Below are positions 1 through 62,567 of a stretch of 62,567 nucleotides of DNA, piece after piece. The translations under genes and the position numbers were made by a program. The notes under the pieces are model-generated. The model was not told the DNA's origin. It was given only the letters and a program-made list of their open reading frames with translations, and made no database searches. The number at the start of each line of letters is the position of its first letter. Within the stretch, counting starts at the first letter, position 1. Origin of the DNA: a virus; IMG/VR virus record IMGVR_UViG_3300042924_005627, positions 1 to 62,567 of that record; one strand, written 5' to 3'.

Positions 1-4
1 TATT

Positions 5-127
5 ATGTCTCATAAACCCCAACACGAACCCATGGAAGACTGGGTTATCTGGGCAGGTGTAGCAATGATGGGATTCACAGTTATCGTATTTGTCGTATTT
101 ACTCTTAGTTTAATTTATTGGGGATGA
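5..127 (+). CDS. Small single-pass membrane protein
   Basis: A 40-residue protein with a short polar N-terminus (His/Pro/Glu/Asp) followed by one hydrophobic helix from about residue 14 to the end, so probably an inner-membrane peptide. No family recognised. Its stop overlaps the next start in an ATGA, so the two are translationally coupled. It begins 5 bases into the window, so an upstream start cannot be excluded. Confidence 0.55.
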   Translation: MSHKPQHEPMEDWVIWAGVAMMGFTVIVFVVFTLSLIYWG

Positions 128-378
128 TATCATCAGAAACACCTTACAAACTCGCGGAAATTATCCGAGACACTTGGCCACAACTTTACAGACCCATGAA
201 GAAGATGCAAGTAACTGAACATAATATTACTGATTGGAACCTCAACGAAGAGGAAATCAATGCACTCATATCTCTTTCTAAGGAGAAGATGAAGTCCTGT
301 GATGATGATAAGGTGTGTGAACTATTTTATGGACTTCTCACGGGTAAACTTATCATCATGAAAAATGACCGAACTTGA
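124..378 (+). CDS. Unknown acidic phage protein, 84 aa
   Basis: Begins at the ATG overlapping the previous stop; a TTG two codons upstream is less likely. It looks soluble, with charged helical stretches and no membrane segment or motif I know. It overlaps the next gene by 14 bases, as expected in a dense early operon. Function unknown. Confidence 0.6.
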   Translation: MISSETPYKLAEIIRDTWPQLYRPMKKMQVTEHNITDWNLNEEEINALISLSKEKMKSCDDDKVCELFYGLLTGKLIIMKNDRT

Positions 379-571
379 AGTATTCAAACAAACATCTGAA
401 GAACCTTACATTCGTCATGACTATAAAGTAGTTTTTGCGAACGGAAGATCTGTTATCTTTGATAACTATGAGGATGTTCAAAAAACTTGGTGGCAAACAC
501 CAAATCAACTTCTAGGACATGTTGAAGTTCTAGATCACAAAGAACCAAAAACAAAAAGCAAAGGATTTTAA
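365..571 (+). CDS. Unknown protein, 68 aa
   Basis: Small soluble protein rich in beta-prone residues in the middle (VVFANGRSVIFDNY) with a Lys-rich tail. It lies in the tight run of early-type genes and overlaps the previous gene. No family recognised. Confidence 0.6.
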   Translation: MTELEVFKQTSEEPYIRHDYKVVFANGRSVIFDNYEDVQKTWWQTPNQLLGHVEVLDHKEPKTKSKGF

Positions 572-572
572 A

Positions 573-878
573 ATGAAAAAATACAATGAAGAATACTTTT
601 CAGTTTTGAATAAAAAGACTGGGAAAAAACTTTTAGATTGTGGAGAAGAATCTGATGCTCTTGCCATGGTTGCTCTGGATCCTCAGAACCGAACTTACAC
701 TCGCAATAAGTTTCTAATGGGTCCTGTTGTAGACATTGAGATTCCAAAGGCACTTCCCACTAATGCAATTGATGTTTCCTCTTATAAAGAACATCAAGAA
801 AATTGGATGGTCGAAAAACTCAATGAGTTACCACAAATCAAACTTCCAGAAGGTCAAGGTCAACCTGTGGTTGTATGA
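573..878 (+). CDS. Unknown protein, 101 aa
   Basis: Soluble protein starting one base after the previous stop, with a basic N-terminus (MKKYNEEYF) and a Pro/Gln-rich C-terminus. No catalytic motif seen. The ATGA overlap with the next gene suggests coupling. Confidence 0.6.
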   Translation: MKKYNEEYFSVLNKKTGKKLLDCGEESDALAMVALDPQNRTYTRNKFLMGPVVDIEIPKALPTNAIDVSSYKEHQENWMVEKLNELPQIKLPEGQGQPVVV

Positions 879-1066
879 ACCATCGTAAATATAAACAATC
901 AGAGAATCAGAAAAAGAGAAGGATGTATACGCCTGAAGGATATCTAAAAGATCCCCCAGACGCAGAATGTCCTCACTGTGGGGAGAAACAGAAATCTTGT
1001 TCTTATGTAAATAGTCTTGCTCGTGCATGGGCAAGAAGTGCTTGTAAAAAGAAAAATCAAAATTAG
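875..1066 (+). CDS. Small basic protein with a CxxC knuckle
   Basis: A 63-residue, very basic protein (Lys/Arg-rich first 18 residues) carrying CPHCGEKQKSC around residues 33-43, a likely half zinc knuckle. The basic tail and knuckle suggest nucleic-acid binding, which is inference. It is the last gene before the 1067-1156 gap, which holds promoter-like sequence. Confidence 0.55.
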   Translation: MNHRKYKQSENQKKRRMYTPEGYLKDPPDAECPHCGEKQKSCSYVNSLARAWARSACKKKNQN

Positions 1067-1080
1067 CCTTTAGCTATATT

Positions 1081-1138
1081 TTGACAGCAAAAAATTTCCC
1101 GGTAAAAAATCACCCTATAAGATTTTTTCCTATATAAT
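1081..1138 (+). promoter_or_regulatory. Possible promoter region
   Basis: The intergenic stretch holds a TTGACA at 1081 and a TATAAT at 1133. They are too far apart to be one promoter. TTGACA could pair with TAAAAA at 1103 (16-base spacer), and TATAAT could act alone. It lies just upstream of the gene at 1157. Weak call. Confidence 0.3.
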
Positions 1139-1156
1139 ATCTGATGTTGTGTTTTT

Positions 1157-1312
1157 ATGCCAAAAAATCAGTTGACTAAGGATGAACTAAAAGTTAGAGT
1201 ATTAAAATTGAAACATCAAGTTCAATTTGAACATAGGTATCCTGGAGAAAAAGAACTTGCCAATAAGTACTTGAATGAAGTATTATTCATTATTGATCAG
1301 TATTCTAGATGA
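1157..1312 (+). CDS. Unknown basic helical protein, 51 aa
   Basis: Short, mostly alpha-helical, Lys-rich protein (MPKNQLTKDELKVRVLKLKH). It follows the promoter-like region and ends 3 bases before the next start. Codon use matches its neighbours. No function assigned. Confidence 0.6.
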   Translation: MPKNQLTKDELKVRVLKLKHQVQFEHRYPGEKELANKYLNEVLFIIDQYSR

Positions 1313-1315
1313 CTT

Positions 1316-1639
1316 ATGACCTTGCCTCAACAAGAACATAACTCTCTTCTAGCCACCAGAGAGTTTTTAAAACTTCTTTTAGATAAAGTAAAGTATCCAG
1401 ATCTTCCTGAAAAAGTAAGGTTATCCGCAAAATCTCTCCTTGAACATTATCCAGAACGTTCAAAAATAGACCAACTATATTTTGGAAACACATTTTCCGA
1501 TGTTATTCCTTTCAATGAATCTGATATAACAGAAGAAGAGATGGAAAATAACAATAAAATTTTAAATGATAATCAAACTTGGGAAACTCCTGGACTTAAA
1601 TGGAAAACAGAAGTTGAGTTTGTTTCTGTAGAGTCGTAA
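1316..1639 (+). CDS. BPSL0761-like small protein
   Basis: A 107-residue protein whose first 50 residues (TREFLKLLLD ... VRLSAKSLLEHYPE) resemble the small BPSL0761-type family of bacteria and phages, whose function is unknown; the resemblance is from memory of the family pattern. The acidic C-terminal half is unlike it. It ends 10 bases before the tRNA-Ala gene, so both may share a transcript. Confidence 0.6.
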   Translation: MTLPQQEHNSLLATREFLKLLLDKVKYPDLPEKVRLSAKSLLEHYPERSKIDQLYFGNTFSDVIPFNESDITEEEMENNNKILNDNQTWETPGLKWKTEVEFVSVES

Positions 1640-1649
1640 GACTCTTCTT

Positions 1650-1720
1650 GGGGAATTAGTTAAACGGTATAACGGGTGCTTTGCAAGCACTTATTAGGAG
1701 TTCGATTCTCCTATTCTCCA
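1650..1720 (+). tRNA. tRNA-Ala(TGC)
   Basis: Complete cloverleaf: 7-bp acceptor (GGGGAAT / ATTCTCC with one G-T), anticodon stem GGTGC / GCACT, loop TTTGCAA with anticodon TGC at 1682-1684, and T-arm AGGAG TTCGATT CTCCT. The discriminator is A and CCA is not encoded. It reads GCA/GCG codons. It stands apart from the three-tRNA cluster at 51951-52207. Confidence 0.9.
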
Positions 1721-1723
1721 TTC

Positions 1724-1751
1724 TTGACAAATAGGCTAAATAACTTATAAT
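1724..1751 (+). promoter_or_regulatory. Sigma70-type (early) promoter
   Basis: TTGACA at 1724-1729, a 16-base spacer, then TATAAT at 1746-1751: consensus at both boxes. It starts 4 bases after the tRNA-Ala and sits 23 bases upstream of the gene at 1775, so it probably drives the following small-gene operon with host RNA polymerase. Confidence 0.75.
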
Positions 1752-1774
1752 TACTAAGTGTTTAGTGATTTAGT

Positions 1775-1948
1775 ATGAACGTTCCGAATACTTCCGAATT
1801 GATGCATATGCGTCTTCAGGCTTGGATGAGGGAATATAAATGTGAAGATATTGAATATCTCGGTGTACGAGAAGGTGAACATTACTATAGAATTGCAGAA
1901 CACGAAGTACCAGTGTCATCCATCGAGGATCTAGAGCAAGTATCATGA
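1775..1948 (+). CDS. Unknown acidic protein, 57 aa
   Basis: First gene after the consensus promoter. It is acidic with no membrane segment; the segment EYLGVREGEHYYRIAEHEV looks like a small beta-rich unit. Its stop overlaps the next start (ATGA). No family recognised. Confidence 0.6.
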   Translation: MNVPNTSELMHMRLQAWMREYKCEDIEYLGVREGEHYYRIAEHEVPVSSIEDLEQVS

Positions 1949-2142
1949 CAAAACCTTATATAGTATATGACGCAGAATCAAAACAAGATAAATGGAATAG
2001 GGGATTGGATTTGTTTATTGAAAGTGTACATAAACCCGACCATGAATTAAGGCAAGCCGCACATGATCAAAGGTGCTTCCATGAACTTATGGACGTAAGA
2101 GAAACCGTCTTAGAATATCTAAAAACAATTCGTTGGCATTGA
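1945..2142 (+). CDS. Unknown protein, 65 aa
   Basis: Soluble, charged, helical protein with several His residues. It is translationally coupled to the previous gene (4-base overlap) and one base from the next. Function unknown. Confidence 0.6.
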   Translation: MTKPYIVYDAESKQDKWNRGLDLFIESVHKPDHELRQAAHDQRCFHELMDVRETVLEYLKTIRWH

Positions 2143-2143
2143 T

Positions 2144-2380
2144 ATGGAATACTACTACATTTGGTTTTTCTTATTTGCAATAGCTGCATATTTTATTGTC
2201 ACTGATAGTAGTGTAGCACAGGCATTTTATTATGTTAGTAAACTTTTAAAGTTTCAATATGGAAAAACCAAGTGGTGGTTATTGAATAACCCTCGTAACC
2301 CTATAGTAAAATATTTGATGTGGAGACGAGCGATGAAACTTGCAAAAGAATTAGAAAAAGAATTCAAAGAAAAACATTAG
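2144..2380 (+). CDS. Small membrane protein with basic tail
   Basis: A 78-residue protein. Residues 2-30 form a strongly hydrophobic, aromatic helix; the rest is basic and amphipathic (Lys/Arg with Trp). This suits a membrane-anchored peptide with a cytoplasmic tail. No family recognised. Confidence 0.6.
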   Translation: MEYYYIWFFLFAIAAYFIVTDSSVAQAFYYVSKLLKFQYGKTKWWLLNNPRNPIVKYLMWRRAMKLAKELEKEFKEKH

Positions 2381-2386
2381 AAATTA

Positions 2387-3556
2387 ATGTCAATTAAACT
2401 AATATGTTTTGAACCTTGGAGAGGAGTAGGTATATCTCAGTATGATAGTGGATTTGGCGATAGAATTAAATTTTGGGTAATAGCTTATCACCTTTCTTCT
2501 ATTATTCAAGACATTCAAATAATAGTGGAAGAAGAATATTGGCCAGAATTATTGTTAATTGATTTGCCAAATACCATACCACAAAATATGTCTTCATTAA
2601 TATTGTCTGAAAATCAATTACTTCCAATTAGTTGTGAAGAAGTTAGGGATATCATATTAACTGAAAATAATAGTTTGTTAAATTCTACCAATAATACATA
2701 TTATTATTTTAATTTTTCTGTACATCGTATTGGTGATATTTTTAATAATCAAAAAATCACATACAATTCGGTTATACACAATGCTGTATCTAAAATTAAA
2801 CTAAGACTACCAACTGTCTCCGACTTTATGGAGAAGGAATTTTCTGATTGTTGTTACATACATCTACGTAGAGGGAATGGTACATTCCCTCCTTTAAAAT
2901 TTTTAAATGAAATAAAACAATTTTTGTCGAAAGAAACTATAGATTCTTATTGGAAAACCTTTCACAGCAGTAGGTTTGGAAGTTCTATATGTTCAAAAAA
3001 ATATAAGTACTTTGATTCTTTAGTTGAAAAAGATACCGATACTGAAAAAAAATATTTACCTACAAAAAAAGTTTATGGAGATTATAACTGGGTAAATGAT
3101 TACAAAATTATACCGGATTCAGATTACTTTAATTTAATTCAGAATATTATTTTTAAACAAAATCCGCATAAAAAAATTTATATAAGTTCAGACATTCCTA
3201 AAAAATATTATTCATACTATTATGATAATTTTCCACATAATATAATAGACAAAGATTTTTATTATAAAAAATTTTTGAATTTATATAAAGACAAACTTCC
3301 TGCAAAAGAATTGAAAAAAAAGTATTCAATTCCAATTTCTAAAGTTTTTGAAAACGTATTTGATTTAATGGTAGGTTGTTACGCAGAAACTGTAGTTAAA
3401 TCAACTTCTAATTGGAGTAAGATTGCTGCACTGTATAAAAGAAAGAGAATTATACATGCGGATAGAACACTTTCAATGAATTGTTTAGGAAATTGGATTT
3501 TTATAGATCAAGAGATTGACTTTATAGATGAAACTCTCTATAATGAAAAGAATTGA
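2387..3556 (+). CDS. Putative fucosyltransferase-like glycosyltransferase
   Basis: A 389-residue soluble protein with the layout of GT-B fucosyltransferases of the NodZ/FUT8/O-FucT type. It has an N-terminal SGFGDRIKFW loop (residues 21-30), the donor-binding HLRRG motif (159-163, family form H.RRGD), and a C-terminal FDLMVGCYAE ... STSNWS segment like the family's 'monitoring for a misused acceptor' region D...S.S.. that binds GDP. It would move fucose or a related sugar from a nucleotide sugar. The gene is more AT-rich than its neighbours and much larger, suggesting recent acquisition. The Asp normally following HxRRG is replaced by Asn, so activity is uncertain. Confidence 0.55.
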   Translation: MSIKLICFEPWRGVGISQYDSGFGDRIKFWVIAYHLSSIIQDIQIIVEEEYWPELLLIDLPNTIPQNMSSLILSENQLLPISCEEVRDIILTENNSLLNSTNNTYYYFNFSVHRIGDIFNNQKITYNSVIHNAVSKIKLRLPTVSDFMEKEFSDCCYIHLRRGNGTFPPLKFLNEIKQFLSKETIDSYWKTFHSSRFGSSICSKKYKYFDSLVEKDTDTEKKYLPTKKVYGDYNWVNDYKIIPDSDYFNLIQNIIFKQNPHKKIYISSDIPKKYYSYYYDNFPHNIIDKDFYYKKFLNLYKDKLPAKELKKKYSIPISKVFENVFDLMVGCYAETVVKSTSNWSKIAALYKRKRIIHADRTLSMNCLGNWIFIDQEIDFIDETLYNEKN

Positions 3557-3806
3557 TAATAAAGAAATGAAAGACCTAAGAAAAATTAATTATTCATTTC
3601 GTGAAATCAGAGAAGGGGATTATGTAAAGTTTGTTGGATGTACTAAAGAACAAATTAACTGGGGAAATAATACAGATCCAAATGATCTCTTAGTTCATGG
3701 TGGAATTTATTTTGTTCAACAAATGATTATTAAATCTTCTCATACTAAATTAATTCTTCGTGGAGTTGAAGGTAAGTTCAATAGTGTTTGCTTTGAAAGA
3801 ATGTAA
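3543..3806 (+). CDS. Unknown small protein
   Basis: 87 residues from the ATG at 3543, which overlaps the end of the glycosyltransferase gene; ATGs at 3528 and 3567 are alternatives. The middle (EGDYVKFVGCT ... GGIYFVQQM) resembles a small SH3-like beta barrel. No known family. Confidence 0.5.
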   Translation: MKRIDNKEMKDLRKINYSFREIREGDYVKFVGCTKEQINWGNNTDPNDLLVHGGIYFVQQMIIKSSHTKLILRGVEGKFNSVCFERM

Positions 3807-3982
3807 TGGCTCTTTCAGAAAAGGCAAAAATTTATTACAATGTCTGGTGTTGTGCTTATCGACGCAGATATAATGCAAAAATAAAAGGCGATTGGAATCT
3901 ATACAATCGAGAACACGAAACTATTCTAATGTGTCTTAAAATGAAAGGAGCTCGTTGGAATAAGTGGTCTGGTGAAAAATAA
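3806..3982 (+). CDS. Unknown basic protein, 58 aa
   Basis: Small, strongly basic, Trp/Tyr-rich helical protein. It starts at the ATG overlapping the previous stop (TAATG) and ends in a TAATG overlap with the next gene. Possibly nucleic-acid binding by charge alone. Confidence 0.6.
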   Translation: MALSEKAKIYYNVWCCAYRRRYNAKIKGDWNLYNREHETILMCLKMKGARWNKWSGEK

Positions 3983-4248
3983 TGGGACTTACATTTAGAC
4001 ACATGCACAAACCAACTTCTTGGCGAAACTGCCCTTCCTGCAAATGCAATCTCGTAGATGCAGAGATTTCTAATCCTATAAAGTTTAGTTGTGAACTTGG
4101 AGCTTTCCATTCTAAACTATTAGGTGGAAGAAACCCAGATACATGGGAAATGGAATACTGGAAATGTCCTGACTGCAAAACAGTTTTTCCTGCTGAGGAA
4201 CGTCCGATAATACATACAATGAGTGATGTATATTTGCCAAATAAATGA
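3982..4248 (+). CDS. Zinc-ribbon-like protein
   Basis: 88 residues with two CxxC pairs, CPSC (residues 17-20) and CPDC (about 62-65), typical of a single zinc ribbon. His residues nearby may help. Such phage ribbons often bind nucleic acid or RNA polymerase, but no partner is evident here. Confidence 0.6.
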   Translation: MGLTFRHMHKPTSWRNCPSCKCNLVDAEISNPIKFSCELGAFHSKLLGGRNPDTWEMEYWKCPDCKTVFPAEERPIIHTMSDVYLPNK

Positions 4249-4274
4249 ATAATAGTTACGATAGGGATATTATT

Positions 4275-4415
4275 ATGAGATGTAAAGTTCAACTCTATGT
4301 TGCTGGTAAAGTTTTCTACGAAGAAATGGAAGCCAGAGATTATAAAGAAGCAAGAGAAGTTGCTCTTGCACGAAATCCAAATGCAAAAGTGATAGGTGTT
4401 ACCGCCGTATTCTAA
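4275..4415 (+). CDS. Unknown small protein, 46 aa
   Basis: Compact alpha/beta protein (MRCKVQLYVAGKVFYEE ... ARNPNAKVIGV), like a single ferredoxin-like half. An upstream in-frame ATG at 4245 overlaps the previous stop and would add 10 polar residues. I prefer 4275 because the fold starts there. It overlaps the next gene by one base. Confidence 0.55.
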   Translation: MRCKVQLYVAGKVFYEEMEARDYKEAREVALARNPNAKVIGVTAVF

Positions 4416-4705
4416 TGAAAAATAAAAAACTCAAAGCATTGATTCAAAAACCCCTGAGGTTTCATCATCAAGATATTCATGAAGAACTTGATGAACTAAA
4501 AAAACAACATCAAGTTAAGTCTAAATGGTACTATATCTTTTGGGGTTCTATGGCAGTTGCTGTAGTTGGTGGTCAAATTTATGTTGGACTTGGGTATCGT
4601 GAGATGGCTGAAGCAACTAAGTCAACTGCAATCTCTGTGACTTGTGTTGATGGTGGACAACTTGGACCTTCAGACCGAATTAAAAAACCTAAAGAATTTG
4701 AATAA
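4415..4705 (+). CDS. Small membrane protein, 96 aa
   Basis: Basic, His-rich N-terminal 40 residues, then one transmembrane helix (about residues 38-58: WYYIFWGSMAVAVVGGQIYV), then a polar tail. This layout suits an inner-membrane protein with a cytoplasmic N-terminus. Function unknown. Confidence 0.6.
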   Translation: MKNKKLKALIQKPLRFHHQDIHEELDELKKQHQVKSKWYYIFWGSMAVAVVGGQIYVGLGYREMAEATKSTAISVTCVDGGQLGPSDRIKKPKEFE

Positions 4706-4899
4706 TGATGACTATCTTTGATTTGTTTCATGATGAACGCCGTTATGGTTGGGTTGTAGACAAACGATACGACTGGATTAATATGTTGAATAAAATGCAG
4801 AAAAATAATCCCAGACGATTTAAAGAGTTCCAATACTCACAAGAGACAATTTATCATTACATAGATAGATTAAATCAGGAACAAAATCTAAATGACTGA
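4705..4899 (+). CDS. Unknown protein, 64 aa
   Basis: Charged, aromatic-rich helical protein. It begins with two adjacent ATG codons (4705 and 4708), overlaps the previous stop by one base and runs 8 bases into the radical SAM gene. No motif recognised. Confidence 0.55.
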   Translation: MMTIFDLFHDERRYGWVVDKRYDWINMLNKMQKNNPRRFKEFQYSQETIYHYIDRLNQEQNLND

Positions 4900-5884
4900 A
4901 CTGAAAAATAAAAAAATTATCAGAGTAATCCAAAAAGATGATTCATTAATGAATATGACTTGGATGACTAATAATATATGTAATAATAGATGTTCATATT
5001 GTGTACCAACTTTAAATGCAGGCATAGGTCATCATTATGAATGGGAAAAGGCAAAGAAGTTCCTGGAAGCTTTATTTGAGAGATATCCAAAAATTCATTG
5101 TTCAGTAGCTGGTGGTGAACCAAGTCTTAGTGAATTTTTTCCAGAACTAGTAAAATTTTTTAATGATGCTGGTAATACTATAGGCGTAACTAGTAATGCA
5201 TATAAGTCTGTAGAGTATTGGTCTGACATTTCAAAATATTTAAACTATATTTGTTTCTCTTATCACGCAGAATTTCCTGCAAAAGATTTTAAAGAAAAAG
5301 TAATTGCTGCCAGTCTTAATACGTTTGTAACTGTAAGACTTATGATGCATTCTGTAAAATGGGATCATTGTATGGAAGTTTTTCACTCCTTAAAAGACAT
5401 TGATACTTTTCTCTTGGAACCTGTTAGAATTTTAGATTGGAGTAGTGAAAATAAAGAATCGTTCCAGTATACTCAAGAACAATTGGATTGGTTTCAAAGT
5501 GAAGAAGCTATGAAACCTCATAAAAAAGGATTAGAACATTTAATAGGTTTAGTCAACCCTGTGAATTTAAATTCTTCCTTTCAGTTTGAGGATCAATCTA
5601 TTGTATCTAATCCATATTACAATACTGTAGAATTTATAAATGCTGGTATGACTAATTTTGAAGGATATAGTTGTGAAATAGGATTAAAAAGTTTATTTGT
5701 AAATTCTGCTGGAGAAATTTACTTAGGTAATTGTTTTGTTGGAGGTTCTATAGGAAACATAGAAGATTTTGAAAATATTAAATGGCCAACTAAACCTGTT
5801 ACCTGTGATTTAAACATATGTCGTTGTGCGACGGATGTTAATGTTAGTAAATGGATAAAAAATTATAACGAATACATACAATGA
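4892..5884 (+). CDS. Radical SAM enzyme with C-terminal Cys cluster
   Basis: 330 residues. The signature CX3CX2C lies at Cys30, Cys34 and Cys37 (CNNRCSYC) and would hold the [4Fe-4S] cluster that splits S-adenosylmethionine. GGEPSL (about 74-79) is the usual SAM-binding GGE motif. The C-terminal 60 residues hold six Cys around a GEIYLGNC segment, like the SPASM/twitch auxiliary cluster of peptide- or sugar-modifying members. The substrate is unknown. The nearest partners are tiny unknown genes, one of which could be a peptide substrate (inference). It is coupled to the next gene by an ATGA overlap. Confidence 0.8.
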   Translation: MTELKNKKIIRVIQKDDSLMNMTWMTNNICNNRCSYCVPTLNAGIGHHYEWEKAKKFLEALFERYPKIHCSVAGGEPSLSEFFPELVKFFNDAGNTIGVTSNAYKSVEYWSDISKYLNYICFSYHAEFPAKDFKEKVIAASLNTFVTVRLMMHSVKWDHCMEVFHSLKDIDTFLLEPVRILDWSSENKESFQYTQEQLDWFQSEEAMKPHKKGLEHLIGLVNPVNLNSSFQFEDQSIVSNPYYNTVEFINAGMTNFEGYSCEIGLKSLFVNSAGEIYLGNCFVGGSIGNIEDFENIKWPTKPVTCDLNICRCATDVNVSKWIKNYNEYIQ

Positions 5885-6039
5885 ATTTCACTAGAGAACA
5901 CTATCAATTGATTTACACAGCAGTTAGAAGTCATCAAGACAAATATTATTACGATCGTCAAACCTGGACTCAGTGCAACGAGGTTATTGACGAACTCCAT
6001 AAATTGGTCTATACTCAAAGACAAGAACAACCCACTTGA
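5881..6039 (+). CDS. Unknown protein, 52 aa
   Basis: Small helical protein rich in Tyr and Gln, coupled by ATGA to the radical SAM gene and therefore made with it. No signal or leader-peptide motif is evident. Function unknown. Confidence 0.55.
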   Translation: MNFTREHYQLIYTAVRSHQDKYYYDRQTWTQCNEVIDELHKLVYTQRQEQPT

Positions 6040-6041
6040 TC

Positions 6042-6218
6042 ATGGTTATTTCCACAACTGAAAAGTTCCCTTATCCTTCTTTTCCCTTTCGTCTTGACTT
6101 GACTGAGGGAAAGGATAAACGAGTATGTTGGTTTGAATGTAAAGTCCATGTTGACAAATTCATCCAAAAACATAAACTAAAAAAGAAAGATTATACGTTA
6201 ACCATTAATAATGGCTGA
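6042..6218 (+). CDS. Unknown basic protein, 58 aa
   Basis: Starts at ATG 6042, two bases after the previous stop; an upstream TTG is unlikely. The N-terminus is Pro/Phe-rich and the C-terminus Lys-rich. No family recognised. Confidence 0.6.
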   Translation: MVISTTEKFPYPSFPFRLDLTEGKDKRVCWFECKVHVDKFIQKHKLKKKDYTLTINNG

Positions 6219-6432
6219 ACTAACACTCTTAACTCTTCTGAACTTTGTCGCTACAGATTTTTGTTCCACTCGTATGCGGGGTATGGATACACTCAAATCT
6301 GTTTTAATTGCTTATTCTAAAGCAAACGATAAGTTTGGTGGATCAAATGTACGACGAGTAATTACTAATTCCCCTGGACTTGAAGCTGCAGCAATTGCAA
6401 TTGCTGTAAGTAAATGTCCAGGTCAACTTTGA
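6211..6432 (+). CDS. Unknown protein, 73 aa
   Basis: Mildly hydrophobic helical protein with Leu/Thr-rich first 12 residues and an Ala-rich C-terminal helix. The hydrophobicity seems too low for a firm membrane call. It overlaps the previous gene by 8 bases. Confidence 0.6.
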   Translation: MAELTLLTLLNFVATDFCSTRMRGMDTLKSVLIAYSKANDKFGGSNVRRVITNSPGLEAAAIAIAVSKCPGQL

Positions 6433-6440
6433 GGATAGAC

Positions 6441-6653
6441 ATGCAAGAATTTGAATGGATTGATGATTGTTTTCGAGTAGAAGAACAGAAGTGGGGAACT
6501 TGGAGGTCTTATGACAAAGAGGGAAATGGAATTATCACTTCTCTTCAAAAAGAACTCTGTATTTCTGCGACTCGTTGGTATCTAAAACACAAACAAGAAG
6601 GTTTTGTTGAAAGTGATGTTAAATATGAGGGGGTTGTAGGAGGAAAACTCTGA
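6441..6653 (+). CDS. Unknown acidic protein, 70 aa
   Basis: The ATG at 6441 has a GAGGAT ribosome-binding site 6 bases upstream, overlapping the previous stop. Residues FEWIDDCFRVEEQKWGTW look like a small beta/alpha domain. Function unknown. Confidence 0.6.
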   Translation: MQEFEWIDDCFRVEEQKWGTWRSYDKEGNGIITSLQKELCISATRWYLKHKQEGFVESDVKYEGVVGGKL

Positions 6654-6919
6654 TGTATGTTCCACAGGTTAACGATTATGTTATCTGGAATGATGGAAAG
6701 TGTGTAGAAGGTTGGGTCTATTTTAAAGACGATGAGTATATAACAATCGAAGTTTGCGTAAGACCTAAAGATTGTATAAATTATGAAGCCTGCAACTTAC
6801 ATCGTAATGAAAGACTTCTGGTATTGTGTTATAAAAACCGATGGAAAGAATTAGTGTATGTCAGATCAAGAGAATCCGTATATGAAGAAACAGAAAACAG
6901 TATGGAGATGGTGGGCTAA
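6653..6919 (+). CDS. Unknown beta-rich protein, 88 aa
   Basis: Starts within the previous stop (TGATG). The pattern VNDYVIWNDGKCVEGWVYFKD suggests an SH3-like barrel. Four Cys residues are scattered, not paired as a ribbon. It shares 38 bases with the next gene. Confidence 0.6.
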   Translation: MYVPQVNDYVIWNDGKCVEGWVYFKDDEYITIEVCVRPKDCINYEACNLHRNERLLVLCYKNRWKELVYVRSRESVYEETENSMEMVG

Positions 6920-7115
6920 AGCACTTGGAGAAAAAGCATCTAAGTGCGACCGAGAATCTGATACTGTTGCTCGCATACGCACCTTTATTTTTATTACTTA
7001 CTTGGTCACTAACTGTTTTATTGTGGCTGGAGTAATCAGACACTGGAATGATTCTCCTCCAGTTATTTACATTGAAATTAAACAGGAAGATGGATCACAA
7101 CTCCCAGAAGCCTAG
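6882..7115 (+). CDS. Small membrane protein
   Basis: 77 residues from ATG 6882 (an ATG at 6858 would add 8). It has a basic, Trp-rich start, a transmembrane helix at about residues 36-52, then a periplasmic-type tail ending in acidic residues. It overlaps both neighbours. Confidence 0.55.
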   Translation: MKKQKTVWRWWAKALGEKASKCDRESDTVARIRTFIFITYLVTNCFIVAGVIRHWNDSPPVIYIEIKQEDGSQLPEA

Positions 7116-7242
7116 TCTCGTTTTACCACTGGTCATTGTATTGAGTATTTTATTTATACTTGACATGGCCATCATAGGTGGTATACTTATACATGGAAAG
7201 GCGAACTTTACAGAATTATTTAAACATTTACACCATGGCTAA
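7090..7242 (+). CDS. Small membrane protein, 50 aa
   Basis: ATG 7090 follows an AGGA site. Nearly the whole protein is one hydrophobic helix (about residues 9-31), with a His-rich C-terminus. It follows another single-pass protein, so the two may act together; this is inference. Confidence 0.6.
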   Translation: MDHNSQKPSLVLPLVIVLSILFILDMAIIGGILIHGKANFTELFKHLHHG

Positions 7243-7387
7243 AAGAACTTACACAATTGAAAAAAAAGATCCAACACACAATCAAGTATGGGAATGGAAT
7301 GAAACTCCAGAATTGGCTAAACTCCTTAAAGAACTACACACAAACAAGTCCACATCCAGCACTGGATCCAACAACCCCGTGGTATGA
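7235..7387 (+). CDS. Unknown protein, 50 aa
   Basis: Starts at ATG 7235, overlapping the previous gene by 8 bases. Charged N-terminal half, Ser/Thr/Asn-rich tail. No motif. Its 3' third is shared with another frame (see 7299). Confidence 0.5.
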   Translation: MAKRTYTIEKKDPTHNQVWEWNETPELAKLLKELHTNKSTSSTGSNNPVV

Positions 7388-7499
7388 TTGGTTATGTTAT
7401 TGCGAAATCTGCGAAAGTTTAGGCCCTATTCCAGGACAACCTTCACTTCGCAGATTTATGGCATATAGGAGATATCTTAAAGAAGTAGGTGTATTATGA
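7299..7499 (+). CDS. Unknown protein with CxxC, start uncertain
   Basis: The C-terminal 45 residues look genuinely coding (DWLCYCEICESLGPIPG ... RRYLKEVGVL), but the first ATGs in this frame (7257, 7299) lie deep in the previous gene. A CTG at 7362 is the only later near-cognate start. Coordinates use ATG 7299. It is coupled to the next gene by a 4-base overlap. Confidence 0.45.
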   Translation: MKLQNWLNSLKNYTQTSPHPALDPTTPWYDWLCYCEICESLGPIPGQPSLRRFMAYRRYLKEVGVL

Positions 7500-7711
7500 T
7501 CGCAACAAATTGGTTTCAAAGAAAATGGGGTCTTGAAGATCCTGTTTTGATTGATGAACTTTATTCCAGAATAGTTGATTTAGAACAAAGGGTTAGAGTT
7601 CTTGAAGAAGAAAATGTAGAAACAACTAACGAATTATATCGTCTTGAAAACTCTTTGGATGCTCGTATAGATATAATTGCAGAACGTTGTAGGATTGATT
7701 ACGATGTATGA
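7496..7711 (+). CDS. Coiled-coil protein, 71 aa
   Basis: Residues 18-62 form a heptad-like acidic coiled coil (LYSRIVDLEQRVRVLEEENV). Probably a small oligomer. Start ATG 7496 overlaps the previous stop. Function unknown. Confidence 0.6.
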   Translation: MIATNWFQRKWGLEDPVLIDELYSRIVDLEQRVRVLEEENVETTNELYRLENSLDARIDIIAERCRIDYDV

Positions 7712-7877
7712 ACTTGATGATTTTGAAAAAGCCCTCGCACATTTTGGTACAAGGGTCGATATTATTTGCGCTCTTGAAATGGGTGGAAAAATTGATTCCA
7801 TTTCCGCATATAAGGAAATCAAAGCAGAACTTAAAGAACTTAAGCGAGCTAAAAAACAATACGCTAAGGATATGTGA
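7704..7877 (+). CDS. Unknown helical protein, 57 aa
   Basis: Acidic N-terminus and a Lys-rich amphipathic helix at the C-terminus (EIKAELKELKRAKKQYAK). It ends just after an A6 run (7851-7856). An overlapping frame downstream continues as a zinc-knuckle peptide, so the two may be joined by a shift in reading frame. Confidence 0.6.
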   Translation: MYELDDFEKALAHFGTRVDIICALEMGGKIDSISAYKEIKAELKELKRAKKQYAKDM

Positions 7878-7992
7878 TAATTGCGGCGAGGAAAAATCAC
7901 TAACTTCTGGGCATTTTCAAATTGTCAAACAGTTTAAAAGTGGTTTTTCTTATTGGTGTAATGACTGCAATAAACCAAAACCTAAAGAATAA
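7852..7992 (+). CDS. Zinc-knuckle peptide lacking its own start
   Basis: From about 7870 this frame encodes a convincing Cys4 module: CDNC ... 20-odd residues ... CNDC, ending in Lys/Pro. No ATG, GTG or TTG lies in frame between 7820 and the first Cys; only shadow sequence of the preceding gene precedes it. Either an ATA codon (7870) starts it, or it is reached from the 7704 gene by a +1 (or -2) shift at the A6 run 7851-7856, or a base was lost. Coordinates start at that run. Confidence 0.4.
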   Translation, partial: KNNTLRICDNCGEEKSLTSGHFQIVKQFKSGFSYWCNDCNKPKPKE

Positions 7993-8021
7993 TATTTTCA
8001 AAGAGACGTAACATATCGACT

Positions 8022-8029
8022 TATAAATA
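8022..8029 (+). promoter_or_regulatory. Late promoter box TATAAATA
   Basis: Exact match to the T4-type late promoter core. It lies 31 bases before the fibre-tip-like gene at 8061, in a 68-base gene-free gap. It is probably read by host polymerase with the phage sigma factor gp55 (not in this window) and gp33. Confidence 0.65.
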
Positions 8030-8060
8030 TTCTAAACGCAGGTAATAATTTGGTATACTT

Positions 8061-8639
8061 ATGGCTACATTGACATCCAGTGGAATAAGATTTGCAACTA
8101 CTCCAGTAGTAGATGAATTAAATTCAAAGAGAGGAATTTTTCCTACTGGAACTGCTTGGGTTTTTTATCAAGCTTCTGCCCCTACTGGGTGGACTAAAGA
8201 TACAAGTTTAACTCTTAATGATAAAGCACTTAGAGTTGTAAGTGGAACTGGTGGTGTTTATGGAGGCACTAATGGTTTCTCGGTAATTATGAATGGATTT
8301 AATGTTGGTGGCGGATCATTAACAAGTTCAGATGCTACAGGAGGAACTCAATTATCAGTTCCACAAATTGCTTCTCACGATCATCCTAGTAGTGGTACTG
8401 GGTTGGATGCAGTTCCAGCAATATTTAATCCTGATGGAGCTTTCACTGGATGGAATGGTGGTGATGTAGCTAGAAGTTCTGGTTGGACTCGAACTTTTCC
8501 TGGGTTTGGAGATGCTGGAACTGCTCCAGTCGGAGACTCTCACTCTCACCCTTTTAGTGCAACTGCACCAGTTCCTATTCAAAACGTGTCTATGCAACCT
8601 ACTTACATGGATGTTATCGTCTGTACTTTTGATGGATAA
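8061..8639 (+). CDS. Fibre-tip/collar-like protein A
   Basis: 192 residues, Gly/Ser/Thr-rich and beta-predicted. FPTGTAWVFYQASAPTGWTK is the phage tail-collar type motif (P.GW). Two His pairs, SHDHP and SHSHPF, resemble the HxH iron-binding motifs at the tip of T4 gp37. It is therefore probably part of a trimeric fibre or adhesin tip. Paralogue of the next gene; both lie behind late-promoter boxes. Its short length suits a tip or minor fibre. Confidence 0.65.
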   Translation: MATLTSSGIRFATTPVVDELNSKRGIFPTGTAWVFYQASAPTGWTKDTSLTLNDKALRVVSGTGGVYGGTNGFSVIMNGFNVGGGSLTSSDATGGTQLSVPQIASHDHPSSGTGLDAVPAIFNPDGAFTGWNGGDVARSSGWTRTFPGFGDAGTAPVGDSHSHPFSATAPVPIQNVSMQPTYMDVIVCTFDG

Positions 8640-8642
8640 ATA
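8635..8642 (+). promoter_or_regulatory. Late promoter box GATAAATA
   Basis: ATAAATA core overlapping the stop of the first fibre-tip gene and 34 bases upstream of the second. The repeated position suggests each paralogue has its own late promoter. Confidence 0.55.
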
Positions 8643-8676
8643 CTTTAAATAACATCTGTAGTTTACATCATATAAA

Positions 8677-9198
8677 ATGGCTAAATTAACAGCGTCGGGA
8701 ATAGTTTTCAGTGATTCTACAATTTTAAATTCAAAATACGGAATTGTTCCACAAAACTCAGTATCAATATTTTATCAAGCCTCTGCCCCTACTGGGTGGA
8801 CTAAAAATATAACTCATAATGACAAAACACTTAGAGTAGTTAATGGAACTGGAGGAGTTTCTGGAGGAACTCAACCATTTACTACTGTGTTTCCCAACTC
8901 TGTTAGAACATTTTCATCTCCGAATATTCCTGTGACGGGAACTGTTGGTAACACTACATTAACAACTGCTCAGTTGCCAAGTCACACACACCCTAACGGT
9001 GGTTCTATTGGATTAAGTCCAGGTGGTGGTGATGTTGCTTTTGGATCTGGATGGACTAGAACTACACCAGCTACAGGTGGTGGTCCAACCTCTGGAGGTG
9101 GATCTCATAGTCACCCTTGGTCTGGTACAGCCCAATGGTCTCTAAATGTAGACCTCAGAATTCAATACATAGATGTTATTCTTTGTAGTTTTGCTTAA
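8677..9198 (+). CDS. Fibre-tip/collar-like protein B
   Basis: 173-residue paralogue of the preceding gene. The FYQASAPTGWTK block is identical, and the His pairs SHTHP and SHSHPW are kept. Central loops differ and are shorter, as expected where receptor-binding surfaces diverge after duplication. Role: probable virion adhesin tip. Confidence 0.65.
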   Translation: MAKLTASGIVFSDSTILNSKYGIVPQNSVSIFYQASAPTGWTKNITHNDKTLRVVNGTGGVSGGTQPFTTVFPNSVRTFSSPNIPVTGTVGNTTLTTAQLPSHTHPNGGSIGLSPGGGDVAFGSGWTRTTPATGGGPTSGGGSHSHPWSGTAQWSLNVDLRIQYIDVILCSFA

Positions 9199-9202
9199 TT
9201 TG

Positions 9203-9211
9203 TGATAGAAT
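9203..9211 (+). promoter_or_regulatory. Possible extended -10 promoter
   Basis: TGATAGAAT has the TGnTAnnnT form of an extended -10 element, 22 bases before the gene at 9234. No clear -35. A GATAAAAATA just downstream is a poor late-box match. Confidence 0.3.
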
Positions 9212-9233
9212 AGATAAAAATATTTTTGATTAT

Positions 9234-9578
9234 ATGAAAAAAAACGAGTCTGGTAATTTTTGCCCACTTATTAAAAAAGATTGTGTAGAACATAAATGTT
9301 CATGGTACACACATGTAAGAGGCATGAATCCAAATACAGGACAAGATGTAGATCATTGGTCATGTGCTGTAACTTGGATGCCCATGTTAACGATTGAAAA
9401 TTCTCAACAACAGAGACAAACTGGTTCTGCTGTAGAGTCATTTAGAAATGAAGTTGTTAAATCCAATGATGAAAATAGACAACTATATATTGATATGATT
9501 CAACAAAATGGTATATTGCCAGTAAATATAACTTCTTTGACAAGTACACACACCTTACCAGAAAATTCAGGAGAATAA
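9234..9578 (+). CDS. Cys-rich N-terminus protein, 114 aa
   Basis: The first 45 residues hold four Cys (CPLIKKDC, HKCSWY, SCAV) plus His/Trp, a pattern that could hold an Fe-S cluster or zinc. The C-terminal half is helical and polar. Similar short proteins occur in many marine T4-like phages, to my recollection, without known function. Confidence 0.6.
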   Translation: MKKNESGNFCPLIKKDCVEHKCSWYTHVRGMNPNTGQDVDHWSCAVTWMPMLTIENSQQQRQTGSAVESFRNEVVKSNDENRQLYIDMIQQNGILPVNITSLTSTHTLPENSGE

Positions 9579-9581
9579 ATC

Positions 9582-10091
9582 ATGAGATTAACGATCATTC
9601 CATCAGACGGTTCCGTTTATATGGATGGATCTGGTTACACTAACATAGATCTAACTTGGATTCCTGAAATTGATGGAAAAAAAGTTCATGCAGTTCAATG
9701 GTCAGGTGACGAAGGTGAAGTTGAGTTTGTTGGACCTGCACAAAATCTGAAGATCAATGATTTGGGTGTATTTGAACAAGCTATTAGTTTGTGGAATGAA
9801 AAGAAGGAAGAAGAAGATGCTTTCCTAAAACAACAATTAGAATTGGAAGAGAGACGTAAGAGAGAAGAAGAAGAACGTCTAAAATCTCAATTTCTTAGCT
9901 TTGATGATTACGATGAAGAATATGGATTGGGTATTGAGGAATTCAATGAACTCGATGAAAAACCATATATTCCACCAACCCCAACACATATTCCTCCTGT
10001 TGAACCACCTCTAGCATATGCAGACGCAAATGAAGAGGATGAGGACGAAGATTTATTCTACGATATTGAGGAACTTCTCAAAGAGATTTGA
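9582..10091 (+). CDS. Unknown protein with coiled coil and acidic tail
   Basis: 169 residues in three parts: a beta domain (1-65, VYMDGSGYTNIDLTWIP), a long Glu/Lys/Arg helix (about 70-105), and a Pro-rich then very acidic tail. A good ribosome-binding site (AGGAG) precedes the ATG. The layout suggests an adaptor or structural role; no family recognised. Confidence 0.6.
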   Translation: MRLTIIPSDGSVYMDGSGYTNIDLTWIPEIDGKKVHAVQWSGDEGEVEFVGPAQNLKINDLGVFEQAISLWNEKKEEEDAFLKQQLELEERRKREEEERLKSQFLSFDDYDEEYGLGIEEFNELDEKPYIPPTPTHIPPVEPPLAYADANEEDEDEDLFYDIEELLKEI

Positions 10092-10115
10092 GTTTAAATT
10101 ATTAAACGTGAACTG

Positions 10116-11300
10116 ATGAATAGAAATTTAATTGAAAACAATTATATTGTTCTGCGAAATTTTATTTCAAGAGAAAGATCATTAGATCTTTCTACAGAAT
10201 TTTTAAATCATTGTGAAACAAACAATGTGGATGGAGATTCACAAGCTCCAAATTCATATTCTACTTATAATTATATCTCATTTTTAGAATTACTTTGTGA
10301 AAAAACTCCAGAAATATCTTCCGTAATTGAAGAGACTGTTTTACCTACTTATGTTTATTCAAGAGTATATAAAAATGGAAGTGAACTATCGCCTCATACT
10401 GATAGAGATGCTTGCGAAATATCAGTAACGTTACACTTGAATGGAGATTCTAGTTGGCCTATATGGATAGAAACGCCATCAGGAGAAAAACGTTACGTTG
10501 AATTGAATCCTGGCGATGCTATGATTTATCTCGGTAGAAATGCAACTCATTGGAGAGAACCCTATCAAGGAGATAATTATAGTCAAGTCTTTTTACATTA
10601 TGTAAGAAGTCGTGGAGATTGTTCTTACGCTTACTTTGATAAACTTAATGAGACTACCAAACCAGTAACTGAAAACACTGATATTGAACAATCTATTGTT
10701 GAGACTAAATCGGAAATAAAAACGACTCCTGCAAGAAGTAAAAAGTCTTTAGAAGATTATATCTTCACATTAGATAATGTTGTTCCAAATGAACTCTGCG
10801 ATAGAATCTTAAAAGAATATCGTGATTGTAGTTTTTGGACTCCAACTAGTGTGGGAAATGGAAATGTAAATGACCAAATTAGAAACTGCGATGTCATTAA
10901 TATTTCCGAAAATATAGTAGTTGAGAAAAATTTTGATATTAGAAAGAAAATAGATGAAGACTTTTATGTTTGTGCTTCAAGAGCAATAAATGAGTATAGG
11001 AAATTGTTTCCTGAAGTTGCATCAGATATTGATACTGGATATGGATTACTAAGATATAAGAAAGGTCAGTTTTATATTCAACATACGGACTCATTCCAAC
11101 AACAACAGAGATCTGTAAGTTGTTCTTTTCTATTGAATGATGATTATGAAGGTGGTGAGTTTGCGTTTTTTGATAGAGAAATTATTATAAGTGGTTCAAA
11201 AGGATCTATTGTAATGTTTCCCTCTAATTTTATGTTCCCGCATGAAATTATGCCTGTAACTTCTGGAACTAGATATTCAATTATCACCTGGTATGTCTAA
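10116..11300 (+). CDS. Two-headed 2OG-Fe(II) oxygenase
   Basis: 394 residues with two dioxygenase domains in tandem. Domain 1 (about 1-165) has iron ligands H94, D96 (HTD) and H145 (ATHW). Domain 2 (about 213-394) has H323, D325 (HTD) and H376, with R386 suited to hold 2-oxoglutarate. A Lys/Thr linker joins them. Domain 2 has the prolyl-4-hydroxylase look (GGEFAFFD ... PHEIMPVTSGTRYS). Both are predicted active and would hydroxylate a protein, sugar or other small substrate. It opens the modification island and overlaps the first GT25 gene by 8 bases. Confidence 0.8.
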   Translation: MNRNLIENNYIVLRNFISRERSLDLSTEFLNHCETNNVDGDSQAPNSYSTYNYISFLELLCEKTPEISSVIEETVLPTYVYSRVYKNGSELSPHTDRDACEISVTLHLNGDSSWPIWIETPSGEKRYVELNPGDAMIYLGRNATHWREPYQGDNYSQVFLHYVRSRGDCSYAYFDKLNETTKPVTENTDIEQSIVETKSEIKTTPARSKKSLEDYIFTLDNVVPNELCDRILKEYRDCSFWTPTSVGNGNVNDQIRNCDVINISENIVVEKNFDIRKKIDEDFYVCASRAINEYRKLFPEVASDIDTGYGLLRYKKGQFYIQHTDSFQQQQRSVSCSFLLNDDYEGGEFAFFDREIIISGSKGSIVMFPSNFMFPHEIMPVTSGTRYSIITWYV

Positions 11301-12090
11301 TAAACTTGAAGGGATTCCGAGTATTTACTATCTAAATTTGGACTCCGAATTGGATAGAAGAAAGTACATGGAAAAACAATTTGAGAAATGGAATCTGAGT
11401 AATGTAACAAGATTTTCTGGATCACAATACCTAGCAGAAAATTATGAGGATTGGAAAAGTATTTTACATTTTCCTCACAAAATTACAGAAAAAAAACATC
11501 AATTAGCTGCTTCCATTACTCTTTCTACTCTCGAAATGATTCGACATTGGTTAGAAACTACCAATGAAAAACATTTGATTTTATTTGAAGATGATTATGA
11601 TCTAGACTTAATTGAATACTGGCACTTTGATTGGAAGTATTTGATGAATCATATTCCATATGATTGGGATTGCATTCAGTTAGGATATGAGTCATCTCGT
11701 TTTATTAAATTTTTCCTTCACCCTAAAGATGAAACAAGTGCATATGGACCAATTCTGATTAACAGACATTTTGCTCAAAAGTTAATTAATTTGCATTATG
11801 TCAAAAATAGGTACATGTTAATTCGAAAATACGGAAGCCATCCATATAACACTGGTCACCGAGTTGTTTCACTGGATAGTTTCATTTGTTTTTTGGGGAA
11901 GACATATCAACTTCCTTTAATAACTCAAAATCCACATCTAGATAAAATAGCAAAGAAACATCACTTTCTTTGTAGAGACATGTACTATGAGTGGTGGCAG
12001 AACGAAAGAGATAATTTTTCTTTGGAAGATTTTTTTTCTTATGGGAAAGAAAATGATTATCAAATGACAATAAAAGTAAATTATCAATGA
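11293..12090 (+). CDS. GT25-like glycosyltransferase 1
   Basis: 265 residues of the family 25 type (LPS/LgtA-like and procollagen Gal-transferase-like). An N-terminal IYYLNLDSELDRRKYM strand is the family's 'Iyv.nL..r.dR' start, and LFEDDYDLD is the acidic metal-binding motif. INRHFAQKLI and the C-terminal FFSYGKEND block are shared with the four paralogues. It likely moves a hexose onto a glycan or protein. It overlaps the oxygenase upstream and the next paralogue by 4 bases. Confidence 0.7.
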   Translation: MSNKLEGIPSIYYLNLDSELDRRKYMEKQFEKWNLSNVTRFSGSQYLAENYEDWKSILHFPHKITEKKHQLAASITLSTLEMIRHWLETTNEKHLILFEDDYDLDLIEYWHFDWKYLMNHIPYDWDCIQLGYESSRFIKFFLHPKDETSAYGPILINRHFAQKLINLHYVKNRYMLIRKYGSHPYNTGHRVVSLDSFICFLGKTYQLPLITQNPHLDKIAKKHHFLCRDMYYEWWQNERDNFSLEDFFSYGKENDYQMTIKVNYQ

Positions 12091-12911
12091 CAATTAATTC
12101 TAAGTTGGAAGGTCTGCCTCCAATATATTATTTTAACCTAGAACACAGAGTAGATCGTAGAGAATACTTAGAAAATCAATTTTTGGAATATGGAATAACA
12201 AACTATCAAAGAGTTAATTCTTCCAGATATTCAGTTGATAATTATAAAGATTGGAAGTCTAAAGTTTTAACCGATAAACTTAGAACACAAGTATGGTTTC
12301 TTGCTACTCTAATTGATAGAATTCATGGTATAATTGATTGGTACAATTCTAATATTTCCGAAACTTGTTTAATGGTTGAGGATGATATTTGTATGGACCC
12401 TGTAAATTATTGGGGATTTGATTGGGAGACTTTTGTTAATAATTTGCCTTGTAATTGGGAATGTATCCAACTTCATATTATTGGAGAAAAATTTCTCAGG
12501 ATGAATCTATCTAAGTGGAATAGAAATAATCACTCCACAGGTTGTATACTTATTAATAGATCATATGCACAAAAATTAATTAAACTTCATTACGTAAATA
12601 ATAAGTTTAAATTATATTCTAATTATGGATATAATAAAAATTGGCCAGAATATCATTATCAATCGGTAGATTTTGTTTTATATCAAATAGGAATAACATA
12701 TTCAATTCCTATTTTCACCACTAATTATAATTTTGTGAGTGATGGATACAGAAACGGAAAAATAAATCAAATGTCTAAAAATAGTGATATTTTGGTTTTA
12801 GATTGGTGGAAGAATAAGTCTCGGAATTATACTTTGGATGACATTTTTTACTTGGATTCGTTAAGAAAAAAAGAATTAATCATAGATATAAGTCATGAAT
12901 TTGAAGGATAA
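12087..12911 (+). CDS. GT25-like glycosyltransferase 2
   Basis: 274 residues. PPIYYFNLEHRVDRREYL opens the fold and MVEDDICMD is the metal site. This is the more diverged copy, closest by eye to the separate paralogue at 16648 (both have 'NWYDSNLSET'-like and 'ENWECIQL'-like segments). The C-terminus lacks a clean FFTYGKPND box. Coupled on both sides by short overlaps, 17 bases with the next gene. Confidence 0.7.
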   Translation: MTINSKLEGLPPIYYFNLEHRVDRREYLENQFLEYGITNYQRVNSSRYSVDNYKDWKSKVLTDKLRTQVWFLATLIDRIHGIIDWYNSNISETCLMVEDDICMDPVNYWGFDWETFVNNLPCNWECIQLHIIGEKFLRMNLSKWNRNNHSTGCILINRSYAQKLIKLHYVNNKFKLYSNYGYNKNWPEYHYQSVDFVLYQIGITYSIPIFTTNYNFVSDGYRNGKINQMSKNSDILVLDWWKNKSRNYTLDDIFYLDSLRKKELIIDISHEFEG

Positions 12912-13764
12912 GTTACGGGGACTTCCTCCCATTATTTTGGCTACAATTGACGAACGAAAAGATAGACAGGAATATACTGAAACTCAATATGATTATTGGG
13001 GTATAAAAAATTATACAAAAGTGTCCGGATCCAAGTATCAACTTTCAACATATGAAGATTACTGGAAAGATCTTGTTATTTTAAATCCATTTCCTGAAGA
13101 TTATATAAGAAAAAATCACCACATTGCAGAAATTTCTATAACTCTTGCTCATTTAATAAACATTAAAAATTGGTTAGAGACTAGTAACGATCCATACGTT
13201 ATCATTATGGAAGATGACTACGATCTAAGTTTTATTGAGTACTGGCATTTTGATTGGGAATATCTGATGAATAGTCTCCCATATGATTGGGATTGTATTC
13301 AGATGAGTTTTGAGAATGAGGAAGAAATTCCCTGTTTTTTACATCCAATTCTACCTAAACATGATAGTGGTGGTTCTTTGATTAATAGAAGATATGCAGA
13401 GAAAATTATAAGTCTTCACTATAAAGACGGTAAATTCGATCTCTCTCAAAAAATTTCTAACTATAAATGGTCAAGTAAAGGCATAACCTTTTATGAAGGA
13501 TTGGGGATGCCAAATTTTACTACAGATTATTTTCTTGGCCATAATGGAAAAACATATTGTATACCCTTGTTTTCAGTAAACCAAAATCTGGGTAGTTGGG
13601 CTCAAAATATTTCTAGAAAAGAAGAAAGGACAGATCTATCATTTTCTTATAAAGCGTATAAGAAATGGTGGACTAAACTTAGAGATGAGTATACCCTGAA
13701 AGAGTTCTTTACTTATGGCAAACCGAATGATAGAATAATTGTATCGGGAGAAATAGATATATGA
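12895..13764 (+). CDS. GT25-like glycosyltransferase 3
   Basis: 289 residues. The metal site is IMEDDYDLS. It shares long identical runs with the next gene (YDYWGIKNYTKVSGSKYQ; RRYAEKIISLHYKD; FTYGKPNDRI), so the two arose by a recent duplication. The start is set by the short overlap with the previous gene. The acceptor and donor sugars are unknown. Confidence 0.7.
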   Translation: MNLKDKLRGLPPIILATIDERKDRQEYTETQYDYWGIKNYTKVSGSKYQLSTYEDYWKDLVILNPFPEDYIRKNHHIAEISITLAHLINIKNWLETSNDPYVIIMEDDYDLSFIEYWHFDWEYLMNSLPYDWDCIQMSFENEEEIPCFLHPILPKHDSGGSLINRRYAEKIISLHYKDGKFDLSQKISNYKWSSKGITFYEGLGMPNFTTDYFLGHNGKTYCIPLFSVNQNLGSWAQNISRKEERTDLSFSYKAYKKWWTKLRDEYTLKEFFTYGKPNDRIIVSGEIDI

Positions 13765-14612
13765 ATTTGGGCAATAAGTTAAAGGATCTTCCTCATATTA
13801 TGATGTTAACTCTCGATGAAAGAGAGGATAGACAACAGTACGCAGAAATACAGTATGATTATTGGGGTATAAAAAATTATACAAAAGTTTCTGGATCAAA
13901 ATACCAATTTTCTACTTATGAAGATTGGAAACATATGGTTAAGTTAAATCCATTTTCAGGAGCCCTCGAAAAAAAGAAGAGACATATTACTGATACTAGT
14001 ATCGCTCTGTCATATCTACTAATAATAAAAAATTGGTTAGAAACGACAAATGAGAAATACTTGATTTTAATGGAGGATGACTATGATTTATTCTTCATTG
14101 AATACTGGCATTTTGATTGGAACTACTTGATGAATAATATCCCATACGATTGGGATTGCATTCAAATGAGTTTCGAAAATCCCAATCTAATTCCTTGTTT
14201 CTTACATCCAATTTTACCTGCTCATGGTGTAGGTGGTTGTATGATTAATAGAAGATATGCAGAGAAAATAATATCCTTACACTATAAGGATGATAAGTTT
14301 GATTTGTCACAAAAGATTTGTAATTATAATTGGTCTGAAATAGAAAGTACAAACCCCAATTTTACTGTGGATTATTTTTTGTGTCATAATGGAAAAACTT
14401 ATTCAATTCCTTTATTTTCTATAAATCAACGTTTTGGTAGTTATGCTGAAAATATTTGTAGAAAAGAGGAAAGATCTGATTTAGAATTTTCGTATAAAGC
14501 TTGTAAAAAGTGGTGGACTGAACTTAGAGATCAATATACTTTAGATGATTTCTTTACCTATGGTAAACCAAATGATAGAATAATTACACCCGAGGAATTT
14601 CAAAATGTTTGA
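13761..14612 (+). CDS. GT25-like glycosyltransferase 4
   Basis: 283 residues, near-twin of copy 3, with LMEDDYDLF as metal site. Differences concentrate around residues 68-80 and 195-210, which could set the acceptor. ATGA coupling upstream and 8-base overlap with the aminotransferase-like gene downstream place it firmly in one operon. Confidence 0.7.
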   Translation: MNLGNKLKDLPHIMMLTLDEREDRQQYAEIQYDYWGIKNYTKVSGSKYQFSTYEDWKHMVKLNPFSGALEKKKRHITDTSIALSYLLIIKNWLETTNEKYLILMEDDYDLFFIEYWHFDWNYLMNNIPYDWDCIQMSFENPNLIPCFLHPILPAHGVGGCMINRRYAEKIISLHYKDDKFDLSQKICNYNWSEIESTNPNFTVDYFLCHNGKTYSIPLFSINQRFGSYAENICRKEERSDLEFSYKACKKWWTELRDQYTLDDFFTYGKPNDRIITPEEFQNV

Positions 14613-15192
14613 GCATGTTAGTCAATTTGAATCTGAAATTGCAGAGTTTTTTGGAGCTCCTTATGCAGTAGCTACAGATTCGTGTACTCATGCATTAGAA
14701 CTTTGTTTGAGGCATACTCACGAAGATTACCTTACAATTCCTACAAGGACTTACATTTCAGTTCCAATGACTTGTATGAAACTTGGTCTAACTTGGGGTT
14801 GGAGAGAAGAAGAGTGGTCCGATTATTACTACCTAGGATTTACAAATATTATTGATGCTGCCGTTCTTTGGGGTGAAAACACATATATTCCAGGAACATA
14901 TATGTGTTTAAGTTTTCAATATAAGAAACACCTAAACCTTGGACGAGGTGGTGCAATCTTGTTGCAAAACAAAGAAGATTATGATACACTTAAAAAAATG
15001 TCTTATGATGGTCGTGATCCTAGTCGTCCATGGGCTGAACAGGACATAGATACTATTGGGTATCATTATTACATGACTCCAGAGATGGCGAAAACGGGAA
15101 TTGAATTACTAAATGAGCGGAAAAAAATTCCCGGTAAAAAATGGAGCCATAGGAATTACCCAGACTTGAGAGAGATGTCTGTATTCAAATGA
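14605..15192 (+). CDS. Very short DegT/DnrJ/StrS-type aminotransferase homologue
   Basis: 195 residues against about 370-400 for the family. Kept are the N-terminal substrate loop (ATDSCTHALELCL), an IIDAAV segment (the family's D.A..H/Q), and SFQYKKHLNLGRGGAI with the PLP-binding Lys at K108. The C-terminal small domain is almost absent, replaced by about 70 residues (DGRDPSRPW ... MTPEMAKTGIELL) that still match the family's 'G.N.rm....A' area. It would transaminate a keto-sugar if active. The ends are clean overlaps, so this looks like a compact form rather than a broken gene. Confidence 0.65.
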   Translation: MFEHVSQFESEIAEFFGAPYAVATDSCTHALELCLRHTHEDYLTIPTRTYISVPMTCMKLGLTWGWREEEWSDYYYLGFTNIIDAAVLWGENTYIPGTYMCLSFQYKKHLNLGRGGAILLQNKEDYDTLKKMSYDGRDPSRPWAEQDIDTIGYHYYMTPEMAKTGIELLNERKKIPGKKWSHRNYPDLREMSVFK

Positions 15193-15689
15193 TTAATCAC
15201 ATAAAACCTAATTGGAACGTTGAAGATTTTTATAATCTTGATTATGTTTTATCGACTCATAAAGATACTGATTTGGTAAATCAATATCTGAGTTCTGGTC
15301 ATAGTAAAGATAAATTGTCTATGTACAAGTATCATTTACCAAATCCTATGCCAAAATGTGTGGACGAGTATATTATTCCTAAGTTTTGTTTTTTGGATAA
15401 AGTAGCTGCTGCAGTTAATTACTTTAAACCTGGACAATATTTACCTCTTCATACAGATCTTTTTGGTAAGTATATAGAGTTAAATGATATTGGGTCTGAA
15501 AATGTAATAAGATGTATGGTAATGTTGGAAGATAGTTCTCCAGGACAAATTTTGCAAGTTAAAGATACCGCATATTGTAAGTGGAAAGCCGGACATTGTT
15601 TTTACTGGGATTATGATGAAATACATGCGTTTTATAATTTTAGTATGAAAGATAGGTATGCAATTCAAATCACTGGGGTTAAGAAATGA
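15189..15689 (+). CDS. Aspartyl-hydroxylase-like 2OG-Fe(II) oxygenase
   Basis: 166 residues. LPLHTD gives iron ligands H88 and D90; EIHAFYN gives H146; R156 could bind 2-oxoglutarate. The spacing and the C-terminal cupin strands (WKAGHCFYWDYDEIHAFYNFS) fit small Asp/Asn beta-hydroxylase-like enzymes. It lies between the aminotransferase homologue and the amidinotransferase with 4-base overlaps, so it should act in the same route. Confidence 0.75.
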   Translation: MINHIKPNWNVEDFYNLDYVLSTHKDTDLVNQYLSSGHSKDKLSMYKYHLPNPMPKCVDEYIIPKFCFLDKVAAAVNYFKPGQYLPLHTDLFGKYIELNDIGSENVIRCMVMLEDSSPGQILQVKDTAYCKWKAGHCFYWDYDEIHAFYNFSMKDRYAIQITGVKK

Positions 15690-16648
15690 AAAGTCAGAAT
15701 GAATGGGATAGACTCAAAAAAGTAATCGTAGGTGTTGCAGACTATGCAAGAGTCCCTGAAGTAGATTTGAGTGTTCGCACTATTAATTATGCGGACAGAA
15801 AAGATGTTTCTGATGTTCCAGTTGGGCCATATCCCCAACAAGTTATTGATGAATCAAATGAAGACTTGGAGACTTTTGTTAAGTTTCTGTTGGAAGAAGG
15901 TGTAGAAGTTGTAAGGTCAGAAAGGAGTCCAACAGAGTATTACAATTTTTGTCCAAGAGATGTAATCTTTACTCATAAAGACCTGACTGTTGCAACTCCA
16001 ATGCCATTGGAGTGTAGAAAAGATGCATGGAAACCTTTGCTTGATCCTTTGGGTACTACTATCATTGTTCCATGCAAACACAAAGAAGAACTTTATAACG
16101 AAAATTGTGTAGGAGACAAGGATACTCTTGCACTTACAGAGGTTACTCCCGCATTTGATGCAGCAAATATCATTCGTGCAAATGATGATGTTTTGTACCT
16201 TGTGTCTAACAGTGGAAATGTTGCAGGGGCTAACATACTTCAAGAAATGCTTCGGGGTCGTGCAAAAGTTCATCTGCTTCAAGGCGTTTATAGTTATATG
16301 CACATTGATACCACGATTGCATTTCTTCGTGAAGGTTTGATGTTATTGAATCCCGAAAGAATTAAGTCTGTAGATGTTCTTCCAGAACCCTTTAGAAACT
16401 GGGATGTAATTTGGTGTCCAGAACCTGTAGATATTGGTTATTTTCCAGGTTATAATCATTCATCTGAATGGATTAATATGAATCTTTTCAGTGTAAGTCC
16501 GAATCTAGTTGCTTTGGAACAACATCAAGATCCAACTAGAAAAGAGTTAGAAAAGTATGGAATAGAATGTGCCATGCTTCCTATGAGACACGCAAGAACA
16601 TTGAGTGGTTGTTTTCATTGTGTTACATTAGATCTTGAAAGAGAATAG
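15686..16648 (+). CDS. Amidinotransferase (AGAT/StrB family)
   Basis: 320 residues. The catalytic triad of glycine/inosamine amidinotransferases is complete: D158 in FDAANIIRA, H206 in MHIDTT, C312 in SGCFHCVTL. The family moves an amidino group from arginine to an amine (glycine, lysine or an aminocyclitol), giving ornithine and a guanidino product. Placed next to an aminotransferase homologue and glycosyltransferases, a guanidino-sugar role as in streptomycin-type pathways is plausible, but glycine or another amine cannot be excluded. Length is near normal for StrB/AGAT. Confidence 0.85.
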   Translation: MKSQNEWDRLKKVIVGVADYARVPEVDLSVRTINYADRKDVSDVPVGPYPQQVIDESNEDLETFVKFLLEEGVEVVRSERSPTEYYNFCPRDVIFTHKDLTVATPMPLECRKDAWKPLLDPLGTTIIVPCKHKEELYNENCVGDKDTLALTEVTPAFDAANIIRANDDVLYLVSNSGNVAGANILQEMLRGRAKVHLLQGVYSYMHIDTTIAFLREGLMLLNPERIKSVDVLPEPFRNWDVIWCPEPVDIGYFPGYNHSSEWINMNLFSVSPNLVALEQHQDPTRKELEKYGIECAMLPMRHARTLSGCFHCVTLDLERE

Positions 16649-17505
16649 TGGACTTAGAGAATAAACTCAAAGGTTTTCCTCCCATTTACTACATCAATCT
16701 CCTTCATAGGACTGATAGAAAAAACTGGATGGAATCCCAATTTAATAATTGGGGAATAACGGATCATCATAGGATTAATGCTTCAAAGTATGACATTTCC
16801 AAATATGATGAATGGAAAGATATAATTGTAGAAAATCAAATTCTCGAATGTTTGTCTGCAATGTCAACAGCATTAAATCATATAGAAACAATTATTAATT
16901 GGTATGATAGTAATCTATCCGAAACTTGCATTATAATGGAGGATGATTTATCAATACAGAATATAAAATATTGGAATTTTGATTGGACATACTTTGAGAA
17001 TAATCTACCAGAAAACTGGGAGTGTATTCAACTCTATTTTTGTAGTACATATCACTCAAATGGTCTATTTGTACCAATGTTTTTACACAGGAGATCTGAT
17101 GCTGGATCTGCAGCTGCGTATTTGATAAATCGCACATATGCCAAAAAAGTTAAAAACTTGATGTATCGTGATGGTAAATATAGATTAACATTTGCAGATA
17201 ATTCCTTTCATAAGAGACATAGTAAAACACATATAACAGGAGACTCTAATTTATTTGATATTGGAATTACATATTCAATTCCTCTTTTCAATCTTAATGT
17301 CAATATGAATGGGGATAGTGAGCAGAATAATAATAAAATGTTTCCCATAGATATAATTTGCAGTCGATTAATAGAAGATTGGTGGAAAAATCATCATCAT
17401 AAATTTCCATTGGAAGATTTTTTTACTTATGGTAAACCAAATGATCTAAAAATGACCATGAAGGTAAAAATGGAAGACATAACAAAATTTCTAGAAAAAT
17501 GTTAA
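16648..17505 (+). CDS. GT25-like glycosyltransferase 5
   Basis: 285 residues, starting with GTG overlapping the amidinotransferase stop (TAGTG). PPIYYINLLHRTDRKNWM opens the fold, IMEDDLSIQ is the metal site, and FFTYGKPNDL closes it. It is separated from the other four copies by three enzyme genes, so the copies are not a simple uninterrupted tandem array. Confidence 0.7.
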   Translation: MDLENKLKGFPPIYYINLLHRTDRKNWMESQFNNWGITDHHRINASKYDISKYDEWKDIIVENQILECLSAMSTALNHIETIINWYDSNLSETCIIMEDDLSIQNIKYWNFDWTYFENNLPENWECIQLYFCSTYHSNGLFVPMFLHRRSDAGSAAAYLINRTYAKKVKNLMYRDGKYRLTFADNSFHKRHSKTHITGDSNLFDIGITYSIPLFNLNVNMNGDSEQNNNKMFPIDIICSRLIEDWWKNHHHKFPLEDFFTYGKPNDLKMTMKVKMEDITKFLEKC

Positions 17506-19079
17506 TACTTAGTGTTCATTTAGGACATGACTCTTCAATATGTGTCCTAAACAATGGAAATTTAGAACAATATTTCTTAGTAGAAAGATATACAAGAAAA
17601 AAACATGATGACAACCAATCAACAATATTGGTGTTATTAAATGATATTTGTAGTAAACTAACTGAACCGTTAGATGTCATTAGTATATCTAATTTTAATA
17701 CTAAAGATGCGATAATATTAGAAATTTTTGAAGAATGCAGAAAATATAATTCAAATGTAAAACTAATATTGCAACAGGAACATCATTTAAATCATGCTTC
17801 TCTCGCTTTTTATAATAGTGGGTTCGATAAGAGTCTTGTTGTTGTCGTTGACGGAGCTGGATCAACAATTAACGATAATTTGGTAGAAGTGGAAAGTGTT
17901 TTTCTTTTTGATCAGGAAAAAAACACCTTAATTTATAAGAATATCATAGAAGATTCAAATCCATTTGATCTTTTCTGGGAAGATTCTACTTTTGGGGTCG
18001 GTAAATTATATGATATTGCTGCAATTTTAATTGGAAATACCCCTGATGATTGTGGAAAGGTAATGGGACTTTCATCATATGGATCTCCAAATCAATTATT
18101 TAAAAATTTATTCTTAGAAAAGAATATCTTTAATACTCATTTTTTTAAAAACTCTTCTCAAGAGATTAAACAATTTTTGAAAACTCCGATTAGAAAAATA
18201 GATAGTGAAAACTATAAATTACATGCAGATTTTTGTTATGAAGTTCAACATCAAACGCAAAAAGTAGTTGGAGATATAATAGAAGATTCAATAATAAAAA
18301 CAGGGATTAAGAAAGTCTGTATCTCTGGTGGATATGGTATGAACATCGTTGCGAACTATTATTATTTGCAACGATTTCCTGATGTAGAATTTTATTTTGA
18401 ACCATTGTGTAATGATAATGGAATAAGTATAGGTGCTGCGATGAATTCATATTTTCAATTAACCAATAAAATTCCCAATCCTCTCCAAACAACCTCCTTT
18501 CATGGATCTACTCATGAAATTTCTTTGTATAAAGGTAAAACAACATCAATAGAAACCATTGTTAATCTACTAAATCAAAATAAATCTATTGCTGTGTATA
18601 GTGGTCTCGCAGAAGCTGGTCAAAGAGCACTTGGGAATCGTTCTATATTTTTTAATCCATTAAATTTAAATGCAAAAGATATTGTAAATAAAATCAAAAA
18701 AAGAGAGTGGTATCGTCCTTTTGCTTGTGTGGTATTGGAAGAGGATGTTAATGTTTATTTTGATATGGGGAATGTAAAATCAAGTCGGTTTATGACTACA
18801 TGTTTCCCAGTAAGACGAGAGTGTGTTAAAATAATGCCAGGAATAACCCATGTAGATAATACATGTAGAGTTCAAACTGTTTCCAAAACGGATGGTTACT
18901 TGTATAAACTTTTACAAGAATTTAAAAAATTGTCTGGACATGGTATTCTTTTGAATACTAGTTTTAATTTAGCTGGAGAACCTTTAGTAGAGACTCCAAC
19001 GGATGCATTGAATACTCTAAATAATTCGTCTTTAGATTATCTTTGGTTTGAAGAAACACAACAATTACTTAGTAGATAA
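17499..19079 (+). CDS. Carbamoyltransferase (NodU/TobZ family)
   Basis: 526 residues. The N-terminal Kae1-like domain has LGHDSS (residues 8-13) and the metal-binding HHLNHA (95-100; family form HHxxHA), then DGAG and CISGGYGMN nucleotide loops. The C-terminal YrdC-like domain has RALGNRS and REWYRPFA (family form RPFAP). The family carbamoylates hydroxyls of sugars or antibiotics using carbamoyl phosphate and ATP. It ends the island; its product would be an O-carbamoyl glycan. It is somewhat shorter than the usual 560-620 residues. Confidence 0.85.
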   Translation: MLILSVHLGHDSSICVLNNGNLEQYFLVERYTRKKHDDNQSTILVLLNDICSKLTEPLDVISISNFNTKDAIILEIFEECRKYNSNVKLILQQEHHLNHASLAFYNSGFDKSLVVVVDGAGSTINDNLVEVESVFLFDQEKNTLIYKNIIEDSNPFDLFWEDSTFGVGKLYDIAAILIGNTPDDCGKVMGLSSYGSPNQLFKNLFLEKNIFNTHFFKNSSQEIKQFLKTPIRKIDSENYKLHADFCYEVQHQTQKVVGDIIEDSIIKTGIKKVCISGGYGMNIVANYYYLQRFPDVEFYFEPLCNDNGISIGAAMNSYFQLTNKIPNPLQTTSFHGSTHEISLYKGKTTSIETIVNLLNQNKSIAVYSGLAEAGQRALGNRSIFFNPLNLNAKDIVNKIKKREWYRPFACVVLEEDVNVYFDMGNVKSSRFMTTCFPVRRECVKIMPGITHVDNTCRVQTVSKTDGYLYKLLQEFKKLSGHGILLNTSFNLAGEPLVETPTDALNTLNNSSLDYLWFEETQQLLSR

Positions 19080-19241
19080 ATGGATAACAAACAATTACAT
19101 GAATCTGGTTTAAACATTATACAAAACTCCGATGGATCTTATGCATTTGAGTGGGATCCAAAGGACGAACGTTGGTCTTGGATGAATGACTTGACAGATC
19201 TGCAAATTAAGTCTATAGTGGAAGACATAATTGCAAAATAA
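19080..19241 (+). CDS. Unknown acidic protein, 53 aa
   Basis: Starts immediately after the carbamoyltransferase stop. Acidic and Trp-containing (SYAFEWDPKDERWSWMNDL), ending in a helix. Could be a small regulator; no evidence for a role in the island. Confidence 0.55.
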   Translation: MDNKQLHESGLNIIQNSDGSYAFEWDPKDERWSWMNDLTDLQIKSIVEDIIAK

Positions 19242-19251
19242 CCAGAGTTTG

Positions 19252-20058
19252 ATGCAAATGACAAGTAAAGTATGGGAAGTGATGAATGATCTTGATATGA
19301 TTGTATCCAAGGTCTGTTCTGCTCGTGAAATTATTAATTCTGTTGCAGAGTCAATTGAAAGGAATGATTACGATAAAGCAGAAACTCTTGCAATGGCCGC
19401 ATATGAATTTCTTGGATATTATCTGGAGGAGTTTGATGTTAAGTTCAAACTTGCTTGGCAGGAAACTGTAGTCAAACAAAAAGAAGAAGATCCTTGTATG
19501 CCACCCTGGGGTCATAGTGATATGGAATGTCTTTCAAAACAAAACAAGGACACTGATAAAAAATACTGGGATATTCATACCCAAAGTGTAAAAACCATTA
19601 CGAGTTGTGATCGTGATGATCCTTCTCCAGAATGTAAAGGTGCATGGGATAGTTTTTGGGAAGATACTCCATCTACAAAAGTTGCTACAAAAGCTGATGG
19701 TTATTCTGTAGATTCAATGTCCCATTCGGAGTATTATTACGACTACTCTCGCAATGATCCAAATCGTTTGAATCCATTTGGAGGTAAAATTTACGAATCT
19801 CCTGATGGCGGAAAAACTGTTTATTCTCGTAACATTGGAGAAACTGAAAGGACTATTGTGAAAGAAGATAAAGTTATTAAGTGGCAACTTCCTGTAGAAA
19901 TGGATGGTCCAAGTGGAGAATATTTTGTTTCTTTCCCAGATGATCTATTAGAAGCAGCAGATTTTAAAGAAGGTGATCAAGTTGAATGGGTGGATAAAGG
20001 TGATGGTTCTTACTTGTTGCGTAAGGTAACACAACCACTTCGAATGGATGAGTGTTGA
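19252..20058 (+). CDS. Two-part protein with AbrB-like C-terminus
   Basis: 268 residues from ATG 19252 (19258 is also possible). The N-terminal helical domain (to about 85) is followed by a Cys/Pro/Asp-rich linker. The last 55 residues (VSFPDDLLEAADFKEGDQVEWVD) resemble the AbrB/SpoVT swapped-hairpin DNA-binding fold. It may bind DNA as a dimer; the rest is unknown. Confidence 0.6.
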   Translation: MQMTSKVWEVMNDLDMIVSKVCSAREIINSVAESIERNDYDKAETLAMAAYEFLGYYLEEFDVKFKLAWQETVVKQKEEDPCMPPWGHSDMECLSKQNKDTDKKYWDIHTQSVKTITSCDRDDPSPECKGAWDSFWEDTPSTKVATKADGYSVDSMSHSEYYYDYSRNDPNRLNPFGGKIYESPDGGKTVYSRNIGETERTIVKEDKVIKWQLPVEMDGPSGEYFVSFPDDLLEAADFKEGDQVEWVDKGDGSYLLRKVTQPLRMDEC

Positions 20059-20312
20059 TGTATACTTTATATGTGTTGCAAGGTCTTGCTCCATTTATTG
20101 GGGCAATGTGTGTAGATAATTTTATTCGCAGACAAGGAGAACTTTGTAACGCAAGAGAACATCCTAGTCATGTGTTAAAATATGATCCTCAGGATCCTGA
20201 AAACGCTTGTTATCGAGATGGTATTTTTTACCCAAGATGTAAAGACCTGGAAAATCCTGAAGTCTTAAAATATCACAATTTACTTAAAGCTGAAAATGAC
20301 AAACTACGATAA
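20058..20312 (+). CDS. Unknown protein, hydrophobic N-terminus, 84 aa
   Basis: ATG 20058 overlaps the previous stop. Residues 2-20 are hydrophobic (YTLYVLQGLAPFIGAMCV), a possible membrane anchor or signal. The remainder is polar with four Cys (CVDNF, LCNA, NACY, PRCK). Function unknown. Confidence 0.55.
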   Translation: MYTLYVLQGLAPFIGAMCVDNFIRRQGELCNAREHPSHVLKYDPQDPENACYRDGIFYPRCKDLENPEVLKYHNLLKAENDKLR

Positions 20313-20457
20313 ACTTGTTGATTCCATTTCAAATGAAATTTATCTTTTGAATGTCTCTCAAGAAAGTTGGAATGAAGAGGCTGCAAAGAAGACATCTAAA
20401 AAAATTCTAGAAATTGTTGAAGAATTCCAACAAAAACGATCAAATATTGATTTTTAA
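20296..20457 (+). CDS. Unknown helical protein, 53 aa
   Basis: Charged helical peptide overlapping the previous gene by 17 bases and ending 2 bases before the next. Lys/Glu-rich C-terminal helix. No family recognised. Confidence 0.55.
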   Translation: MTNYDKLVDSISNEIYLLNVSQESWNEEAAKKTSKKILEIVEEFQQKRSNIDF

Positions 20458-20459
20458 TT

Positions 20460-20693
20460 ATGGCACTATCCGAATCAGTAGAAACCAGTCTTAGAGAAGC
20501 AGAAGCTGCATTGCGTAATGCATTAGCTTATGCAGCACGTCAAGAGAAACCATTTGTGGGCAAACATATTGCAGAATTGATCATGGAGATTGATAATCTT
20601 ATTTCTGCTGATAAGTTGATTGATAAACTAGAAGAAAGGATGAATGGTGATGAAGACAACAAAAGAGGTCGTTGGGGCCCTTTTGGATCTTGA
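20460..20693 (+). CDS. Unknown Ala-rich helical protein, 77 aa
   Basis: Two amphipathic helices (SLREAEAALRNALAYAAR; LIMEIDNLISADKLIDKLEE) and a basic Gly/Arg/Trp tail. Probably a small helical bundle or adaptor. Function unknown. Confidence 0.6.
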   Translation: MALSESVETSLREAEAALRNALAYAARQEKPFVGKHIAELIMEIDNLISADKLIDKLEERMNGDEDNKRGRWGPFGS

Positions 20694-20721
20694 CTAGATA
20701 CTGATAGCTCATAAAAAAGTT

Positions 20722-21198
20722 ATGCATGAGTTGCCAATAGAACCATATAAAACAATATTGGTTTTAAATTCTAGTTATGAACCAATCAATTTTACAAACT
20801 GGAAAAGAGCAATTGTTCTTCTCCTAAAAGAAAAAGCCCAAGTTCTCTCAAGTAGAGTCATTCGACTTTTAGATTATGTAAAATTACCTTTGTCGAAAAT
20901 TATGAATATTTCTCCATCTCGTTCTATGATTTATCGGAGAGATAATCACACTTGTCAATATTGTGGTGCTAAATCTAAACTTACAATAGATCATGTTATC
21001 CCCCGTTCTAAGGGTGGTGAAGATTCATGGGAAAATCTAGTGGTAGCTTGTTCTTCCTGCAATACCAAAAAAGGTAGTATGTTTCTAGAACATACTGGTA
21101 TGAAGTTAATTCGTAAACCCAGAGCACCTGTTAATAAAATGATTTTTGATTTGGAAAGAACTAATGTAGAAGAATGGAGACAGTATCATTATGAGTGA
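20722..21198 (+). CDS. HNH endonuclease
   Basis: 158 residues. The C-terminal half holds the complete HNH-zinc module: CQYC (about 74-77), DHVIPRSKGG with the catalytic His, N in ENLV, and CSSCN. The N-terminal 65 residues (VLNSSYEPINFTNWKRAI) are the typical lead of cyanobacterial and cyanophage HNH proteins and may bind DNA. It is free-standing, not in an intron; it could be a homing enzyme or a DNA-processing enzyme. Confidence 0.85.
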   Translation: MHELPIEPYKTILVLNSSYEPINFTNWKRAIVLLLKEKAQVLSSRVIRLLDYVKLPLSKIMNISPSRSMIYRRDNHTCQYCGAKSKLTIDHVIPRSKGGEDSWENLVVACSSCNTKKGSMFLEHTGMKLIRKPRAPVNKMIFDLERTNVEEWRQYHYE

Positions 21199-21556
21199 AA
21201 AACAACCTAACGAATTTGGTAAAGCACTACAAGAGTGGTGGGATTCTGATGCTTGCAAAGAACTTCAGAAGAAAAATGAAGAAGCAAAACAACGTGCAGT
21301 AGGAAAGTATTTTATGCTTTCTGAAGAAGACAAACTTGATATGGTTGAGGCAATCTGTACTATTATGTGTAATGCCGAAAAGGAAGGAACCAGTCATCGT
21401 GGTCTGATGGATAAACTAGGCATTTATCCTACTGGTTTCTGGATTGATAATCTGATGGACGTTCATAATGCTCTGTGGTCTTATTATCACGATGAAAAGA
21501 GAGAAAAAGAACTCCAAGATGATCTTGATGCATTTGAAAATTTCATTAAAGAATAA
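21191..21556 (+). CDS. Unknown acidic helical protein, 121 aa
   Basis: Overlaps the HNH gene by 8 bases. Glu/Lys-rich helices throughout; the central ICTIMCNAEKEGTSHRGLMDKLG block is likely the folded core. No known motif. Confidence 0.6.
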   Translation: MSEKQPNEFGKALQEWWDSDACKELQKKNEEAKQRAVGKYFMLSEEDKLDMVEAICTIMCNAEKEGTSHRGLMDKLGIYPTGFWIDNLMDVHNALWSYYHDEKREKELQDDLDAFENFIKE

Positions 21557-21621
21557 TTGTTACAGGCATGTAACGCAATCCCGAAGAAATTATTAAGTAC
21601 CCTAGATAGTAGTAGATGATG

Positions 21622-21630
21622 TGTTAGAAT
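21622..21630 (+). promoter_or_regulatory. Possible extended -10 promoter
   Basis: TGTTAGAAT fits an extended -10, 26 bases before the gene at 21656. It sits in the arm of a small inverted repeat (GTGTT ... AACAC, 21621-21638). A second inverted repeat, GTTAC/GTAAC, lies at 21558-21573. The 99-base gap holds nothing else evident. Confidence 0.35.
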
Positions 21631-21655
21631 TTGAACACAATCAATGGGAGAACTA

Positions 21656-21865
21656 ATGACCTATTCGCAATCCAGTGTTAAACCTCTTACAGATGAAGAA
21701 TGGAAAGAACTTGTTGCTTTAAAAGAAGCTATCAACGAAAATCCTGCTTCCGTTCATCCAGAAAAAATGGAGTTATTCACTGAGTTGCTTGTTCGTTCTT
21801 GGGATGCAAAATGTGATCCCCCTGACACAAGTGCATGGCGAAATGGTCATCCAATGAGTGAGTAG
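21656..21865 (+). CDS. Unknown acidic protein, 69 aa
   Basis: ATG 21656 is chosen over ATG 21644 because GGGAG lies 6 bases upstream of it. Two helices (EEWKELVALKEAI; EKMELFTELLVRSW) and a polar tail. No family recognised. Confidence 0.6.
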   Translation: MTYSQSSVKPLTDEEWKELVALKEAINENPASVHPEKMELFTELLVRSWDAKCDPPDTSAWRNGHPMSE

Positions 21866-21871
21866 TATAAA

Positions 21872-21900
21872 TTGACATACTACAATTTTTGGTGTATTAT
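21872..21900 (+). promoter_or_regulatory. Sigma70-type promoter
   Basis: TTGACA at 21872-21877, 17-base spacer, TATTAT at 21895-21900. It starts 7 bases after the previous stop and lies 46 bases upstream of the glutaredoxin gene. A TATAAATC at 21905 is one base off the late box, so the gene may also be read late. Confidence 0.65.
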
Positions 21901-21946
21901 TTACTATAAATCACAACTCTAAATATTACAAAATATCACAAATGAA

Positions 21947-22183
21947 ATGAAGTTCACTGTTTATTCAAAACAAGATTGTCCGTATTGTTATAAAGTAAAA
22001 AAAGTCCTTGAACTTTGTGGAAAGGACTATGTTGTTTATACTCTTGATGAACATTTTAATAAAAAAGAATTTTATTCTGAATTTGGCGAAGGGTCTACAT
22101 TTCCACAAGTTGTGATGGATGATAAACATATTGGTGGATGTACTGATACTATTGATTATCTAAAAGCTCTTTCATTGATTTAA
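21947..22183 (+). CDS. grx: Glutaredoxin
   Basis: 78 residues, a full-length small glutaredoxin. The dithiol active site CPYC is at C11-C14, TFPQVV carries the cis-Pro, and GG (GGCTD) closes the glutathione site. It reduces disulphides with glutathione; in phage infection it can supply electrons to ribonucleotide reductase. Driven by the promoter at 21872. Confidence 0.85.
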   Translation: MKFTVYSKQDCPYCYKVKKVLELCGKDYVVYTLDEHFNKKEFYSEFGEGSTFPQVVMDDKHIGGCTDTIDYLKALSLI

Positions 22184-22185
22184 TT

Positions 22186-22362
22186 ATGAGTGAGCCTAAA
22201 GAGCTTCACATAAATAGAGGTGTGGAATTATTGTTAAGAAAAAGGAGGAGAGAACCTGAAGCACCAAAAACGTTCCAATTTAGTTTTGGTAAAATGGTCT
22301 CTCTCTTCAAAAGAGAGATTCACCTTTATCTAAACTTTTCATTAGATATCAGAAAAAAGTAA
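22186..22362 (+). CDS. Unknown basic protein, 58 aa
   Basis: Very basic peptide (LLLRKRRREPE at about 16-26) starting 2 bases after glutaredoxin. The 22299-22317 inverted repeat CTCTCTTC/AAGAGAG lies inside it. Possibly binds nucleic acid by charge. No family recognised. Confidence 0.5.
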   Translation: MSEPKELHINRGVELLLRKRRREPEAPKTFQFSFGKMVSLFKREIHLYLNFSLDIRKK

Positions 22363-22380
22363 TCTCTCGGAGGTAGGGCC

Positions 22381-22608
22381 ATGACAGCACCTTTAATTAC
22401 CATCTTTTGTTTAATATCATTCATGTTCTTGATAGTTGGTGGTGTAGTTGGTTGGTTATGGAAAGAACATGTAGTTTTCTCCACTCCTCAACAAGTATTC
22501 GCTCATCCAGAAATGTTTGACACTAATGGGAATATTATTCCTGACGAAATAATTGCAGTACGATTTGAAAATAGCTATGACGACTACGAAGAAGACGACG
22601 ACCAGTAG
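22381..22608 (+). CDS. Membrane protein with acidic tail, 75 aa
   Basis: Strong ribosome-binding site CGGAGGT 9 bases upstream. N-terminal transmembrane helix (about 5-27), then a polar region and a run of Asp/Glu/Tyr at the C-terminus. Topology suggests the acidic tail is cytoplasmic or periplasmic; I cannot tell which. Its last 32 bases overlap the next gene. Confidence 0.6.
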   Translation: MTAPLITIFCLISFMFLIVGGVVGWLWKEHVVFSTPQQVFAHPEMFDTNGNIIPDEIIAVRFENSYDDYEEDDDQ

Positions 22609-23143
22609 TAGAAAACCCACATCAACAACTACTACTAAAAAACCAGTAGCAAAAAAGACAACAACCCCTAAGGTTGAAAAAGCCGTAGAGAAGATTGAAC
22701 TGACTCCAACTTCTTATGTTCATGAAATCTTTGCGGCTATTGTTGCAGAAAGAACTAAGGATAAGAAGATTAATATTCTTCAACAATATAATGAGAATTT
22801 TCTTAAGTCCCTGTTGATTTGGAACTTTGATTCAAGTATTCAATCAGTTCTTCCCGAAGGTGATGTTCCAATTCAACCTAAGGAAGATGCAGATCGAGTT
22901 GCTCCATCTTCCAGTATTCGTAAAGAATGGAGTAAGTTCTATAATTTCGTGAAGGGTGGTAATGATGCAATGAACAGGCTTCGAAAAGAAACGATGTTCA
23001 TTAACTTATTGGAATCTTTCCATCCTGGAGAAGCGGAAGTATTATGTCTTGTAAAGGACAAAAAATTGCAAACTAAATATAATATCACCAAAGAACTTGT
23101 TTCTGAGGCGTATCCTGACATCCAATGGGGGAATCGTTCTTGA
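22577..23143 (+). CDS. DUF6433-like T4-superfamily protein
   Basis: 188 residues. A Lys/Thr-rich disordered head (1-38) precedes a helical domain with IFAAIVAERTKDKKINILQ, LLIWNFDSSIQSVLPEG and later ETMFINLLESFHPGEAEVL. This pattern recurs in T4-like cyanophage and myophage genomes as a conserved protein of unknown function. Start taken at ATG 22577 because upstream residues only shadow the overlapping gene. Confidence 0.65.
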   Translation: MTTTKKTTTSSRKPTSTTTTKKPVAKKTTTPKVEKAVEKIELTPTSYVHEIFAAIVAERTKDKKINILQQYNENFLKSLLIWNFDSSIQSVLPEGDVPIQPKEDADRVAPSSSIRKEWSKFYNFVKGGNDAMNRLRKETMFINLLESFHPGEAEVLCLVKDKKLQTKYNITKELVSEAYPDIQWGNRS

Positions 23144-23144
23144 T

Positions 23145-23408
23145 ATGTCTGTGAACATTATTCATGCAGATTGTGATCCATCTGCTGCCAAAAATCGTGA
23201 TCTACCACGAAATTCTTATTTGGTATCATATGGAATAGATGATGAAACACAATATGATGTGGTCCAAGCCGGATCACAATATGATATTTTTAATTATTAT
23301 TGGGACAAATACAGAGATGTGAGAGGTATTAAATGGACAGAGGGAACAGTGAATCCGAAAACTTGGGGATATCAAGCATCGGATGTGAAGAAAAAGAGGC
23401 CAAAGTAA
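23145..23408 (+). CDS. Unknown protein, 87 aa
   Basis: ATG 23145 follows the previous stop by one base. Asp/Tyr-rich and beta-predicted middle (NSYLVSYGIDDETQYDVV) with a basic tail (DVKKKRPK). Function unknown. Confidence 0.6.
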   Translation: MSVNIIHADCDPSAAKNRDLPRNSYLVSYGIDDETQYDVVQAGSQYDIFNYYWDKYRDVRGIKWTEGTVNPKTWGYQASDVKKKRPK

Positions 23409-23419
23409 TTTCTGGTGAT

Positions 23420-23581
23420 ATGAACGTTGAGATGAATCTTGACGCAATCAAAGAAGTGAGAAAACAATATAAAAAAATTAAAAGATACATGAGATCTTCT
23501 ATTTACACAGTAGCCATGATGGACGGAAGAGAACAAATCGTTAGTCGTTTACTTAAGGATCAGGAGGACAATCCTGGATAA
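23420..23581 (+). CDS. Unknown basic helical protein, 53 aa
   Basis: Lys/Arg-rich helix (IKEVRKQYKKIKRYMR) in the first half. Start at ATG 23420 or 23432 is undecided. It ends directly before speD, with AGGAGG in its 3' end (23561-23566) serving as speD ribosome-binding site. Confidence 0.55.
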   Translation: MNVEMNLDAIKEVRKQYKKIKRYMRSSIYTVAMMDGREQIVSRLLKDQEDNPG

Positions 23582-23908
23582 ATGGGAAAACATTATCTCC
23601 TAAATCTCTTTGGATGCTCATTCGTTTTACTAAACGATGAGCATTATCTTATGGGACTCTTAGAACAAGCCGCAGCTGCAAGTGGTGCAACTGTATGTCA
23701 AACTATCTTTAAAAAGTTTGATCCACAAGGAGTTACCGTCTTGTGTTTGTTATCTGAAAGTCACATAAGTATTCACACATGGCCAGAAGATGGTAAAGCT
23801 GCTTGTGATGTTTATACTTGTGGGGATTGCGATCCAAAAATTGGTTGTGATATGATTATAGAACAACTATATGCAACAAATCATACTCTAAGTTATATTG
23901 AGAGATGA
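23582..23908 (+). CDS. speD: S-adenosylmethionine decarboxylase proenzyme
   Basis: 108 residues, the short bacterial SpeD/SpeH class. The processing site is in LSESHISIHTWPE: cleavage before S60 would create the pyruvoyl group; H65 and C80 (VYTCGDC) match the conserved processing and proton-donor residues. It makes decarboxylated SAM for spermidine synthesis. speD is a recurrent auxiliary gene of marine cyanomyoviruses, where polyamines may help genome packaging or photosystem stability. Confidence 0.9.
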   Translation: MGKHYLLNLFGCSFVLLNDEHYLMGLLEQAAAASGATVCQTIFKKFDPQGVTVLCLLSESHISIHTWPEDGKAACDVYTCGDCDPKIGCDMIIEQLYATNHTLSYIER

Positions 23909-23914
23909 TATAAT
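23906..23914 (+). promoter_or_regulatory. Extended -10 promoter TGATATAAT
   Basis: TG-A-TATAAT overlaps the speD stop and lies 34 bases upstream of the gene at 23948. It is a perfect extended -10; no clear -35 is seen. Confidence 0.45.
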
Positions 23915-23947
23915 TGCACTCTAAATAATCTTATATGGAGAATAATC

Positions 23948-24268
23948 ATGCTCTCTACACAATATCGTCTTCGTCTTCAAGCAATTTGTGAAAAAATTGC
24001 CTTGCACGAAGAGGTAAGTTTGGAAGATATGATCTGGGCAGAGAAACTTGCAAATGCAAATAGAACTGCAGGAACAATGCTCAGACAAGCAAGAAGGACT
24101 GCAGAGAATCCTAATATGCAAGAAGGTGATATGGATGATTTTCTAAACCAACTTGATATTGGTGGAACTGGATTTGATCGTTTTGGTAAACGTGGATTTG
24201 ATAGTATTGATGATATGGTTGACTGGTGGACTGAAGATAAACCAGATGATTGGAGACAACGAGACTGA
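23948..24268 (+). CDS. Unknown helical protein, 106 aa
   Basis: Ribosome-binding site TGGAG upstream. The N-terminal two-thirds is helical (Arg/Ala/Glu-rich); the C-terminus is Gly/Asp/Trp-rich (FDSIDDMVDWWTEDKPDDW). I recall similar proteins in other cyanomyoviruses, but without known function. Confidence 0.65.
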   Translation: MLSTQYRLRLQAICEKIALHEEVSLEDMIWAEKLANANRTAGTMLRQARRTAENPNMQEGDMDDFLNQLDIGGTGFDRFGKRGFDSIDDMVDWWTEDKPDDWRQRD

Positions 24269-24287
24269 TTACTTATTTCGTGCATAA

Positions 24288-24884
24288 ATGATACACAAAT
24301 TATTTCCAACAATCGTAACACAAGACTCTTTAAAAGATCAAATAACCGAAAAAGAAATTGAGTATTTAAAATCATTCAATGATATGATTAAATCTCATGG
24401 AAATTTTATTTCTTTAGAAAAGAGGATATTAGACGATCAGAATCTTTTAAGTTTAAAAAAGAAATTTGAACACAAACTAAAAAATTATTTGGACACGGTT
24501 TATGAACCTTCAGATGAAGTAGAGATATACATTACTCAGTCTTGGACAAATGTGACTATTCCCCAAGGATGGCATCATCAACACAATCACCCAAATAGTT
24601 TTTTAAGTGCTGTGTTTTATATTCAGGTTGATGAAGGGGATGAAATTACATTTTATAATGACATTTATAAACAAATATCGTTCAATAGTAAAAATTATCA
24701 CGAGTATAATTCCACAGAATGGACACTTAAGGTTAATAATTTTGACTTGTTAATATTTCCTTCATCCCTGTCTCATGGAGTTAGAAAAACTTCAGAAAAT
24801 TCTGTCAGAATTAGTTTAGCTTTTAATAGTTTTATACGAGGTAAAATAGGGAATGAATATGCCTCTTATGGGTTGAGTCTATAA
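24288..24884 (+). CDS. 2OG-Fe(II) oxygenase (TIGR02466-like)
   Basis: 198 residues. The pattern GWHHQHNHPNSFLSAVFYIQ, then LLIFPSSLSHGV and RISLAFN, is that of the small phage/cyanobacterial 2OG oxygenases (H.H.H ... S ... FPS.L.H.V ... R.S..FN). Candidate iron ligands are His in HNHP and His in LSHGV, with Arg for 2-oxoglutarate. The substrate is unknown; cyanomyoviruses usually carry several such enzymes. It differs in type from the oxygenases of the 10-16 kb island. Confidence 0.75.
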   Translation: MIHKLFPTIVTQDSLKDQITEKEIEYLKSFNDMIKSHGNFISLEKRILDDQNLLSLKKKFEHKLKNYLDTVYEPSDEVEIYITQSWTNVTIPQGWHHQHNHPNSFLSAVFYIQVDEGDEITFYNDIYKQISFNSKNYHEYNSTEWTLKVNNFDLLIFPSSLSHGVRKTSENSVRISLAFNSFIRGKIGNEYASYGLSL

Positions 24885-24889
24885 AGAAC

Positions 24890-24918
24890 TTGACATTGAA
24901 CAATAGATACCTTATAAT
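24890..24918 (+). promoter_or_regulatory. Consensus sigma70 promoter
   Basis: TTGACA at 24890-24895, 17-base spacer, TATAAT at 24913-24918: exact consensus. It begins 5 bases after the oxygenase stop and drives the gene at 24942. Confidence 0.8.
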
Positions 24919-24941
24919 TGTCAACATATTATACTCTTATC

Positions 24942-25139
24942 ATGGAATATAAACCCTATTCTCCAGAATGGAATCGTAAAAGATACCTTAGAGAAGCACT
25001 TGAAACTTACTTCAATGATTATGTTGATATTGGTGTAATTTATGATGATCTCATGACCATTCTTCATGAGAGATCTGAACAGGCTTATAGTGAATTTTCT
25101 AGAATTAATGAGTTGGAATCAAAACTTAATCAATCTTAA
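24942..25139 (+). CDS. Unknown protein, 65 aa
   Basis: First ATG after the consensus promoter (a TTG at 24918 would lie inside the -10 box). Tyr/Arg/Glu-rich helical protein (RKRYLREALETYFNDYVDI). Strong promoter suggests high early expression. Function unknown. Confidence 0.65.
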   Translation: MEYKPYSPEWNRKRYLREALETYFNDYVDIGVIYDDLMTILHERSEQAYSEFSRINELESKLNQS

Positions 25140-25165
25140 TTTTGTATCTGATGTTACAAAATTGT

Positions 25166-25195
25166 TTGACTATATAGGATGAATAGGGGTATAAT
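25166..25195 (+). promoter_or_regulatory. Sigma70-type promoter of the riboswitch-like unit
   Basis: TTGACT at 25166-25171, 18-base spacer, TATAAT at 25190-25195. Transcription would begin just before the CGTTCATC segment at 25206 and could run to the terminator at 25931-25957, making a self-contained four-gene unit. Confidence 0.7.
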
Positions 25196-25205
25196 AATCC
25201 CCTAA

Positions 25206-25459
25206 CGTTCATCCTATGACTAAAGCACTTTTGCTTTTAGCATGGGTTCCACTTCTTTCTATTTCTACGCCACAACTTGCACAAACTAATAAAGTTACAA
25301 TAAGTTGCGACGCAGCGTGGGAACTTATGGACATCGTTAAAAACGACGATGTAGTAGACCAAAGAAAAGAAGACCGATTGCTATTAGAACTCCGAAAGGA
25401 TGTTTTGAAACTTAAGTGCTAAACAATTCAATAGGACGGAAGTAAGCCGACTCGGAACG
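25206..25459 (+). promoter_or_regulatory. glnA/Downstream-peptide riboswitch-like element 1 (split)
   Basis: The 5' part CGTTCATCCTAT (25206-25217) and the 3' part ATAGGACGGAAGTAAG ... GGAACG (25431-25459) can pair as P1 (CGTTC/GAACG) and P2 (TCCTAT/ATAGGA). GGACGGAAGTA is, from memory, the hallmark core of glutamine-binding glnA/Downstream-peptide aptamers. Unusually, a whole 68-codon gene lies in the P2 loop and its ATG is in the 5' P2 strand. Fold is by eye; ligand binding is untested. Confidence 0.45.
25216..25422 (+). CDS. Small exported protein
   Basis: 68 residues with a clear signal peptide: MTK, a hydrophobic core (ALLLLAWVPLLSISTP) and a likely cleavage after QLAQ or nearby. The mature part of about 45 residues is charged, with two Cys that could form a disulphide. 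Its start codon overlaps the 5' strand of the riboswitch-like element, so translation may depend on the fold. Confidence 0.6.
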   Translation: MTKALLLLAWVPLLSISTPQLAQTNKVTISCDAAWELMDIVKNDDVVDQRKEDRLLLELRKDVLKLKC

Positions 25460-25462
25460 GAT

Positions 25463-25631
25463 CGTTCATCTATGGAAACACTCATTCTAACGTGCTTACA
25501 AGCACAGTTAATTTCTGGAAGAGTTCATCAACAAGAACTCCCTAGACAAGCAAAGAATGATTTAATTTGGGAGATTAAACAAATCTCACCAAAAGAGTGT
25601 AAGATAGACGCAAAAGCCGACTGAAGGAACG
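25463..25631 (+). promoter_or_regulatory. glnA/Downstream-peptide riboswitch-like element 2 (split)
   Basis: A second copy: CGTTCATCTAT (25463-25473) and ATAGACG ... CTGAAGGAACG (25604-25631) can form P1 (CGTTC/GAACG) and P2 (TCTAT/ATAGA). GAAGGAACGC is the typical 3' end of these aptamers, but the core is GACGCAAAAG rather than GACGGAAGTAG. A 50-codon gene fills the loop. GAACG-GAT-CGTTC (25455-25467) also links copies 1 and 2 as a tight hairpin. Confidence 0.4.
25472..25624 (+). CDS. Unknown protein, 50 aa
   Basis: METLILTCLQAQLISGRVHQ begins in the 5' strand of riboswitch-like element 2 and ends in its 3' strand. A Leu-rich N-terminus and basic middle; two Cys. No ribosome-binding site stands out upstream, consistent with structure-dependent translation (inference). 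Confidence 0.5.
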   Translation: METLILTCLQAQLISGRVHQQELPRQAKNDLIWEIKQISPKECKIDAKAD

Positions 25632-25663
25632 CTCTTTAACCTAAACAACTAAGGAGAACCCTA

Positions 25664-25828
25664 ATGTCTAAAGTCGTATACCGTGGTGTTGAATATGACA
25701 CCAACGACCGCCCAAATCAAACTTTGAAAAGAGAACCTCATGTAGAAATCTATCGTGGAACAATGTTCTGGGTAGATGAAAATGGAAACAAATTCTCTAT
25801 GGAAAAGTCGGGAGGTAAAGTAAAATGA
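25664..25828 (+). CDS. DUF4278-like small protein
   Basis: 54 residues. VVYRGVEYDTN at the start and IYRGTMFW in the middle are the two YRG segments of the DUF4278 type known from cyanobacteria and their phages; function unknown. AAGGAG at 25651 is its ribosome-binding site. It is the first gene after the complete riboswitch-like region, hence the best candidate 'downstream peptide'. Confidence 0.65.
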   Translation: MSKVVYRGVEYDTNDRPNQTLKREPHVEIYRGTMFWVDENGNKFSMEKSGGKVK

Positions 25829-25926
25829 ATACTTACTTCGTTCGTTATCTCAAGAAAAAAGCAAAGAAAGAAAAACTTCTTAAAGCTGCACAACTTAATA
25901 TGGCAAAGCAACCACAAATTGCTTGA
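25825..25926 (+). CDS. Tiny basic protein, 33 aa
   Basis: Very Lys-rich helical peptide (RYLKKKAKKEKLLKAAQL) coupled by ATGA to the DUF4278-like gene and followed 5 bases later by the terminator. Its charge suggests RNA or membrane binding; function unknown. Confidence 0.5.
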   Translation: MNTYFVRYLKKKAKKEKLLKAAQLNMAKQPQIA

Positions 25927-25930
25927 AGTA

Positions 25931-25957
25931 AAGGAGGGTTTACACCCTCTTTTTTTT
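25931..25957 (+). terminator. Rho-independent terminator
   Basis: GAGGGT-TTAC-ACCCTC stem (25934-25949) followed by eight T. It closes the promoter-riboswitch-gene unit that starts at 25166. Confidence 0.85.
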
Positions 25958-25988
25958 GTAGTAAAATAGTAAGAGACTATGAATAATC

Positions 25989-26159
25989 ATGGACAAAGAA
26001 AGACTTAAATTGATTGTAAGAAATCTGGAGTCACTTGTAGGTGCATTAAAATCGGAGATTTATTCTGATCTAGATTCTTATAGACAAGTAAAAAAAGATG
26101 AAGGTCACATTTCAGATTATGATGAGATCTTTGAAGACGATGATGGTTACCCTGATTGA
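25989..26159 (+). CDS. Unknown acidic protein, 56 aa
   Basis: Helical first half (ERLKLIVRNLESLVGALKSE), then a very acidic C-terminus ending in DDDGYPD. Starts 31 bases after the terminator and ends 8 bases before thyX. Function unknown. Confidence 0.6.
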   Translation: MDKERLKLIVRNLESLVGALKSEIYSDLDSYRQVKKDEGHISDYDEIFEDDDGYPD

Positions 26160-26167
26160 GGAATTAA

Positions 26168-26800
26168 ATGACTGTACGACTTATTTCGATTACTCCCGAT
26201 GCAGAACAAACAATGGCGTATATTGCGCGAGTTTCTAATCCTGCGAATCAAGACAACGAAAACTATGCCAAGTTGCTTGCTTATTGTATTAAGCATAATC
26301 ATTGGTCTGTTTTTGAACAGTCTTCTATGACCCTTGAGATTGAAACGAATCGTGGTATCGCGGCTCAAATTTTGCGCCACCGCTCGTTTACATTCCAGGA
26401 ATTTTCTCAACGGTATGCAGACACCAATCTACTGAGTACTGATATCCCGTTGCCGGAACTGCGTAGGCAGGACACTAAGAACCGCCAGAACTCGATTGAT
26501 GACTTGGATGAGGAAAGGGTCTTTGTGATGAATAAGATGATTCAAGACCTCTTCAAGGACTCTCAGGATGTCTATAACTATCTTCTGGAACAAGGTGTTG
26601 CTAAGGAATGTGCTCGTTTTGTGCTTCCCCTGGCTACGCCTACACGAATCTATATGACAGGCTCTTGTCGTTCTTGGATTCATTATATCAATCTTCGTTC
26701 TGCACACGGAACTCAAAAAGAACATATGGATATTGCACTTGCTTGCAAAGAAGTATTCAAACAACAATTCCCTTCAGTTGCAGAAGCTCTGGAGTGGTGA
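26168..26800 (+). CDS. thyX: Flavin-dependent thymidylate synthase ThyX
   Basis: 210 residues, full length for the family. The ThyX motif RHRX7S is at R70-S80 (RHRSFTFQEFS), the N-terminal AARVS/ARVSNP substrate loop is at about 20-25, and the C-terminal ATPTRIYMTGSCRSWIHYINLRS block binds dUMP and FAD. It makes dTMP from dUMP with NADPH and methylene-tetrahydrofolate, supplying phage DNA synthesis. Its G+C is visibly higher than the flanking genes. Confidence 0.92.
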   Translation: MTVRLISITPDAEQTMAYIARVSNPANQDNENYAKLLAYCIKHNHWSVFEQSSMTLEIETNRGIAAQILRHRSFTFQEFSQRYADTNLLSTDIPLPELRRQDTKNRQNSIDDLDEERVFVMNKMIQDLFKDSQDVYNYLLEQGVAKECARFVLPLATPTRIYMTGSCRSWIHYINLRSAHGTQKEHMDIALACKEVFKQQFPSVAEALEW

Positions 26801-26817
26801 TATATACCAATGCCGCC

Positions 26818-26826
26818 TAAGGAGGT
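26818..26826 (+). promoter_or_regulatory. Full-length Shine-Dalgarno TAAGGAGGT
   Basis: Nine-base match to the anti-SD of 16S rRNA, 5 bases before ATG 26832. Most genes here have weak 3-5 base sites, so this gene should be translated strongly. Confidence 0.75.
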
Positions 26827-26831
26827 AAAAC

Positions 26832-27011
26832 ATGTACTACCAAACCAAAGCAGTATCAAAAGACGAAGCTTGGACTACATGCAGAATTGTAGATACAACT
26901 AAGGATAATTATATTGTAGAATATAATGAAGATGGAAAATTCTTGACAAAAGAAATTAAACCAGAAGAACTGCAAAAACTCGATTACTCTGATCTTGAAA
27001 TAAGTCAATAA
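26832..27011 (+). CDS. Unknown protein, 59 aa
   Basis: Small alpha/beta protein with a beta-hairpin-like centre (CRIVDTTKDNYIVEYNEDG) and an acidic end, preceded by an exceptional ribosome-binding site. No family recognised. It ends one base before the first GT2 gene. Confidence 0.65.
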   Translation: MYYQTKAVSKDEAWTTCRIVDTTKDNYIVEYNEDGKFLTKEIKPEELQKLDYSDLEISQ

Positions 27012-27012
27012 G

Positions 27013-27864
27013 ATGTCCGTTTCAATAATAACTGCATGTAAAAACAGATCTAAAGCTTTGGCTGTATCTATGGCTTCATGGATGCAGTTTGATGAGGTTG
27101 ATGAAATACTAGTAACTAATTGGAATTCGGATGAATCTATAGATCATCTGACAGTTTTAAGTGAAAAGGTAAAAATAATTAATGTGAAAAATGAATCACA
27201 TTTTAATCAACCTCAACCATTAAATTTAGCATCGTCTTTAGTTAAGAGTGAATATCTATTAAAGTTGGATTGTGATCATATATTAAATCCATATTTCAAC
27301 TTTTTTCATTTTCATAAAATTGATGAAAATTCTTTTATATCCGGATCCAACAAATTACTGACTGGAATGGATTTTGATTTTTTACATCCACTCTGGGGTT
27401 TGTTGTATGTAAAAACCGAGATCTTTAAAAAACTTGGTGGATATAATGAAAATATGGGCAAGTATTATGCAGTAGAGGACGATGAGTTGGCGGTAAGGTT
27501 AATATCATATGGACTTAATCCAATATTGATAGACGCCCAGAAATTATCAGCCTTACATATTCCACATTCAGATAAAGATAGAGTTAAAAATTTTCAATCG
27601 TTTGACAGTATTAGTCAAATTTTGAGTGAATTTGGAAAAGATTTTGTAGGAGATGATCTTTACACTTATATGGCAAAATTGTGTAAAGAAAAAAATCATA
27701 ATGTATATCCTATATCCGCAAGAATGATGGAAATACTTGATTTGGAAGAGAAAAATGAGTACAGTGAAATAATCGACGTAAACGTTGAGTGGTATTCAGA
27801 ACCAATCTACAAATGGAAAGTTACCCAAGTAAATGATCAAATATATGAAGCTGTTAAAATATGA
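27013..27864 (+). CDS. GT2-type glycosyltransferase A
   Basis: 283 residues with a GT-A fold: SIITACKNRSKAL nucleotide-binding strand, NQPQPLNLASSL, then LDCDH as the DXD metal site (about 89-93), and LGGYNENM ... VEDDE with the catalytic-base-type acidic pair. It would transfer a sugar from a nucleotide donor. AT-rich, with an ATGA overlap to its paralogue. Confidence 0.8.
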   Translation: MSVSIITACKNRSKALAVSMASWMQFDEVDEILVTNWNSDESIDHLTVLSEKVKIINVKNESHFNQPQPLNLASSLVKSEYLLKLDCDHILNPYFNFFHFHKIDENSFISGSNKLLTGMDFDFLHPLWGLLYVKTEIFKKLGGYNENMGKYYAVEDDELAVRLISYGLNPILIDAQKLSALHIPHSDKDRVKNFQSFDSISQILSEFGKDFVGDDLYTYMAKLCKEKNHNVYPISARMMEILDLEEKNEYSEIIDVNVEWYSEPIYKWKVTQVNDQIYEAVKI

Positions 27865-28715
27865 GTATTTCAATAATATCCGCATGTAAAAACAGAGGTG
27901 AAGCTTTAACTGTATCCATAAGTTCATGGATACAGTTTGATGAAGTTGAAGAAGTTATAGTAACAGATTGGAATTCTGACATTCCTGTTGACCATTTAAC
28001 TCGACTAGACAGTAGAATTAAAATTATTACTGTCCCCGGAGAACCATATTTTAATCAACCTCAACCACTAAATTTAGCAGCATCTTTAGTTAAAAGTAAG
28101 TCTATTTTAAAGTTGGATTCTGACACTGTTATGAATCCATATTTTAATTTTTTCGATCACCATACTATTGATGACAATTCATTCTTAACTGGTACTGACG
28201 AATCCTGGCATTTTACTAATTCTAAATTAGATCCAAAACATGTCTATCAAAACTACAAATACCTTAAACCCTTGTGGGGTACTTTGTACATAACAAAAGA
28301 AAATTACTTCAAGATTGGTGGATATAATGAAAATATGAACAAATATGCTGCTTGGGAGGATACTGAAATTTATGAAAGACTTTTACTGTTGGGTCTAAAA
28401 CACGTAAACATCAAATTCGATAAGAAAACACTCTTTTCATTACCACATTTAACGAAAAAAAGGGTAGAAGAGTTCCAGGCTTATAAAGAAAACAAATACC
28501 TAGAATTAACAATTAGAGAACATCTTAAAAAATATAATAATGTTGATGATGATAATGTAGTACACAAGTTAATTCTAGAAAAACACAATAGAAAAAACTA
28601 CAAAAAGTACAAATTAAAAGAGAATACTGGTTACTATGTAAAACCTGTGGTAAAATGGTCTATAGAGCAAACTTCCCCTCAACATTACATTGCTCAAAAA
28701 ATACACAATAAATAA
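27861..28715 (+). CDS. GT2-type glycosyltransferase B
   Basis: 284-residue paralogue of the previous gene. The N-terminal 100 residues are very alike (ACKNRGEAL, NQPQPLNLAASLVKS), the DXD is LDSDT, and the second acidic motif is WEDTE after IGGYNENM. The C-terminal part differs, so the acceptor may differ. Tandem duplication is clear. Confidence 0.8.
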   Translation: MSISIISACKNRGEALTVSISSWIQFDEVEEVIVTDWNSDIPVDHLTRLDSRIKIITVPGEPYFNQPQPLNLAASLVKSKSILKLDSDTVMNPYFNFFDHHTIDDNSFLTGTDESWHFTNSKLDPKHVYQNYKYLKPLWGTLYITKENYFKIGGYNENMNKYAAWEDTEIYERLLLLGLKHVNIKFDKKTLFSLPHLTKKRVEEFQAYKENKYLELTIREHLKKYNNVDDDNVVHKLILEKHNRKNYKKYKLKENTGYYVKPVVKWSIEQTSPQHYIAQKIHNK

Positions 28716-28739
28716 ATTATATTGAAATTCGTAAACTAA

Positions 28740-28988
28740 ATGGCGACTTATCCTGTTATTAATAAATCCACTGGTGAACAGAAAGAAGTGATCATGAGTG
28801 TTCACGACTGGACTCAGTGGAAGAACGATAATCCAGATTGGGAGAGAGATTGGAGTGATCCAGCAACTTGCCCCAATTCTGGTGAAGTAGGCGAGTGGAA
28901 AGATAAACTGATTTCCAGAAATCCAGGCTGGAATGATGTTCTTACCAAAGCCGGAAAAGCACCTGGTTCTCGTGTGAAGAAAATCTAA
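28740..28988 (+). CDS. Unknown protein, 82 aa
   Basis: Trp/Asp/Asn-rich soluble protein. MATYPVINKSTGEQKEV and SVHDWTQWKNDNPDWERDW resemble the N-terminal and middle parts of a small cyanomyovirus protein I have seen next to phoH. No catalytic motif. Starts 24 bases after GT2 B and abuts phoH. Confidence 0.65.
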   Translation: MATYPVINKSTGEQKEVIMSVHDWTQWKNDNPDWERDWSDPATCPNSGEVGEWKDKLISRNPGWNDVLTKAGKAPGSRVKKI

Positions 28989-29747
28989 ATGGCAAGACAA
29001 AGAAAAACATCCAACGGCAACATTGGGATTGGTATGAGCGCAAAACAATTGCGTCGTAAAAAACCAATCAACTCTGAATTGATGGTGGATATTTCTCCAC
29101 TTACAGACAATCAAAAAAGATTTTTTGATGAATATAAAAAAGGTAAGAATATTTTTGCCTATGGTGCTGCAGGTACAGGTAAAACTTTTGTAGGACTATA
29201 CTTAGCACTTAAGGATGTTTTGGACGAGAGAACTCCTTATGATAAAGTTTATATTGTAAGATCTTTGGTTTCTACTCGTGAGATTGGTTTCCTTCCTGGA
29301 GATCATGAAGATAAGTCTTCATTGTATCAGATTCCTTATAAGAACATGTGTAAGTACATGTTTGAGTTGCCTTCTGACGCAGACTTTGAGATGCTCTACG
29401 GTAATCTCAAAGCTCAAGAAACAATCTCATTCTGGTCTACAAGTTTTATTCGTGGTACTACTCTAGACAATGCAATTGTTCTTGTTGATGAAATGCAAAA
29501 CTTGAACTTTCACGAATTAGATAGTATAATTACTCGTATTGGTGAGAATAGTAAAATCTTATTTTGTGGTGACGCTACTCAATCAGATCTTGTTAAAACT
29601 CACGAAAAGAATGGTATTCTAGATTTTATGAAAATCATTCGTGCAATGGAATATGATTTTTCCAGTGTAGAATTTGGAGTTGATGATATTGTTCGTTCTG
29701 GACTTGTCAAAAACTACATTGTTACAAAGTTGGCTTTAGGTATGTAA
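28989..29747 (+). CDS. phoH: PhoH-like ATPase
   Basis: 252 residues. Walker A GAAGTGKT at 59-66, Walker B VLVDEMQN with a following sensor FCGDATQSD. These are all features of the PhoH P-loop ATPase family, linked to phosphate starvation in bacteria and to RNA metabolism by its helicase-like fold. phoH is one of the most common auxiliary genes of marine phages; the role in infection is not settled. Overlaps the exonuclease start by one base. Confidence 0.9.
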   Translation: MARQRKTSNGNIGIGMSAKQLRRKKPINSELMVDISPLTDNQKRFFDEYKKGKNIFAYGAAGTGKTFVGLYLALKDVLDERTPYDKVYIVRSLVSTREIGFLPGDHEDKSSLYQIPYKNMCKYMFELPSDADFEMLYGNLKAQETISFWSTSFIRGTTLDNAIVLVDEMQNLNFHELDSIITRIGENSKILFCGDATQSDLVKTHEKNGILDFMKIIRAMEYDFSSVEFGVDDIVRSGLVKNYIVTKLALGM

Positions 29748-30433
29748 TGTTTGTTCATCTAGATTATTTAAAAGAAGAGCTTGATCTACAATCTGAAAAT
29801 ATTGAGGGTACGAGATTTTATCGTACCCCTTCTGGTAAGTTGTATCCTTCTATTACTTCTATTACCAGTTTTTATGGTAGACAAAAGTTTATTGACTGGC
29901 GTAAAAAAGTTGGTGAGGAAGAAGCCAATAAGATCACTAAGGTTGCAACAGATCGCGGAACTAAATTCCATGATATTGTTGAAAAGTATTTGTTAAATGA
30001 AGATATTGACAAATATAACCCACTTCCTGTAACGAAGTTTCTCTTTCTTGCTGCTAAACCCTATCTGGATCGTATAAATAATATACATGCTTTAGAAAAG
30101 TCACTATACAGTGACTACTTGGGACTTGCGGGCAGAGTAGATTGCATCGCTGAGTACGAAGGAGAGCTCGCAGTTATTGACTTTAAGACTTCAAAGAAAA
30201 TAAAACCTGAAGAATGGATTGAAAATTACTTTGTCCAGGAAACAGCATATGCTTGCATGTATTATGAAATGACTGGTATTCCAGTCCAAAAACTGATTAC
30301 TATTATGGTTGCTGACAACGGAGAATGTTTTGTCTATGAAAAAAGAAACAAAGGTCACTATATTAAACTTCTTACCAAATACATCAGAGAGTTCGTCGCT
30401 CATCATACCGAAACCCATGCAGAACAACACTGA
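29747..30433 (+). CDS. PD-(D/E)XK exonuclease
   Basis: 228 residues. GLAGRVDCIAEY ... LAVIDFKTSKK is the PD-(D/E)XK nuclease core (D in RVD; D and K in IDFKT), with the QETAYACMYYE helix that follows in RecB/lambda-exonuclease-like members and in mitochondrial MGME1. It probably degrades host DNA or processes ends for recombination. It lies between phoH and the replication genes and overlaps gp33 by 17 bases. Confidence 0.8.
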   Translation: MFVHLDYLKEELDLQSENIEGTRFYRTPSGKLYPSITSITSFYGRQKFIDWRKKVGEEEANKITKVATDRGTKFHDIVEKYLLNEDIDKYNPLPVTKFLFLAAKPYLDRINNIHALEKSLYSDYLGLAGRVDCIAEYEGELAVIDFKTSKKIKPEEWIENYFVQETAYACMYYEMTGIPVQKLITIMVADNGECFVYEKRNKGHYIKLLTKYIREFVAHHTETHAEQH

Positions 30434-30680
30434 AGATGTAAATTCACTCATTAAAGAAAAATTTCTCTGTCAGTCTAAGTTCGCACAAGACATTGAACAT
30501 CTTGTGATGAGTTCAAAAATTAATTATATTGAAGCCATTGTCACTTATTGTGAAGAGAATGGTATTGAATTTGAATCTGTTTCAAAACTCATTTCAAAAC
30601 CATTGAAAGAGAAATTAAAACACGAGGCAACTCAACTTAACTTCCTAAAGAAAACAAGTCGTGCTAAACTAGTATTCTGA
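30417..30680 (+). CDS. 33: Late promoter transcription accessory protein gp33
   Basis: 87 residues from ATG 30417, small and helical with a central NYIEAIVTYCEENGIEFESV block and a basic C-terminus (KPLKEKLKHEATQLNFL). This matches the gp33 type of cyanomyoviruses, and the order gp33-gp59-gp32 agrees with T4. gp33 bridges RNA polymerase and the gp45 clamp for late transcription, which uses boxes like those at 8022 and 37849. Confidence 0.75.
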   Translation: MQNNTEDVNSLIKEKFLCQSKFAQDIEHLVMSSKINYIEAIVTYCEENGIEFESVSKLISKPLKEKLKHEATQLNFLKKTSRAKLVF

Positions 30681-31270
30681 TGACGCCAATAGAGGTATAC
30701 AAAACATACCTGGCATTCAAGAATCATTTCACTAAACCAAACTACGATTACTTTCAATATTGCGGAAAGTCCAGAGCTTCAAAAGAGTCCTTTAACAAAA
30801 GGAAAGATCGATATTTCTTTGAACGTATGTCTCGTCAGAAATCTGATGACGAGATCCGTCAATATTTCTTGGCTAATTTTGTAGAATGTGATGATCCTGC
30901 TAAACTTTGGATCGGTGAAATCATTGAGTCAGGTGAAAAAAATTATTCAAACTGGGTGAAAAGATCTCAAAGCCTCTACTATCTCTTCAAGACAGAGGCT
31001 GAAGTCTTTATCCATAAAGACAACTTCAATGAGTTATTTGAAGTTCGTGGATCATCTCACCCAGAAATCCTTAAAAAGTATTTGCAAAACGCTATATCCA
31101 TAGAAACTTTTGTGATCATAGATATGATCCTCAATTTTTCTAAGAAATTTGATAAAAAACTCCTAGATCCTGTGTGGGAATCCGTCAGTTTACGCATCAA
31201 AAAATACAAATCGTTCCTAAATATTGATAAGGAAAAGTACACACAGACACTAAAGGAGATCGTATTGTGA
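30680..31270 (+). CDS. 59: gp41 helicase loader gp59
   Basis: 196 residues. TPIEVYKTYLAFKNHFTKPNYDYFQY is the typical gp59 N-terminus (HMG-like DNA-binding domain), and the length fits T4 gp59 (217). It loads the replicative helicase on gp32-coated forked DNA. Start overlaps the gp33 stop; gp32 follows two genes later. Confidence 0.85.
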   Translation: MTPIEVYKTYLAFKNHFTKPNYDYFQYCGKSRASKESFNKRKDRYFFERMSRQKSDDEIRQYFLANFVECDDPAKLWIGEIIESGEKNYSNWVKRSQSLYYLFKTEAEVFIHKDNFNELFEVRGSSHPEILKKYLQNAISIETFVIIDMILNFSKKFDKKLLDPVWESVSLRIKKYKSFLNIDKEKYTQTLKEIVL

Positions 31271-31596
31271 GTGGATTTTTTCAATCCGAAATCGTAAGAG
31301 AAGCCATCAAAGAGATGGAAGAACTCCAACAACGAATTATTAAAGATACCTTCAAAGCTCCTCTCATGAATAGAGAAGAAAAGAAGGAACATGTAGAACT
31401 CATGAGAACTTTTCTAGAGAAACAGAAGAATCTTTACTTCCGTCTTTCGTTATCTGATGACCCAGAAGCACTTGAAATGAAAGAAAGAATTCAGGATGCT
31501 GCAGAGTTTCTTGGTTTTAAAGGTAATAATGTTAATGAGTTATTCTCAGAAATGGAAACAACTCTAGAAAGACTAGATAAAATCGCAGATATGTAA
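31267..31596 (+). CDS. DUF1825-like protein
   Basis: 109 residues starting with GTG in the gp59 stop. SGFFQSEIVREAIKEMEEL and REEKKEHVELMRTFLEKQKN follow the pattern of the cyanobacterial DUF1825 family (FFDSEIVQ.EA..LFEDY ... K..F...M..M...Y). All-helical; function unknown. Finding a host-family protein in the replication operon suggests capture from a cyanobacterium. Confidence 0.6.
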   Translation: MSGFFQSEIVREAIKEMEELQQRIIKDTFKAPLMNREEKKEHVELMRTFLEKQKNLYFRLSLSDDPEALEMKERIQDAAEFLGFKGNNVNELFSEMETTLERLDKIADM

Positions 31597-31597
31597 T

Positions 31598-31867
31598 ATG
31601 TCCTACCACTACAAGATCACCTCCACATATTGTTACCACAACGGTGAGATTGTAGACATGTATTTCATTAACGGAATTCCTTTTACATTTGATGATATTC
31701 CGTTAATTATGCAGGAAGATCCATACATACAGATAGAAGCAGAAAGTAATGAATATTATACTTCTGAAGACATGTATCGTTGGTCAAATTATTTGATTGA
31801 CGAAGAATGTCATCCTCTTTTGTTTGAAATGCAACTGGAAAATCCAGAGGAAATGCCTAAAGACTAG
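31598..31867 (+). CDS. Unknown acidic protein, 89 aa
   Basis: Tyr/Glu-rich, beta-predicted first half (YCYHNGEIVDMYFINGIPF). Starts one base after the previous stop and ends just before the gp32 promoter. Function unknown. Confidence 0.6.
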   Translation: MSYHYKITSTYCYHNGEIVDMYFINGIPFTFDDIPLIMQEDPYIQIEAESNEYYTSEDMYRWSNYLIDEECHPLLFEMQLENPEEMPKD

Positions 31868-31870
31868 GGC

Positions 31871-31899
31871 TTGACAACCCTTCTACCCTGCGGTAAGAT
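31871..31899 (+). promoter_or_regulatory. Sigma70-type promoter of gp32
   Basis: TTGACA at 31871-31876, 17-base spacer, TAAGAT at 31894-31899. It lies 44 bases before gp32, giving this highly needed protein its own promoter. Confidence 0.7.
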
Positions 31900-31943
31900 A
31901 AAGTCGTCCCAAAGGCCAAATACACTCAATACGGAGAATACAA

Positions 31944-32867
31944 ATGTCTTTTGCTGATCTCAAGAAACAGTCCCGTGCTGGTTCACTGACTGAAAAACTG
32001 ATCAAACAAGTCGAAAAACTGAATAGTGGAGAAAGTGGTTCTGATGATCGTTTCTGGAAACCTGAAGTAGACAAAGCCGGAAATGGTTACGCAGTCATCC
32101 GATTCCTCCCTGCACCCGAAGGATGTGAACTTCCTTGGGCTCAAGTCTGGAGTCATGCATTCCAAGGCCCTGGTGGTTGGTACATCGAAAACTCTCTGAC
32201 GACTCTGGGACAGAAAGATCCTGTGTCCGAACACAACCGTGTTCTGTGGAACTCTGGATCCGATCGTGATAAGGAGATTGCTCGGAAACAGAAACGCAAA
32301 CTCTCCTACTACGCCAACATCTATGTGGTGAGTGATCCTGCACACCCCGAGAATGAGGGTCGTGTGTTCCTCTACAAGTTCGGTAAGAAGATCTATGATA
32401 AGATTACCGAAGCGATGCAACCGCAGTTTGCCGATGAAGAAGCTGTCAATCCTTTTGACTTCTGGACTGGTGCTAACTTCAAACTGAAGATTCGTAAGGT
32501 TGAAGGTTACTGGAACTACGATAAGTCCGAGTTTGAGAAGCCTTCTACTCTTCTGGATGATGATGACAAACTGGAACGCATCTATAAGAACCTGAACGAT
32601 CTCAATGAGTTCGCTGCTACATCAAACTTCAAGTCCTACGAGGAACTGAAGAAGCGTCTGGATTATGTCCTGGGTGCAAAAGCCCCCGCACGACAGGATC
32701 CTGAGACCGTTGAAGAGGATGAACAGTGGGAAGCAGAACGTCGTGGTGAGTCTGCTCCGAAGCGTTCCACTCCTTCCTTTGAGATTGCTCGTCCTGCAGT
32801 ACAGGAAGAAGATGATGAAGATGCAGATGATGCTCTGAGTTACTTCCAAAAACTCGCCGAGTCCTGA
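31944..32867 (+). CDS. 32: Single-stranded DNA-binding protein gp32
   Basis: 307 residues. The N-terminal LAST-like basic segment (KKQSRAGSLTEKLIKQ), the OB core (GYAVIRFLPAPE ... WYIENSLTTLGQ ... YYANIYVVSDP), and the acidic C-terminal tail (DDEDADDALSYFQ) that recruits partners are all in T4 order. Unlike T4 gp32 there is only one Cys (in PEGCELPW), so the zinc finger is missing, as I recall for cyanophage gp32. Codons are richer in G+C than neighbours, as for highly expressed genes. Confidence 0.93.
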   Translation: MSFADLKKQSRAGSLTEKLIKQVEKLNSGESGSDDRFWKPEVDKAGNGYAVIRFLPAPEGCELPWAQVWSHAFQGPGGWYIENSLTTLGQKDPVSEHNRVLWNSGSDRDKEIARKQKRKLSYYANIYVVSDPAHPENEGRVFLYKFGKKIYDKITEAMQPQFADEEAVNPFDFWTGANFKLKIRKVEGYWNYDKSEFEKPSTLLDDDDKLERIYKNLNDLNEFAATSNFKSYEELKKRLDYVLGAKAPARQDPETVEEDEQWEAERRGESAPKRSTPSFEIARPAVQEEDDEDADDALSYFQKLAES

Positions 32868-32873
32868 TAAACT

Positions 32874-32902
32874 AAAAGGAGGGATAAAACCCTCCTTTTT
32901 TT
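32874..32902 (+). terminator. Bidirectional terminator between gp32 and gp53
   Basis: AAAAGGAGGG-ATAAAA-CCCTCCTTTTTTT: the stem carries an A run on the left and a T run on the right, so it can stop both the gp32 transcript (+) and the baseplate operon (-), whose gp53 stop codon lies at its edge. Confidence 0.85.
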
Positions 32903-35231
32903 ATATTCTCATGACTTTTTCGTTATAAGTCCTCTTAAGTTTATCATCAATATAATTTGGATCATCTTGATTATACGTCATAATATTTCTAAGATCATTA
33001 ATAACTGCAGATAAGTATTCTGGTTTTAGAATTATTATTTTTCTTTTTTCGTCGTTTAACCTGGATTCATATTCATAATGTGATATTGGTCTGCAAAGTG
33101 AAGATCCTGGTATTCTAATTATAGAGTTTGTAGTTGGATCAAAGTATTGAAACTCCTCTGTAATTTTTTCTTGCCATTCTGTTCCAGTCCATCTCCAAGT
33201 AGTTTGATTTTGATTATATAAACCACCAACTTCAACGTTTAAAATTTCTTCTGGTGAACTTACGGTAATGGTTGGCGTTGTAACGTAGTTTGTTCCCCCA
33301 TCAATAATTTGAATGTTTCCTATACCAGTGTTTACTAATTGGAATGTTATTGTTGCTTTTCTAGATATCGGAGCATTTTCAATAGACACGGTTGGAGCTA
33401 CAGTATATCCAAATCCAGTATTTGTTATAGTGATACTGGTAACAATTCCACTTGTTAAATTTGCTGTTCCTGTGGCGGTTACAGCAGGATATGGGTTTCC
33501 AATAGTTATTGTTGGAGGTACTGTATAACCAACTCCTGAATTTGTAATATTAATATTACTGACAGACCCTCCAGTAACTTCTGCAACTCCTTTTGCCGTA
33601 GAAATTAAATTATATTCAAATAATTTGTTACTTGGATCACCGCCTACTATAAATTTTTCACTATTAGGTTGTATAAAAATGTCACATGGTTCTCCGATTC
33701 TATCTCCAACATAAAAATCATACGCATAAGTTGCGGTGTTTAATTGCCACGATTGTAAATTAAATTCGTAAATACTGGAACTACCTTGACTTGTTGCAAA
33801 CAATTTAGTTCCATTAGAATTAAAAGTAAATCCTAGAATAGAATCATCTCCAGTAGTGGTTGTGATATTTAAACTACTTACTGATGATCCACTTCTTGTC
33901 GTGATATTCCAAGGAGTTGCAACAGAATATTCTCTAATTACATCGGGATTAGAAAAGTCTAGAATAAAAACCACAGTTCCATCTGGTTTAAATCTTATTC
34001 CACCTGGAGAAGCTATGGTAATTTCATTCCATTTTGTTGCAGATGAAAGATTCCATGCAGTAGACAAATTATAAGCTATTATTTTATAAGAAGACCCGAC
34101 TCCACCAGTTACATACATTATAGTTCCATCTGGTTTAAATTCAACACCAGTAGTATAACTAAAATCTGCACTTACATCTAATTGATAAGTCAATGAGATT
34201 GAATCAATATTCCAAGCACTACTCAAAGTATACTGTTTAATTTGATTTGCACCAGTAAAACTGGCTGTGTATAAGTAATTTCCAGCAGCATTTAAATAGA
34301 AACCTTCTATATTATTACCTACTGAAATTGGTGACTCTTTATCATATGATCCAACTACAACTCTTGGAGATGGTGAAAATGTTACTGTTGGTGCTGTAAA
34401 CCCATAACCAATTCCGCCAACTAAATTTTTAATTGTTGTAACTCTATCAATATTAATTCCATCACCCAATTCACATTCAGCAGTTGCTTGGACTGATTGA
34501 ATTGGACTTGAGAATGTTACTTGGGGAACATTGTTATAACCTTGACCTCCCACTATACTTACAATCGAAGATACTCTGAAATTACTAATTAAACTACTTG
34601 CTGAAGCATTAACAGTAACTGGAGGGTTGGAAATTGTGATTGTTGGAATTTGCGTATATCCCAGTCCAGGATTTGTAATTTGTATGGATTGTATAGTGTT
34701 GCCAAAACCTACCACGGGAGTTAATACAGCCTGAGTTCCTGGAACATAAATTGGTGGAAATGATATTCCAGGAGGTTCTTCGTCTAAACTTACATATTCT
34801 GGACTTTTATAAAAAGCCTCATCAAGAATTACTCCACCAGGAAAAACTTCTCTACCGAAAGAATCTTTTGTGGAAATAGATTCATAATGACGAATTTGAG
34901 TAAAACCATCTTCAGAACCATATTTTTCCAACATGTAGGTATTAAAATTGTCAAGAGATAAGGGCCATTCGTCTTGAACATTAATAATATTATTGGTAGT
35001 CAATATAACCCAATCTAATTCTGGATCTCCATAAATTTTTTCTGCAACCTCATCCGGTCTTTCATTTTCAGTAATTATGTAATATTCAAAAGCTGCAGTT
35101 ATTGAACTTAGGTCTTCTCTAAGTTTCGCTCTCTTAAAAATATTTTTGACAATAAGTGTTTCATCATTAGATACTTGATTTTTTGTTCTATTCAGAACTT
35201 GAATATTTGGTAATTCTTTAAAGTATGACAT
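32901..35231 (-). CDS. 53: Baseplate wedge subunit gp53, greatly enlarged
   Basis: 776 residues against about 196 in T4. The first 130 residues (ITENERPDEVAEKIYGDPEL, DWVILTTNNI, EWPLSLDNF) and the last 95 (RPISHYEYESRLND ... YNQDDPNYIDDKLKRTY) match gp53. In between are about 550 residues: several copies of a 'G.GY...P.I.I..P' repeat (about 180-300 and 550-660) flanking a region of about 250 residues with WNLSSATKW and GIRFKPDGT repeats like a beta-propeller. gp53 holds the wedge rim; the insert could be a surface-exposed decoration. Last gene of the minus operon. Confidence 0.8.
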   Translation of the reverse strand: MSYFKELPNIQVLNRTKNQVSNDETLIVKNIFKRAKLREDLSSITAAFEYYIITENERPDEVAEKIYGDPELDWVILTTNNIINVQDEWPLSLDNFNTYMLEKYGSEDGFTQIRHYESISTKDSFGREVFPGGVILDEAFYKSPEYVSLDEEPPGISFPPIYVPGTQAVLTPVVGFGNTIQSIQITNPGLGYTQIPTITISNPPVTVNASASSLISNFRVSSIVSIVGGQGYNNVPQVTFSSPIQSVQATAECELGDGINIDRVTTIKNLVGGIGYGFTAPTVTFSPSPRVVVGSYDKESPISVGNNIEGFYLNAAGNYLYTASFTGANQIKQYTLSSAWNIDSISLTYQLDVSADFSYTTGVEFKPDGTIMYVTGGVGSSYKIIAYNLSTAWNLSSATKWNEITIASPGGIRFKPDGTVVFILDFSNPDVIREYSVATPWNITTRSGSSVSSLNITTTTGDDSILGFTFNSNGTKLFATSQGSSSIYEFNLQSWQLNTATYAYDFYVGDRIGEPCDIFIQPNSEKFIVGGDPSNKLFEYNLISTAKGVAEVTGGSVSNINITNSGVGYTVPPTITIGNPYPAVTATGTANLTSGIVTSITITNTGFGYTVAPTVSIENAPISRKATITFQLVNTGIGNIQIIDGGTNYVTTPTITVSSPEEILNVEVGGLYNQNQTTWRWTGTEWQEKITEEFQYFDPTTNSIIRIPGSSLCRPISHYEYESRLNDEKRKIIILKPEYLSAVINDLRNIMTYNQDDPNYIDDKLKRTYNEKVMRI

Positions 35232-35232
35232 T

Positions 35233-36864
35233 TTAGTATCCTACTGAGTTCGAACTTACTGAAGATAAATCACCTCTATTCATAATATCTACTTTACCAG
35301 TCTTACTATCAACGCCAAAGATGTTTCCTTCTTGATAATCTGTGTCGTAAATTGGTTCAAGTTCATCAAACATCATTTGCATAGTAGTTGAAACTGGTTG
35401 ACCTTTTTCATATGCTGCCCATAAACCATCAGGGGTATAATTACAACTAAAACTTTTTAATGCACAAGTTTTAAATTTATTTACACCTGCAATTTCATTG
35501 GTTTTCCCATTTCTGAACTCTAATTTAAAAACATTTGGACTTCCCAAGAAAAAGGATGATTGTCCAGATTTACCTGACATTTTTTTAACTGCCATTCCTT
35601 GTTTAAAGAATCTTATGATTCTTCTAACCATTGCAGCTTCTTCTGGACTTCTTGGAGACAATCTATAACTAAATGTAAAACTTCTAAGTGTTGGTGCATT
35701 AAATAATAATTCTAGATTCGAATTTGGAACAATTCCTGCTCCTCTTGCGAGAATTGATTCGGCTTCAACACCCATGCCTTGCATTTTTAATAATCTCGAA
35801 ACTCCCTCACCTCCTATTAACATCGCTAGTTCTTCACTTACGGCTCCATCCTTAATTAATTGAAATAGATTTTTTCCCAACATAGCGGCTCCAGCACCTT
35901 TCTCCATTCCGGCACCAAGGAGGCCCCCAATCGCCGCACCACCTGCAGCAGTCAAAGCGGAAGCCTTAGCGTTCCCCATTGTTTGTGCAGCAACTGCAGC
36001 CGCGATATTTCCCATCGAATCTTCACCCCAACTAACATTATTGCTATCCGCAACACTATTAGGCATGGGAAGAAATACTGTTCCAATAATTTCAGATAAA
36101 TTTGATACTGTTTGGATTCCTTTTGATAAAGTTTGAACGGCCTCAGCAGTACCTCCAAAAATAGAACTAGCTTTAGATGGTCGATATCTGTATTGAGAAA
36201 TTGCAAAATGATCTTGAAGACTAGTCATTAAATCTTCAGGATATTTCATTTCTCCACTAAACAGTTCTTTTTCGTTTTTTACTCCAAAGTTAGCACCATT
36301 AACCGCAAAGTTTTTATAACTTTCAGCGGGATTCTGTAAGAACCCATACAAGGAACCTACTCCCCCGCCACCACCTACTCCTCCATCAGCTGAAGAACTT
36401 GTTGATCCTGATCCACCGCTACCAGGAATTGACCCAGAACCAGCAGCACTAGCTGCATTAGTTATTCTTGTTCCACTATTATTTCTTGTGCTTGAACCAC
36501 CCAATCCACCTACAGTTCCAGAAACAGCATTTTGTGGTGTAACAGATGATTGTCCAGGAGACCCAGTTGTAAAATTTTCAGATGCCCATTGTGGTAATTT
36601 TGACCCCGATGTAACTCCACCAACTTTTCTATATGCTGCTTGAACTGATATAATTGTTTGTGTATGTAATTGACTTTTTTCGTTATTAGTGAATCCTAAT
36701 GAAGTAGATGATACATTCCATTGACCATCTTGATAGATAGGTTTTGTTCCTGAAGGAGCGTTTTGTTGAATAATTTGGACATACCCAGTGATTGGATCAT
36801 ATTGCAGATTATATGAAACACCGTTTTTAGTAACTAATGGGGATTTAACGTTTGTATACGCCAC
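35233..36864 (-). CDS. 48: Baseplate tail tube cap gp48
   Basis: 543 residues. The C-terminal 200 residues (LRSFTFSYRLSPRSPEEAAMV, VFKLEFRNGK, LKSFSCNYTPDG) have the tail-tube/cap fold of gp48, which with gp54 forms the platform for tube polymerisation. N-terminal 110 residues, then a Gly/Ser-rich linker (about 115-170) and a Gly/Ala-rich region are extra compared with T4 gp48 (364). Tightly abuts gp53. Confidence 0.7.
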   Translation of the reverse strand: MAYTNVKSPLVTKNGVSYNLQYDPITGYVQIIQQNAPSGTKPIYQDGQWNVSSTSLGFTNNEKSQLHTQTIISVQAAYRKVGGVTSGSKLPQWASENFTTGSPGQSSVTPQNAVSGTVGGLGGSSTRNNSGTRITNAASAAGSGSIPGSGGSGSTSSSADGGVGGGGGVGSLYGFLQNPAESYKNFAVNGANFGVKNEKELFSGEMKYPEDLMTSLQDHFAISQYRYRPSKASSIFGGTAEAVQTLSKGIQTVSNLSEIIGTVFLPMPNSVADSNNVSWGEDSMGNIAAAVAAQTMGNAKASALTAAGGAAIGGLLGAGMEKGAGAAMLGKNLFQLIKDGAVSEELAMLIGGEGVSRLLKMQGMGVEAESILARGAGIVPNSNLELLFNAPTLRSFTFSYRLSPRSPEEAAMVRRIIRFFKQGMAVKKMSGKSGQSSFFLGSPNVFKLEFRNGKTNEIAGVNKFKTCALKSFSCNYTPDGLWAAYEKGQPVSTTMQMMFDELEPIYDTDYQEGNIFGVDSKTGKVDIMNRGDLSSVSSNSVGY

Positions 36865-37389
36865 TTAAGATTTGCTCCAGGCTTTGTGATTAGGGAAAGA
36901 TTGACCTCTCATATCAACAAATTTTTCAGTGGGTAATAGTGCAACGGAGGGCCAATCTTTTTCTGGAATTCTTAAAAATCCTCCAGCGACTCCAGAAAAA
37001 AAGTAACGATGAATAGTATTACGAGGTATACCTACGGTATCTGACTTATTTATTAGGCTTTTTGCAAGGCCCTCCCTATATTGCCTTCCAACATAATGTA
37101 AATTTATTCCAATAAAGTAGTTTTGACTATAATTAACCTCTGTAATATACACGAGTGGTTGTCTATCAAAGAAGGTAAGTTCTCTAGTACTTGCTCCATA
37201 AATGAAGAAATACATTCTTCCAACTTCAATTCCACCAGTATCCTGTAAGTTTATATCTATTTCTTGAAGTTCACCCAATACTTGTCTAAGTCTACCAGAA
37301 TACCAATCTCCACTACGATTTTTCTTTCCGGCTTCTTTTATGATTTGATCGCCAATACCTTTTCCCTTTTCATATGGAATGTCTTTCAT
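36865..37389 (-). CDS. Unknown operon partner of gp4 and gp48
   Basis: 174 residues. A basic, Gly-rich N-terminus precedes a beta-rich core (GRMYFFIYGASTRELTFFDR, FIGINLHYVGRQYREGLAK). Similar 'MYFF.Y...........D..P' and 'G.NLHY' blocks occur in several myovirus virion-associated proteins. In T4 the neighbour of gene 4 is gene 2 (DNA-end protector), so a gp2-like role is possible but unproven; this protein is shorter (T4 gp2 about 274). Confidence 0.55.
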   Translation of the reverse strand: MKDIPYEKGKGIGDQIIKEAGKKNRSGDWYSGRLRQVLGELQEIDINLQDTGGIEVGRMYFFIYGASTRELTFFDRQPLVYITEVNYSQNYFIGINLHYVGRQYREGLAKSLINKSDTVGIPRNTIHRYFFSGVAGGFLRIPEKDWPSVALLPTEKFVDMRGQSFPNHKAWSKS

Positions 37390-37829
37390 ATTCCTAGATC
37401 CTCTTCGGTCATGATTCGGAACTCATAATTGCGATCTGCACAGAATTCTTTCGCTGCTTTCCATTTTGCTTGATTTTTAACCCAAGTTTGGACCTTGTAT
37501 GCCCATGCTTTTGTTCTTCTCTTAGGGTTTTGTTCTGGCATTTGTAATTCTTTCTTGGGTTTTATTTCAATCACCACTGTTCGGGTATTTCCGTTTTTAT
37601 CTTTATACTTTACAAAGAAATCTGGAAAGTAACGATGAACTTTGTTATCCAAAGGAGAAAGATAAGGAATCCAAAATTCCTCAGATTGCCATTGATTCAC
37701 ATTTTCATTTAAGTCACAATATCTCATGAACTTTCTTTCCCACAAAGAACGATAGACAATATTTGTGGGATCACCTTTATATTTTCTGGGGTTTTCTGGT
37801 CGGTATTTTCCCTTATAACTCATATACAT
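37386..37829 (-). CDS. 4: Head completion protein gp4
   Basis: 147 residues. YKGKYRPENPRKYKGDPTNI and RSLWERKFMRYCD are the gp4 N-terminal signature; PDFFVKYKDKNG ... VIEIKPKKE is a PD-(D/E)XK-like nuclease core (D in PDF; E and K in EIKPK). gp4/gp50 finishes the head after packaging. First gene of the minus operon: the ATG at 37829 has AAGGA upstream; a second ATG lies two codons in. Confidence 0.85.
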   Translation of the reverse strand: MYMSYKGKYRPENPRKYKGDPTNIVYRSLWERKFMRYCDLNENVNQWQSEEFWIPYLSPLDNKVHRYFPDFFVKYKDKNGNTRTVVIEIKPKKELQMPEQNPKRRTKAWAYKVQTWVKNQAKWKAAKEFCADRNYEFRIMTEEDLGI

Positions 37830-37848
37830 ACTATAGATCCTTAAGTAA

Positions 37849-37856
37849 TATTTATA
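37849..37856 (-). promoter_or_regulatory. Late promoter box TATAAATA (minus strand)
   Basis: On the minus strand TATAAATA lies 19 bases upstream of gp4, an exact late box in the 28-base divergent gap. It would drive gp4-unknown-gp48-gp53 late in infection. The plus-strand hub operon starts 1 base away, so regulation of the two may interfere. Confidence 0.7.
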
Positions 37857-37857
37857 G

Positions 37858-38826
37858 ATGGCTGAACCATTTAGGCCAGATTTTCCTTCAAACGAGTATA
37901 GAATAGATCCAATCTATACAAGGATGACTCTGCCTAGAAATACTAATGATGGTCGTGCGGCTTTACCTGGAGTTAGTGAATTATTTGGTGAACTATCTGT
38001 TACAAGCCAATTTAAAGTTACTTTATTTCTTGGCGATACATATCCAATTACAAACTCAGATTCCGATATTAATGCTTGGTTAGTTACTTGTGGAGTTTTG
38101 GGATCAAACCTATTCAATGGCAATACTTCGTATTTAAATTCTCTTCGTTATGAATTTATGTGCAATGAAACTGCTCTTCCAGGAGCATCATTTAGTATGT
38201 TCGAAGAGACTGGAAGTAGACAAGGAGTTGTGGAAAGATTTCCAAATCGGAGAGATTTTCCAGAAGTCACAATGACATTCTATGTTGATGCAGAATATGG
38301 TATTATTCGTCTATTTGAAGAATGGATGAATTTTATAAATCCACTCTACAATACAAAAGGTAAACTAGCATCAGGTAATCCTAGAGGTGGAGTTGGGCAA
38401 TTTGATTCAGAACAATTCTTTAGATTTAGATATCCAAAAACATATAAGAGAGATTTAGCGATAACTAAATTTGAAAGAGACATTTATGTAGATCCAAATA
38501 CTGCAAATGTCACAAGAACTCCTTCAATGATGACTTATAAATTTATCAATTCATTCCCAACAAATTTAACTGCATTACCAGTCACTTATGAAGGTAGTAC
38601 AATTACAAAAACGACAGTAAGTTTCAATTATGATCGTTATGTAATTTTAAATCACTTCGGAACTGGACAGAATAATTATGAAAATCCATTCATAACTGAT
38701 GGTGGAGAAAATATAAGCCTTACAACTCCATCTATTTCTTGGGGTAATGCTCCAGAATACTTTACAAATCCAACATATGGAGTTAACTCTGGGATTGATC
38801 TTTCTCCGTCTTTTAAACCACTCTAA
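37858..38826 (+). CDS. Probable tail tube initiator/baseplate protein (gp54-like)
   Basis: 322 residues. The core (VTSQFKVTLFLG, CNETALPGASFSMFEE, FPEVTMTFYVDAEYGIIRLFEEWM, PVTYEGSTITKTTVSFNYDRY) has the tail-tube-like strand order and the 'E...P..W.N' middle of gp54/gp19-fold proteins. The position at the start of the hub operon fits gp54, which starts tube assembly on gp48. Divergent from T4; another tube-fold protein is possible. Confidence 0.55.
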   Translation: MAEPFRPDFPSNEYRIDPIYTRMTLPRNTNDGRAALPGVSELFGELSVTSQFKVTLFLGDTYPITNSDSDINAWLVTCGVLGSNLFNGNTSYLNSLRYEFMCNETALPGASFSMFEETGSRQGVVERFPNRRDFPEVTMTFYVDAEYGIIRLFEEWMNFINPLYNTKGKLASGNPRGGVGQFDSEQFFRFRYPKTYKRDLAITKFERDIYVDPNTANVTRTPSMMTYKFINSFPTNLTALPVTYEGSTITKTTVSFNYDRYVILNHFGTGQNNYENPFITDGGENISLTTPSISWGNAPEYFTNPTYGVNSGIDLSPSFKPL

Positions 38827-38852
38827 ATAAATTTAATTGATTATATAATTAT

Positions 38853-39581
38853 ATGCCATTACCTAAGATTGCCACACCAACTTATGAGCTCAAATTGCCT
38901 TCTACTGGAAAACCTGTAAAATATAGACCATTTCTAGTAAAAGAAGAAAAAGTTCTAATTTTAGCTTTAGAAAGTCAAGACATTAAACAAATTACTTTAG
39001 CGATTAAATCAGTTCTAAAAGATTGTATTTTAACAAAAGGAATCAAAGTAGAAGAGTTGCCATCTTTCGACATTGAATATATTTTCTTAAACGTTAGAGG
39101 AAAATCGGTAGGAGAATCTGTAGATTTAATTGTAACTTGTTCTGATGATGGAACCACCGAGGTTCCCGTTAAAATTTTTGTAGATGAAATCCAAGTCCAA
39201 AAAGATGAAGAACACTCTACAGAAATAAAAATTGATGATCAAATCATGATTAAAATGAAATATCCTTCATTGGATCAATTCATTAAAAATAATTTTGATT
39301 TTACAACTCAAGAGTCTGTATCAACGATTGAAAAGTCCTTTGATATTATCTCTTCTTGTATTGAATCTATTTTTACTGCAGAAGAAGCTTGGGCAGCTGC
39401 AGATGTAACTAAAAAGGAATTGATTGAGTTTATTGAAAGTATGAACGCAGATCAATTTAAAAAGATTGAAAAGTTTTTTGAGACAATGCCCAAATTGTCT
39501 CACACTTTTACAGTAGTAAATCCAAATACTAAAGTAGAAAATACGGTAACTCTGGAGGGACTAACCAGTTTTTTCGGCTAA
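38853..39581 (+). CDS. 26: Baseplate hub assembly protein gp26-like
   Basis: 242 residues. PLPKIATPTYELKLPSTGKPVKYRPFLVKEEK is the signature start of the T4 gp26 hub-assembly family, here long (T4: 208). The middle beta domain holds VDLIVTCSDDGTTEVPV; the C-terminus is helical. Needed to build the hub; not clearly in the finished virion. gp51 follows. Confidence 0.8.
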   Translation: MPLPKIATPTYELKLPSTGKPVKYRPFLVKEEKVLILALESQDIKQITLAIKSVLKDCILTKGIKVEELPSFDIEYIFLNVRGKSVGESVDLIVTCSDDGTTEVPVKIFVDEIQVQKDEEHSTEIKIDDQIMIKMKYPSLDQFIKNNFDFTTQESVSTIEKSFDIISSCIESIFTAEEAWAAADVTKKELIEFIESMNADQFKKIEKFFETMPKLSHTFTVVNPNTKVENTVTLEGLTSFFG

Positions 39582-39583
39582 TC

Positions 39584-39769
39584 ATGGCTCATATTGATCT
39601 TGAGTCATATTTCCGTATTAACTTCGCTCTCATGCAGTTCCATAAATACTCTTTGACAGAGATTGAAAATATGATGCCTTGGGAAAGAGATATCTATCTC
39701 ACCCTGTTGAAAATGCACATTGAAGAAGAAAACTTAAAGGCACAACAGGCAGCAAACCGTGGCAGTTAG
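39584..39769 (+). CDS. 51: Baseplate hub assembly catalyst gp51-like
   Basis: 61 residues. HIDLESYFRINFALMQFHKYSLTEIENMMPWERDIYL is mostly helical; the MPWERDIY block recurs in gp51-like small proteins of T4-type phages, where it assists hub assembly. T4 gp51 is larger (about 249), so only the core remains. It overlaps the next gene by 11 bases. Confidence 0.55.
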   Translation: MAHIDLESYFRINFALMQFHKYSLTEIENMMPWERDIYLTLLKMHIEEENLKAQQAANRGS

Positions 39770-41537
39770 TTCACTACTCAATCCATCTAGTATTGTTAGA
39801 GAAAGACCAACGACGGCTGCAGCTGTTCAGAATTTTATTACTGGTGGATCTCCTCTTGGTGAGGGAGTTGTTGCTAGTGCTGCTAATAAAATTGTTGGAT
39901 TTCAAAGAGGTGCTGCTGGAGTTGCGGCAAGACCACCAGATTTAAACTCTATTATTCAAACATTATCATCAAACATTTTAACTAATGTTGAAAATAGAGT
40001 ACAATCAATAAATCAAAATGTAACTCAAGTAGTTAATCAAAAAATTGCTGGATTAGAAGAAAAGTATAATAATAGATTAGATAAAGTTGATTCGGCAAAA
40101 CCAAATTCAATTTTACAAAATTTCTTAAATTTATACAAAGAAGCTTTAGGTTATATCCAATTTCTTGGAAATAGAAAAAATGTAAGGACCCTTGGAGAAA
40201 ATCTTAAAGCACTTCAAAGTGTATTCACAGAAACTTTTAATGTTGCTAAGATTATTCGTCAAACAATTGTAAGGATAGTAAAACAACTTTCAAATTTACC
40301 TACTGCAACTGCTGGTGGCGGTGGATTAAATTTAGACATTGATATTCCTGGAGGGGGACTCAGAAGAGGACCAATGGGAATGCTCTCCAAAGCATTGAGA
40401 GGTGGGGGTAAAGCAGGTTTGATGTTGGGTGGTGCTGCATTAGCTGGTGGACTTGGATCTAAAGTAGTAAGTGGAATGTTGGATGTCGGTGGAGATGTTC
40501 AAGCCGCACCAATGACTGAAGGAGCTATACCTGGAATCCTATTAGATAGGTTTAATTCCATTTTAGATAGATTTTCTTCAGCTATTAGTTCATTATCAAA
40601 TGTTAAAAAATCTCAACCAACTTCTGGTGGTGGAGTATCTACTATTGGATCAAAACCTAAAACAAAAGAAGGTAAAACTGGTGGAGCTCCTGCAGCTGCG
40701 GCAACATCTGCAATAAGCTCTGCACCAGGAGATGAAAAACTAGCAGCATTTGTTGCAAGTATGGAGGCAGCATCTCCAGAAAATGCTGCTGATGCGATGC
40801 AAGTGATGTTAAATCGTTCAGCTTCGGGTAAATATGGAAAAGGATTAGCTGGTGTTTTATCTGGATATGATCAGTTTTCTCCAATATCTGCAGCAATTTT
40901 TGGAAAAAGTGCAGATCCAGCCGCTGCAGCAAAATATGGACCAATTGCTGCAAAATTACCTGGGAATACTCCTCAAGAAAAATTTCAATATCTACAAAAA
41001 GTTTCTGCTGAACCCGATGGTTTAAATAAACTTCAACAAATTTTTGGTGGTGGGTCCGCTGGTGTTGCTGCAACAATATTAAATGATCCAAAATACTTGG
41101 AGGCTTCAAGGCAAAATGTCAAAGGTGCTTTAAATTTTTATGGTGGGCGTCAAGCACAATCAGGAGATATTCAATTTAGATCTGGTGGAAATTGGTTCTA
41201 TAATTTTGGCGGAAAAATAGGAACATTAGGAACACAACCAAAACCTGTAGCTACAACAGCACCATCACAAGTCTCTCCAGCGCCAGTTCAACAACAGACA
41301 CAACAACAAATTGCACAAACAGTATCACAACCACCAGTTCAACAGACACCCCAAGTAAATATTGCTCCCCTGAATGTCGCTGCACCACAAGCACAATCTA
41401 CAAAAGTAGGGGAAACAATGGCTCCTCCACCTGTAATGAGTAAAGGTGGAGTTACTGTCCCATTTTTATCATCATCAAATCATGATAATTTCCTCACACT
41501 ATATTCTAAAATGGTGTACAACATTGTAGACGGATAA
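39759..41537 (+). CDS. Hub/tail protein with SleB-like cell-wall hydrolase domain
   Basis: 592 residues, GTG start. Coiled and Gly/Ala-rich N-terminal 200 residues; then about 330-470 carries a hydrolase fold like SleB: DAMQVMLNRSASGKYG (family 'V..VVLNR..'), GVLSGYDQFSP (family 'V..p.QFs.'). A Gln/Pro-rich spacer and a conserved C-terminal GGVTVPFLSSSNHD follow. The domain would cleave peptidoglycan during DNA injection. T4 carries its lysozyme on gp5 instead. Size equals gp29 tape measure, but I see no tape repeats. Confidence 0.6.
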   Translation: MAVSSLLNPSSIVRERPTTAAAVQNFITGGSPLGEGVVASAANKIVGFQRGAAGVAARPPDLNSIIQTLSSNILTNVENRVQSINQNVTQVVNQKIAGLEEKYNNRLDKVDSAKPNSILQNFLNLYKEALGYIQFLGNRKNVRTLGENLKALQSVFTETFNVAKIIRQTIVRIVKQLSNLPTATAGGGGLNLDIDIPGGGLRRGPMGMLSKALRGGGKAGLMLGGAALAGGLGSKVVSGMLDVGGDVQAAPMTEGAIPGILLDRFNSILDRFSSAISSLSNVKKSQPTSGGGVSTIGSKPKTKEGKTGGAPAAAATSAISSAPGDEKLAAFVASMEAASPENAADAMQVMLNRSASGKYGKGLAGVLSGYDQFSPISAAIFGKSADPAAAAKYGPIAAKLPGNTPQEKFQYLQKVSAEPDGLNKLQQIFGGGSAGVAATILNDPKYLEASRQNVKGALNFYGGRQAQSGDIQFRSGGNWFYNFGGKIGTLGTQPKPVATTAPSQVSPAPVQQQTQQQIAQTVSQPPVQQTPQVNIAPLNVAAPQAQSTKVGETMAPPPVMSKGGVTVPFLSSSNHDNFLTLYSKMVYNIVDG

Positions 41538-41540
41538 TAT

Positions 41541-43499
41541 ATGGCAACTCCAAAAAAAGATACTCCATTAAAGTCACCTTTAGTATCTGCTTTCAATAAC
41601 ATTGTTAATATTAATCGTTCAAAATCTCAGATGAGGTCAACTCAGACTTCATATAATGAATTTTTAAAATTCATGACAACTGAGGTAAAAAATATTGAAG
41701 CGATTAAACTTCCTGATGAAAAAAAGATAAAAAAACTGGCTAATATCAACGTATCTTCAACTTTTGGATCCGCAGGAAGTTTACTATCTGGTTTAGCTAG
41801 TGGTGCATTAGACGCTGCAGGATTGGTTGGAGATTTATTTGGAGGAAAACGAGGTGGAGGAGGCGGCCGAGGAGGTAAAGGAGGAAAACCAAAGGTAAAT
41901 CCAAAAGCCGGAAAACCAATTCCAAAAGGAAGAAGAATTAGACTTCCTGGAGTTAGAGGATTACCAATTTTATCTGCAGCTTTAGCTGGGTTAGATTTCG
42001 CAGAGGGAATCTCTCAAGGAGAATCTACAGGTAAAGCAGCTGCAGGTGCAGGAGGAGCAGCAGTTGGTGCAGCCGCTGGAGGACTTGCTGGGGTAGCATT
42101 GGCTGGAGCAATTGGTCAAACTTTAGTTCCTATACCTGGACTTGGCTTTGTATTGGGAGCCGCGGTTGGTAGTTTAGGAGCATTTGGTGGAGGTTATTTA
42201 GCTGATAGAGCATACGAAAAAGCAACTAGTGAAGGAAGTGTAAAGGAAAAACAAAAAATAAAGTTAAAACAACAGGAACAAAAACAAAAAGCTACAGCCG
42301 CAGCTAAAACATCAGCTACATTACCACAAGTATTAGATAAGTTTGACAACGTAGTTACTAAATTTGAAAAATCAATTTCACTTGGAACTTTTGGATCTTC
42401 ATCTGACACCCAATATGAAGAAGTATCCATGGAAGTTATGGAAAATGACAACTATGGTGAAAGAGATTTAAGTCCAAGTGGTCTCCAAGGCACTATGCAA
42501 GATCTTGAAGCTTCTGGTGGATCTTTACCTAGTTCAAAATTAGGTTCTAAGTATGGAATGAGATTTCACCCAATTTATAAAGTGAATAGAATGCACAATG
42601 GTAACGATTATCCGATGTCAGAAGGAACTGCCATTAGTGTAATTCAACCTGGAAAAGTTGCAAATGCTGGATTTGTTAATAATGGATATGGCAATCAAGT
42701 AAAAGTTGACCACCCTGGAGGAGTTAGTAGTTTTTATGCACATTTGAGTTCTGTGAATGTTTCAGCTGGACAAGACATCACTCCAGGTACGGTTATAGGA
42801 AAAGTAGGAACCACAGGTTCTTCAACAGGACCACACCTACACTTCGAAGTAGATGTTAATGGAAAAACAACTGATCCAACTCCATATCAAGATAAAATCT
42901 TTAGATTTGGTGGGAATGTAAAAGTTAAACCATCAACTAAACCTCAACAAAACATGGCAGGTCAACCTGTCTCAACAGAACAACCAAGTCAACCAGATAA
43001 ACCACAAACTCCTACTGCAACTGCTCGTCCAAGTGCGGACATGATGAAAAAATTCCAAATGGCATGGGACAATAGAAACAATCCTCTTGCAAGAGGTAGA
43101 ATCGAATCTGCTTGGAGTGAAATGACATCAGAACAACAACAACAAGCAAAAACATGGGCACAGTCAAAAGGTTATGATTGGAATGAAATGAAATTGAAAG
43201 AAAAACCTTCATCTCTTCAAGCTGCTGCAAATGCGTCAATGATTGTTCCAGTTCCATCGATGCAACAAAACATACCTGAACAAATTCAACAGTATCCAGA
43301 TTATAATTTACCACAATCAAGTGTAACTTTAATGCCAATTCTTATAGGTGGTGGAGGTGGTGGATCTCAACAAAGACCTATGGTTATTGCTGGAACTGGT
43401 GGTGGAGGAGGGACAACAATTATGCCGCCAATTCCTGAAGGTCAGGTGTTAAATAGTTTATTTAAGACCATCTTGTTAACAAACTTGTCGGGAACGTAA
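41541..43499 (+). CDS. Hub/tail protein with M23 peptidase domain
   Basis: 652 residues. N-terminal coil, a long Gly/Lys-rich linker and an Ala/Gly-rich hydrophobic part (about 140-230). An M23 (lysostaphin-type) endopeptidase at about 325-445 has zinc ligands in HNGNDYP (H, D) and HLHFEV (H), with YAHLSSVNV carrying the catalytic His. This would cut peptide crosslinks of peptidoglycan. The C-terminus is Gln/Pro- and Gly-rich. Next to the SleB-like protein, it gives the tail two different wall enzymes. Confidence 0.75.
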   Translation: MATPKKDTPLKSPLVSAFNNIVNINRSKSQMRSTQTSYNEFLKFMTTEVKNIEAIKLPDEKKIKKLANINVSSTFGSAGSLLSGLASGALDAAGLVGDLFGGKRGGGGGRGGKGGKPKVNPKAGKPIPKGRRIRLPGVRGLPILSAALAGLDFAEGISQGESTGKAAAGAGGAAVGAAAGGLAGVALAGAIGQTLVPIPGLGFVLGAAVGSLGAFGGGYLADRAYEKATSEGSVKEKQKIKLKQQEQKQKATAAAKTSATLPQVLDKFDNVVTKFEKSISLGTFGSSSDTQYEEVSMEVMENDNYGERDLSPSGLQGTMQDLEASGGSLPSSKLGSKYGMRFHPIYKVNRMHNGNDYPMSEGTAISVIQPGKVANAGFVNNGYGNQVKVDHPGGVSSFYAHLSSVNVSAGQDITPGTVIGKVGTTGSSTGPHLHFEVDVNGKTTDPTPYQDKIFRFGGNVKVKPSTKPQQNMAGQPVSTEQPSQPDKPQTPTATARPSADMMKKFQMAWDNRNNPLARGRIESAWSEMTSEQQQQAKTWAQSKGYDWNEMKLKEKPSSLQAAANASMIVPVPSMQQNIPEQIQQYPDYNLPQSSVTLMPILIGGGGGGSQQRPMVIAGTGGGGGTTIMPPIPEGQVLNSLFKTILLTNLSGT

Positions 43500-43500
43500 T

Positions 43501-44799
43501 ATGTCTAATGCATTAACTACATTAAAATACAATGCAGTAATAATTGAATCTTTAGAGACAAAGAATAAGATTGATTTGACTAATTCTATTGCATTCATTG
43601 ATTACTTTGAAGATATATTGTCTCCATGTGTCACAATGACGATTCAAGTTGCGGCTACTTATACGATATTCAATAGTCTCCCAATTAGAGGGGGAGAAAA
43701 AGTCGCTGTTGACGTTGAAACTTTAAGTGGAAATTTTTTATTAGATGGTGATTATGCAATGTATGTTTATAAAGTAAGTGGAATCGTTTCTGATGGGACT
43801 AAAGAATATTTCACTCTTCATTTATGTTCTCGTGAAGCACTTACAAATGAAACTGCTAGGGTACAGAAAAAGTATGATAAAAAACCAATTAATGATCATG
43901 TAACTGCAATACTTAAAGATGTATTGAAAACAAAAAAATTTAAGAGTAGTAACATTGAAAAAACATCAAACTCTTACAGTTTCATTGGTACACTCAAAAA
44001 ACCTTTTCATATTTTAACTTGGTTGGGCCCTAAGGGAGTGCCTGCAACAGCATCATCTGGAAATAATGGAACAACTGCAAAAGGAGTTGCTGGTTTTTTG
44101 TTCTATGAAAACAAGGATGGGTTTCACTTTAGAAGTATTGATACTTTAGTTTCAGCAACAAAATCTCAAAGTGGAAGTACATCAAAAGAATCTATACCAA
44201 AATATAATTACAATCCTGGAATAATAGAGTCTGGAAATTTAAATAATAATTTTCAGATTTTGAATTATAATTTTGAGAAAAATATTGATTTAATGAAGTC
44301 TCTTAGAGTAGGTATGTATGCAAATATTACATATTTTTATGACTTATATCAAAATAAAATCAGCGGAATTACTTATAGTTTAAACTCAGAACTTAAATCT
44401 AAACTTGGTGGTTCTAAACCACCATACCCTAAAGATTTTGGTAATAGACCTTCTAGAATTCTCTTTAGATCTGCAGATGTTGGAATTTTAGATAAAACTG
44501 GCAAAATAGAAGATTCGGGTAGAGATAACACAGATATGGCTAAATCTTTTTCTCGTTATAATTTGTTGTTCACTCAGTCACTAAATATGGCAGTACCAAT
44601 GAACATCAATTTGAAAGCCGGAAACATAATTTATGCACAATTTCAAAAAATTGATGCATCTCAATCTGCCGAAGTAGATTCTGAACAAAGTGGAAATTAT
44701 TTAATCAAAGAAGTCCGACATCACTTTGAGGGTGGTCAGATGGTATCGTCACTAAAACTCGTTAGAGACTCCTACGGATTATACGGAGCAAAACAATGA
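43501..44799 (+). CDS. Baseplate hub protein (gp27-like)
   Basis: 432 residues, beta-rich. The N-terminal jelly (KYNAVIIESLETKNKIDLTN ... YFTLHLCSREALTNETARVQKKY) has the barrel-plus-insertion look of gp27/VgrG base domains, and the C-terminal LKAGNIIYAQFQKI ... NYLIKEVRHHFEGG is the second barrel. gp27 forms the trimeric hub on which gp5 sits; gp5 follows one gene later. Identity is not readable by eye, so the family call is inferred. Confidence 0.5.
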   Translation: MSNALTTLKYNAVIIESLETKNKIDLTNSIAFIDYFEDILSPCVTMTIQVAATYTIFNSLPIRGGEKVAVDVETLSGNFLLDGDYAMYVYKVSGIVSDGTKEYFTLHLCSREALTNETARVQKKYDKKPINDHVTAILKDVLKTKKFKSSNIEKTSNSYSFIGTLKKPFHILTWLGPKGVPATASSGNNGTTAKGVAGFLFYENKDGFHFRSIDTLVSATKSQSGSTSKESIPKYNYNPGIIESGNLNNNFQILNYNFEKNIDLMKSLRVGMYANITYFYDLYQNKISGITYSLNSELKSKLGGSKPPYPKDFGNRPSRILFRSADVGILDKTGKIEDSGRDNTDMAKSFSRYNLLFTQSLNMAVPMNINLKAGNIIYAQFQKIDASQSAEVDSEQSGNYLIKEVRHHFEGGQMVSSLKLVRDSYGLYGAKQ

Positions 44800-45008
44800 A
44801 CAACATAGACGCGCATATCGCAAAAGATAAAGAAATTCTTGACAATCCTGTTACTTCCCCACAAGCGAGAAGACATACTCAAGAAGAACTAGAAGCCCTA
44901 GAGACATATAAAGCAAATCATCCAAATGATGATCATGATCCAACTCCACTAGAGTTGTATTGTGATAGTAATCCGGGTGCTGCAGAATGTAAAATTTACG
45001 AAGACTGA
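44796..45008 (+). CDS. Unknown acidic protein, 70 aa
   Basis: Small soluble protein rich in Asp/Glu/Asn with two Cys near the end (LYCDSNPGAAECKIYED). Overlaps both the hub gene and gp5 (one base). Function unknown; could be a hub chaperone by position. Confidence 0.55.
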   Translation: MNNIDAHIAKDKEILDNPVTSPQARRHTQEELEALETYKANHPNDDHDPTPLELYCDSNPGAAECKIYED

Positions 45009-47293
45009 TGATAGACGAAGCTTTTATAAAATCTAATTTTTTAGGTAGAGACGGATTCGTTTGGTGGATTGGTCAAATTGCTGATCCAAAAGTTTGGCGT
45101 AATGAAAAAACTCGTATTGATAACGGAACATCGGCCTGGGGATATAGATGCAAAGTAAGAATCATCGGATATCATAGTTTTGATAGAAATGAATTAAAGG
45201 ATGATGATTTGCCTTGGGCTCATGTCTTAACTAGTGCATCAGATGGAGCTCCAGCTCAAGGTGGTTTTGGTAAGTTACCATTGCTTGTTGGTGGAGAATC
45301 TGTATTTGGATTCTTTTTGGATGGAGAAGAAGCTCAACAACCAGTTGTAATGTCATGCTTCCATAGAAGCCCAGTGGTTGAAAATGTCCCCAATCCTAAC
45401 CCATTTGATCCATTTCCAGGAAGTTCTGGAAATTTGGCAAAAGGACCACAAGCAACAAGAAATAAAGGTCAAGATGATGGAACTGCGAAAAGAGTTGATG
45501 AAAAACTTGGGGCTGGATCCCAATTTGAAATGTTTGCAAATCCACAATTTGGTGCAGCAACAACAAAAAGTTTAGATCTAAGTCCTGGATTTGCTCCACT
45601 CACATCAGATACTACTGCTAAAGCAGGTGCAACATTTGGAAATCCAAAGATTCCAAGAGATCAATTATTTTATGACGAAAAAGCAGAAGTTGCATTTTTA
45701 TCAGAATTTGATAAATTAGGAAATGTTGAAACTGAAAATGGATGCGGAAATAATATTTTAAGTCAGATTACAAACTCTCTACAAAGTTTTATTAAAACTG
45801 TTAATGGACTTGAAAAAACTGCTTTAGGATTTATAGATCCAATTAGAAATGTTGTAGTAGATGTTCAACAAACTGTTAGATCTGTCGCTAGACTTGTTGC
45901 ATCTGTTATGAAATTTGTAATTAATGGGATGCGTGATAGTATTTTTTGTTTGGTTGGAAAATTATTCAAACTCCTCTCAATAACACTACCATCTTCAATT
46001 AAGTTACCTATTTCTGAAGCTGCTAAAAATATTTTAAATTTGATTTTTTGTCTCTTTGAGAAATTATTTGGCCCTCTCATGGATTTTATTATGGGCCTTT
46101 TGAATGGACTTATTGGAAAAAGTCCCAACATACCGCTTTGTGCAATAGAAGAAATCACAGCTTCTTTAGTTAATAAGTTAGCAGATATGGCTGACAATGC
46201 ACTATCTGCTATTTTAAGTGGATTGGATTGGTTAGCTAGTGGAATTAGTTCAATTGCTGGTGCTTTGACTGATGGATTAAGTATGATTAGTAAAATCCTA
46301 AGTTTCCTAGATTGTGATTCTTTGGCTTGCAGAAGCACTACATCTTGGAATCCTTTCAGTGGATTATCTTTCCCCAAATTAGATAGTTGGAATAATGTTT
46401 TGGGTAATATGGATATCCTAAGTGGACTTGGTGGAGCTAATCAAGCTTTGGGATATCTGTCAATGTTTGGATCTTCAGATACTCCATTTAGTAACTGTAG
46501 AAAGAAAATCACAAATCCACAAACACAAGATGATCTTGCTCCTATGCCAATCGGAGTTAAATTTTATGATTGCATTCCACCGGAAGTTAGAATTTATGGT
46601 GATGGAGTTGGAGCAAGGGCAAAAGCTGTAGTATCTGAAAAAGATGGATCAATTTTAACTTTCTTGTTATGTGATCCGGGTAAAGGATATACATATCCAC
46701 CAGAAATAAGAGTTGTAGATAACTCTAATTATGGAAAAGGAGCTCAGGCAAAGACTACCATTTCTAATGGTGGAGTAGAATCAATTTATATTTTGAATCC
46801 AGGAAGTGGATACTGTCAGACTAATTTAGGTGAAGAAACTACTGGCGGCGGTGCAGGTGATCCGAGTTTACCGCCATGTTTAGATATAGGTCAGGGACAA
46901 TTATCTCCAGTTGTTGTTGGAATTAACACTAACATAATAATAGAATCTCCAGGAATAGGATATACTTTTGGAGATACTATTCAAGTTGGAGACAATACTG
47001 TTTATAAACCAATTCTTACTGATAATGGTTCCATTATTGGAATAGAATTGCCAACTGGTCTTGTTCCAGGCGTTGGAATAGGACTAACTCCACCAACAGG
47101 AGCAGTTGACGGAGGTGGAGGTACACAATTTGGAGAAACCTTTGCAAACACTCCTACAGTCACCATAAATACTACAACAGGAGAAGGTGCTGTTCTTTAT
47201 CCAGTTATTCAGTTTGTACCGCAATTTATTGTTGACAACCCTGATCTGAATGTTGGTATTACTTCCATTGTAAACGTAGTAGATTGTGTGTAA
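45008..47293 (+). CDS. 5: gp5-like hub protein (OB domain, no lysozyme)
   Basis: 761 residues. Residues 10-125 (FVWWIGQIADPKVWRNE, YRCKVRIIGYHSFD, LPWAHVLTSASDGAPAQGG, SVFGFFLDGEEAQQPVVMSCF) are the gp5 N-terminal OB fold. No lysozyme domain follows; instead there are helical parts (about 235-460, one long hydrophobic stretch around 300-375) and beta repeats of the 'G.GY..PPEI' kind (about 530-640) shared with gp53. No peptidoglycan enzyme activity is predicted here. The needle part appears to be in the next gene. Confidence 0.7.
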   Translation: MIDEAFIKSNFLGRDGFVWWIGQIADPKVWRNEKTRIDNGTSAWGYRCKVRIIGYHSFDRNELKDDDLPWAHVLTSASDGAPAQGGFGKLPLLVGGESVFGFFLDGEEAQQPVVMSCFHRSPVVENVPNPNPFDPFPGSSGNLAKGPQATRNKGQDDGTAKRVDEKLGAGSQFEMFANPQFGAATTKSLDLSPGFAPLTSDTTAKAGATFGNPKIPRDQLFYDEKAEVAFLSEFDKLGNVETENGCGNNILSQITNSLQSFIKTVNGLEKTALGFIDPIRNVVVDVQQTVRSVARLVASVMKFVINGMRDSIFCLVGKLFKLLSITLPSSIKLPISEAAKNILNLIFCLFEKLFGPLMDFIMGLLNGLIGKSPNIPLCAIEEITASLVNKLADMADNALSAILSGLDWLASGISSIAGALTDGLSMISKILSFLDCDSLACRSTTSWNPFSGLSFPKLDSWNNVLGNMDILSGLGGANQALGYLSMFGSSDTPFSNCRKKITNPQTQDDLAPMPIGVKFYDCIPPEVRIYGDGVGARAKAVVSEKDGSILTFLLCDPGKGYTYPPEIRVVDNSNYGKGAQAKTTISNGGVESIYILNPGSGYCQTNLGEETTGGGAGDPSLPPCLDIGQGQLSPVVVGINTNIIIESPGIGYTFGDTIQVGDNTVYKPILTDNGSIIGIELPTGLVPGVGIGLTPPTGAVDGGGGTQFGETFANTPTVTINTTTGEGAVLYPVIQFVPQFIVDNPDLNVGITSIVNVVDCV

Positions 47294-47296
47294 ATC

Positions 47297-47848
47297 ATGG
47301 CAGAACAACCAAAAGAATATTATGAAAAAAAACCAGGTTTTATAGTTAAATCTGGAACCCCAGACTTATCGGGAAAAGTAATAGACTATGCGGTATTCAC
47401 CGATTATGGTCAGGGATTTGAATATACACAAGATGGTCAACATAAACAACAATGTAGAAAAACTTCATATGAAGCCTGTGGACTAGATAATAAAGATGGT
47501 GAACCTGCTAAAATTATAAGAGCCAAAAAGGGTGATATTATTATTGAAGCCATGGACGGTGACATCATATTAAGAGGAAAAAATATTAGAGTTGTTGCTT
47601 TAGATGGAACTGGAGAAGTAACAGTAGTTTCAGGAAAACATTTTGCTGTAAATGCTCCTGTACAATCATTCAAAGGAAGCAATTCAAATACAGTAATGTC
47701 AAATAGTGCATCCACTGGAGCTCAAGCAACAGATACTACTGGAAATATCCAAAACAGTCAGACTTCTGGTGCAGAGGACAGTGAAGGATCGGTTTTAACT
47801 CGACTTTTAAATATTGCTAAAAAGTTCCAAAAATGGTTAGAATGTTAA
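47297..47848 (+). CDS. Needle/spike-like protein (gp5 C-terminal beta-helix-like)
   Basis: 183 residues. After a 70-residue lead, strands repeat as RAKKGDIIIEAMDGDIILRGKNIRV, the G-D-I-x-I and V-x-G-x pattern of the trimeric beta-helix of gp5C/VgrG spikes. The C-terminal third is polar and ends in a helix. A separate needle gene following the OB gene suggests the T4 gp5 has been split in this lineage. A metal-binding tip (HxH) is not seen. Confidence 0.6.
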   Translation: MAEQPKEYYEKKPGFIVKSGTPDLSGKVIDYAVFTDYGQGFEYTQDGQHKQQCRKTSYEACGLDNKDGEPAKIIRAKKGDIIIEAMDGDIILRGKNIRVVALDGTGEVTVVSGKHFAVNAPVQSFKGSNSNTVMSNSASTGAQATDTTGNIQNSQTSGAEDSEGSVLTRLLNIAKKFQKWLEC

Positions 47849-47858
47849 GAGGTGAAAT

Positions 47859-48728
47859 ATGCCTGCAGAACCCGTAAAGTATATTGGTGATAAACTCTGT
47901 GTAGGTCCATTAGATTACTCATTTCTACCCGCTGTTCCAGCAATACCAGGAACATCTGTTTTAAATGGACCTGTTTGGATTGGTGCTGGTGGACCTCAGA
48001 TCCCCACAGCCAATTGTATGATTGGCCCTGGATTGAATCCAATCTCTCTACAAGTTATTGGAATTGCCAATTTTTATTCAATCACCAATCAAATTGGAAT
48101 TAATAATAGAACTGGTCTAGCAAATATAACTGGGTATACACAAAAACTCGGAGCAAGTACAAAAGCCGCATTTTCGGGAACAACTGGATATAGTGCAAAG
48201 TCGGCTGTACAAACTACTGCTGGACCAAATTACGCTCAAGCATTTGCACAAACTCCTTTAGCAAAAGCTGCAGTAATTCTTGGGAACGTTTCAACAACTA
48301 CTGGAATTAATCCAACTCAAGCAGCAGCATTAGCAACAAAAAAACCCTTTGATATTAAACATCCCACAAAAGAAGGTTGGAGACTCAGACACGTTTGTGT
48401 GGAAGGACCAACCGCAGATGTTTATGTTAGGGGTATAATAGAAGACTCTGATATTATTGAACTACCAGATTATTGGACTGGTTTGGTTGATTCTGAAACA
48501 ATTACTATAAGTTTAACTCCTATCGGAGAATATCAAGAACTCTCTGCAAAATTATTAGAGTGTAATACGAAAATAAAAGTTTCTAATAATATGGGAGAGG
48601 TTGGAAAATATAGTTATCTTGTTTTTGGAGAAAGAAAGGACGTTGATCGAAATATTGCAGAGTATGAGGGATCATCTGTGGAAGATTATCCTGGCGACAA
48701 CACACAATATGGATTATTTACTTTATAA
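47859..48728 (+). CDS. Virion structural protein, paralogue 1
   Basis: 289 residues, Gly/Ala/Pro-rich. N-terminal PAEPVKYIGDKLCVGPLDYS and a C-terminal domain beginning EGWRLRHVCVEGPTADVYVRG (about 168), then ELPDYWTGLV with beta strands. The C-terminal block recurs in cyanophage tail/fibre proteins. Likely part of the tail or fibre base. Its 5' 200 bases are nearly repeated in the next gene. Confidence 0.6.
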   Translation: MPAEPVKYIGDKLCVGPLDYSFLPAVPAIPGTSVLNGPVWIGAGGPQIPTANCMIGPGLNPISLQVIGIANFYSITNQIGINNRTGLANITGYTQKLGASTKAAFSGTTGYSAKSAVQTTAGPNYAQAFAQTPLAKAAVILGNVSTTTGINPTQAAALATKKPFDIKHPTKEGWRLRHVCVEGPTADVYVRGIIEDSDIIELPDYWTGLVDSETITISLTPIGEYQELSAKLLECNTKIKVSNNMGEVGKYSYLVFGERKDVDRNIAEYEGSSVEDYPGDNTQYGLFTL

Positions 48729-48733
48729 TTATT

Positions 48734-49633
48734 ATGCCTGCAGAACCCGTAAAATATATTGGCGATAAACTAACAGTAGGTCCATTAGATTATTCATTCT
48801 TACCTGCTGTTCCAGCAATACCAGGAACAACTGTTCTGAACGGACCTGCATGGATTGGTGCTGGCGGTCCACCATTTCCTACAGCTAATTGTATGATTGG
48901 TCCTGGATTAAATCCCATTTCTTTACAGGTTATTGGTATATCTAATATTCCTGCAATTAATAATCAAATCGGTATATTCAATAGATCTGGTTTTGCCAAT
49001 ATTTTTGGGTACACCAATAAGACTGGTGCCGATATCAAAATGGCATTTTCCGCAACAACGGGATTCAGTGCAAAGGCAGCTGCACAAAGTACTGCTGGTC
49101 CATATTACGCTCAAGCATTCAAAGAAACTCCACTATTTAATGCAGCAGTATGGCAAGGAAATATGGCAACAACAAAAGCCATGAACGCCATGTTTCAAGC
49201 TGCTGTCCAATCAAAAAAACCTCTTGGATCTAAAAACTTTGATATTGAAAATCCCATAAAAAAGGGATGGAGGGTTCGTTATGTTTGTACAGAAGGTGCA
49301 ACAGCAGATGTTGTTGTTAAAGGTATTCTTAAAGATAATAACATCATAGAATTACCAGATTATTGGACTGGTTTAGTTCATACAGAAACAATTCACGCAA
49401 TACTAACTCCAATAGAACATCATCAAAAGTTGTTTTATAATCTTTCCGAGTGTGGAACTAAAATTATAGTTTCAAATGATTCAAATAATGAAATTCATTG
49501 TTATTATAAAGTATTTGCGGAAAGAAAAGATACTCCCAAAAATATTGTAGAATATAAAGGTTTGTCATATAACGATTATCCAGGAGATAATAAAGAATAT
49601 AGATTCTGGTTCAGCCCTGGAATATTCCCATAA
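48734..49633 (+). CDS. Virion structural protein, paralogue 2
   Basis: 299-residue copy of the previous gene (PAEPVKYIGDKLTVGPLDYS; KGWRVRYVCTEGATADVVVKG; ELPDYWTGLVHTETIHA). The centre and the C-terminus have diverged. Five bases separate the two genes. Both probably assemble in the same structure, possibly as a hetero-oligomer. Confidence 0.6.
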   Translation: MPAEPVKYIGDKLTVGPLDYSFLPAVPAIPGTTVLNGPAWIGAGGPPFPTANCMIGPGLNPISLQVIGISNIPAINNQIGIFNRSGFANIFGYTNKTGADIKMAFSATTGFSAKAAAQSTAGPYYAQAFKETPLFNAAVWQGNMATTKAMNAMFQAAVQSKKPLGSKNFDIENPIKKGWRVRYVCTEGATADVVVKGILKDNNIIELPDYWTGLVHTETIHAILTPIEHHQKLFYNLSECGTKIIVSNDSNNEIHCYYKVFAERKDTPKNIVEYKGLSYNDYPGDNKEYRFWFSPGIFP

Positions 49634-49636
49634 ATA
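49629..49636 (+). promoter_or_regulatory. Late promoter box CATAAATA
   Basis: ATAAATA core overlapping the stop of paralogue 2 and 38 bases before the gene at 49674. Together with the boxes at 8022, 8635 and 37849 it gives a consistent NATAAATA pattern. Confidence 0.55.
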
Positions 49637-49673
49637 AAATTACCATTACTTTTGATCGTAGTATTAACTAATT

Positions 49674-51341
49674 ATGGCTGGTATATCTACTGTTTTTATT
49701 GCAGAATTAAAAGAAGAACTTGAGTTCAAAAAGAAAGAAAGAGAACAATTGATGGATCAACTTGCATTATATGATGTAAGAATAGATCGTTATGATGCTG
49801 TTATTGAAAATATGGATAGATCCCTTTTTGGTATGTTATCCGAAATTAATACCGCGAATACTTCAGTTGCAACTGCTTATGAGGCCAGAGTTACCGCAGG
49901 ATGTAAAAGTGATTTAGCTTGGGTAGTAACTGGACAAACCAAAATCGGACTTCCGACAAAATATGGATTTGGTACGCAACAAATCAACACAACATATCAA
50001 GTTCAAAAAAATAAAGCAAATTATCAACAGTATGGTAAAACAGCAATAAAATATTATAGGAGACCAAAGAATCAGGACTATGGTTCTAATATTGTTTCTG
50101 AATTTTTTGGGACCATTAGTGTCGGAAGTACTGAAATAGCAATTGTCCAAACTGGTCTTGCTGGAACAGCAGGAATATTACTTGGAGATATTATTACAGA
50201 TGATCTAGAAAATCCAACAGCATTTGGTGTAGATGACCTTCCAACTATTGTTGGTTTTGGTCAGACTACGATAGTTATCGACACACAAATGTTTGGTGGA
50301 CAAACGACAATAGGATCTACTGTTATTGCTGCTACAGGAATTGGATCCACAGGAGGAATTTCTGAGGGTAATGGCATTATCGGTACTAGTGTTTTATCTC
50401 CAGGAACTACCGTAGTAGCTATTAGTACAACTCCATTTGAAATCGAATTATTTGATTTTGATTTTGGTGGTTTTATTACCACATCAGTTACAGTTCCGGC
50501 TTTAATTGTAAGTTCCCCAGCTTTAGCTGCAACAAGTATTAATTTTGCAGTGGGAGTTACGAGTTCATATTCCTCTTATTTCCTCAGTACAACTTGCGAT
50601 GTTGCTGTAGAAACCACTAATTTCACTGTCATTAGAACTACACAGTCAGTATTGGATGAATTTGATCCCTCAAATAATCCTATAGATCCAGTCACTGTAG
50701 GGATAATGAATGCCAGTACAGTTGGATATGGACATACCGTAGTTAGAGTTGCCAATCCCAATACTTCACCACCTGGACCATTTCAATGGAGAGAAGTTCT
50801 CGGTGATTATGATCCTGAACCTGCATGTGGAGGTGGATTTGAAGATTGGTATGAGGGTAATACTCAATGGCCTATAGTCATAACATATACATATGATACA
50901 GAGGGAGCATTACTTTCTCAAAGTAGTTCATATGCTCCAGAAGGAACTACTGTGGTAGTATCATCTGGATCTACAGTTCCGCCTAGGTATGGAATCGGAT
51001 ATACTGCAACTAGTTCCAATAATCCATCTTTCTCTGGTTGTGGTGCAAGGGACTCTACAATATCTAATGCAGAATCCACTAGAAATACACTTCTTTCAAG
51101 GTATCAAGTTAGTATAGATGAAACTCTCGCTGCATCCAATTCTTTAAGAAAACTTAGAGATAACTTAGAAGGTCAAGCATTTATTCTTTTACAGGGAAGA
51201 GCTGCTTGTGATGCAGAAATAGTCAGAATAACTAATCAAATTGCCAGTTTGGAATCAATAGATCTATCTGCATATGAACCAACAACAAATATAAACAAGA
51301 ATAAGTACACAAGTAGTACGGTAGGGGTTCCAACCAGTTGA
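49674..51341 (+). CDS. Virion structural protein, 555 aa
   Basis: An N-terminal coiled coil (about 8-70: LKEELEFKKKEREQLMDQL), a long Thr/Gly/Ile-rich beta region (about 120-440, with TTVVAIST-like turns), and a C-terminal helical coil (TLAASNSLRKLRDNLEGQA). This layout suits a trimeric fibre or collar/whisker protein. I do not recognise it as any named T4 protein. Confidence 0.55.
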   Translation: MAGISTVFIAELKEELEFKKKEREQLMDQLALYDVRIDRYDAVIENMDRSLFGMLSEINTANTSVATAYEARVTAGCKSDLAWVVTGQTKIGLPTKYGFGTQQINTTYQVQKNKANYQQYGKTAIKYYRRPKNQDYGSNIVSEFFGTISVGSTEIAIVQTGLAGTAGILLGDIITDDLENPTAFGVDDLPTIVGFGQTTIVIDTQMFGGQTTIGSTVIAATGIGSTGGISEGNGIIGTSVLSPGTTVVAISTTPFEIELFDFDFGGFITTSVTVPALIVSSPALAATSINFAVGVTSSYSSYFLSTTCDVAVETTNFTVIRTTQSVLDEFDPSNNPIDPVTVGIMNASTVGYGHTVVRVANPNTSPPGPFQWREVLGDYDPEPACGGGFEDWYEGNTQWPIVITYTYDTEGALLSQSSSYAPEGTTVVVSSGSTVPPRYGIGYTATSSNNPSFSGCGARDSTISNAESTRNTLLSRYQVSIDETLAASNSLRKLRDNLEGQAFILLQGRAACDAEIVRITNQIASLESIDLSAYEPTTNINKNKYTSSTVGVPTS

Positions 51342-51360
51342 AGAACTGTCACAGACCCCG

Positions 51361-51389
51361 TTGACACCCCCTTCACTTCTTGATATGAT
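51361..51389 (+). promoter_or_regulatory. Sigma70-type promoter
   Basis: TTGACA at 51361-51366, 17-base spacer, TATGAT at 51384-51389, with TG (51381-51382) extending the -10. It lies 26 bases before the gene at 51416, separating early small genes and tRNAs from the structural block. Confidence 0.75.
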
Positions 51390-51415
51390 GGCAGTGTTCT
51401 CTCAACCACCCTTAC

Positions 51416-51592
51416 ATGCAAGTTGATCGTGAAACACTGCAAGAACTTCGTGAATTTCAAGAAGATTGTGCATCCCACTTTGTTGATGAATATTTTCCGA
51501 TGAGTGGTGAACTCTATTGGACTATGGTAGAATGTCTTGCAACTGCAAAACTTGCAGAACTGCGTGGTGAGGTGGTTGCAGATGAAGTATAA
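51416..51592 (+). CDS. Unknown acidic protein, 58 aa
   Basis: First ATG after the promoter. Glu/Leu-rich helical protein (RETLQELREFQEDCA, ELYWTMVECLATAKLAELR). Overlaps the next gene by 11 bases. No family recognised. Confidence 0.6.
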   Translation: MQVDRETLQELREFQEDCASHFVDEYFPMSGELYWTMVECLATAKLAELRGEVVADEV

Positions 51593-51731
51593 GGTCCAAT
51601 ACCTTAAACCCAAGAAAAAGGGCCTTGCCAAACACGAAGCGGTATTCTACAATATAGAAGACGCAATGAGGTGGGAGTCTTACGTTAAGACCGAACTCAA
51701 TGTACAAAACCTGGAGATTGTACCAATCTAG
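51582..51731 (+). CDS. Unknown basic protein, 49 aa
   Basis: ATG 51582 sits in the end of the previous gene; an upstream ATG at 51537 is unlikely because it lies deep inside it. Lys-rich start (KYKVQYLKPKKKG) and an alpha/beta pattern. Function unknown. Confidence 0.55.
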   Translation: MKYKVQYLKPKKKGLAKHEAVFYNIEDAMRWESYVKTELNVQNLEIVPI

Positions 51732-51732
51732 T

Positions 51733-51942
51733 ATGAATCCACTCAAAATCAGTTACAAAAATCTTTATGAATATCCAGTGAAAACCACTCCAGAAAATGT
51801 TCGTGAAGCTAATGAAGGATTATTTCATGCGAAGATGACTTTACCTGCTGCTGCAAAACACTGTGGAATGACTCAAAAAGAAATGAAGTTGACATTCTTT
51901 GAGTACTTGAAGTATAATCCTAAAACCTACAAAATCGAGTAG
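51733..51942 (+). CDS. Small protein with possible helix-turn-helix
   Basis: 69 residues. LPAAAKHCGMTQKEMKLTFFEYLK looks like a helix-turn-helix (A..CGMT..E), so a small DNA-binding regulator is plausible; inference. One base after the previous stop, 9 bases before the tRNA-Ile. Confidence 0.55.
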   Translation: MNPLKISYKNLYEYPVKTTPENVREANEGLFHAKMTLPAAAKHCGMTQKEMKLTFFEYLKYNPKTYKIE

Positions 51943-51950
51943 GTTCTCAT

Positions 51951-52022
51951 GGGACTGTCGCCTATTGGTTAAGGCCCACTGCTTATAACGGTGTGAATGG
52001 AGTTCAATTCTCCACAGTCCTA
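51951..52022 (+). tRNA. tRNA-Ile(TAT)
   Basis: Acceptor GGGACTG / CAGTCCT (one G-T), D arm GCC...GGC, anticodon stem CACTG / CGGTG with loop CTTATAA and anticodon TAT at 51984-51986, T arm TGGAG TTCAATT CTCCA. It reads AUA directly, unlike the usual bacterial CAU-lysidine tRNA. CCA is not encoded. Confidence 0.85.
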
Positions 52023-52027
52023 CCTAA

Positions 52028-52112
52028 GGGAGCGTGACGTAATTGGTAGCCGTATCGGACTTAAAATCCGCTGGATGTATAATCCGTGGGGGTTCGACTC
52101 CCCCCGCTCCTA
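52028..52112 (+). tRNA. tRNA-Leu(TAA)
   Basis: 85 bases with a long variable arm (class II). Acceptor GGGAGCG / CGCTCCT, anticodon loop CTTAAAA with TAA at 52062-52064, T arm GGGGG TTCGACT CCCCC. Reads UUA/UUG. Five bases from the tRNA-Ile. Confidence 0.9.
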
Positions 52113-52135
52113 TCAGTATACATAGTATACTAGTT

Positions 52136-52207
52136 GCCCTTGTAGCTCAGTGGTAGAGCAACGGTTTTGTAAACCGTTGGTCGCTGGTTCAAATCCAGTC
52201 GGGGGCT
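52136..52207 (+). tRNA. tRNA-Thr(TGT)
   Basis: Acceptor GCCCTTG / CGGGGGC with two G-T pairs, anticodon stem ACGGT / ACCGT with loop TTTGTAA and anticodon TGT at 52168-52170, T arm CTGG TTCAAAT CCAG. Reads ACA. Confidence 0.9.
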
Positions 52208-52225
52208 TGAGTAATTAAAATATCC

Positions 52226-52390
52226 ATGATCATAAATCTCTGGCACAATCAAGAAATGGATCAATGGAGATGGACTCTAACAGATCCACAAACAATGGAT
52301 CAACATGCTGGAGGCCAAAAAGATTTACGTGGTGCTATGCATGACGTTGCAAATACTGTAGAATATATTGTGAATTCAAAACAAAAGTAA
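52226..52390 (+). CDS. Unknown protein, 54 aa
   Basis: Small polar protein rich in Trp/Gln/His/Asp (NLWHNQEMDQWRWTL). Starts 18 bases after the tRNA-Thr and ends 13 bases before the Mom-like gene. No motif. Confidence 0.55.
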   Translation: MIINLWHNQEMDQWRWTLTDPQTMDQHAGGQKDLRGAMHDVANTVEYIVNSKQK

Positions 52391-52403
52391 GTAATTATAC
52401 TCA

Positions 52404-53015
52404 GTGAAAAGTCAGTTTTACATAGATAGAGTTGGTAAGGATGACATTAAAGATCTTCTTTATACTCATCACTATCTAAAAGACGAATCAAAAGACTTTA
52501 AATCTGGATATAATTATGGGCTTTTCAGACATACTGAATGGGAATGTCCCCTTAGAATTGGCAGGTGTCTTGGCGCTTGCGTTTTTACTGGTCTCCCAGT
52601 ACCAGAAATAGCTGTAGGTGCATTTGGTCTCCAAAGAGATGAACAAGAAGGTTTATTTGAACTTTCTCGTTTATGTATAGACCCAGTGCTTCAGAAAGAA
52701 GAATATAATATTACTTCATGGTTCGTTAGTCGTTGCATTAAGAGGTTTAGGAAAGATGCCACAGTTTCTGCTATTCTTAGTTACGCTGACTCTGATCACC
52801 ACACTGGAACTATATACAGAGCTTGTAATTTTACTTACTACGGTCTAACTGATCCAAAAAAAGACTTTTATTATTCTGATGGAACCAAACATTCTAGAGG
52901 TAGTATTAGGAATGCTGATGGTGAGTGGAGGAATCGCTCTCGTAAACATCGGTATCTTATGGTTTTCGAAAAGGAATTAAAAGAAAGGCTTGCCTGGAAG
53001 GAAGTTCAGTGGTAA
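52404..53015 (+). CDS. mom: Mom-like DNA modification acyltransferase
   Basis: 203 residues, GTG start (no ATG upstream in frame). FELSRLCIDP, SWFVSRCIKRFRKD and SYADSDHHTGTIYRACNFTYYG are the GNAT-fold blocks of the phage Mu Mom family, which adds a carbamoylmethyl group to adenine N6 in DNA and blocks many restriction enzymes. Only the C-terminal 40 residues look variable. Mu's com/dam control genes are not nearby. It could protect the phage genome from host restriction; activity is inferred from family. Confidence 0.75.
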   Translation: MKSQFYIDRVGKDDIKDLLYTHHYLKDESKDFKSGYNYGLFRHTEWECPLRIGRCLGACVFTGLPVPEIAVGAFGLQRDEQEGLFELSRLCIDPVLQKEEYNITSWFVSRCIKRFRKDATVSAILSYADSDHHTGTIYRACNFTYYGLTDPKKDFYYSDGTKHSRGSIRNADGEWRNRSRKHRYLMVFEKELKERLAWKEVQW

Positions 53016-53070
53016 TATTATAACTGGTGATACTAAGACACCAGCGACAAATCCCTTCCGTGTGAACTTT

Positions 53071-53099
53071 AAAACCTCCTCATTAAGAGGAGGTTTTTT
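53071..53099 (+). terminator. Rho-independent terminator
   Basis: AAAACCTCCTC-ATTAA-GAGGAGGTTTTTT: an 11-bp stem with T run, and an A run on the left, so it may also work on the other strand. It ends the tRNA/Mom unit before the fibre gene. Confidence 0.85.
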
Positions 53100-53109
53100 A
53101 GTGTCTAAA

Positions 53110-53117
53110 TATAAAAA
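53110..53117 (+). promoter_or_regulatory. Possible late promoter box TATAAAAA
   Basis: One mismatch from TATAAATA, 29 bases before the giant fibre gene and just after the terminator. Position is right; the match is not exact. Confidence 0.4.
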
Positions 53118-53146
53118 GAATAAATTTGTCACTGTAGGAAACCAAG

Positions 53147-56100
53147 ATGCCGCTAAGTAGATTAGAGAATTTCCTAAAAAATGCTGAGGGTAATATCCTA
53201 TATGTTAACCCTTCTGATTTTGACGCTACTGACAGTATTGAAAATAGAGGTAACTCATTAACGAGACCATTTAGAACTATCCAAAGAGCTGTTTTAGAGG
53301 CAGCAAGATTTTCATATCTGGTAGGAAGAAATAACGATAAAATTGATACAACAACTATTCTAGTTTATCCAGGTGTTCACTATATTGATAATAGACCTGG
53401 ACATTCAATTACAAATCAGAGTGGCACTGCAGAATTTAAAAGATATTTAAACGGGTCTTGGACCACATCTGGCGCTACATTATCGGAATTTACCTTAAAC
53501 TCTAATTTCGATATCTTTGATGAAGATAACGATTTACACAAATACAACTCTACGGAAGGTGGTGTAGTTCTACCTAGAGGTACTTCTATTGTTGGTTTGG
53601 ATCTTAGGAAAACTAAACTAAGGCCAATGTATGTGCCTGATCCACTGAATGATAACGTAGATCCTACATCTATTTTCAGAGTTACAGGCACTTGTTACTT
53701 TACGGCATTCAGTATTTTTGATGCTGATCCACAAAGAGCTTGTTATAAAGATTCTACAGGAAGAAAGGTTGTCCCAAATTATTCACACCATAAACTAACT
53801 TGTTTTGAATACGCAGATGGCATCAATCAAGTTAAGTTAGGTTCGGAACATACAGGTCTCACCGACTTGGAAATGTATTACTATAAGGTTTCATACGCTT
53901 ATGGTGATACTTCTGGAAGAGGTATTCCAAATTATCCCGTAAATAATACTTCGGACTTTGAACCATCCATTGATGAATACAGAATCGTTGGAGATCTTCG
54001 TGCAGATCCTATTGGTATCACGAGTATCAAATCTGGTAATGGTATTGTACCATCCACAACTATTACAGTAACCACTTCTGCTCCACATAATTTATTTAAA
54101 GATACTCCAGTTCTAATTACTGGAATTACAACAAGTGTCGATGAATATAACGGTTCTTTCTTAGTCAGTGATGTAATAAGTGCAACTGAGTTTAAATACG
54201 TTGCTCCAGCAACTCCGGTAATTGCTCTACCAACTTCTGGACAAATTCTTAATGCCAGAACTATTGTAGAATCTGATAGTGTATCTTCTGCATCTCCATA
54301 TATTTTCTCATGTACATTAAGATCCGTTTATGGTATGAACGGACTTCATGCTGATGGTAGCAAAGCAACAGGATTTAAGTCCATGTTGACTGCCCAATTT
54401 ACTGGAATTTCCCTACAAAAGGATGATAATGCTTTCCTATTGTATGATTCGGAAACTGGAATATACAATGAAAATCTGACTGTTGACGACGCAGATAAAC
54501 CACTCCACACCAACTCCAGAGCAATTTATAGGCCTGGTTGGGAAAACTTCCACATGAAGTGTAGTAATAATTCTATTCTTCAGTGTGTTTCTATTTTCGC
54601 AATCGGATTCGCTAGACACTTCGTTGCAGAGTCTGGTGGTGACCAATCTATTACTAACTCAAACTCAAACTTTGGTGCAGTTTCTTTAGAGGCTGTTGGA
54701 TTTAGACCAGAGTCCTTTGATAGAGATGACGTTGGATATATTACCCATGTTATTCCTCCTAGAGAGTTAATCTTTAGAGAAACTAACGTAACTTGGCTTC
54801 CTCTTGATGTTAATAAAATAATTTCTGCAGGTAATACCGCAAGACTTTATATCTCTGGATATGACAGTGCGGACATTGCTCCTCCTTCCCAGATTGACTC
54901 CTACAGAATTGGTGCCAAAGAAAACGAAGAGTTGTATCTTTCTGTAATTATTGGATCTCAACAAAACAACTTTAAAGCTCCTATTTTGATGCAGGTTCCC
55001 AGTGGAATCGGAACTTCATCTAAAAAAGTATATACAGTTGGTAGAAATTCTGGAATTAATAGTATTACATCAAATATTTTAACTCTACAATCAAATCACC
55101 AATTTTTTAATGGAGAAAAAGTAAGAGTATTAAGTGATAATGGAGATCTTCCAGAAAACTTATCTCCAGATAAAATTTACTATGTTTCCACCAGTGGATT
55201 ATCCGCAAATCAAATCAGATTATCTTCCACTCTGAATGATGCCAACTCTGGAAATACTATTTCTGGAATTTCAAATGGTGGTGGAAGATTAGAGGTAATT
55301 AGTTACGTCTCCGACAAACGCCCAGGAGATGCTGGTCACCCAATACAATATGATAGTACGATAAGTAATTGGTATATTCAAAGTACCCCTGTTACAGTAT
55401 TCAACACTGTTTACACCGGTATCGTAGGAATTGGATCAACTACATTAGGAAATCAAACTGGATCGACTTTTATCACTAGAAGAATTGATAATAGAGGTTT
55501 AGACGATAGAATTTATAAGTTCCGTTATGTTATCCCAAAAGAATTTGTAGATGCTAGACCACCAACTGATGGATTTGTTCTTCAAGAATCAAAATCTGTA
55601 GGTATTTCTAGTGTATCTTACTTGACATCTGCTCTGACAGACGTAACTCAACTAAGAAATCCAAAAATTATTAAGACCATCACCTATTCTTCTGGAAGTG
55701 CATTTGTAAAGACAGAACTTCCACATAATTTAGTTATTGGTGATACTGTAAAAATTTCAAATGTAGTAAGTTCCGCTCAAACTGTAGCATCCTATAATGG
55801 ATCATTTGAAGTTATTTCAGTAACAAATTCCAAAGAATTTTCTGTAGGTGGATTTGATGCTAGCCCAGGAACATTTTTAAATCAAACCAATCAAAGATCC
55901 ACTCAACAACAAATTGAAGCTTTACCAACAATACAAAAAGAAAAGTCTAGAGAAAGTATATACATTTATAGAAGTCAAGAAGTTAAACCATTTATTCCTG
56001 GCGCTGGTGGACAAGACGGAATCTACAATATTATTGCACTATCTGGTAGTATTAGACCAAATTCTAATGTTGGATTTGGTTTAAGTAATACAAATTTCAA

Positions 56101-59100
56101 TCAGGATGTAAGAAATCTATACCCACAAATTGACAGAGATAACTATAACTCTGATCCACTTCCTACATTAAGTTACGCTGAATTATATCCCGCTGGAATT
56201 GTTAGAACTAGTGATAAAAAGAACTCTCTCACCAAAGAAGCTTTAAATTATTTCTTCGATAATAGTAGAGTTGGTTATGCAATTACTGGAGCGGTAATTA
56301 CTGGATCTGGAAACACAACCATAACTCTTTATACAGATATTGACCATAATTTAAATTCTATTAGATCTCTAACATTAACAAATCCAGGTTCAGGATATAA
56401 CAATAATGCTGGGGTTACAAGTACGATCTACTCAGCTGAGTTAATTAATAATTTCATAACTGGAAAAAATGCTACTGCAAAAGTAACAATTTCTGTTGGA
56501 AATACTATTTCATCTGTAGAAATTGTTGATCCTGGTTCCGTATATGGAATCGGAAATACTATGATTATTTCCGCAGATCCTGCAGGGGCTCCTTCAAGTT
56601 ATGCTGTTGTTCAAGTTGCATCTATCAATAATAACATTGGTGATTCTATAGAATTGAGTGGATTCATGGAACCACTCATGAATGGAACATTCAAAATCAT
56701 AGATGTTCCTTCAACTAAATCTATTGCTGTAATACGAGAAGGTGGCCTCCCTTCAGCAACTTACAGAACTAGAAATGATGAGAAAATCCCAATTGCATAT
56801 CTATCTGCAAAAGAGGTTGGAGTAAGTTCAATTAGGTTTAATGGAACAGTTGGAATTACAACAGTAATTTGTTCAGAGGGTCATGGACTTCTACCTGGTA
56901 ACACATTCACATTTGTCGGTGTAGGAAATACTTATTTCTCTAAAAAATTCGTTGTCAACGAATCTCTAGGTATTACTTCGTTCACTTTTAGTTCTGGAAT
57001 TACTACTATTCCTCAGACCTGGAATCAAACTGGAGTAACCGTACATAAATCCACCCTTTCAGCAAACGGAAGAGCTTTAGGATCTGGAGAAGAAAACCTT
57101 GGCGGTAGAGGTAACTTTTTATACGCTGGAATTACCACTACATTATCCACTCCAATCACTTCAACTGACACTTCTATAACATTAACAAGTTCAGATGGAT
57201 TTAGAAAGGGTGATTTTATTTCCATCAACTCGGAAATTATTAGACTTTCTAGTGACCCAGCTGGAAATACATTTAATGTACTAAGAGGTCAGTTCTCTAC
57301 AGTTGCATCTGTCAGTGGTTCTGGTTCAATAGTAAGAAAAATTCGTGTTCTTCCAGTAGAAATTCGTAGACCATCCATTCTTCGTGCTTCTGGTCATACA
57401 TTTGAATATCTTGGTTATGGTCCTGGTAACTACTCAACAGGTCTGCCAGTAAAACAAGATAGAATTTTAAGTACTGATGAGAGTTTAGTTTCTCAAGCAA
57501 GAGAACAAGATGGTGGTACAGTCGTTTACACTGGTATGAACGACAGAGGTGAATTCTATACTGGTGCTTCAAAGGTTAATGGTGCAACTGGTGAGGAAGA
57601 GACTGTTGATGCTCCAGTTGTTTCATTCTTTGGCGATGACTTATTAACTGGTTCAGAAAAGAGAAACAGTGGTGTTTTTGATGACTTGGTTGTTAAAGAA
57701 AGAATCACGGTTGAAGGTGGTGAAAATAGTAATCAAACATCACAATTCTATGGTCCAGTCAACTTCTCACAAAAAGTAACCAGTTCCGCTGATGATGGAC
57801 TTGAAACAAGAGATCTATACATTAAAGGTCTTGCATCTCAACCCAAACTTCTAACTGTTGGTATTTCGACTCCAACAGACGCTAAGAAAACTGGAGATAT
57901 CTCGTTCCTAGCTAACCCAGATCCAGCTGGTTACATTGGTCATGTATATGCAGATGGTGACTGGCGTCGTTGGGGTATGATTTCCCAAGATAAGAATAGA
58001 GATTATCTAAAACTAGATCAAATTGGTATAGGTCAGTCTGTTGGAGTTTATAACTTCTCTGATGCACTAGAAGTTAACGGAACAGTTAAAGTTAGAAACC
58101 TCTATGTAGGTGGTGCAGTTACATTTGCTGGTGCTCAGGCAATCGGTAATGCTTCGTTTGATACTGTTACAGTTAACAATACAACAATATTCTCTGGAGT
58201 TGGAACAAATTACACAATTAGAACAACGAATGCGAATACAATCGCACAATTCCAAAACATAGAAGTTATTGGAACTGCTGCAACATTCACAAACGCTACA
58301 GTAAGATTTGAAAATTCATTCAACTCCGTATTCAGTGGAGTATCTACTGTTGCTGGAACTTTAGTTGTTGGTAATTTAGTTTCAAATAGTGGTGTCATTT
58401 CAGCAACAAATATGGTCGTTGACAGTTTAAATGTCAACAGGTTGTCTGTATCAACTGAAGCTTCAATACAGTCTGGTATTATTACTGCAATCAGAACTCA
58501 ATATATTGGTGGTGGAGTTGGAGCTAATTTACCATCCCTAGCATGTTTTAATATTGGTATTGTAACTTCGATTACTGGTGTTGCATGTACGATCACAACA
58601 ATTAGTGGTACTAATGCTTTCATTAGTGGTATTAGAGCAAATACATCCTTTGCAACTCCACTTGCAACAATCAACACTGGTATTATTACAAACCTTGGAA
58701 GTAATGTTGCAGGAATTACAAGTGCCTATGTAGTCACTGGATTTACAACTACTGCTGTTGTTACTGGTTGGATGGGAGCTCCAACAGGTTATATTAACGT
58801 TGGTATTGTAACTACTGCACAAGTTAATACATTACATGGTCAAAATGGTCAGGATCTAACTGCTTTTGTTAATACTGGTATAATTACAAACCTAAGTGGT
58901 AACCCTAGTGGTGCAACTGGAGGAACACTTAGATATCTAAATGGACAATTTGGTGGAAGTTTACAGTTAAATGGCACAGGAAGTGGTCAGGGTATTTACG
59001 CAAATATCGGTATTGTTAGTGCATTTGGGCCTGGTGCTACGAATCCATCTGCTGGAAGTATGAACATCAATTGCGGTCCTTCTGGGGATATAACCGCAAG

Positions 59101-59689
59101 AGTAATTACTTCCACAGTTGCAACAGGAACTTCACCACTTGTAGTTACATCAACAACAGAAGTTGCTAACTTAAATGCTAGTCGAGTTGGTGGACGAACT
59201 CTCACAGGACTCCTAAGAGGTGCAGTTGATGTATGGCAGGTTAGTGATGATGGAAAAAATAGATTATATTTTGGAAACAACTCCACAACATACTTTGGAT
59301 CTCAAGGTGGATATCAATTTAGATCAAGCACTGATACTACTATTTTCTCAATTGATAATAGTGGAAATGTTTCTGCTACTGGAGAAATTACCGCAAGTTC
59401 TGATGAAAGAATCAAAACTAACATCAAAACTATTGAAAATGGTTTAGATAAAGTTACTCAACTTCGTGGTGTTGAATATGATCGTATTGATATTGAATCA
59501 CATCAAATTGGTGTAATTGCACAAGAAATTGAAAAAGTTCTACCAGATGTTGTTCATACTGATGAAAAAGGAATGAAGTCAGTTGCTTATGGTAACTTAA
59601 CTGCTGTTCTAATTGAAGCAATTAAAGAACTTAAAGGTGAGATTTCCGAACTTCGTGCAGAAGTGAATGAATTAAAGGGTACTAAATAA
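53147..59689 (+). CDS. Giant tail fibre/adhesin with S74 chaperone
   Basis: 2180 residues, the largest gene here. The N-terminal MPLSRLENFLKNAEGNILYVNPSDF and PFRTIQRAVLEAARFSY block (1-75) is the cyanophage fibre-attachment type; next come beta-helix-like and Ig-like repeats (SGNGIVPSTTITVTTSAPHN; HNLVIGDTVKISNV), a GSGY-type repeat (about 1075-1140), and a Gly/Asn/Thr-rich shaft (about 1640-2050). The last 97 residues (from about 2084) are an S74 intramolecular chaperone with the SSDERIKTN self-cleavage site and a C-terminal coil. Trimeric fibre; mature chain ends near residue 2083. Confidence 0.85.
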   Translation: MPLSRLENFLKNAEGNILYVNPSDFDATDSIENRGNSLTRPFRTIQRAVLEAARFSYLVGRNNDKIDTTTILVYPGVHYIDNRPGHSITNQSGTAEFKRYLNGSWTTSGATLSEFTLNSNFDIFDEDNDLHKYNSTEGGVVLPRGTSIVGLDLRKTKLRPMYVPDPLNDNVDPTSIFRVTGTCYFTAFSIFDADPQRACYKDSTGRKVVPNYSHHKLTCFEYADGINQVKLGSEHTGLTDLEMYYYKVSYAYGDTSGRGIPNYPVNNTSDFEPSIDEYRIVGDLRADPIGITSIKSGNGIVPSTTITVTTSAPHNLFKDTPVLITGITTSVDEYNGSFLVSDVISATEFKYVAPATPVIALPTSGQILNARTIVESDSVSSASPYIFSCTLRSVYGMNGLHADGSKATGFKSMLTAQFTGISLQKDDNAFLLYDSETGIYNENLTVDDADKPLHTNSRAIYRPGWENFHMKCSNNSILQCVSIFAIGFARHFVAESGGDQSITNSNSNFGAVSLEAVGFRPESFDRDDVGYITHVIPPRELIFRETNVTWLPLDVNKIISAGNTARLYISGYDSADIAPPSQIDSYRIGAKENEELYLSVIIGSQQNNFKAPILMQVPSGIGTSSKKVYTVGRNSGINSITSNILTLQSNHQFFNGEKVRVLSDNGDLPENLSPDKIYYVSTSGLSANQIRLSSTLNDANSGNTISGISNGGGRLEVISYVSDKRPGDAGHPIQYDSTISNWYIQSTPVTVFNTVYTGIVGIGSTTLGNQTGSTFITRRIDNRGLDDRIYKFRYVIPKEFVDARPPTDGFVLQESKSVGISSVSYLTSALTDVTQLRNPKIIKTITYSSGSAFVKTELPHNLVIGDTVKISNVVSSAQTVASYNGSFEVISVTNSKEFSVGGFDASPGTFLNQTNQRSTQQQIEALPTIQKEKSRESIYIYRSQEVKPFIPGAGGQDGIYNIIALSGSIRPNSNVGFGLSNTNFNQDVRNLYPQIDRDNYNSDPLPTLSYAELYPAGIVRTSDKKNSLTKEALNYFFDNSRVGYAITGAVITGSGNTTITLYTDIDHNLNSIRSLTLTNPGSGYNNNAGVTSTIYSAELINNFITGKNATAKVTISVGNTISSVEIVDPGSVYGIGNTMIISADPAGAPSSYAVVQVASINNNIGDSIELSGFMEPLMNGTFKIIDVPSTKSIAVIREGGLPSATYRTRNDEKIPIAYLSAKEVGVSSIRFNGTVGITTVICSEGHGLLPGNTFTFVGVGNTYFSKKFVVNESLGITSFTFSSGITTIPQTWNQTGVTVHKSTLSANGRALGSGEENLGGRGNFLYAGITTTLSTPITSTDTSITLTSSDGFRKGDFISINSEIIRLSSDPAGNTFNVLRGQFSTVASVSGSGSIVRKIRVLPVEIRRPSILRASGHTFEYLGYGPGNYSTGLPVKQDRILSTDESLVSQAREQDGGTVVYTGMNDRGEFYTGASKVNGATGEEETVDAPVVSFFGDDLLTGSEKRNSGVFDDLVVKERITVEGGENSNQTSQFYGPVNFSQKVTSSADDGLETRDLYIKGLASQPKLLTVGISTPTDAKKTGDISFLANPDPAGYIGHVYADGDWRRWGMISQDKNRDYLKLDQIGIGQSVGVYNFSDALEVNGTVKVRNLYVGGAVTFAGAQAIGNASFDTVTVNNTTIFSGVGTNYTIRTTNANTIAQFQNIEVIGTAATFTNATVRFENSFNSVFSGVSTVAGTLVVGNLVSNSGVISATNMVVDSLNVNRLSVSTEASIQSGIITAIRTQYIGGGVGANLPSLACFNIGIVTSITGVACTITTISGTNAFISGIRANTSFATPLATINTGIITNLGSNVAGITSAYVVTGFTTTAVVTGWMGAPTGYINVGIVTTAQVNTLHGQNGQDLTAFVNTGIITNLSGNPSGATGGTLRYLNGQFGGSLQLNGTGSGQGIYANIGIVSAFGPGATNPSAGSMNINCGPSGDITARVITSTVATGTSPLVVTSTTEVANLNASRVGGRTLTGLLRGAVDVWQVSDDGKNRLYFGNNSTTYFGSQGGYQFRSSTDTTIFSIDNSGNVSATGEITASSDERIKTNIKTIENGLDKVTQLRGVEYDRIDIESHQIGVIAQEIEKVLPDVVHTDEKGMKSVAYGNLTAVLIEAIKELKGEISELRAEVNELKGTK

Positions 59690-59719
59690 TTTTGTCAGAG
59701 TTATTTTGATTTGAAACAC

Positions 59720-59881
59720 ATGGATGATAAAGCGCAACAAATGGCAACTCAACTTACAGAAAGATCTGAAAAGTTGAGAGAAGAACTCGTTGAACTAGAA
59801 AGACAATTTAATATCAAAAAAGAAGAGTTCTTTAAAATTCAAGGAGCTCTAGAAGCAATTCAAGCTATGTCTCAGGATTGA
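59720..59881 (+). CDS. Coiled-coil protein, 53 aa
   Basis: Almost wholly one charged helix with a heptad pattern (LTERSEKLREELVELERQF). 30 bases after the fibre gene and before the terminator at 59913. Could be a fibre-assembly helper by position; no proof. Confidence 0.6.
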   Translation: MDDKAQQMATQLTERSEKLREELVELERQFNIKKEEFFKIQGALEAIQAMSQD

Positions 59882-59912
59882 AACCCCACAGAGTTATTAT
59901 AAAAAGAATCCA

Positions 59913-59947
59913 GGGGCTTTGTCAATATTGACAATTGCCCCTTTTTT
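59913..59947 (+). terminator. Rho-independent terminator
   Basis: GGGGC ... GCCCC stem with a perfect inner TTGTCAATATTGACAA palindrome, followed by six T. It ends the fibre transcript. The inner TTGACA is part of the stem, not a promoter. Confidence 0.85.
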
Positions 59948-59975
59948 GTCTATATTTAAATCATTTCTTCTTACC

Positions 59976-60251
59976 ATGACTGATAAAACACCAGAATTTA
60001 TAGATCCCAATCAATATCCAGATTTTTGGGAACAGATGAAAAGTTTTAAAGAATTTGCAAAATCTGTTGGACAGAATGTTGTCGAAGGAGACGGTATTTT
60101 TGTCTCAGATCAAAAAATTGAGAATAGAGAAAAAATTTGCAATGATTGTTCTCAATTTAACAGAGAAAGTAAAAAATGTTATCTTTGCGGTTGTTACATG
60201 GTGGTTAAATGGAAATTCAAAGCCGCATCATGTCCTATGGAATTATGGTAA
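59976..60251 (+). CDS. Cys-rich protein, zinc or Fe-S site
   Basis: 91 residues from ATG 59976 (an upstream TTG start would add 19 residues lying over the terminator). C-terminal CNDCSQFN, CYLCGCYM and SCPMELW carry six Cys in a compact arrangement suiting a zinc ribbon or rubredoxin-like site. N-terminal half is acidic. Confidence 0.65.
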   Translation: MTDKTPEFIDPNQYPDFWEQMKSFKEFAKSVGQNVVEGDGIFVSDQKIENREKICNDCSQFNRESKKCYLCGCYMVVKWKFKAASCPMELW

Positions 60252-60254
60252 GTC

Positions 60255-60283
60255 TTGACAAACTACTAAATATCTGATATTCT
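60255..60283 (+). promoter_or_regulatory. Sigma70-type promoter
   Basis: TTGACA at 60255-60260, 17-base spacer, TATTCT at 60278-60283 with a TGA extension. 21 bases before the exported-protein gene at 60305. Confidence 0.7.
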
Positions 60284-60304
60284 GGAGTCAAACCCATAAA
60301 ACCA

Positions 60305-60694
60305 ATGAAAAAACTGTTCCTACTTCCACTGATCGCATCCTTGTTTTCAGTGCCAGTTCAGGCTCAACAGGTAAATGATTATCAAACCTGCACAAAGTAT
60401 CGTGAGGTTTACAATCCTGGTTACTATGATAGATACGGAAATTATGTTCAAGGAAACGTTGCAACGCAGTCTTACCAAGTCCCTTGTGGAGCTGGACCCA
60501 TCAATTATCAGCCACGCGGAAATGGCTACTATGGGAATAATTATTCTGGTCGCGGTTATTGTAATCCTACGCAGAGCGCACTAGGCGCACTTCTGGGAGG
60601 CGGTGTGGGTGCTGCACTATCAAGAGGTGATGGAAGGTGGTGGGCGGTGCCTGTGGGTGCGGCCGTGGGTGGTGCGATGTTCGGATGTAATTAA
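60305..60694 (+). CDS. Exported Tyr/Gly-rich protein with glycine zipper
   Basis: 129 residues. Signal peptide 1-20 (MKKLFLLPLIASLFSVPVQA, cleavage after AQA). The mature part is Tyr/Asn/Gln-rich with three Cys, then a glycine-zipper hydrophobic segment (ALGALLGGGVGAALS ... VGAAVGGAMFG) that could insert in a membrane. Resembles surface/envelope proteins of cyanobacteria, so possibly host-derived. Its own promoter points to early use. Confidence 0.65.
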   Translation: MKKLFLLPLIASLFSVPVQAQQVNDYQTCTKYREVYNPGYYDRYGNYVQGNVATQSYQVPCGAGPINYQPRGNGYYGNNYSGRGYCNPTQSALGALLGGGVGAALSRGDGRWWAVPVGAAVGGAMFGCN

Positions 60695-60702
60695 AATAAA
60701 TA
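60695..60702 (+). promoter_or_regulatory. Late promoter box AATAAATA
   Basis: ATAAATA core directly after the exported-protein stop, 18 bases before the gene at 60721. This spacing equals that at gp4. Confidence 0.5.
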
Positions 60703-60720
60703 ACTAAAAAGATAAGTGCA

Positions 60721-60930
60721 ATGAAAACATTTCAAGAATTTTTAGAACAGATTGAACTTGCACAACAACAAAAGGAACTTGCTGCCAAAAAAACTATTGC
60801 GAATACCAAGATGAGTGCAGTTGCAGGTATGAGACATCGCAGACATGTTCATGGAGAATTGTCTCACATGGCAGATTATGAACGTCATCACAGACAAGAA
60901 GTAGAAAAGAAATATACTCCCTTTAAATAA
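60721..60930 (+). CDS. Unknown small protein, 69 aa
   Basis: Starts MKTFQEFLEQ, a beginning shared by many T4-like cyanophage proteins, some of them virion or prohead proteins. Later a basic, His-rich stretch (RHRRHVHGELSH). The late box upstream favours a late, possibly virion role. Confidence 0.55.
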   Translation: MKTFQEFLEQIELAQQQKELAAKKTIANTKMSAVAGMRHRRHVHGELSHMADYERHHRQEVEKKYTPFK

Positions 60931-60936
60931 TTTTCA

Positions 60937-61236
60937 ATGAATTTGATTAAATTTAAATACCGTAAATTTTTGATTAAGTACAATCATCGTGAAGATTTTG
61001 GTCACGAATGGTATGTTCAGATTTTAAATATCAAACGTTGGAGTTTGCTTCAACTTTCTGTGAGTTGGAATGATTATCCATCTTGGCCTTATCTACAAAT
61101 CAAGTCTGGATCTGGTGATGTTTTGAGTATTCTATTTTGGGCATATAAGTTTGGATTTGATATTGATTTTATCTCTCGTACTTGGAACTGGGATCATTTG
61201 GAGGAACTAGATGAAGACGAAACTGAACTGGTTTGA
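60937..61236 (+). CDS. Unknown protein, 99 aa
   Basis: Beta/alpha protein rich in Trp/Tyr/Lys. The middle (SLLQLSVSWNDYPSWPYLQIKSG) looks like paired strands; the C-terminus is acidic. Overlaps the next gene by 26 bases. Function unknown. Confidence 0.6.
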   Translation: MNLIKFKYRKFLIKYNHREDFGHEWYVQILNIKRWSLLQLSVSWNDYPSWPYLQIKSGSGDVLSILFWAYKFGFDIDFISRTWNWDHLEELDEDETELV

Positions 61237-61576
61237 ATATTATTTTGGACACTGTTTCCAGACTGGTTGGAGAGAAATATGGAATAACTTCAAGATGTGG
61301 CGTGACCTCATCAGCGGAAACTATGCTGATTATGCTCTGTTGAAAACTGATGATCCGTATGAAGAATGTTATCAGTGGTTCTGGTGTAGCATCAATATGG
61401 ATGAAACTTATCCGAAAGAGTTTCTTGAATATCTGATGGAAATGTGTGATAGGATTGATCGTGGTGAAGAAAAGGTCTATCCACTTGATGAGGATTTCTT
61501 TGATAGAATAAAAGAACTTACTGATTATGAGGACACTTTGGAAACTGGCACAGCAGAAGAGACTGAAGAAACCTGA
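61211..61576 (+). CDS. Unknown protein, 121 aa
   Basis: Starts inside the previous gene. Rich in Trp, Tyr, Asp and Glu (NWFEYYFGHCFQTGWREIW); acidic tail. No membrane helix. Unknown function. Confidence 0.6.
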   Translation: MKTKLNWFEYYFGHCFQTGWREIWNNFKMWRDLISGNYADYALLKTDDPYEECYQWFWCSINMDETYPKEFLEYLMEMCDRIDRGEEKVYPLDEDFFDRIKELTDYEDTLETGTAEETEET

Positions 61577-61578
61577 TG

Positions 61579-61587
61579 TGATATGAT
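61579..61587 (+). promoter_or_regulatory. Possible extended -10 promoter
   Basis: TGATATGAT fits TGnTAnnnT, 23 bases before ATG 61611, just after the previous stop. No -35 seen. Confidence 0.35.
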
Positions 61588-61610
61588 GGCCACATCAAAA
61601 CAGAAATCTC

Positions 61611-61796
61611 ATGAAACCCAAACTTTATCACATACTCGATATTGCAGTTGAGGATGGTGTCAAACAGGGATGGTATCGTGCTCATAAACATGTAGAGAAT
61701 CCTTCTGAAGAAAGTATCAAAGAAGCTATTGAGGATGCAGTGATGTCTGCAATTCATGAATACTTTACATTTGATGAGTCGGAGTATTATTCATGA
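61611..61796 (+). CDS. Unknown acidic protein, 61 aa
   Basis: Helical, with His and acidic residues (ILDIAVEDGVKQGWYRAHKH, ESIKEAIEDAVMSAIHEYF). Start of a coupled run of genes to the right edge. Function unknown. Confidence 0.6.
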   Translation: MKPKLYHILDIAVEDGVKQGWYRAHKHVENPSEESIKEAIEDAVMSAIHEYFTFDESEYYS

Positions 61797-62050
61797 GATT
61801 TCGTAAGATTGAATTTCGTTTCAGTAAATACAATAACAAGTATGAACTGGTTAGTTGGTATGAAAACACAGATGGTAGTGAAAACTGCTATGTGATTGCT
61901 TTCTTTGATAAACACAAAGAAGGTTATGATATGAGAACCATCGGTACTAGATTTTTTGAGGATAAAGATGCTTGGGTTGTTGGTAAGTATGGTTTGGAGT
62001 TTCTAAACGCTATCTCTGTTATTGAAAAAGAGGAAGAGGAATTGAAATGA
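61793..62050 (+). CDS. Unknown protein, 85 aa
   Basis: Alternating beta strands with basic start (RFRKIEFRFSKYNNKYELVSWYEN) and an acidic helix at the end. ATGA overlaps on both sides. No family recognised. Confidence 0.6.
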   Translation: MRFRKIEFRFSKYNNKYELVSWYENTDGSENCYVIAFFDKHKEGYDMRTIGTRFFEDKDAWVVGKYGLEFLNAISVIEKEEEELK

Positions 62051-62205
62051 CATACCTCATCACTTTCTACTACAAAAACGATTTGGAACAACGATACCAA
62101 CGACACAAAACAATGCAGATGGCAATTGCGACTGCTAATCTTCTGATTGCTCACGGTGATTATGTGATTGATAGTATTACTACTGAATATGGTGAAGAAG
62201 AATGA
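62047..62205 (+). CDS. Unknown protein, 52 aa
   Basis: Small alpha/beta peptide (MTYLITFYYKNDLEQRYQRH ... ANLLIAHGDYVIDSI). Coupled by 4-base overlaps to both neighbours. Function unknown. Confidence 0.6.
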   Translation: MTYLITFYYKNDLEQRYQRHKTMQMAIATANLLIAHGDYVIDSITTEYGEEE

Positions 62206-62444
62206 CTAAAATCCAACTCAAAGCAATCACAGTAACTTACACCCGAACTCTCACAGTTGCTCCCACAACTGAAATGTTTGAGGACTGGGAAGATTATCCA
62301 GACCAAGAAGGATTTGAGAGTTTAGTGCTTAATGAATTGTTTGATAAAATTCATTATGAGATGGGAGGACCCGCAAATCCTATGCCTTACACTAATGTAG
62401 AACAGTTTGAAACCGTTGAGATTGATTGGGATGGTGAAGAATGA
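62202..62444 (+). CDS. Unknown acidic protein, 80 aa
   Basis: Beta start (KIQLKAITVTYTRTLTV), then an acidic region. ATGA overlaps with both neighbours. No motif. Confidence 0.6.
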   Translation: MTKIQLKAITVTYTRTLTVAPTTEMFEDWEDYPDQEGFESLVLNELFDKIHYEMGGPANPMPYTNVEQFETVEIDWDGEE

Positions 62445-62567
62445 CTGACGCAGCATACAAAGTTTGGGAAGCATTCAAAGGTGAATTGATTGTTGAACCC
62501 ACAGATGATATGAAAGAAGCACTTGCTACTGCTATCCGTGAGATTGCTGACCAACTTTATTTTGACC
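62441..62567 (+). CDS. Partial gene running off the right edge
   Basis: Open from ATG 62441 to the window end, 42 residues seen (MTDAAYKVWEAFKGELIVEP ...), helical and acidic. The 3' end is outside the window. Coupled to the previous gene by a 4-base overlap. Confidence 0.55.
   Translation, partial: MTDAAYKVWEAFKGELIVEPTDDMKEALATAIREIADQLYFD

What the first reader, a model, noticed from the sequence alone, without database searches (positions are those of the whole stretch)
10116..19079. Phage-borne island that may build an amino/guanidino/carbamoyl glycan
Nine kilobases of coupled genes combine a two-headed 2OG oxygenase, five GT25-like glycosyltransferases, a DegT-type aminotransferase homologue, an Asp-hydroxylase-like oxygenase, an AGAT/StrB amidinotransferase with a complete catalytic triad, and a NodU/TobZ carbamoyltransferase. 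Amino transfer, amidination and carbamoylation together are the chemistry of aminoglycoside-type sugars. That a cyanophage encodes them in one operon suggests it makes an unusual decoration on its virion, on DNA, or on the host surface. The families are seen; the joint pathway and product are inference.
Basis: partly seen in the sequence, partly recalled or inferred. Interest (0 to 1): 0.9.

Follow-up and report, generated by a model that had tools for sequence, protein, structure and literature searches.

The report
Phage cassette for guanidino-sugar glycans
A virus of marine cyanobacteria carries a conserved set of enzymes that probably converts a sugar hydroxyl to an amine and then to an arginine-like guanidino group, most likely as decoration on its own tail fibres; this chemistry was known mainly from antibiotics such as streptomycin.

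Summary
Ten overlapping genes (10116-19079, + strand) encode a 2OG oxygenase with two intact heads, five GT25-like glycosyltransferases with EDD motifs, a DegT-family protein, an AspH-like oxygenase, a StrB-like amidinotransferase and a NodU/TobZ-like carbamoyltransferase.

Of 80 viral contigs found through the amidinotransferase, 49 of the 51 with long flanks have the DegT gene within 5 kb and 48 have AspH. The carbamoyltransferase is confined mostly to close relatives.

The DegT protein is half-size (about 195 aa) everywhere. It keeps the PLP lysine and aspartate but lacks a middle segment and the whole C-terminal domain. The complete relative S-SCSM2R encodes no full-size DegT.

The amidinotransferase is closest to streptomycin's StrB. 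In most cyanophage-type relatives the island follows tail-fibre genes, and its glycosyltransferase profile matches only mimivirus R655, a collagen-glycosyltransferase homologue. No thymidylate-synthase-family or TET/JBP gene passes its cut-off in complete S-SCSM2R.

Best reading: oxidise, aminate, amidinate a sugar in an O-glycan on tail fibres. The guanidino-sugar step is probable, the tail-fibre target moderately likely, the product unproven. New variant of a known kind.

The parts
8061..8639 (+). tail-fibre/collar-type protein A (possible glycan acceptor)
   Evidence: 50% identical to collar-type protein B in alignment A5 and 33% to S-SCSM2R SSCSM2R_232; family profile hits PDB tail fibre proteins
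8677..9198 (+). tail-fibre/collar-type protein B (possible glycan acceptor)
   Evidence: profile A5 hits PDB 9qgo tail fibre E 7.9e-8; S-SCSM1 homologue labelled 'tail fiber protein (virion protein)'
9234..9578 (+). conserved small protein 'up2' that follows tail-fibre genes
   Evidence: homologues next to fibre genes in S-B43, P-SSM2, S-SCSM1
9582..10091 (+). conserved spacer protein 'up1'
   Evidence: present between up2 and the 2OG gene in relatives
10116..11300 (+). two-headed 2OG-Fe(II) oxygenase; proposed peptidyl hydroxylase creating the glycosylation site
   Evidence: PF13640 and PHROGs; both HxD..H sets conserved in 40 sequences
11293..12090 (+). GT25-like glycosyltransferase a (EDD at 99)
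   Evidence: phrog_2835 E 4.4e-34; EDD
12087..12911 (+). GT25-like glycosyltransferase b (EDD at 98)
   Evidence: phrog_2835 E 3e-37; EDD
12895..13764 (+). GT25-like glycosyltransferase c (EDD at 106)
   Evidence: phrog_2835 E 1.8e-39; family profile hits PDB 9crz mimivirus R655
13761..14612 (+). GT25-like glycosyltransferase d (EDD at 105), 70% identical to c (recent duplication)
14605..15192 (+). half-size DegT-family protein (mini-DegT), proposed sugar aminotransferase
   Evidence: PF01041 59.6 bits in two blocks; K108, D84, T28 invariant; AF2 pLDDT 95 and best PDB matches sugar aminotransferases
15189..15689 (+). AspH-like 2OG oxygenase; proposed oxidation of the sugar hydroxyl before amination (inferred)
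   Evidence: PF05118 just above cut-off; H88 D90 H146 R156 invariant; beside mini-DegT/AmT in most loci
15686..16648 (+). StrB-like amidinotransferase (AmT)
   Evidence: 1BWD E 4e-57, profile E 3.5e-76; triad and Arg-binding residues invariant
16648..17505 (+). GT25-like glycosyltransferase e (EDD at 98, GTG start)
   Evidence: phrog_2835 E 8.7e-40
17499..19079 (+). NodU/TobZ-type O-carbamoyltransferase (accessory)
   Evidence: PF16861 + PF02543; H95, H99, D118, D306 conserved; PDB TobZ/GdmN matches

Best explanation
The island is a glycan-modification operon of a T4-like cyanophage. Its conserved core (AspH-like oxygenase, half-size DegT, StrB-like amidinotransferase) most likely turns a sugar carbon bearing a hydroxyl into a guanidino group. 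Steps: the oxygenase, or in other loci a radical-SAM enzyme or nucleotide-sugar dehydratase, makes a ketone; mini-DegT transaminates it; the amidinotransferase moves the amidino group from arginine to that amine. The two-headed 2OG oxygenase and the GT25-like enzymes build the glycan, most likely on hydroxylated residues of the tail-fibre proteins encoded just upstream (8061-9198). The carbamoyltransferase caps a hydroxyl in some lineages. Shown: gene set, intact catalytic residues, co-conservation, reduced DegT architecture, tail-fibre neighbourhood. Inferred: reaction order, sugar acceptor, AspH as alcohol oxidase, tail-fibre target. My odds: a guanidino-sugar is made 0.6; it sits on virion protein 0.5; whole statement 0.4.
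For: Core co-conservation: 49/51 AmT loci with long flanks have mini-DegT within 5 kb, 48/51 AspH; co-inheritance (Mantel r 0.77 and 0.81, null maxima 0.24 and 0.30). The trio persists where the other neighbours differ (L075, L081, L153). AmT closest to StrB, catalytic set invariant. Mini-DegT model closest to GDP-perosamine synthase, ArnB and BtrR among PDB entries. Loci without AmT put mini-DegT beside WbuC-type cupins (22/37) and GMD-like SDRs (19/37); L033 has AmT-DegT-2OG-WbuC-GMD in a row. Protein target: order tail fibre-up2-2OG in 63 of 65 loci holding these genes, kept in P-SSM2 (fibre-up2-up1-PiuC) and S-SCSM1 (seven 2OG genes round two fibre genes); the fibre-family profile matches solved tail fibres; the GT profile matches only mimivirus R655, a GLT25D1-like collagen-GT homologue (PMC9546862). 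DNA target disfavoured.
Against: No activity or product is known for any gene here. Mini-DegT lacks a net 40 or so residues of the middle and the whole C-terminal domain, so it may not be a transaminase. AspH-like fold matches are weak (TM about 0.5: prolyl hydroxylases, cupins, AspH), and alcohol-to-ketone oxidation is inference. The same mini-DegT occurs in bacterial and phage clusters that look like surface-polysaccharide loci, and S-SCSM2R has other surface-glycan-type clusters, so host-surface modification is possible. The amidino acceptor could be a peptide amine rather than a sugar.
Confidence: 0.4

Rival explanations
1. The same guanidino-sugar chemistry, but the product goes onto the host's LPS or exopolysaccharide to change the infected cell's surface (superinfection exclusion, grazing), as proposed for other cyanophage sugar clusters.
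For: Mini-DegT without AmT sits in cupin-methyltransferase-DegT-SDR cassettes in phages and in bacterial MAGs/SAGs. S-SCSM2R and the 138-kb relative of the window carry a separate epimerase/GT10/GT11/UGDH cluster. PMC9602691 reads such genes as cell-wall modification.
Against: No nucleotide-sugar gene was recognised in the island itself, and it follows tail-fibre genes in most relatives. Other cyanophages place 2OG oxygenases at the same spot beside fibres without any sugar genes.
Confidence: 0.25
2. The enzymes modify amino-acid side chains of a phage protein directly (hydroxylation, oxidation, amination and amidination, e.g. making an arginine-like residue), with the glycosyltransferases acting separately.
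For: Two protein-hydroxylase-like oxygenases; radical-SAM proteins near AmT in 27/80 loci; Campylobacter phages pair a distant AmT with five radical-SAM genes (PMC2853527).
Against: Mini-DegT's structural relatives among the top 50 PDB hits are nearly all sugar or cyclitol aminotransferases, and without AmT its neighbours are sugar enzymes.
Confidence: 0.15
3. Mini-DegT is a decayed, non-enzymatic remnant or binding protein, and the island makes only a glycosylated or carbamoylated product.
For: C-terminal domain and a middle segment missing.
Against: Length and PLP residues are constant in 132 divergent homologues, confident fold, conserved beside an intact AmT.
Confidence: 0.1
4. The pathway makes a diffusible guanidino small molecule or cyclitol (antibiotic- or creatine-like).
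For: AmT is nearest to StrB of streptomycin; phage records label such genes glycine or inosamine amidinotransferase.
Against: No PF01408 or PF01761 gene in complete S-SCSM2R and five relatives; operon dominated by glycosyltransferases and next to virion genes; AmT is far closer to StrB than to glycine AmT.
Confidence: 0.07
5. The glycan is put on phage DNA (hypermodified bases).
For: Phage glycosyltransferases, 2OG oxygenases and carbamoyltransferases can act on DNA in other phages (own knowledge).
Against: No thymidylate-synthase-superfamily (dCMP/dUMP hydroxymethylase) gene and no TET/JBP match above cut-off in complete S-SCSM2R or relatives.
Confidence: 0.03

Closest known systems
Synechococcus phage S-SCSM2R island (PQ898602, genes 301-310)
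   Same: Two-headed 2OG, GTs, 195-aa DegT, AspH-like 2OG, amidinotransferase (70% identical) in one run
   Different: Has a radical-SAM gene and a GT2, fewer GT25-like genes; carbamoyltransferase lies elsewhere, beside other tail-protein genes; annotated piecemeal in the record
Streptidine branch of streptomycin biosynthesis (StsC/StrB1)
   Same: DegT-family transamination followed by arginine-dependent amidination; AmT closest to StrB1, same catalytic residues
   Different: No cyclitol enzymes found; DegT is half-size; embedded among glycosyltransferases of a phage
Mimivirus collagen hydroxylation/glycosylation (L230, R655, R699; PMC9546862)
   Same: Virus-encoded 2OG hydroxylase plus GT25/GLT25D-like enzymes acting on a structural protein; R655 is the only PDB match of the GT profile
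   Different: No collagen-like repeats found in this window; adds amino/amidino/carbamoyl chemistry
Campylobacter phages CP220/CPt10 exchangeable module (PMC2853527)
   Same: Phage cluster with an amidinotransferase, sugar-transferase-like genes and oxidising enzymes
   Different: AmT only 25% identical, five radical-SAM genes, no DegT or 2OG gene annotated in the stretch
Cyanophage LPS/AMG clusters with Nol-like carbamoyltransferase
   Same: phrog_1601 carbamoyltransferase widespread in cyanophages
   Different: Usually without the DegT-AspH-AmT core

Membership tests
StrB/AGAT amidinotransferases | Asp-His-Cys catalytic triad and Arg-binding residues | tested here: met
   D158, H206, D208, C312, R111, D92 invariant in 20 relatives, aligned to StrB1
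StrB/AGAT amidinotransferases | closer to inosamine-phosphate than to glycine amidinotransferase | tested here: met
   1BWD 259.7 bits against 149 for AGAT and 138 for SxtG
StrB/AGAT amidinotransferases | acceptor is an aminocyclitol or aminosugar | not testable with these tools
   needs enzyme assay
DegT/DnrJ/EryC1/StrS aminotransferases | PLP lysine and N1-binding aspartate in the conserved motifs | tested here: met
   K108 and D84 invariant
DegT/DnrJ/EryC1/StrS aminotransferases | two-domain fold of about 360 residues | tested here: not met
   195 aa; profile 24-86 and 163-239 only, in the window and six relatives
Glycosyltransferase family 25 | Pfam PF01755 above curated cut-off | tested here: not met
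   17-18.5 bits for two copies, none for three; cut-off 24
Glycosyltransferase family 25 | acidic EDD/DxD-type motif and relation to GLT25D-like enzymes | tested here: met
   EDD in all five; profile hit to R655 E 1.2e-4 over 95 residues
Asp/Asn beta-hydroxylase family | HxD...H iron site and 2OG-binding Arg | tested here: met
   H88, D90, H146, R156 invariant
Asp/Asn beta-hydroxylase family | clear family score and fold match to AspH | tested here: inconclusive
   23.3 bits against cut-off 22.6; AspH only rank 15 or lower, TM about 0.5
NodU/TobZ carbamoyltransferases | Kae1-like and YrdC-like domains with metal ligands | tested here: met
   PF02543 and PF16861; H95, H99, D118, D306 conserved
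Aminoglycoside/streptidine pathway | cyclitol-forming or cyclitol-oxidising enzymes | tested here: not met
   no PF01408 or PF01761 in S-SCSM2R (complete) or five relatives
Phage DNA hypermodification by glycosylated bases | hydroxymethylase or TET/JBP enzyme | tested here: not met
   PF00303 none; Tet_JBP only 15.6 bits, below cut-off, elsewhere in S-SCSM2R
Viral protein hydroxylation-glycosylation | glycan present on a virion protein | not testable with these tools
   needs glycoproteomics of virions

The most novel reading that the evidence does not exclude
Cyanophages decorate their tail fibres with O-glycans bearing guanidino sugars, that is arginine-like cationic sugars built by oxidation, transamination and amidination, using a previously unrecognised minimal PLP enzyme half the size of a DegT aminotransferase. 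The module is swapped among marine phages at a hotspot next to receptor-binding genes.
Probability: 0.3. Interest if true: 0.85.

Novelty: new variant of a known kind. Interest (0 to 1): 0.63.

Why it matters
Guanidino sugars are, to my knowledge, hardly known outside antibiotics. A phage-encoded route would add a new class of virion or cell-surface chemistry in abundant ocean viruses, could explain how phage receptor-binding proteins are tuned or shielded, and gives a testable role to some of the many unexplained 2OG oxygenases of cyanophages. The half-size DegT protein, constant in length across more than a hundred homologues, asks directly what the smallest working fold-type-I PLP enzyme is. 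It also cautions against annotating phage amidinotransferases simply as glycine amidinotransferases.

Tried and rejected
Near-identical DNA in the phage collection: none. Collagen-like Gly-X-Y repeats as hydroxylation targets: none in the window, few in loci. Truncation artefact for the 195-aa DegT: rejected; same length in S-SCSM2R and in 130 or more homologues. A full-size DegT partner elsewhere in the genome: none in S-SCSM2R or large relatives. wcaG or other regulatory RNA in the window: only tRNAs. Promoter-like and terminator-like sites: not above chance. AspH structure search to settle its substrate: uninformative; profile search of AspH against PDB sequences: no hit. Literature on this cassette: searches found no description. 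The ocean AMG paper's 'creatine' signal concerns GAMT, not the amidinotransferase, so I did not use it as evidence. Apparent bacterial AmT locus L100 ('Chloroflexi' MAG) reads as a phage-like contig.
Full report
What is there. The window is a 62,567-base virus record. Baseplate, tail-lysozyme and tail-fibre proteins match PHROG families, and the nearest named relative is the Synechococcus phage S-SCSM2R. Positions 10116-19079 hold ten + strand genes, each overlapping the next by 1-17 nt, with no promoter-like or terminator-like excess. Upstream are two tail-fibre-type genes and two small conserved genes; downstream is a conserved gene at 19231 found at the same place in many relatives.

Gene identities. 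The 10116 protein has two oxygenase heads, both with intact iron ligands in 40 homologues. The five glycosyltransferases all match phrog_2835, each carries EDD, and two are 70% identical. Pfam's GT25 model does not reach its cut-off, but a profile of the family finds one solved structure, mimivirus R655, described as GLT25D1-like among collagen-modifying enzymes (PMC9546862). The 15686 protein is a StrB-type amidinotransferase: 1BWD scores 259.7 bits against 149 for AGAT, with catalytic and arginine-binding residues invariant. The 17499 protein is a two-domain carbamoyltransferase with its metal ligands. The 15189 protein keeps HxD...H and Arg but is only weakly placed in the AspH family.

The half-size DegT. 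The 14605 protein is 195 residues. It aligns to DegT positions 24-86 and 163-239 of the 360-position model, so a segment in the middle (a net loss of about 40 residues) and the whole C-terminal part are missing. This is no truncation artefact. S-SCSM2R has the same 195-residue protein, 132 homologues of 185-235 residues keep K108, D84, T28 and most of the GYHYYMTPE motif, and the AlphaFold model has mean pLDDT 95. The best structural matches are GDP-perosamine synthase, ArnB, AtS13/CalS13, BtrR and other sugar or cyclitol aminotransferases, covering the query at TM about 0.7 and the targets at about 0.38. No full-size DegT protein is encoded in S-SCSM2R or in six other records, the window included.

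What travels together. A scan with the amidinotransferase found 216 viral stretches; the best 80 were kept. Mini-DegT lies within 5 kb in 73 of 80 and AspH in 69; among the 51 loci with long flanks the counts are 49 and 48. GTs are near in 67, the two-headed oxygenase in 44, a radical-SAM protein in 27, the carbamoyltransferase in 31. DegT and AmT are on the same strand in all 115 loci with both (some contigs counted twice). Distances among DegT, AmT and AspH are correlated (r 0.77, 0.81, 0.67; null maxima 0.24-0.30). In contexts where the other genes differ (L075, L081, L153, L181) the trio remains close together. The converse does not hold: mini-DegT is more widespread (at least 590 viral stretches), and without AmT it sits with WbuC-type cupins (22/37) and GMD-like SDRs (19/37), also in marine bacterial contigs. 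The tree needs at least four changes of AmT association on well-supported branches, so the amidination step has been gained or lost repeatedly, apparently on top of an amino-sugar step. Locus L033 is the clearest: AmT, mini-DegT, a 'sporadic carbohydrate cluster' 2OG oxygenase, a WbuC-like cupin and a GDP-mannose 4,6-dehydratase-like protein (379 bits, equivalog cut-off 415) in a row.

Where the product goes. In 63 of 65 loci that hold all of these genes, one to three tail-fibre-type genes precede up2 and the two-headed oxygenase. The fibre family's profile matches two solved phage tail fibres, and its S-SCSM1 member is recorded as a virion protein (virion proteome in PMC9602691). In P-SSM2 the same spot reads fibre, up2, up1, PiuC-type 2OG oxygenase, fibre; in S-SCSM1 seven 2OG oxygenases flank two fibre genes with no glycosyltransferase. 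A hydroxylase-type enzyme beside fibre genes is therefore the constant, and the sugar chemistry is variable cargo. That, and the R655 match, is why I prefer protein O-glycosylation on hydroxylated residues; it is inference. Against DNA: no thymidylate-synthase-superfamily or TET/JBP enzyme above cut-off in complete S-SCSM2R or relatives. Against a cyclitol or antibiotic: no PF01408 or PF01761 protein. Host-surface modification is the strongest rival, since S-SCSM2R also has separate epimerase/UGDH/GT10/GT11 and KdsA/KdsB clusters, the first of which is shared by the window's 138-kb relative.

Mechanism. Proposed order: ketone formation (AspH-like oxygenase here; radical SAM or dehydratase plus cupin elsewhere), transamination by mini-DegT, amidination from arginine by AmT, with GT25-like enzymes extending the glycan and the carbamoyltransferase capping it in the window's lineage. 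Only the presence, integrity and co-inheritance of the enzymes are shown.

Limits. Counts come from the best-scoring matches to short peptide patterns, many contigs are fragments, some contigs appear in two searches, SDR types were told apart only by best BLAST match, and no biochemistry exists for any member.

Noticed in passing
L193 (PQ898602.1) 30354-31247: S-SCSM2R encodes a second, very divergent amidinotransferase (297 aa, 21% to the window's) beside KdsA, KdsB and 2OG oxygenases, suggesting another amidinated sugar, possibly Kdo-related.
   Followed up: partly
L188 (MK867354.2) 5972-7237: S-SCSM1 'short tail fiber protein' contains a long Arg/Pro/Phe-rich repeat (FRQPRNFRQPR...) inside a collar-type protein, flanked by seven 2OG oxygenases.
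   Followed up: no
L167 7513-9345 and L173: AspH-like oxygenase fused to a further, apparently glycosyltransferase-like region (611 and 573 aa proteins).
   Followed up: no
L100 (PAAV01000010.1): A contig binned as Chloroflexi MAG looks like a phage and carries AmT, mini-DegT, carbamoyltransferase, a B12-type radical-SAM protein and a tryptophan-halogenase-like gene.
   Followed up: partly
window 4892-5884: Radical-SAM protein upstream of the tail-fibre genes, conserved at the same place in many relatives; may belong to the same pathway.
   Followed up: partly
window 27013-28715: Two tandem GT2/Glyco_transf_7C-like glycosyltransferases homologous to the GT2 inside the S-SCSM2R island.
   Followed up: no
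L138-L183 and L083-L106: A recurring cassette cupin(WbuC)-methyltransferase-mini-DegT-SDR in phages and marine bacterial contigs (Neomarinimicrobiota, Alphaproteobacteria, Prochlorococcus).
   Followed up: partly

Follow-up and report, generated by a model that had tools for sequence, protein, structure and literature searches.

Glutamine riboswitches are described as switching downstream genes on with glutamine, among them a DUF4278 gene in picocyanobacteria (PMC6316151, PMC6698751). In the glutamine-I or glnA family (RF01739; PMC2864571; PMC6698751), the conserved parts are arranged as CGUUCA-P2-CGGAAGUA ... GAAGGAACG, with a covarying P2 whose loop spans a few nucleotides and a P3 that is a 3-bp hairpin; the bases that contact glutamine are C1-G59, G22, and C58 (PMC6698751, summarising the bound structure of Ren et al.). 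Glutamine riboswitches also occur in tandem, with 157 doublets and 4 triplets recorded (PMC9481103). Their presence in phages is already known, glnA-type elements having been reported for the marine phages S-CREM1 (PMC9964418) and methylophage Melnitz (PMC9004378); the accessible text of those two reports describes neither a loop gene nor nesting, unlike the locus considered here. A second family, glutamine-II or Downstream-peptide (RF01704), has a CGUUCA...GGAACGG heart and depends on a pseudoknot whose own P2 lies downstream of GGAACGG.

Here, glutamine-riboswitch (glnA, RF01739) sequence was found in pieces at positions 25206-25632 of a 62,567-nt viral sequence (the window, meaning the whole stretch analysed; all window features lie on the plus strand); two of its P2 loops are filled by genes, one of 68 aa and one of 50 aa. 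The best overall explanation, held at a probability of roughly 0.6, is a composite glutamine-I riboswitch with two nested cores and genes in its loops; considered separately, the structural part of this reading, a nested two-core composite whose P2s enclose genes, is very probable. The element resembles glutamine-I riboswitches in its order of parts and covarying P2, its long-range pair after the core, its ligand-contacting bases, and its place upstream of nitrogen-related or DUF4278 genes, but its P3 helix joins a second, permuted core, and its P2 loops can hold a gene of ~49-69 codons. With the glutamine-II family it shares the CGUUCA...GGAACGG heart, a C-G long-range pair in the inner core, small downstream genes, and DUF4278, whereas the pseudoknot with a downstream P2 was not seen in the window. 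As in tandem glutamine riboswitches, two adjacent cores would be expected to act together; here, however, they are nested and share P3. In the literature searched, no permuted or gene-bearing glutamine riboswitch was found, an earlier remark on P2 insertions being possible (Klahn 2018, Ames and Breaker 2011), nor was any paper on DUF4278 in cyanophages; the nested architecture with loop genes thus appears to be new.

Structured RNAs with a protein gene next to them or in one of their loops have precedents elsewhere. Group I introns carry homing-endonuclease genes in peripheral loops, and HEARO/OMEGA-type RNAs have an associated gene. Those RNAs serve mobile elements as ribozymes or guides, whereas here the RNA would be a metabolite sensor, with the start and the end of the gene forming strands of its own helices.

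A preliminary description, made from the window alone, had proposed an RNA resembling a glutamine riboswitch that is split around tiny genes, and this likeness is supported. Each segment it named was found in its place: CGTTCATC is present at both 25206 and 25463, CGTTCATCC starts at 25206 and CGTTCATCTATGG at 25463, GGACGGAAGTAAGCCGACTCGGAACG and ATAGGACGGAAGTAAGCCGACTCGGAACG both end at 25459, and ATAGACGCAAAAGCCGACTGAAGGAACG ends at 25631. In the nested arrangement, the outer P1 5′ strand CGTTC (25206-25210) is followed by the outer P2 5′ arm TCCTAT (25212-25217), which covers the first two start-codon bases of ORF1 (25216-25422; 68 aa), and the outer P2 3′ arm ATAGGA (25431-25436) leads into the outer core CGGAAGTA (25437-25444) and the 5′ strand of the shared P3, AGCCGACT (25445-25452). 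The inner, permuted P1 (GAACG-GAT-CGTTC, 25455-25467) precedes the inner P2 5′ arm TCTAT (25469-25473), covering the first two start-codon bases of ORF2 (25472-25624; 50 aa). The inner P2 is extended by ACACTC (25478-25483), which pairs with GAGTGT inside ORF2 (25595-25600), and is completed by its 3′ arm ATAGA (25604-25608). The inner core CGCAAA (25609-25614), the P3 3′ strand AGCCGACT (25615-25622), and the stretch 25623-25632 follow, the last comprising the loop-E strand GAAGG, the outer P1 3′ strand GAACG that it overlaps (25627-25631), and C25632. Long-range partners are G25439 and C25632 in the outer aptamer and G25460 and C25611 in the inner one. The two small genes thus exist within P2 loops with their start codons inside the pairing, as had been claimed, and the P2 pairings proposed earlier hold; the P1 pairings do not, since the strands cross over: 25206-25210 pairs with 25627-25631, and 25455-25459 with 25463-25467.

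Relatives were collected by a DNA search of phage records, 15 of which were read, together with 120 viral contigs. The same locus is present in many T4-like cyanophages as one arrangement in several states: among loci with both halves, the first and second P2 are compact/gene in 54, compact/compact in 34, gene/gene in 24, and gene/compact in 16. Both P2 stems are short hairpins in S-PM2 and S-CREM1, and the record of the latter (L002, the compact/compact form) annotates a glnA riboswitch at the locus. The second P2 alone encloses a gene in S-SRM01, P-SSM2, P-SSM7, and others, and both P2s do so in P-SSM4, P-HM1, S-CAM3, and the window. A scan of genome contigs for copies in hosts relied on an overly loose pattern and gave chance matches in unrelated bacteria. 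Chance likeness of short motifs near small genes could be entertained for the window considered singly, where CGTTCATC is weakly enriched (4 observed against 1.2 expected, equalled in 4 of 100 shuffles) and no Rfam match was obtained. However, the core pattern at 25435-25459 occurs once in the window with 0 expected from shuffles, and the arrangement, found at 175 loci with its parts in one order and its P2 arms covarying, is far above chance; the covariation of P2 and of the long-range pairs refutes this explanation, leaving it a negligible probability.

Rfam searches at gathering and relaxed thresholds gave nothing relevant in the window, because insertions of ~140-225 nt break the model. 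In compact relatives, the RF01739 gathering threshold of 35 was reached at L004, L006, L008, L033, and L088 (35.1-39.4 bits), with others at 33-34. The covariance search advocated in the preliminary description therefore failed for the window and succeeded, at or above gathering, for compact relatives. RF01704 likewise gave no match in the window, and its gathering threshold was reached by one relative only, P-RSM6 (L013; 33.1 versus 33). Of the traits that define RF01739, P1 (CGUUC/GAACG) and a P2 directly after CGUUCA with compensatory changes are present, and so are the core CGGAAGUA opposite GAAGG (loop E) and the long-range pair beside P1, the latter two in the nested topology only; the short P3 hairpin and short P2 loop are absent, P3 joining the second core and the window's P2s holding genes. 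The covariation sought in P1 and P2 was abundant in P2, as compensatory changes, and absent from the invariant P1; P1, CG(C/G)A, and the AAGTA of the first core were fixed by the search patterns, and their conservation is not independent evidence.

The glutamine-contacting bases named in PMC6698751 are present here, and by analogy with the known family glutamine would be the ligand. A structured 5′ element that has lost glutamine sensing, and instead protects the RNA 5′ end or times translation by its folding kinetics alone, would fit the low Rfam scores of the phage derivatives (23-39 bits overall), the departure of both halves from the consensus, and the covarying hairpin that also stands at the 5′ edge. 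However, the outer core preserves its ligand-contacting bases and long-range pair in every case, although a purely structural element would not need them, and a non-sensing element is improbable.

In topology, the element departs from the preliminary description, which saw two separate aptamers. Because the P1 strands are all identical, P1 by itself does not reveal which of them pair. The outer long-range pair, between the base after the CG of the first-half core and the base after the last GAACG, is C-G in 118 and G-C in 57 loci, or 175 of 175; taking the nearer GAACG as the partner would instead create a clash in at least 51 loci. At the inner long-range pair, 166 of the 175 loci have C-G and 2 have G-C (of the 7 unpaired, 3 possibly reflect a wrongly caught core), and the alternative pairing would clash in 55. 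In addition, AGCCGACN and N′GCCGACT form a helix that connects the two halves. Of 128 distinct rows, 127 have T-A, A-T, or G-C as its end pair N-N′ and 1 has T-G; pairing-preserving changes occur at further positions too. On a tree of the downstream gene, which is short, the long-range pair underwent 9 two-sided changes, 3 of them on supported branches (sign test p 0.25), and N-N′ underwent 12 two-sided changes from T to A, 6 on supported branches (p 0.03). Together, the long-range and P3 covariation indicates that the element is one composite: in the proposed fold, the outer aptamer would keep the usual strand order, the shared P3 would be continued by a circularly permuted inner core, and the inner P1 would be closed by a loop of 3-6 nt (GAT in the window). 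Each P2 would be either a short hairpin or the enclosure of a whole small gene, both being gene-bearing in the window; an enclosed gene would start in the P2 5′ arm, with its end, or a few bases after it, supplying or extending the 3′ arm.

Two tandem aptamers were rejected on this long-range and P3 covariation. The usual glnA-doublet reading, in which two independent aptamers each form their own P1 and are each split by a gene, draws on the scoring of the halves by Rfam as separate borderline matches, on the description of glutamine-I doublets as common (PMC9481103), and on the identical P1 strands, which leave P1 undecisive. It would, however, place G/G at the long-range position in 51 and C/C in 55 of the 175 loci, where the nested outer pair has no exception, and it would leave the N-N′ covariation between the halves unaccounted for and each half alone without part of loop E (AGUA or GAA), which is complete, AGUA with GAA, in the outer core only. 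Folding agrees: in five compact forms, the minimum-energy fold is 3.2-4.7 kcal/mol better than two separate P1s, and two of the five show precisely the nested pairing of P1. A point against the composite reading is that, over the window's whole transcript, the energy model does not favour the two-aptamer fold (-111 versus -130 kcal/mol), which was the fold forced there rather than the nested one. Independent tandem aptamers are very unlikely. Some rare variants of the nested composite were also observed. In L020 and L135, G-C replaces C-G in the inner long-range pair, a compensatory change of otherwise fixed bases, and L003 has a C-G at the end of P3 as a rare compensatory variant. Two C.A mismatch positions of the shared P3 (25445-25452/25615-25622 in the window) are almost unchanged across loci; they count against the composite, and their constancy suggests a non-standard pair or a contact.

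The genes within the loops are themselves constrained. The relatives' families have a median dN/dS of 0.26 (loop 1) and 0.21 (loop 2), and the loop genes are under purifying selection. Both sets of loop proteins have a hydrophobic N-terminus and two invariant cysteines, as seen in ORF1. Loop-2 proteins belong to PHROG 504 in 71 of 75 cases and loop-1 proteins to PHROG 6471 in 25 of 39, both families of unknown function; the window's own ORF1 and ORF2 proteins matched neither PHROG 6471 nor PHROG 504, respectively, and Pfam gave no family for the loop proteins apart from one stray match. The ORF2 protein was modelled as a two-helix hairpin (pLDDT 86) that had no significant match in the PDB and whose viral matches were all proteins without known function; the ORF1 model (pLDDT 73) was too uncertain for use.

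The ends of these genes coincide with the parts of the RNA. The AUG lies 9-13 nt after the first base of CGTTC, within P2, in 120 of 120 loop ORFs (10-13 in loop 1, 9-12 in loop 2), and no clear Shine-Dalgarno sequence precedes the loop genes. At the 3′ end, 75 of 79 loop-2 ORFs stop at the same base, with TGA or TAA inside the core GACTRAAGG, so that DAKAD, their final residues, is encoded by the riboswitch core itself; ORF2, ending in DAKAD and TGA, crosses the inner core and stops within the outer core. The corresponding codons of ORF2 are fixed as GAC GCA AAA GCC GAC, and elsewhere in loop-2 genes the same residues mostly or often use other codons (GAC 36/117, GCC 15/168, AAA 95/164); the first Asp and Ala were partly fixed by the search pattern, with Lys, the second Ala, and the last Asp free. 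In loop 1, the stop is the TAA of the core AAGTAA in 20 of 41 genes.

Pairing across the genes is maintained as their sequences change. Among 50 loop-2 representatives (ORFs of <80% identity), P2 is 98.3% paired, with two-sided changes at 4 of 5 pairs and 50 two-sided cells versus 17.5 after shuffling (0 of 500 shuffles as high); among 19 loop-1 representatives, it is 94.7% paired, with 9 such cells versus 2.4. Compared with shuffled partners, the pairing energy of 16-nt arms gave a z of -9.3 for loop 2 (39 ORFs of <70% identity) and -4.6 for loop 1 (11 ORFs), against -1.4 for the ends of ordinary small ORFs. Pairing takes in two or more start-codon bases in 36 of 36 and 55 of 65 distinct arm pairs. 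In whole-element folds of a sample of 42, the mean P2 probabilities were 0.59 and 0.82, versus 0.25 and 0.23 with the interior shuffled; the window's own outer P2 had a probability of only 0.24, a further point against the composite.

These observations bear on whether the composite controls the downstream gene only, with the loop genes as passengers whose end pairing aids folding of the sensor. The P2 loops of glutamine riboswitches can be replaced and were shortened for crystals (PMC6698751), compact forms retain the same downstream gene, and gene presence changes 32 and 38 times on the tree of the downstream gene, a short gene that yields a weak tree. Against passengers stand the placement of the AUG within P2 in every loop ORF and pairing that reaches the codons: past the first five pairs, in the coding ends of loop 2, z was -4.2 against shuffles among the same P2 arms (39 representatives) and a weaker -1.7 in the 16 most distant. 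The AUG position and the codon-reaching pairing, both read from sequence, favour translational control of the loop genes, and the passenger explanation is rather doubtful.

The gene downstream of the element at nearly all loci is represented in the window by ORF3 (25664-25828; 54 aa), which matches PHROG 5049 (E=1e-9) and, as proposed at the outset, is DUF4278-like, scoring 20.3 bits against Pfam PF14105 (E=7e-4), under the curated gathering cut-off of 25.3. Its end is overlapped by ORF4 (25825-25926), encoding a basic 33-aa protein. A possible expression platform lies at 25632-25656, where the ORF3 Shine-Dalgarno sequence TAAGGAG (25650-25656) is able to base-pair with CTCTTTA (25632-25638), competing for C25632; this platform varies between phages. 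With a DUF4278-like gene downstream and a Shine-Dalgarno sequence able to pair with CTCTTTA, an on-switch for ORF3 is the simplest reading. In the mechanism envisaged, glutamine would close the composite and hide the start codons of both loop genes, and the closed, bound form would favour translation of the DUF4278-like gene; conversely, ribosomes loading on the loop genes while the 3′ ends of these genes are still to be transcribed would hold the sensor open. Since the fold buries the ORF1 and ORF2 starts, and the cores have to come apart for ORF2 to be translated, loop-gene expression and the folded sensor would be mutually exclusive. A full reciprocal switch, through which glutamine would set the loop genes and the downstream gene to opposite use, is predicted from sequence and is put forward tentatively, at somewhat less than even odds. 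The same guarded standing is given to the idea that the sensor's helices are built from the ends of genes under its own control, with either ribosomes or glutamine holding the RNA.

The promoter and terminator claimed for this unit were both located. The motif TTGACTATATA (25166-25176) contains the -35 element of a sigma-70-type promoter, TTGACT-18-TATAAT (11 of 12 positions matched, with TATAAT at 25190-25195), and also resembles the T4-late type (CTATATA); an intrinsic terminator at 25930-25953 is followed by a T run. In 127 of 167 loci, a motif like TTGACTATATA is conserved upstream, usually at a distance of 25-29 nt from CGTTC. Directly ahead of the aptamer, the inverted repeat TAGGGG-TATAATAAT-CCCCTA (25184-25204) contains the -10 region. 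Its arms vary between phages yet stay complementary, with arms of at least 5 in 81% of 139 distinct upstream sequences versus 16% after shuffling; its most frequent start is 7 nt past the TTGACTATATA-like motif, and in most cases 0-4 nt separate its end from CGTTC. This repeat may be a 5′ hairpin, P0, of an RNA that begins at a T4-late-like promoter, or a dyad around the -10 region.

If the composite reading is correct, the locus represents a riboswitch layout absent from the searched literature, in which nested cores share a helix and complete genes lie inside an aptamer, their coding sequence being part of the sensor; in that literature, no account of a riboswitch with genes incorporated in such a manner was found. 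It would also provide a testable link from host nitrogen state to phage small proteins (PHROG 504 and PHROG 6471) during infection. Standard covariance models miss the nested form, which makes it invisible to annotation even in P-HM1 and P-SSM4. Some loop genes are unannotated in public records, as in P-SSM2 (AY939844; L008, 1041-1187); in other published phages, they are annotated as hypothetical proteins and the riboswitch is unmarked. In several phages, the glutamine element has a manA RNA (RF01745) a few hundred bases away (L009, 519-704; L013, 1228-1413; L014, 1412-1609; L088, 1071-1268 (minus strand)).

Follow-up and report, generated by a model that had tools for sequence, protein, structure and literature searches.

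What RNA is formed where the strands of a glutamine aptamer occur twice over in a few hundred bases, with small genes lying between them? The window analysed here is the whole 62,567-nucleotide stretch of the virus record IMGVR_UViG_3300042924_005627, in which T4-like cyanophage genes (S-adenosylmethionine decarboxylase, 2OG-Fe(II) oxygenase, ThyX and PhoH) flank the site. A first-pass annotation of the letters had proposed that the 45 bases at 25431-25475 fold by themselves as a compact, circularly permuted glutamine aptamer that gates the gene starting at 25472. Our comparison with relatives leads to another arrangement, in which two glutamine aptamers are nested one in the other and carry open reading frames in their loops. 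Judged from sequence comparison, we give this reading a probability of about 0.85.

Layout of the element

A short cyanophage mRNA would begin almost directly with the element. Below, S1 and S2 are the bases that follow ACG in the first and second core, and F1 and F2 those that follow the first and second GAACG. The outer unit would have the normal glutamine-I order, CGUUC - P2 - ACG(S)AAGUA - P3 - GAAG - GAACG(F), and the inner unit a circularly permuted one, GAACG(F) - short linker - CGUUC - P2 - ACG(S), with a P3 that continues the outer P3. As a whole the RNA would look like a dumbbell, two three-way junctions joined by their common P3, and both P2 loops would serve as optional docking places for small genes. 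The predicted parts are as follows.

25166-25195, + strand: sigma-70-type promoter, TTGACT, 18 bases, TATAAT, with 11 of 12 consensus matches and a predicted RNA start a few bases before the aptamer (promoter-like sites in the region number 3 against 2.4 expected from shuffles, no enrichment)
25206-25210, + strand: outer P1 5' strand CGTTC, pairing with 25627-25631; invariant, the outer topology being supported by S1:F2
25212-25217, + strand: outer P2 5' strand TCCTAT, pairing with 25431-25436 and holding the first bases of the ORF A start codon
25216-25422, + strand: ORF A, a 68-aa two-cysteine peptide, beginning in outer P2 and lying inside its loop
25431-25436, + strand: outer P2 3' strand ATAGGA, pairing across ORF A
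25436-25444, + strand: outer core ACGGAAGTA, S1 being G25439 and AGTA the 5' half of loop E; supported by S1:F2 and the Rfam alignment of relatives
25445-25452, + strand: shared P3 5' strand AG CCGA C T, with N = T25452 of the N:X pair
25455-25459, + strand: inner (permuted) P1 first strand GAACG, pairing with 25463-25467
25460-25462, + strand: linker GAT closing inner P1, with F1 = G25460 of the S2:F1 pair
25463-25467, + strand: inner P1 second strand CGTTC, supported by the nested alignment and RNAalifold
25469-25473, + strand: inner P2 5' strand TCTAT, pairing with 25604-25608 and holding the first two bases of the ORF B start codon
25472-25624, + strand: ORF B, a 50-aa two-cysteine peptide that spans the inner P2 3' strand and core and stops at the TGA of GACTGAAG
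25604-25608, + strand: inner P2 3' strand ATAGA, pairing across ORF B
25608-25616, + strand: inner core ACGCAAAAG, with S2 = C25611 and X = A25615
25615-25622, + strand: shared P3 3' strand A G CCGA CT, supported by the N:X pair and the nested alignment
25623-25632, + strand: GAAG (3' half of loop E), outer P1 3' strand GAACG (25627-25631) and F2 = C25632
25664-25828, + strand: downstream "YRG" peptide gene with its own Shine-Dalgarno sequence, the likely target; a YRG ORF is found in relatives
25930-25953, + strand: intrinsic-terminator-like hairpin, end of the unit

The 443-base element at 25198-25640 folds far below its shuffles (z -5.65), which implies that the loop genes are themselves strongly structured.

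Relatives

A BLAST search with a 551-base query matched 36 phage records, all of them Prochlorococcus, Synechococcus or other marine or cyanophage records, and many matched only over the conserved block 25431-25475. At the matching site the deposited record of S-CREM1 carries an annotated glnA riboswitch, given as 44.0 bits and 99 bases in the available text of PMC9964418. An Rfam search of the window gave no match at the element, the window's copy missing the gathering score of glutamine-I, and the likely reason is its 224-base P2 loop, which holds a whole gene.

Relatives were parsed from two IMG/VR pattern scans and from named phages, which gave 128 elements among the matches listed, 2 duplicates and 2 contig-end elements being left out. 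Extra scans were aimed at F1 other than G and at S2 = G, and with their matches included there are 142 complete elements among the matches listed. Seven parts were left out, 4 at contig edges and three (L016, L041 and L069) without a parsed second core, and the triple array L065 supplies 2 of the 142, one of which is probably mis-associated. Among the named phages 8 of 10 regions fit the parser pattern; S-SRM01 and P-SSM2 miss it, and by eye both fit the nested pairs, S-SRM01 with CG/CG in place of AG/CU in its outer P3 and P-SSM2 with A-U in place of U-A as its first P2 pair. Compact members are about 100 nt long. Taken together, the comparison of these sequences shows the nested topology, the P2 helices formed across the ORFs, the coding of those ORFs, their start codons within P2 and the YRG gene downstream.

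Lock pairs and the shared stem

Since CGUUC and GAACG each occur twice and never vary, P1 alone cannot separate a nested from a side-by-side arrangement, and the swap of strands rests on the S:F and N:X pairs, the loop-E halves and the linkers. Glutamine aptamers have a one-pair lock of S with F, which is described for both crystal structures in excerpts of PMC6698751 and has covariation support in those of PMC12510878. In the window the locks read side by side are mismatched (G-G and C-C), and read nested they are G-C and C-G. Counted as sequences and not as events, which are far fewer, the outer S1:F2 is a Watson-Crick pair (C:G and G:C) in all 142 listed elements, and the inner S2:F1 in 132 of them, with 2 more as G-U, as against 85 and 86 of the 142 for the side-by-side locks. 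Among the 122 listed elements that were not picked for variants the nested locks pair in 122 (outer) and 121 (inner), and the side-by-side ones in 78 and 78.

All four orientation combinations of the two lock pairs are present among the 142 listed, and the 11 listed elements with S2 = G all have C (9) or U (2) as F1. The 8 of the 142 listed without S2:F1 all have S2 = C and a 4-base linker with G at its third place. Shuffling of partners gave 72.9 expected pairs for the outer lock (142 observed) and 114.2 for the inner (132 observed), and in 5000 shuffles neither observed value was reached; for the side-by-side locks it was reached in 13 and 530 of 5000. A tree of the region downstream, weakly supported and built from 137 of the 142 elements, has S1 and F2 changing 5 times each and together, and S2 changing 7 times, with F1. 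Supported branches hold just 2 and 4 independent pairs, so that a sign test cannot reach 0.05; on them the nested partner moves alike in 2 of 2 and, on average, 3.9 of 4, and the side-by-side partner in 0.2 of 2 and 0 of 4. Scans for the rare S1 or F2 = A/T gave 24 + 15 stretches, none with a complete parsed element, and all 15 from the second scan are without an upstream CGTTCA within 420 nt.

The shared P3 gives a further pair, between N of AC[N]CGGAACG and X of ACGSAAA[X]G, which forms in 141 of the 142 listed elements and in three Watson-Crick types (U-A 91, G-C 29, A-U 20, and U-G 1), as compared to 93 and 92 of the 142 listed for the two side-by-side P3 alternatives. The 42 compact elements among the 142, those whose loops are both short and whose linker is below 8, were aligned (40 distinct rows); 99.1% of cells are paired under the nested structure, with a covariation of 0.255, and 90.0% under the side-by-side one, with 0.180. 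Both P1 helices pair in 40 of 40 rows of the nested alignment, outer P2 in 99.4% with compensatory changes and inner P2 in 100%; S2:F1 stands at 82.5%, since F1 is misaligned in some of the rows whose linkers are long. RNAalifold, without any structure given, returns outer P1, outer P2, inner P1 and inner P2. The Rfam model RF01739 aligns to L120 and L096 as an outer aptamer with a P3 insert of 56/57 nt (47.6/45.5 bits, cut-off 35), and 9 of 20 compact-type loci have at least one glutamine-family match above the Rfam cut-off. The lock pairs, the N:X covariation, the RNAalifold result and the P3 insert seen by Rfam argue together that the inner unit is a circular permutation.

Only the outer unit has the two halves of loop E, AGUA in the first core (the search pattern demanded AAGUA) and GAAG ahead of the second GAACG, where 103 of 121 listed elements have GAAG and 18 have AAAG, [GA]AAG being required by the parser. 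The inner unit has no GUA in its core ACGSAAAXG and no GAA before the first GAACG, where CNCG stands, and ligand binding by the inner unit is therefore doubtful. Energy models barely separate nested from tandem (-115.0 and -113.8, with -115.8 for the free fold) and do not favour the shared, mismatched P3, which gave -109.6 when forced. In L065 (6526-6790), the triple array, a further core has P3 strands AGUCA/UGACU, and the middle CCGA/CCGA is gone from both.

The P2 helices and the genes in their loops

In the window outer P2 joins CCTAT at 25213 to ATAGG at 25431 across ORF A, and inner P2 joins TCTAT at 25469 to ATAGA at 25604 across ORF B. Both helices covary among the 128 listed relatives, with short loops and gene loops alike, and 0 of 2000 shuffles reached the observed value. 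Loop lengths of the listed relatives are bimodal, 9-31 or 189-224 bases for the outer loop and 10-21 or 137-244 for the inner, and the 119 listed outer/inner combinations divide into short/gene (45), short/short (32), gene/gene (25), to which the window belongs with ORF A and ORF B, and gene/short (17).

Long loops are closely fitted to their reading frames. In 44 of 44 listed relatives with a long outer loop the ORF starts in P2 and closes no later than where the core ends, and in 21 of these 44 its stop is the UAA within core GUAAG; with a long inner loop the ORF stops exactly at the core U(G/A)A in 70 of 72 listed relatives. At least two AUG bases lie in the P2 duplex at 44 of 44 outer and 57 of 72 inner listed ORF loci. 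At least two cysteines are found in every unique loop peptide listed (43 of 43 outer, 72 of 72 inner), and profile comparison with hhalign gives the ORF A and ORF B families as homologous (96.1%, E 3.7e-9). ORF A and ORF B of the window had no match in a Pfam search, and a PHROG search of the window's ORFs had no good match, the best being E 0.023 for ORF B. Loop ORFs are often gained or lost, with 27 and 29 changes on the downstream-region tree.

Some relatives depart from this layout. In L041 (around 2064-2330) a Shine-Dalgarno-like AGGAGG, instead of the start codon, lies within inner P2 (one case, with pairing by eye). In L049 (3531-4121, - strand) the inner P1 linker is 549 bases long and holds a 196-aa ORF that starts right after the first GAACG and ends at the conserved core stop; a Pfam search of this ORF gave nothing over the cut-off, and by eye only we take it to resemble GIY-YIG endonucleases. 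L131 seems to have a 44-base remnant of the L049 insert. The ends of the long linkers in L115, L131 and L049 stay complementary (by eye, ACCUA/UAGGU in L115).

The downstream gene and a possible mechanism

A YRG ORF follows the element in 117 of 121 listed relatives, which are all 117 that have at least 120 nt remaining. The YRG gene of the window scores 20.3 bits against DUF4278 (Pfam PF14105), below the cut-off of 25.3, and PirA was considered. Within 25664-25828 there are two YRG motifs, and SSSPR-51 scores 17.5 bits, also below its cut-off. No expression platform was found for the YRG gene.

Glutamine would bind at least at the outer junction, and the ligand-contact bases given in the available part of PMC6698751 are, as read from the letters, present in both units. 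Binding would stabilise P1 and P2 and hide the start codons of the loop genes, and a ribosome on a loop gene would unfold the aptamer, as ORF B is read through the inner core. Binding and loop-gene translation would thus be mutually exclusive. The same switch may set the expression of the YRG gene, probably ON with glutamine, like the known glutamine riboswitches (Klaehn 2018, as reported in excerpts of PMC6698751). Taken by itself this gating has, in our estimate, about an even chance of being right. The complete picture, two interlocked glutamine junctions on one stem, the inner a true permutation, with genes as loops, where the ligand closes the start-codon helices and ribosomes translating the loop genes open up the sensor, falls slightly short of even odds. 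If it is true, sensor and message would be one molecule, and through the shared P3 the two sites would be coupled and the response made steeper.

The compact fold and other alternatives

The compact aptamer of the first-pass annotation would have ATAGG/TCTAT as P2, ACGGAAGTAAG as core and GAACG-GAT-CGTTC as P1. Its letters are where it had placed them, with ATAGG at 25431-25435, ACGGAAGTAAG at 25436-25446, GGAACG at 25454-25459, GAT at 25460-25462, CGTTC at 25463-25467, TCTAT at 25469-25473 and the start codon at 25472, and in the window the P2 can form 5 pairs. The idea of a glutamine-type aptamer with swapped strands held up in its strand order and in its P1, for which the comparative evidence is good, and so did the link between a closing helix and the start of the 25472 gene, inner P2 holding the first two bases of its start codon; the P2 and the core that it named were wrong. 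Among the 128 listed relatives CGTTCA stands within 40 nt after GGAACG in 126, with linkers of 3 nt (67), 4 (50), 5 (6), 6 (2) and 21 (1), that is 3-6 nt in 125 of the 126, and the two that miss this limit (L049, L131) have longer linkers still ending at CGTTCA.

Pairing of ATAGG with TCTAT is at chance level in relatives (a mean of 2.62 contiguous pairs against 2.51 shuffled, with 201 of 2000 shuffles reaching the observed value; 3.16 against 3.29 in the canonical register, with 1849 of 2000). At least 5 pairs form in 7 of 98 unique combinations, and both arms pair far above shuffles with other partners. The actual inner core is ACGCAAAAG at 25608, and the half made of ATAGG and ACGGAAGTAAG belongs to the outer aptamer, so that the 45 bases combine the 3' portion of one glutamine aptamer with the 5' portion of a second one and are no self-contained unit. 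The 45-mer folds at -7.7 kcal/mol (z +0.49 against shuffles) into a structure other than the permuted one, which gave -5.4 when forced; on the long transcript it gave -109.2 against -115.2 for the GAACG/CGTTC hairpin alone. We regard the compact fold as practically excluded, and the permuted unit, which had been expected to be a rival of the long-range folds, lies within one of them instead.

Two ordinary glutamine-I aptamers in true tandem, with ORFs in their P2 loops, would fit the P1 strands and P2 helices equally well (both P1 at 100%, P2 at 99.4 and 100%). Glutamine doublets are moreover published (157 doublets and 4 triplets in the available text of PMC9481103), and L007 scores above the Rfam cut-off as two separate aptamers. 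This side-by-side layout was our first reading and was discarded on the lock pairs, which in the window would be G-G and C-C and which, like the P3 pairs, fail in more than a third of the listed elements; each unit would also be left with half of loop E only. We consider it very improbable. Two smaller proposals were dropped as well: GAACG-GAT-CGTTC as an anti-aptamer hairpin that switches both units off is superfluous once it is inner P1, and its strands never vary, and an anti-Shine-Dalgarno after the second GAACG (CUCUUU with AAGGAG in the window, by eye) is absent in L004 and others.

The remaining alternatives accept the nested fold and differ over what it does. Glutamine may bind at the outer junction only, the inner unit being a structural extension or ORF holder without ligand, as the missing GUA and GAA of loop E and the 10 of 142 listed inner locks that are not Watson-Crick suggest; yet the inner lock is kept in 132 of the 142 listed and compensates when it changes, and the contact bases named in the excerpts of PMC6698751 are present. 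This is a serious possibility, although we would bet against it. The structure may also regulate the YRG gene only, with the loop ORFs as passengers and no gating by ligand. The many changes of the loop ORFs on the tree, while the aptamer and the YRG gene persist (117 of 121 listed), speak for this, and the start codon within P2 in nearly all relatives speaks against it, as does the AGGAGG of L041 within inner P2 (one case, paired by eye). A passenger role for the ORFs is conceivable and to us about as doubtful as binding at the outer junction only.

Relation to known RNAs and occurrence

Glutamine-I (glnA RNA, RF01739) shares with the nested element its P1 CGUUC/GAACG, its P2, the ACG(S)AAGUA core, the loop-E halves, the S:F lock and a short P3, and the outer unit of compact relatives passes the Rfam cut-off; the differences are that here P3 opens into a second, permuted unit and that the P2 loop often carries a whole gene. 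Glutamine-II (Downstream-peptide RNA, RF01704), which sits upstream of short peptides in picocyanobacteria, has the same binding-site bases and a C:G lock as in most inner units (available parts of PMC2864571 and PMC6698751). Its CGUUC/GAACG, however, forms as a pseudoknot, the GAACG lying in the loop of a hairpin downstream, whereas here GAACG is upstream of CGUUC. Tandem glutamine riboswitches likewise have two adjacent units before one target gene, but in the available text of PMC9481103 (Sherlock et al. 2022) the 157 doublets are read as side by side, and the survey excluded tandems separated by ORFs or by gaps of more than 300 bases; here the units are nested, with ORFs in loops. Natural circular permutations listed by Eckert et al. 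2023 (excerpts of PMC10085705), hammerhead, twister, 5S rRNA and group II introns, likewise have functional strands in a cyclically changed order, and the list in those excerpts names no riboswitch aptamer.

The nested arrangement seems to be present in many marine and freshwater cyanobacterial viruses and not to have been described for riboswitches before. A literature search by title or abstract start, which did not cover all key papers, found no nested or permuted glutamine aptamer, and any "first" is therefore provisional. With this proviso the element would be without precedent in nature on two counts, as a circularly permuted riboswitch aptamer and as one whose loops carry whole genes. 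If our reading is right, the published cyanophage "tandem" glutamine riboswitches need re-reading, as a nested pair mimics a doublet to a covariance model. A riboswitch aptamer could then be permuted and serve as a modular joint, genes could live in the loops of a sensor, the locus would offer a natural two-site sensor with testable cooperativity, and nitrogen status, as glutamine, would be something that a common group of marine viruses senses while infecting its hosts.

On the host side RF01739 matched in 57 of 151 genomes of the Prochlorococcus group, and 0 of the 30 host loci examined were nested; the parser is narrow and also matched no ordinary host aptamers, so that this zero weighs little. 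A pattern scan of genome contigs for hosts gave, among the matches listed, chance-like hits except for one Prochlorococcus single-cell contig (L185, assembly AG-337-J18), which has a full nested element with both loop genes and is probably a phage contig. Other RNAs were also seen: in P-SSM4 a manA RNA precedes the element, and two contigs carry PhotoRC-II RNAs (L003 1019-1204; L008 11262-11350; L020 5813-5907).
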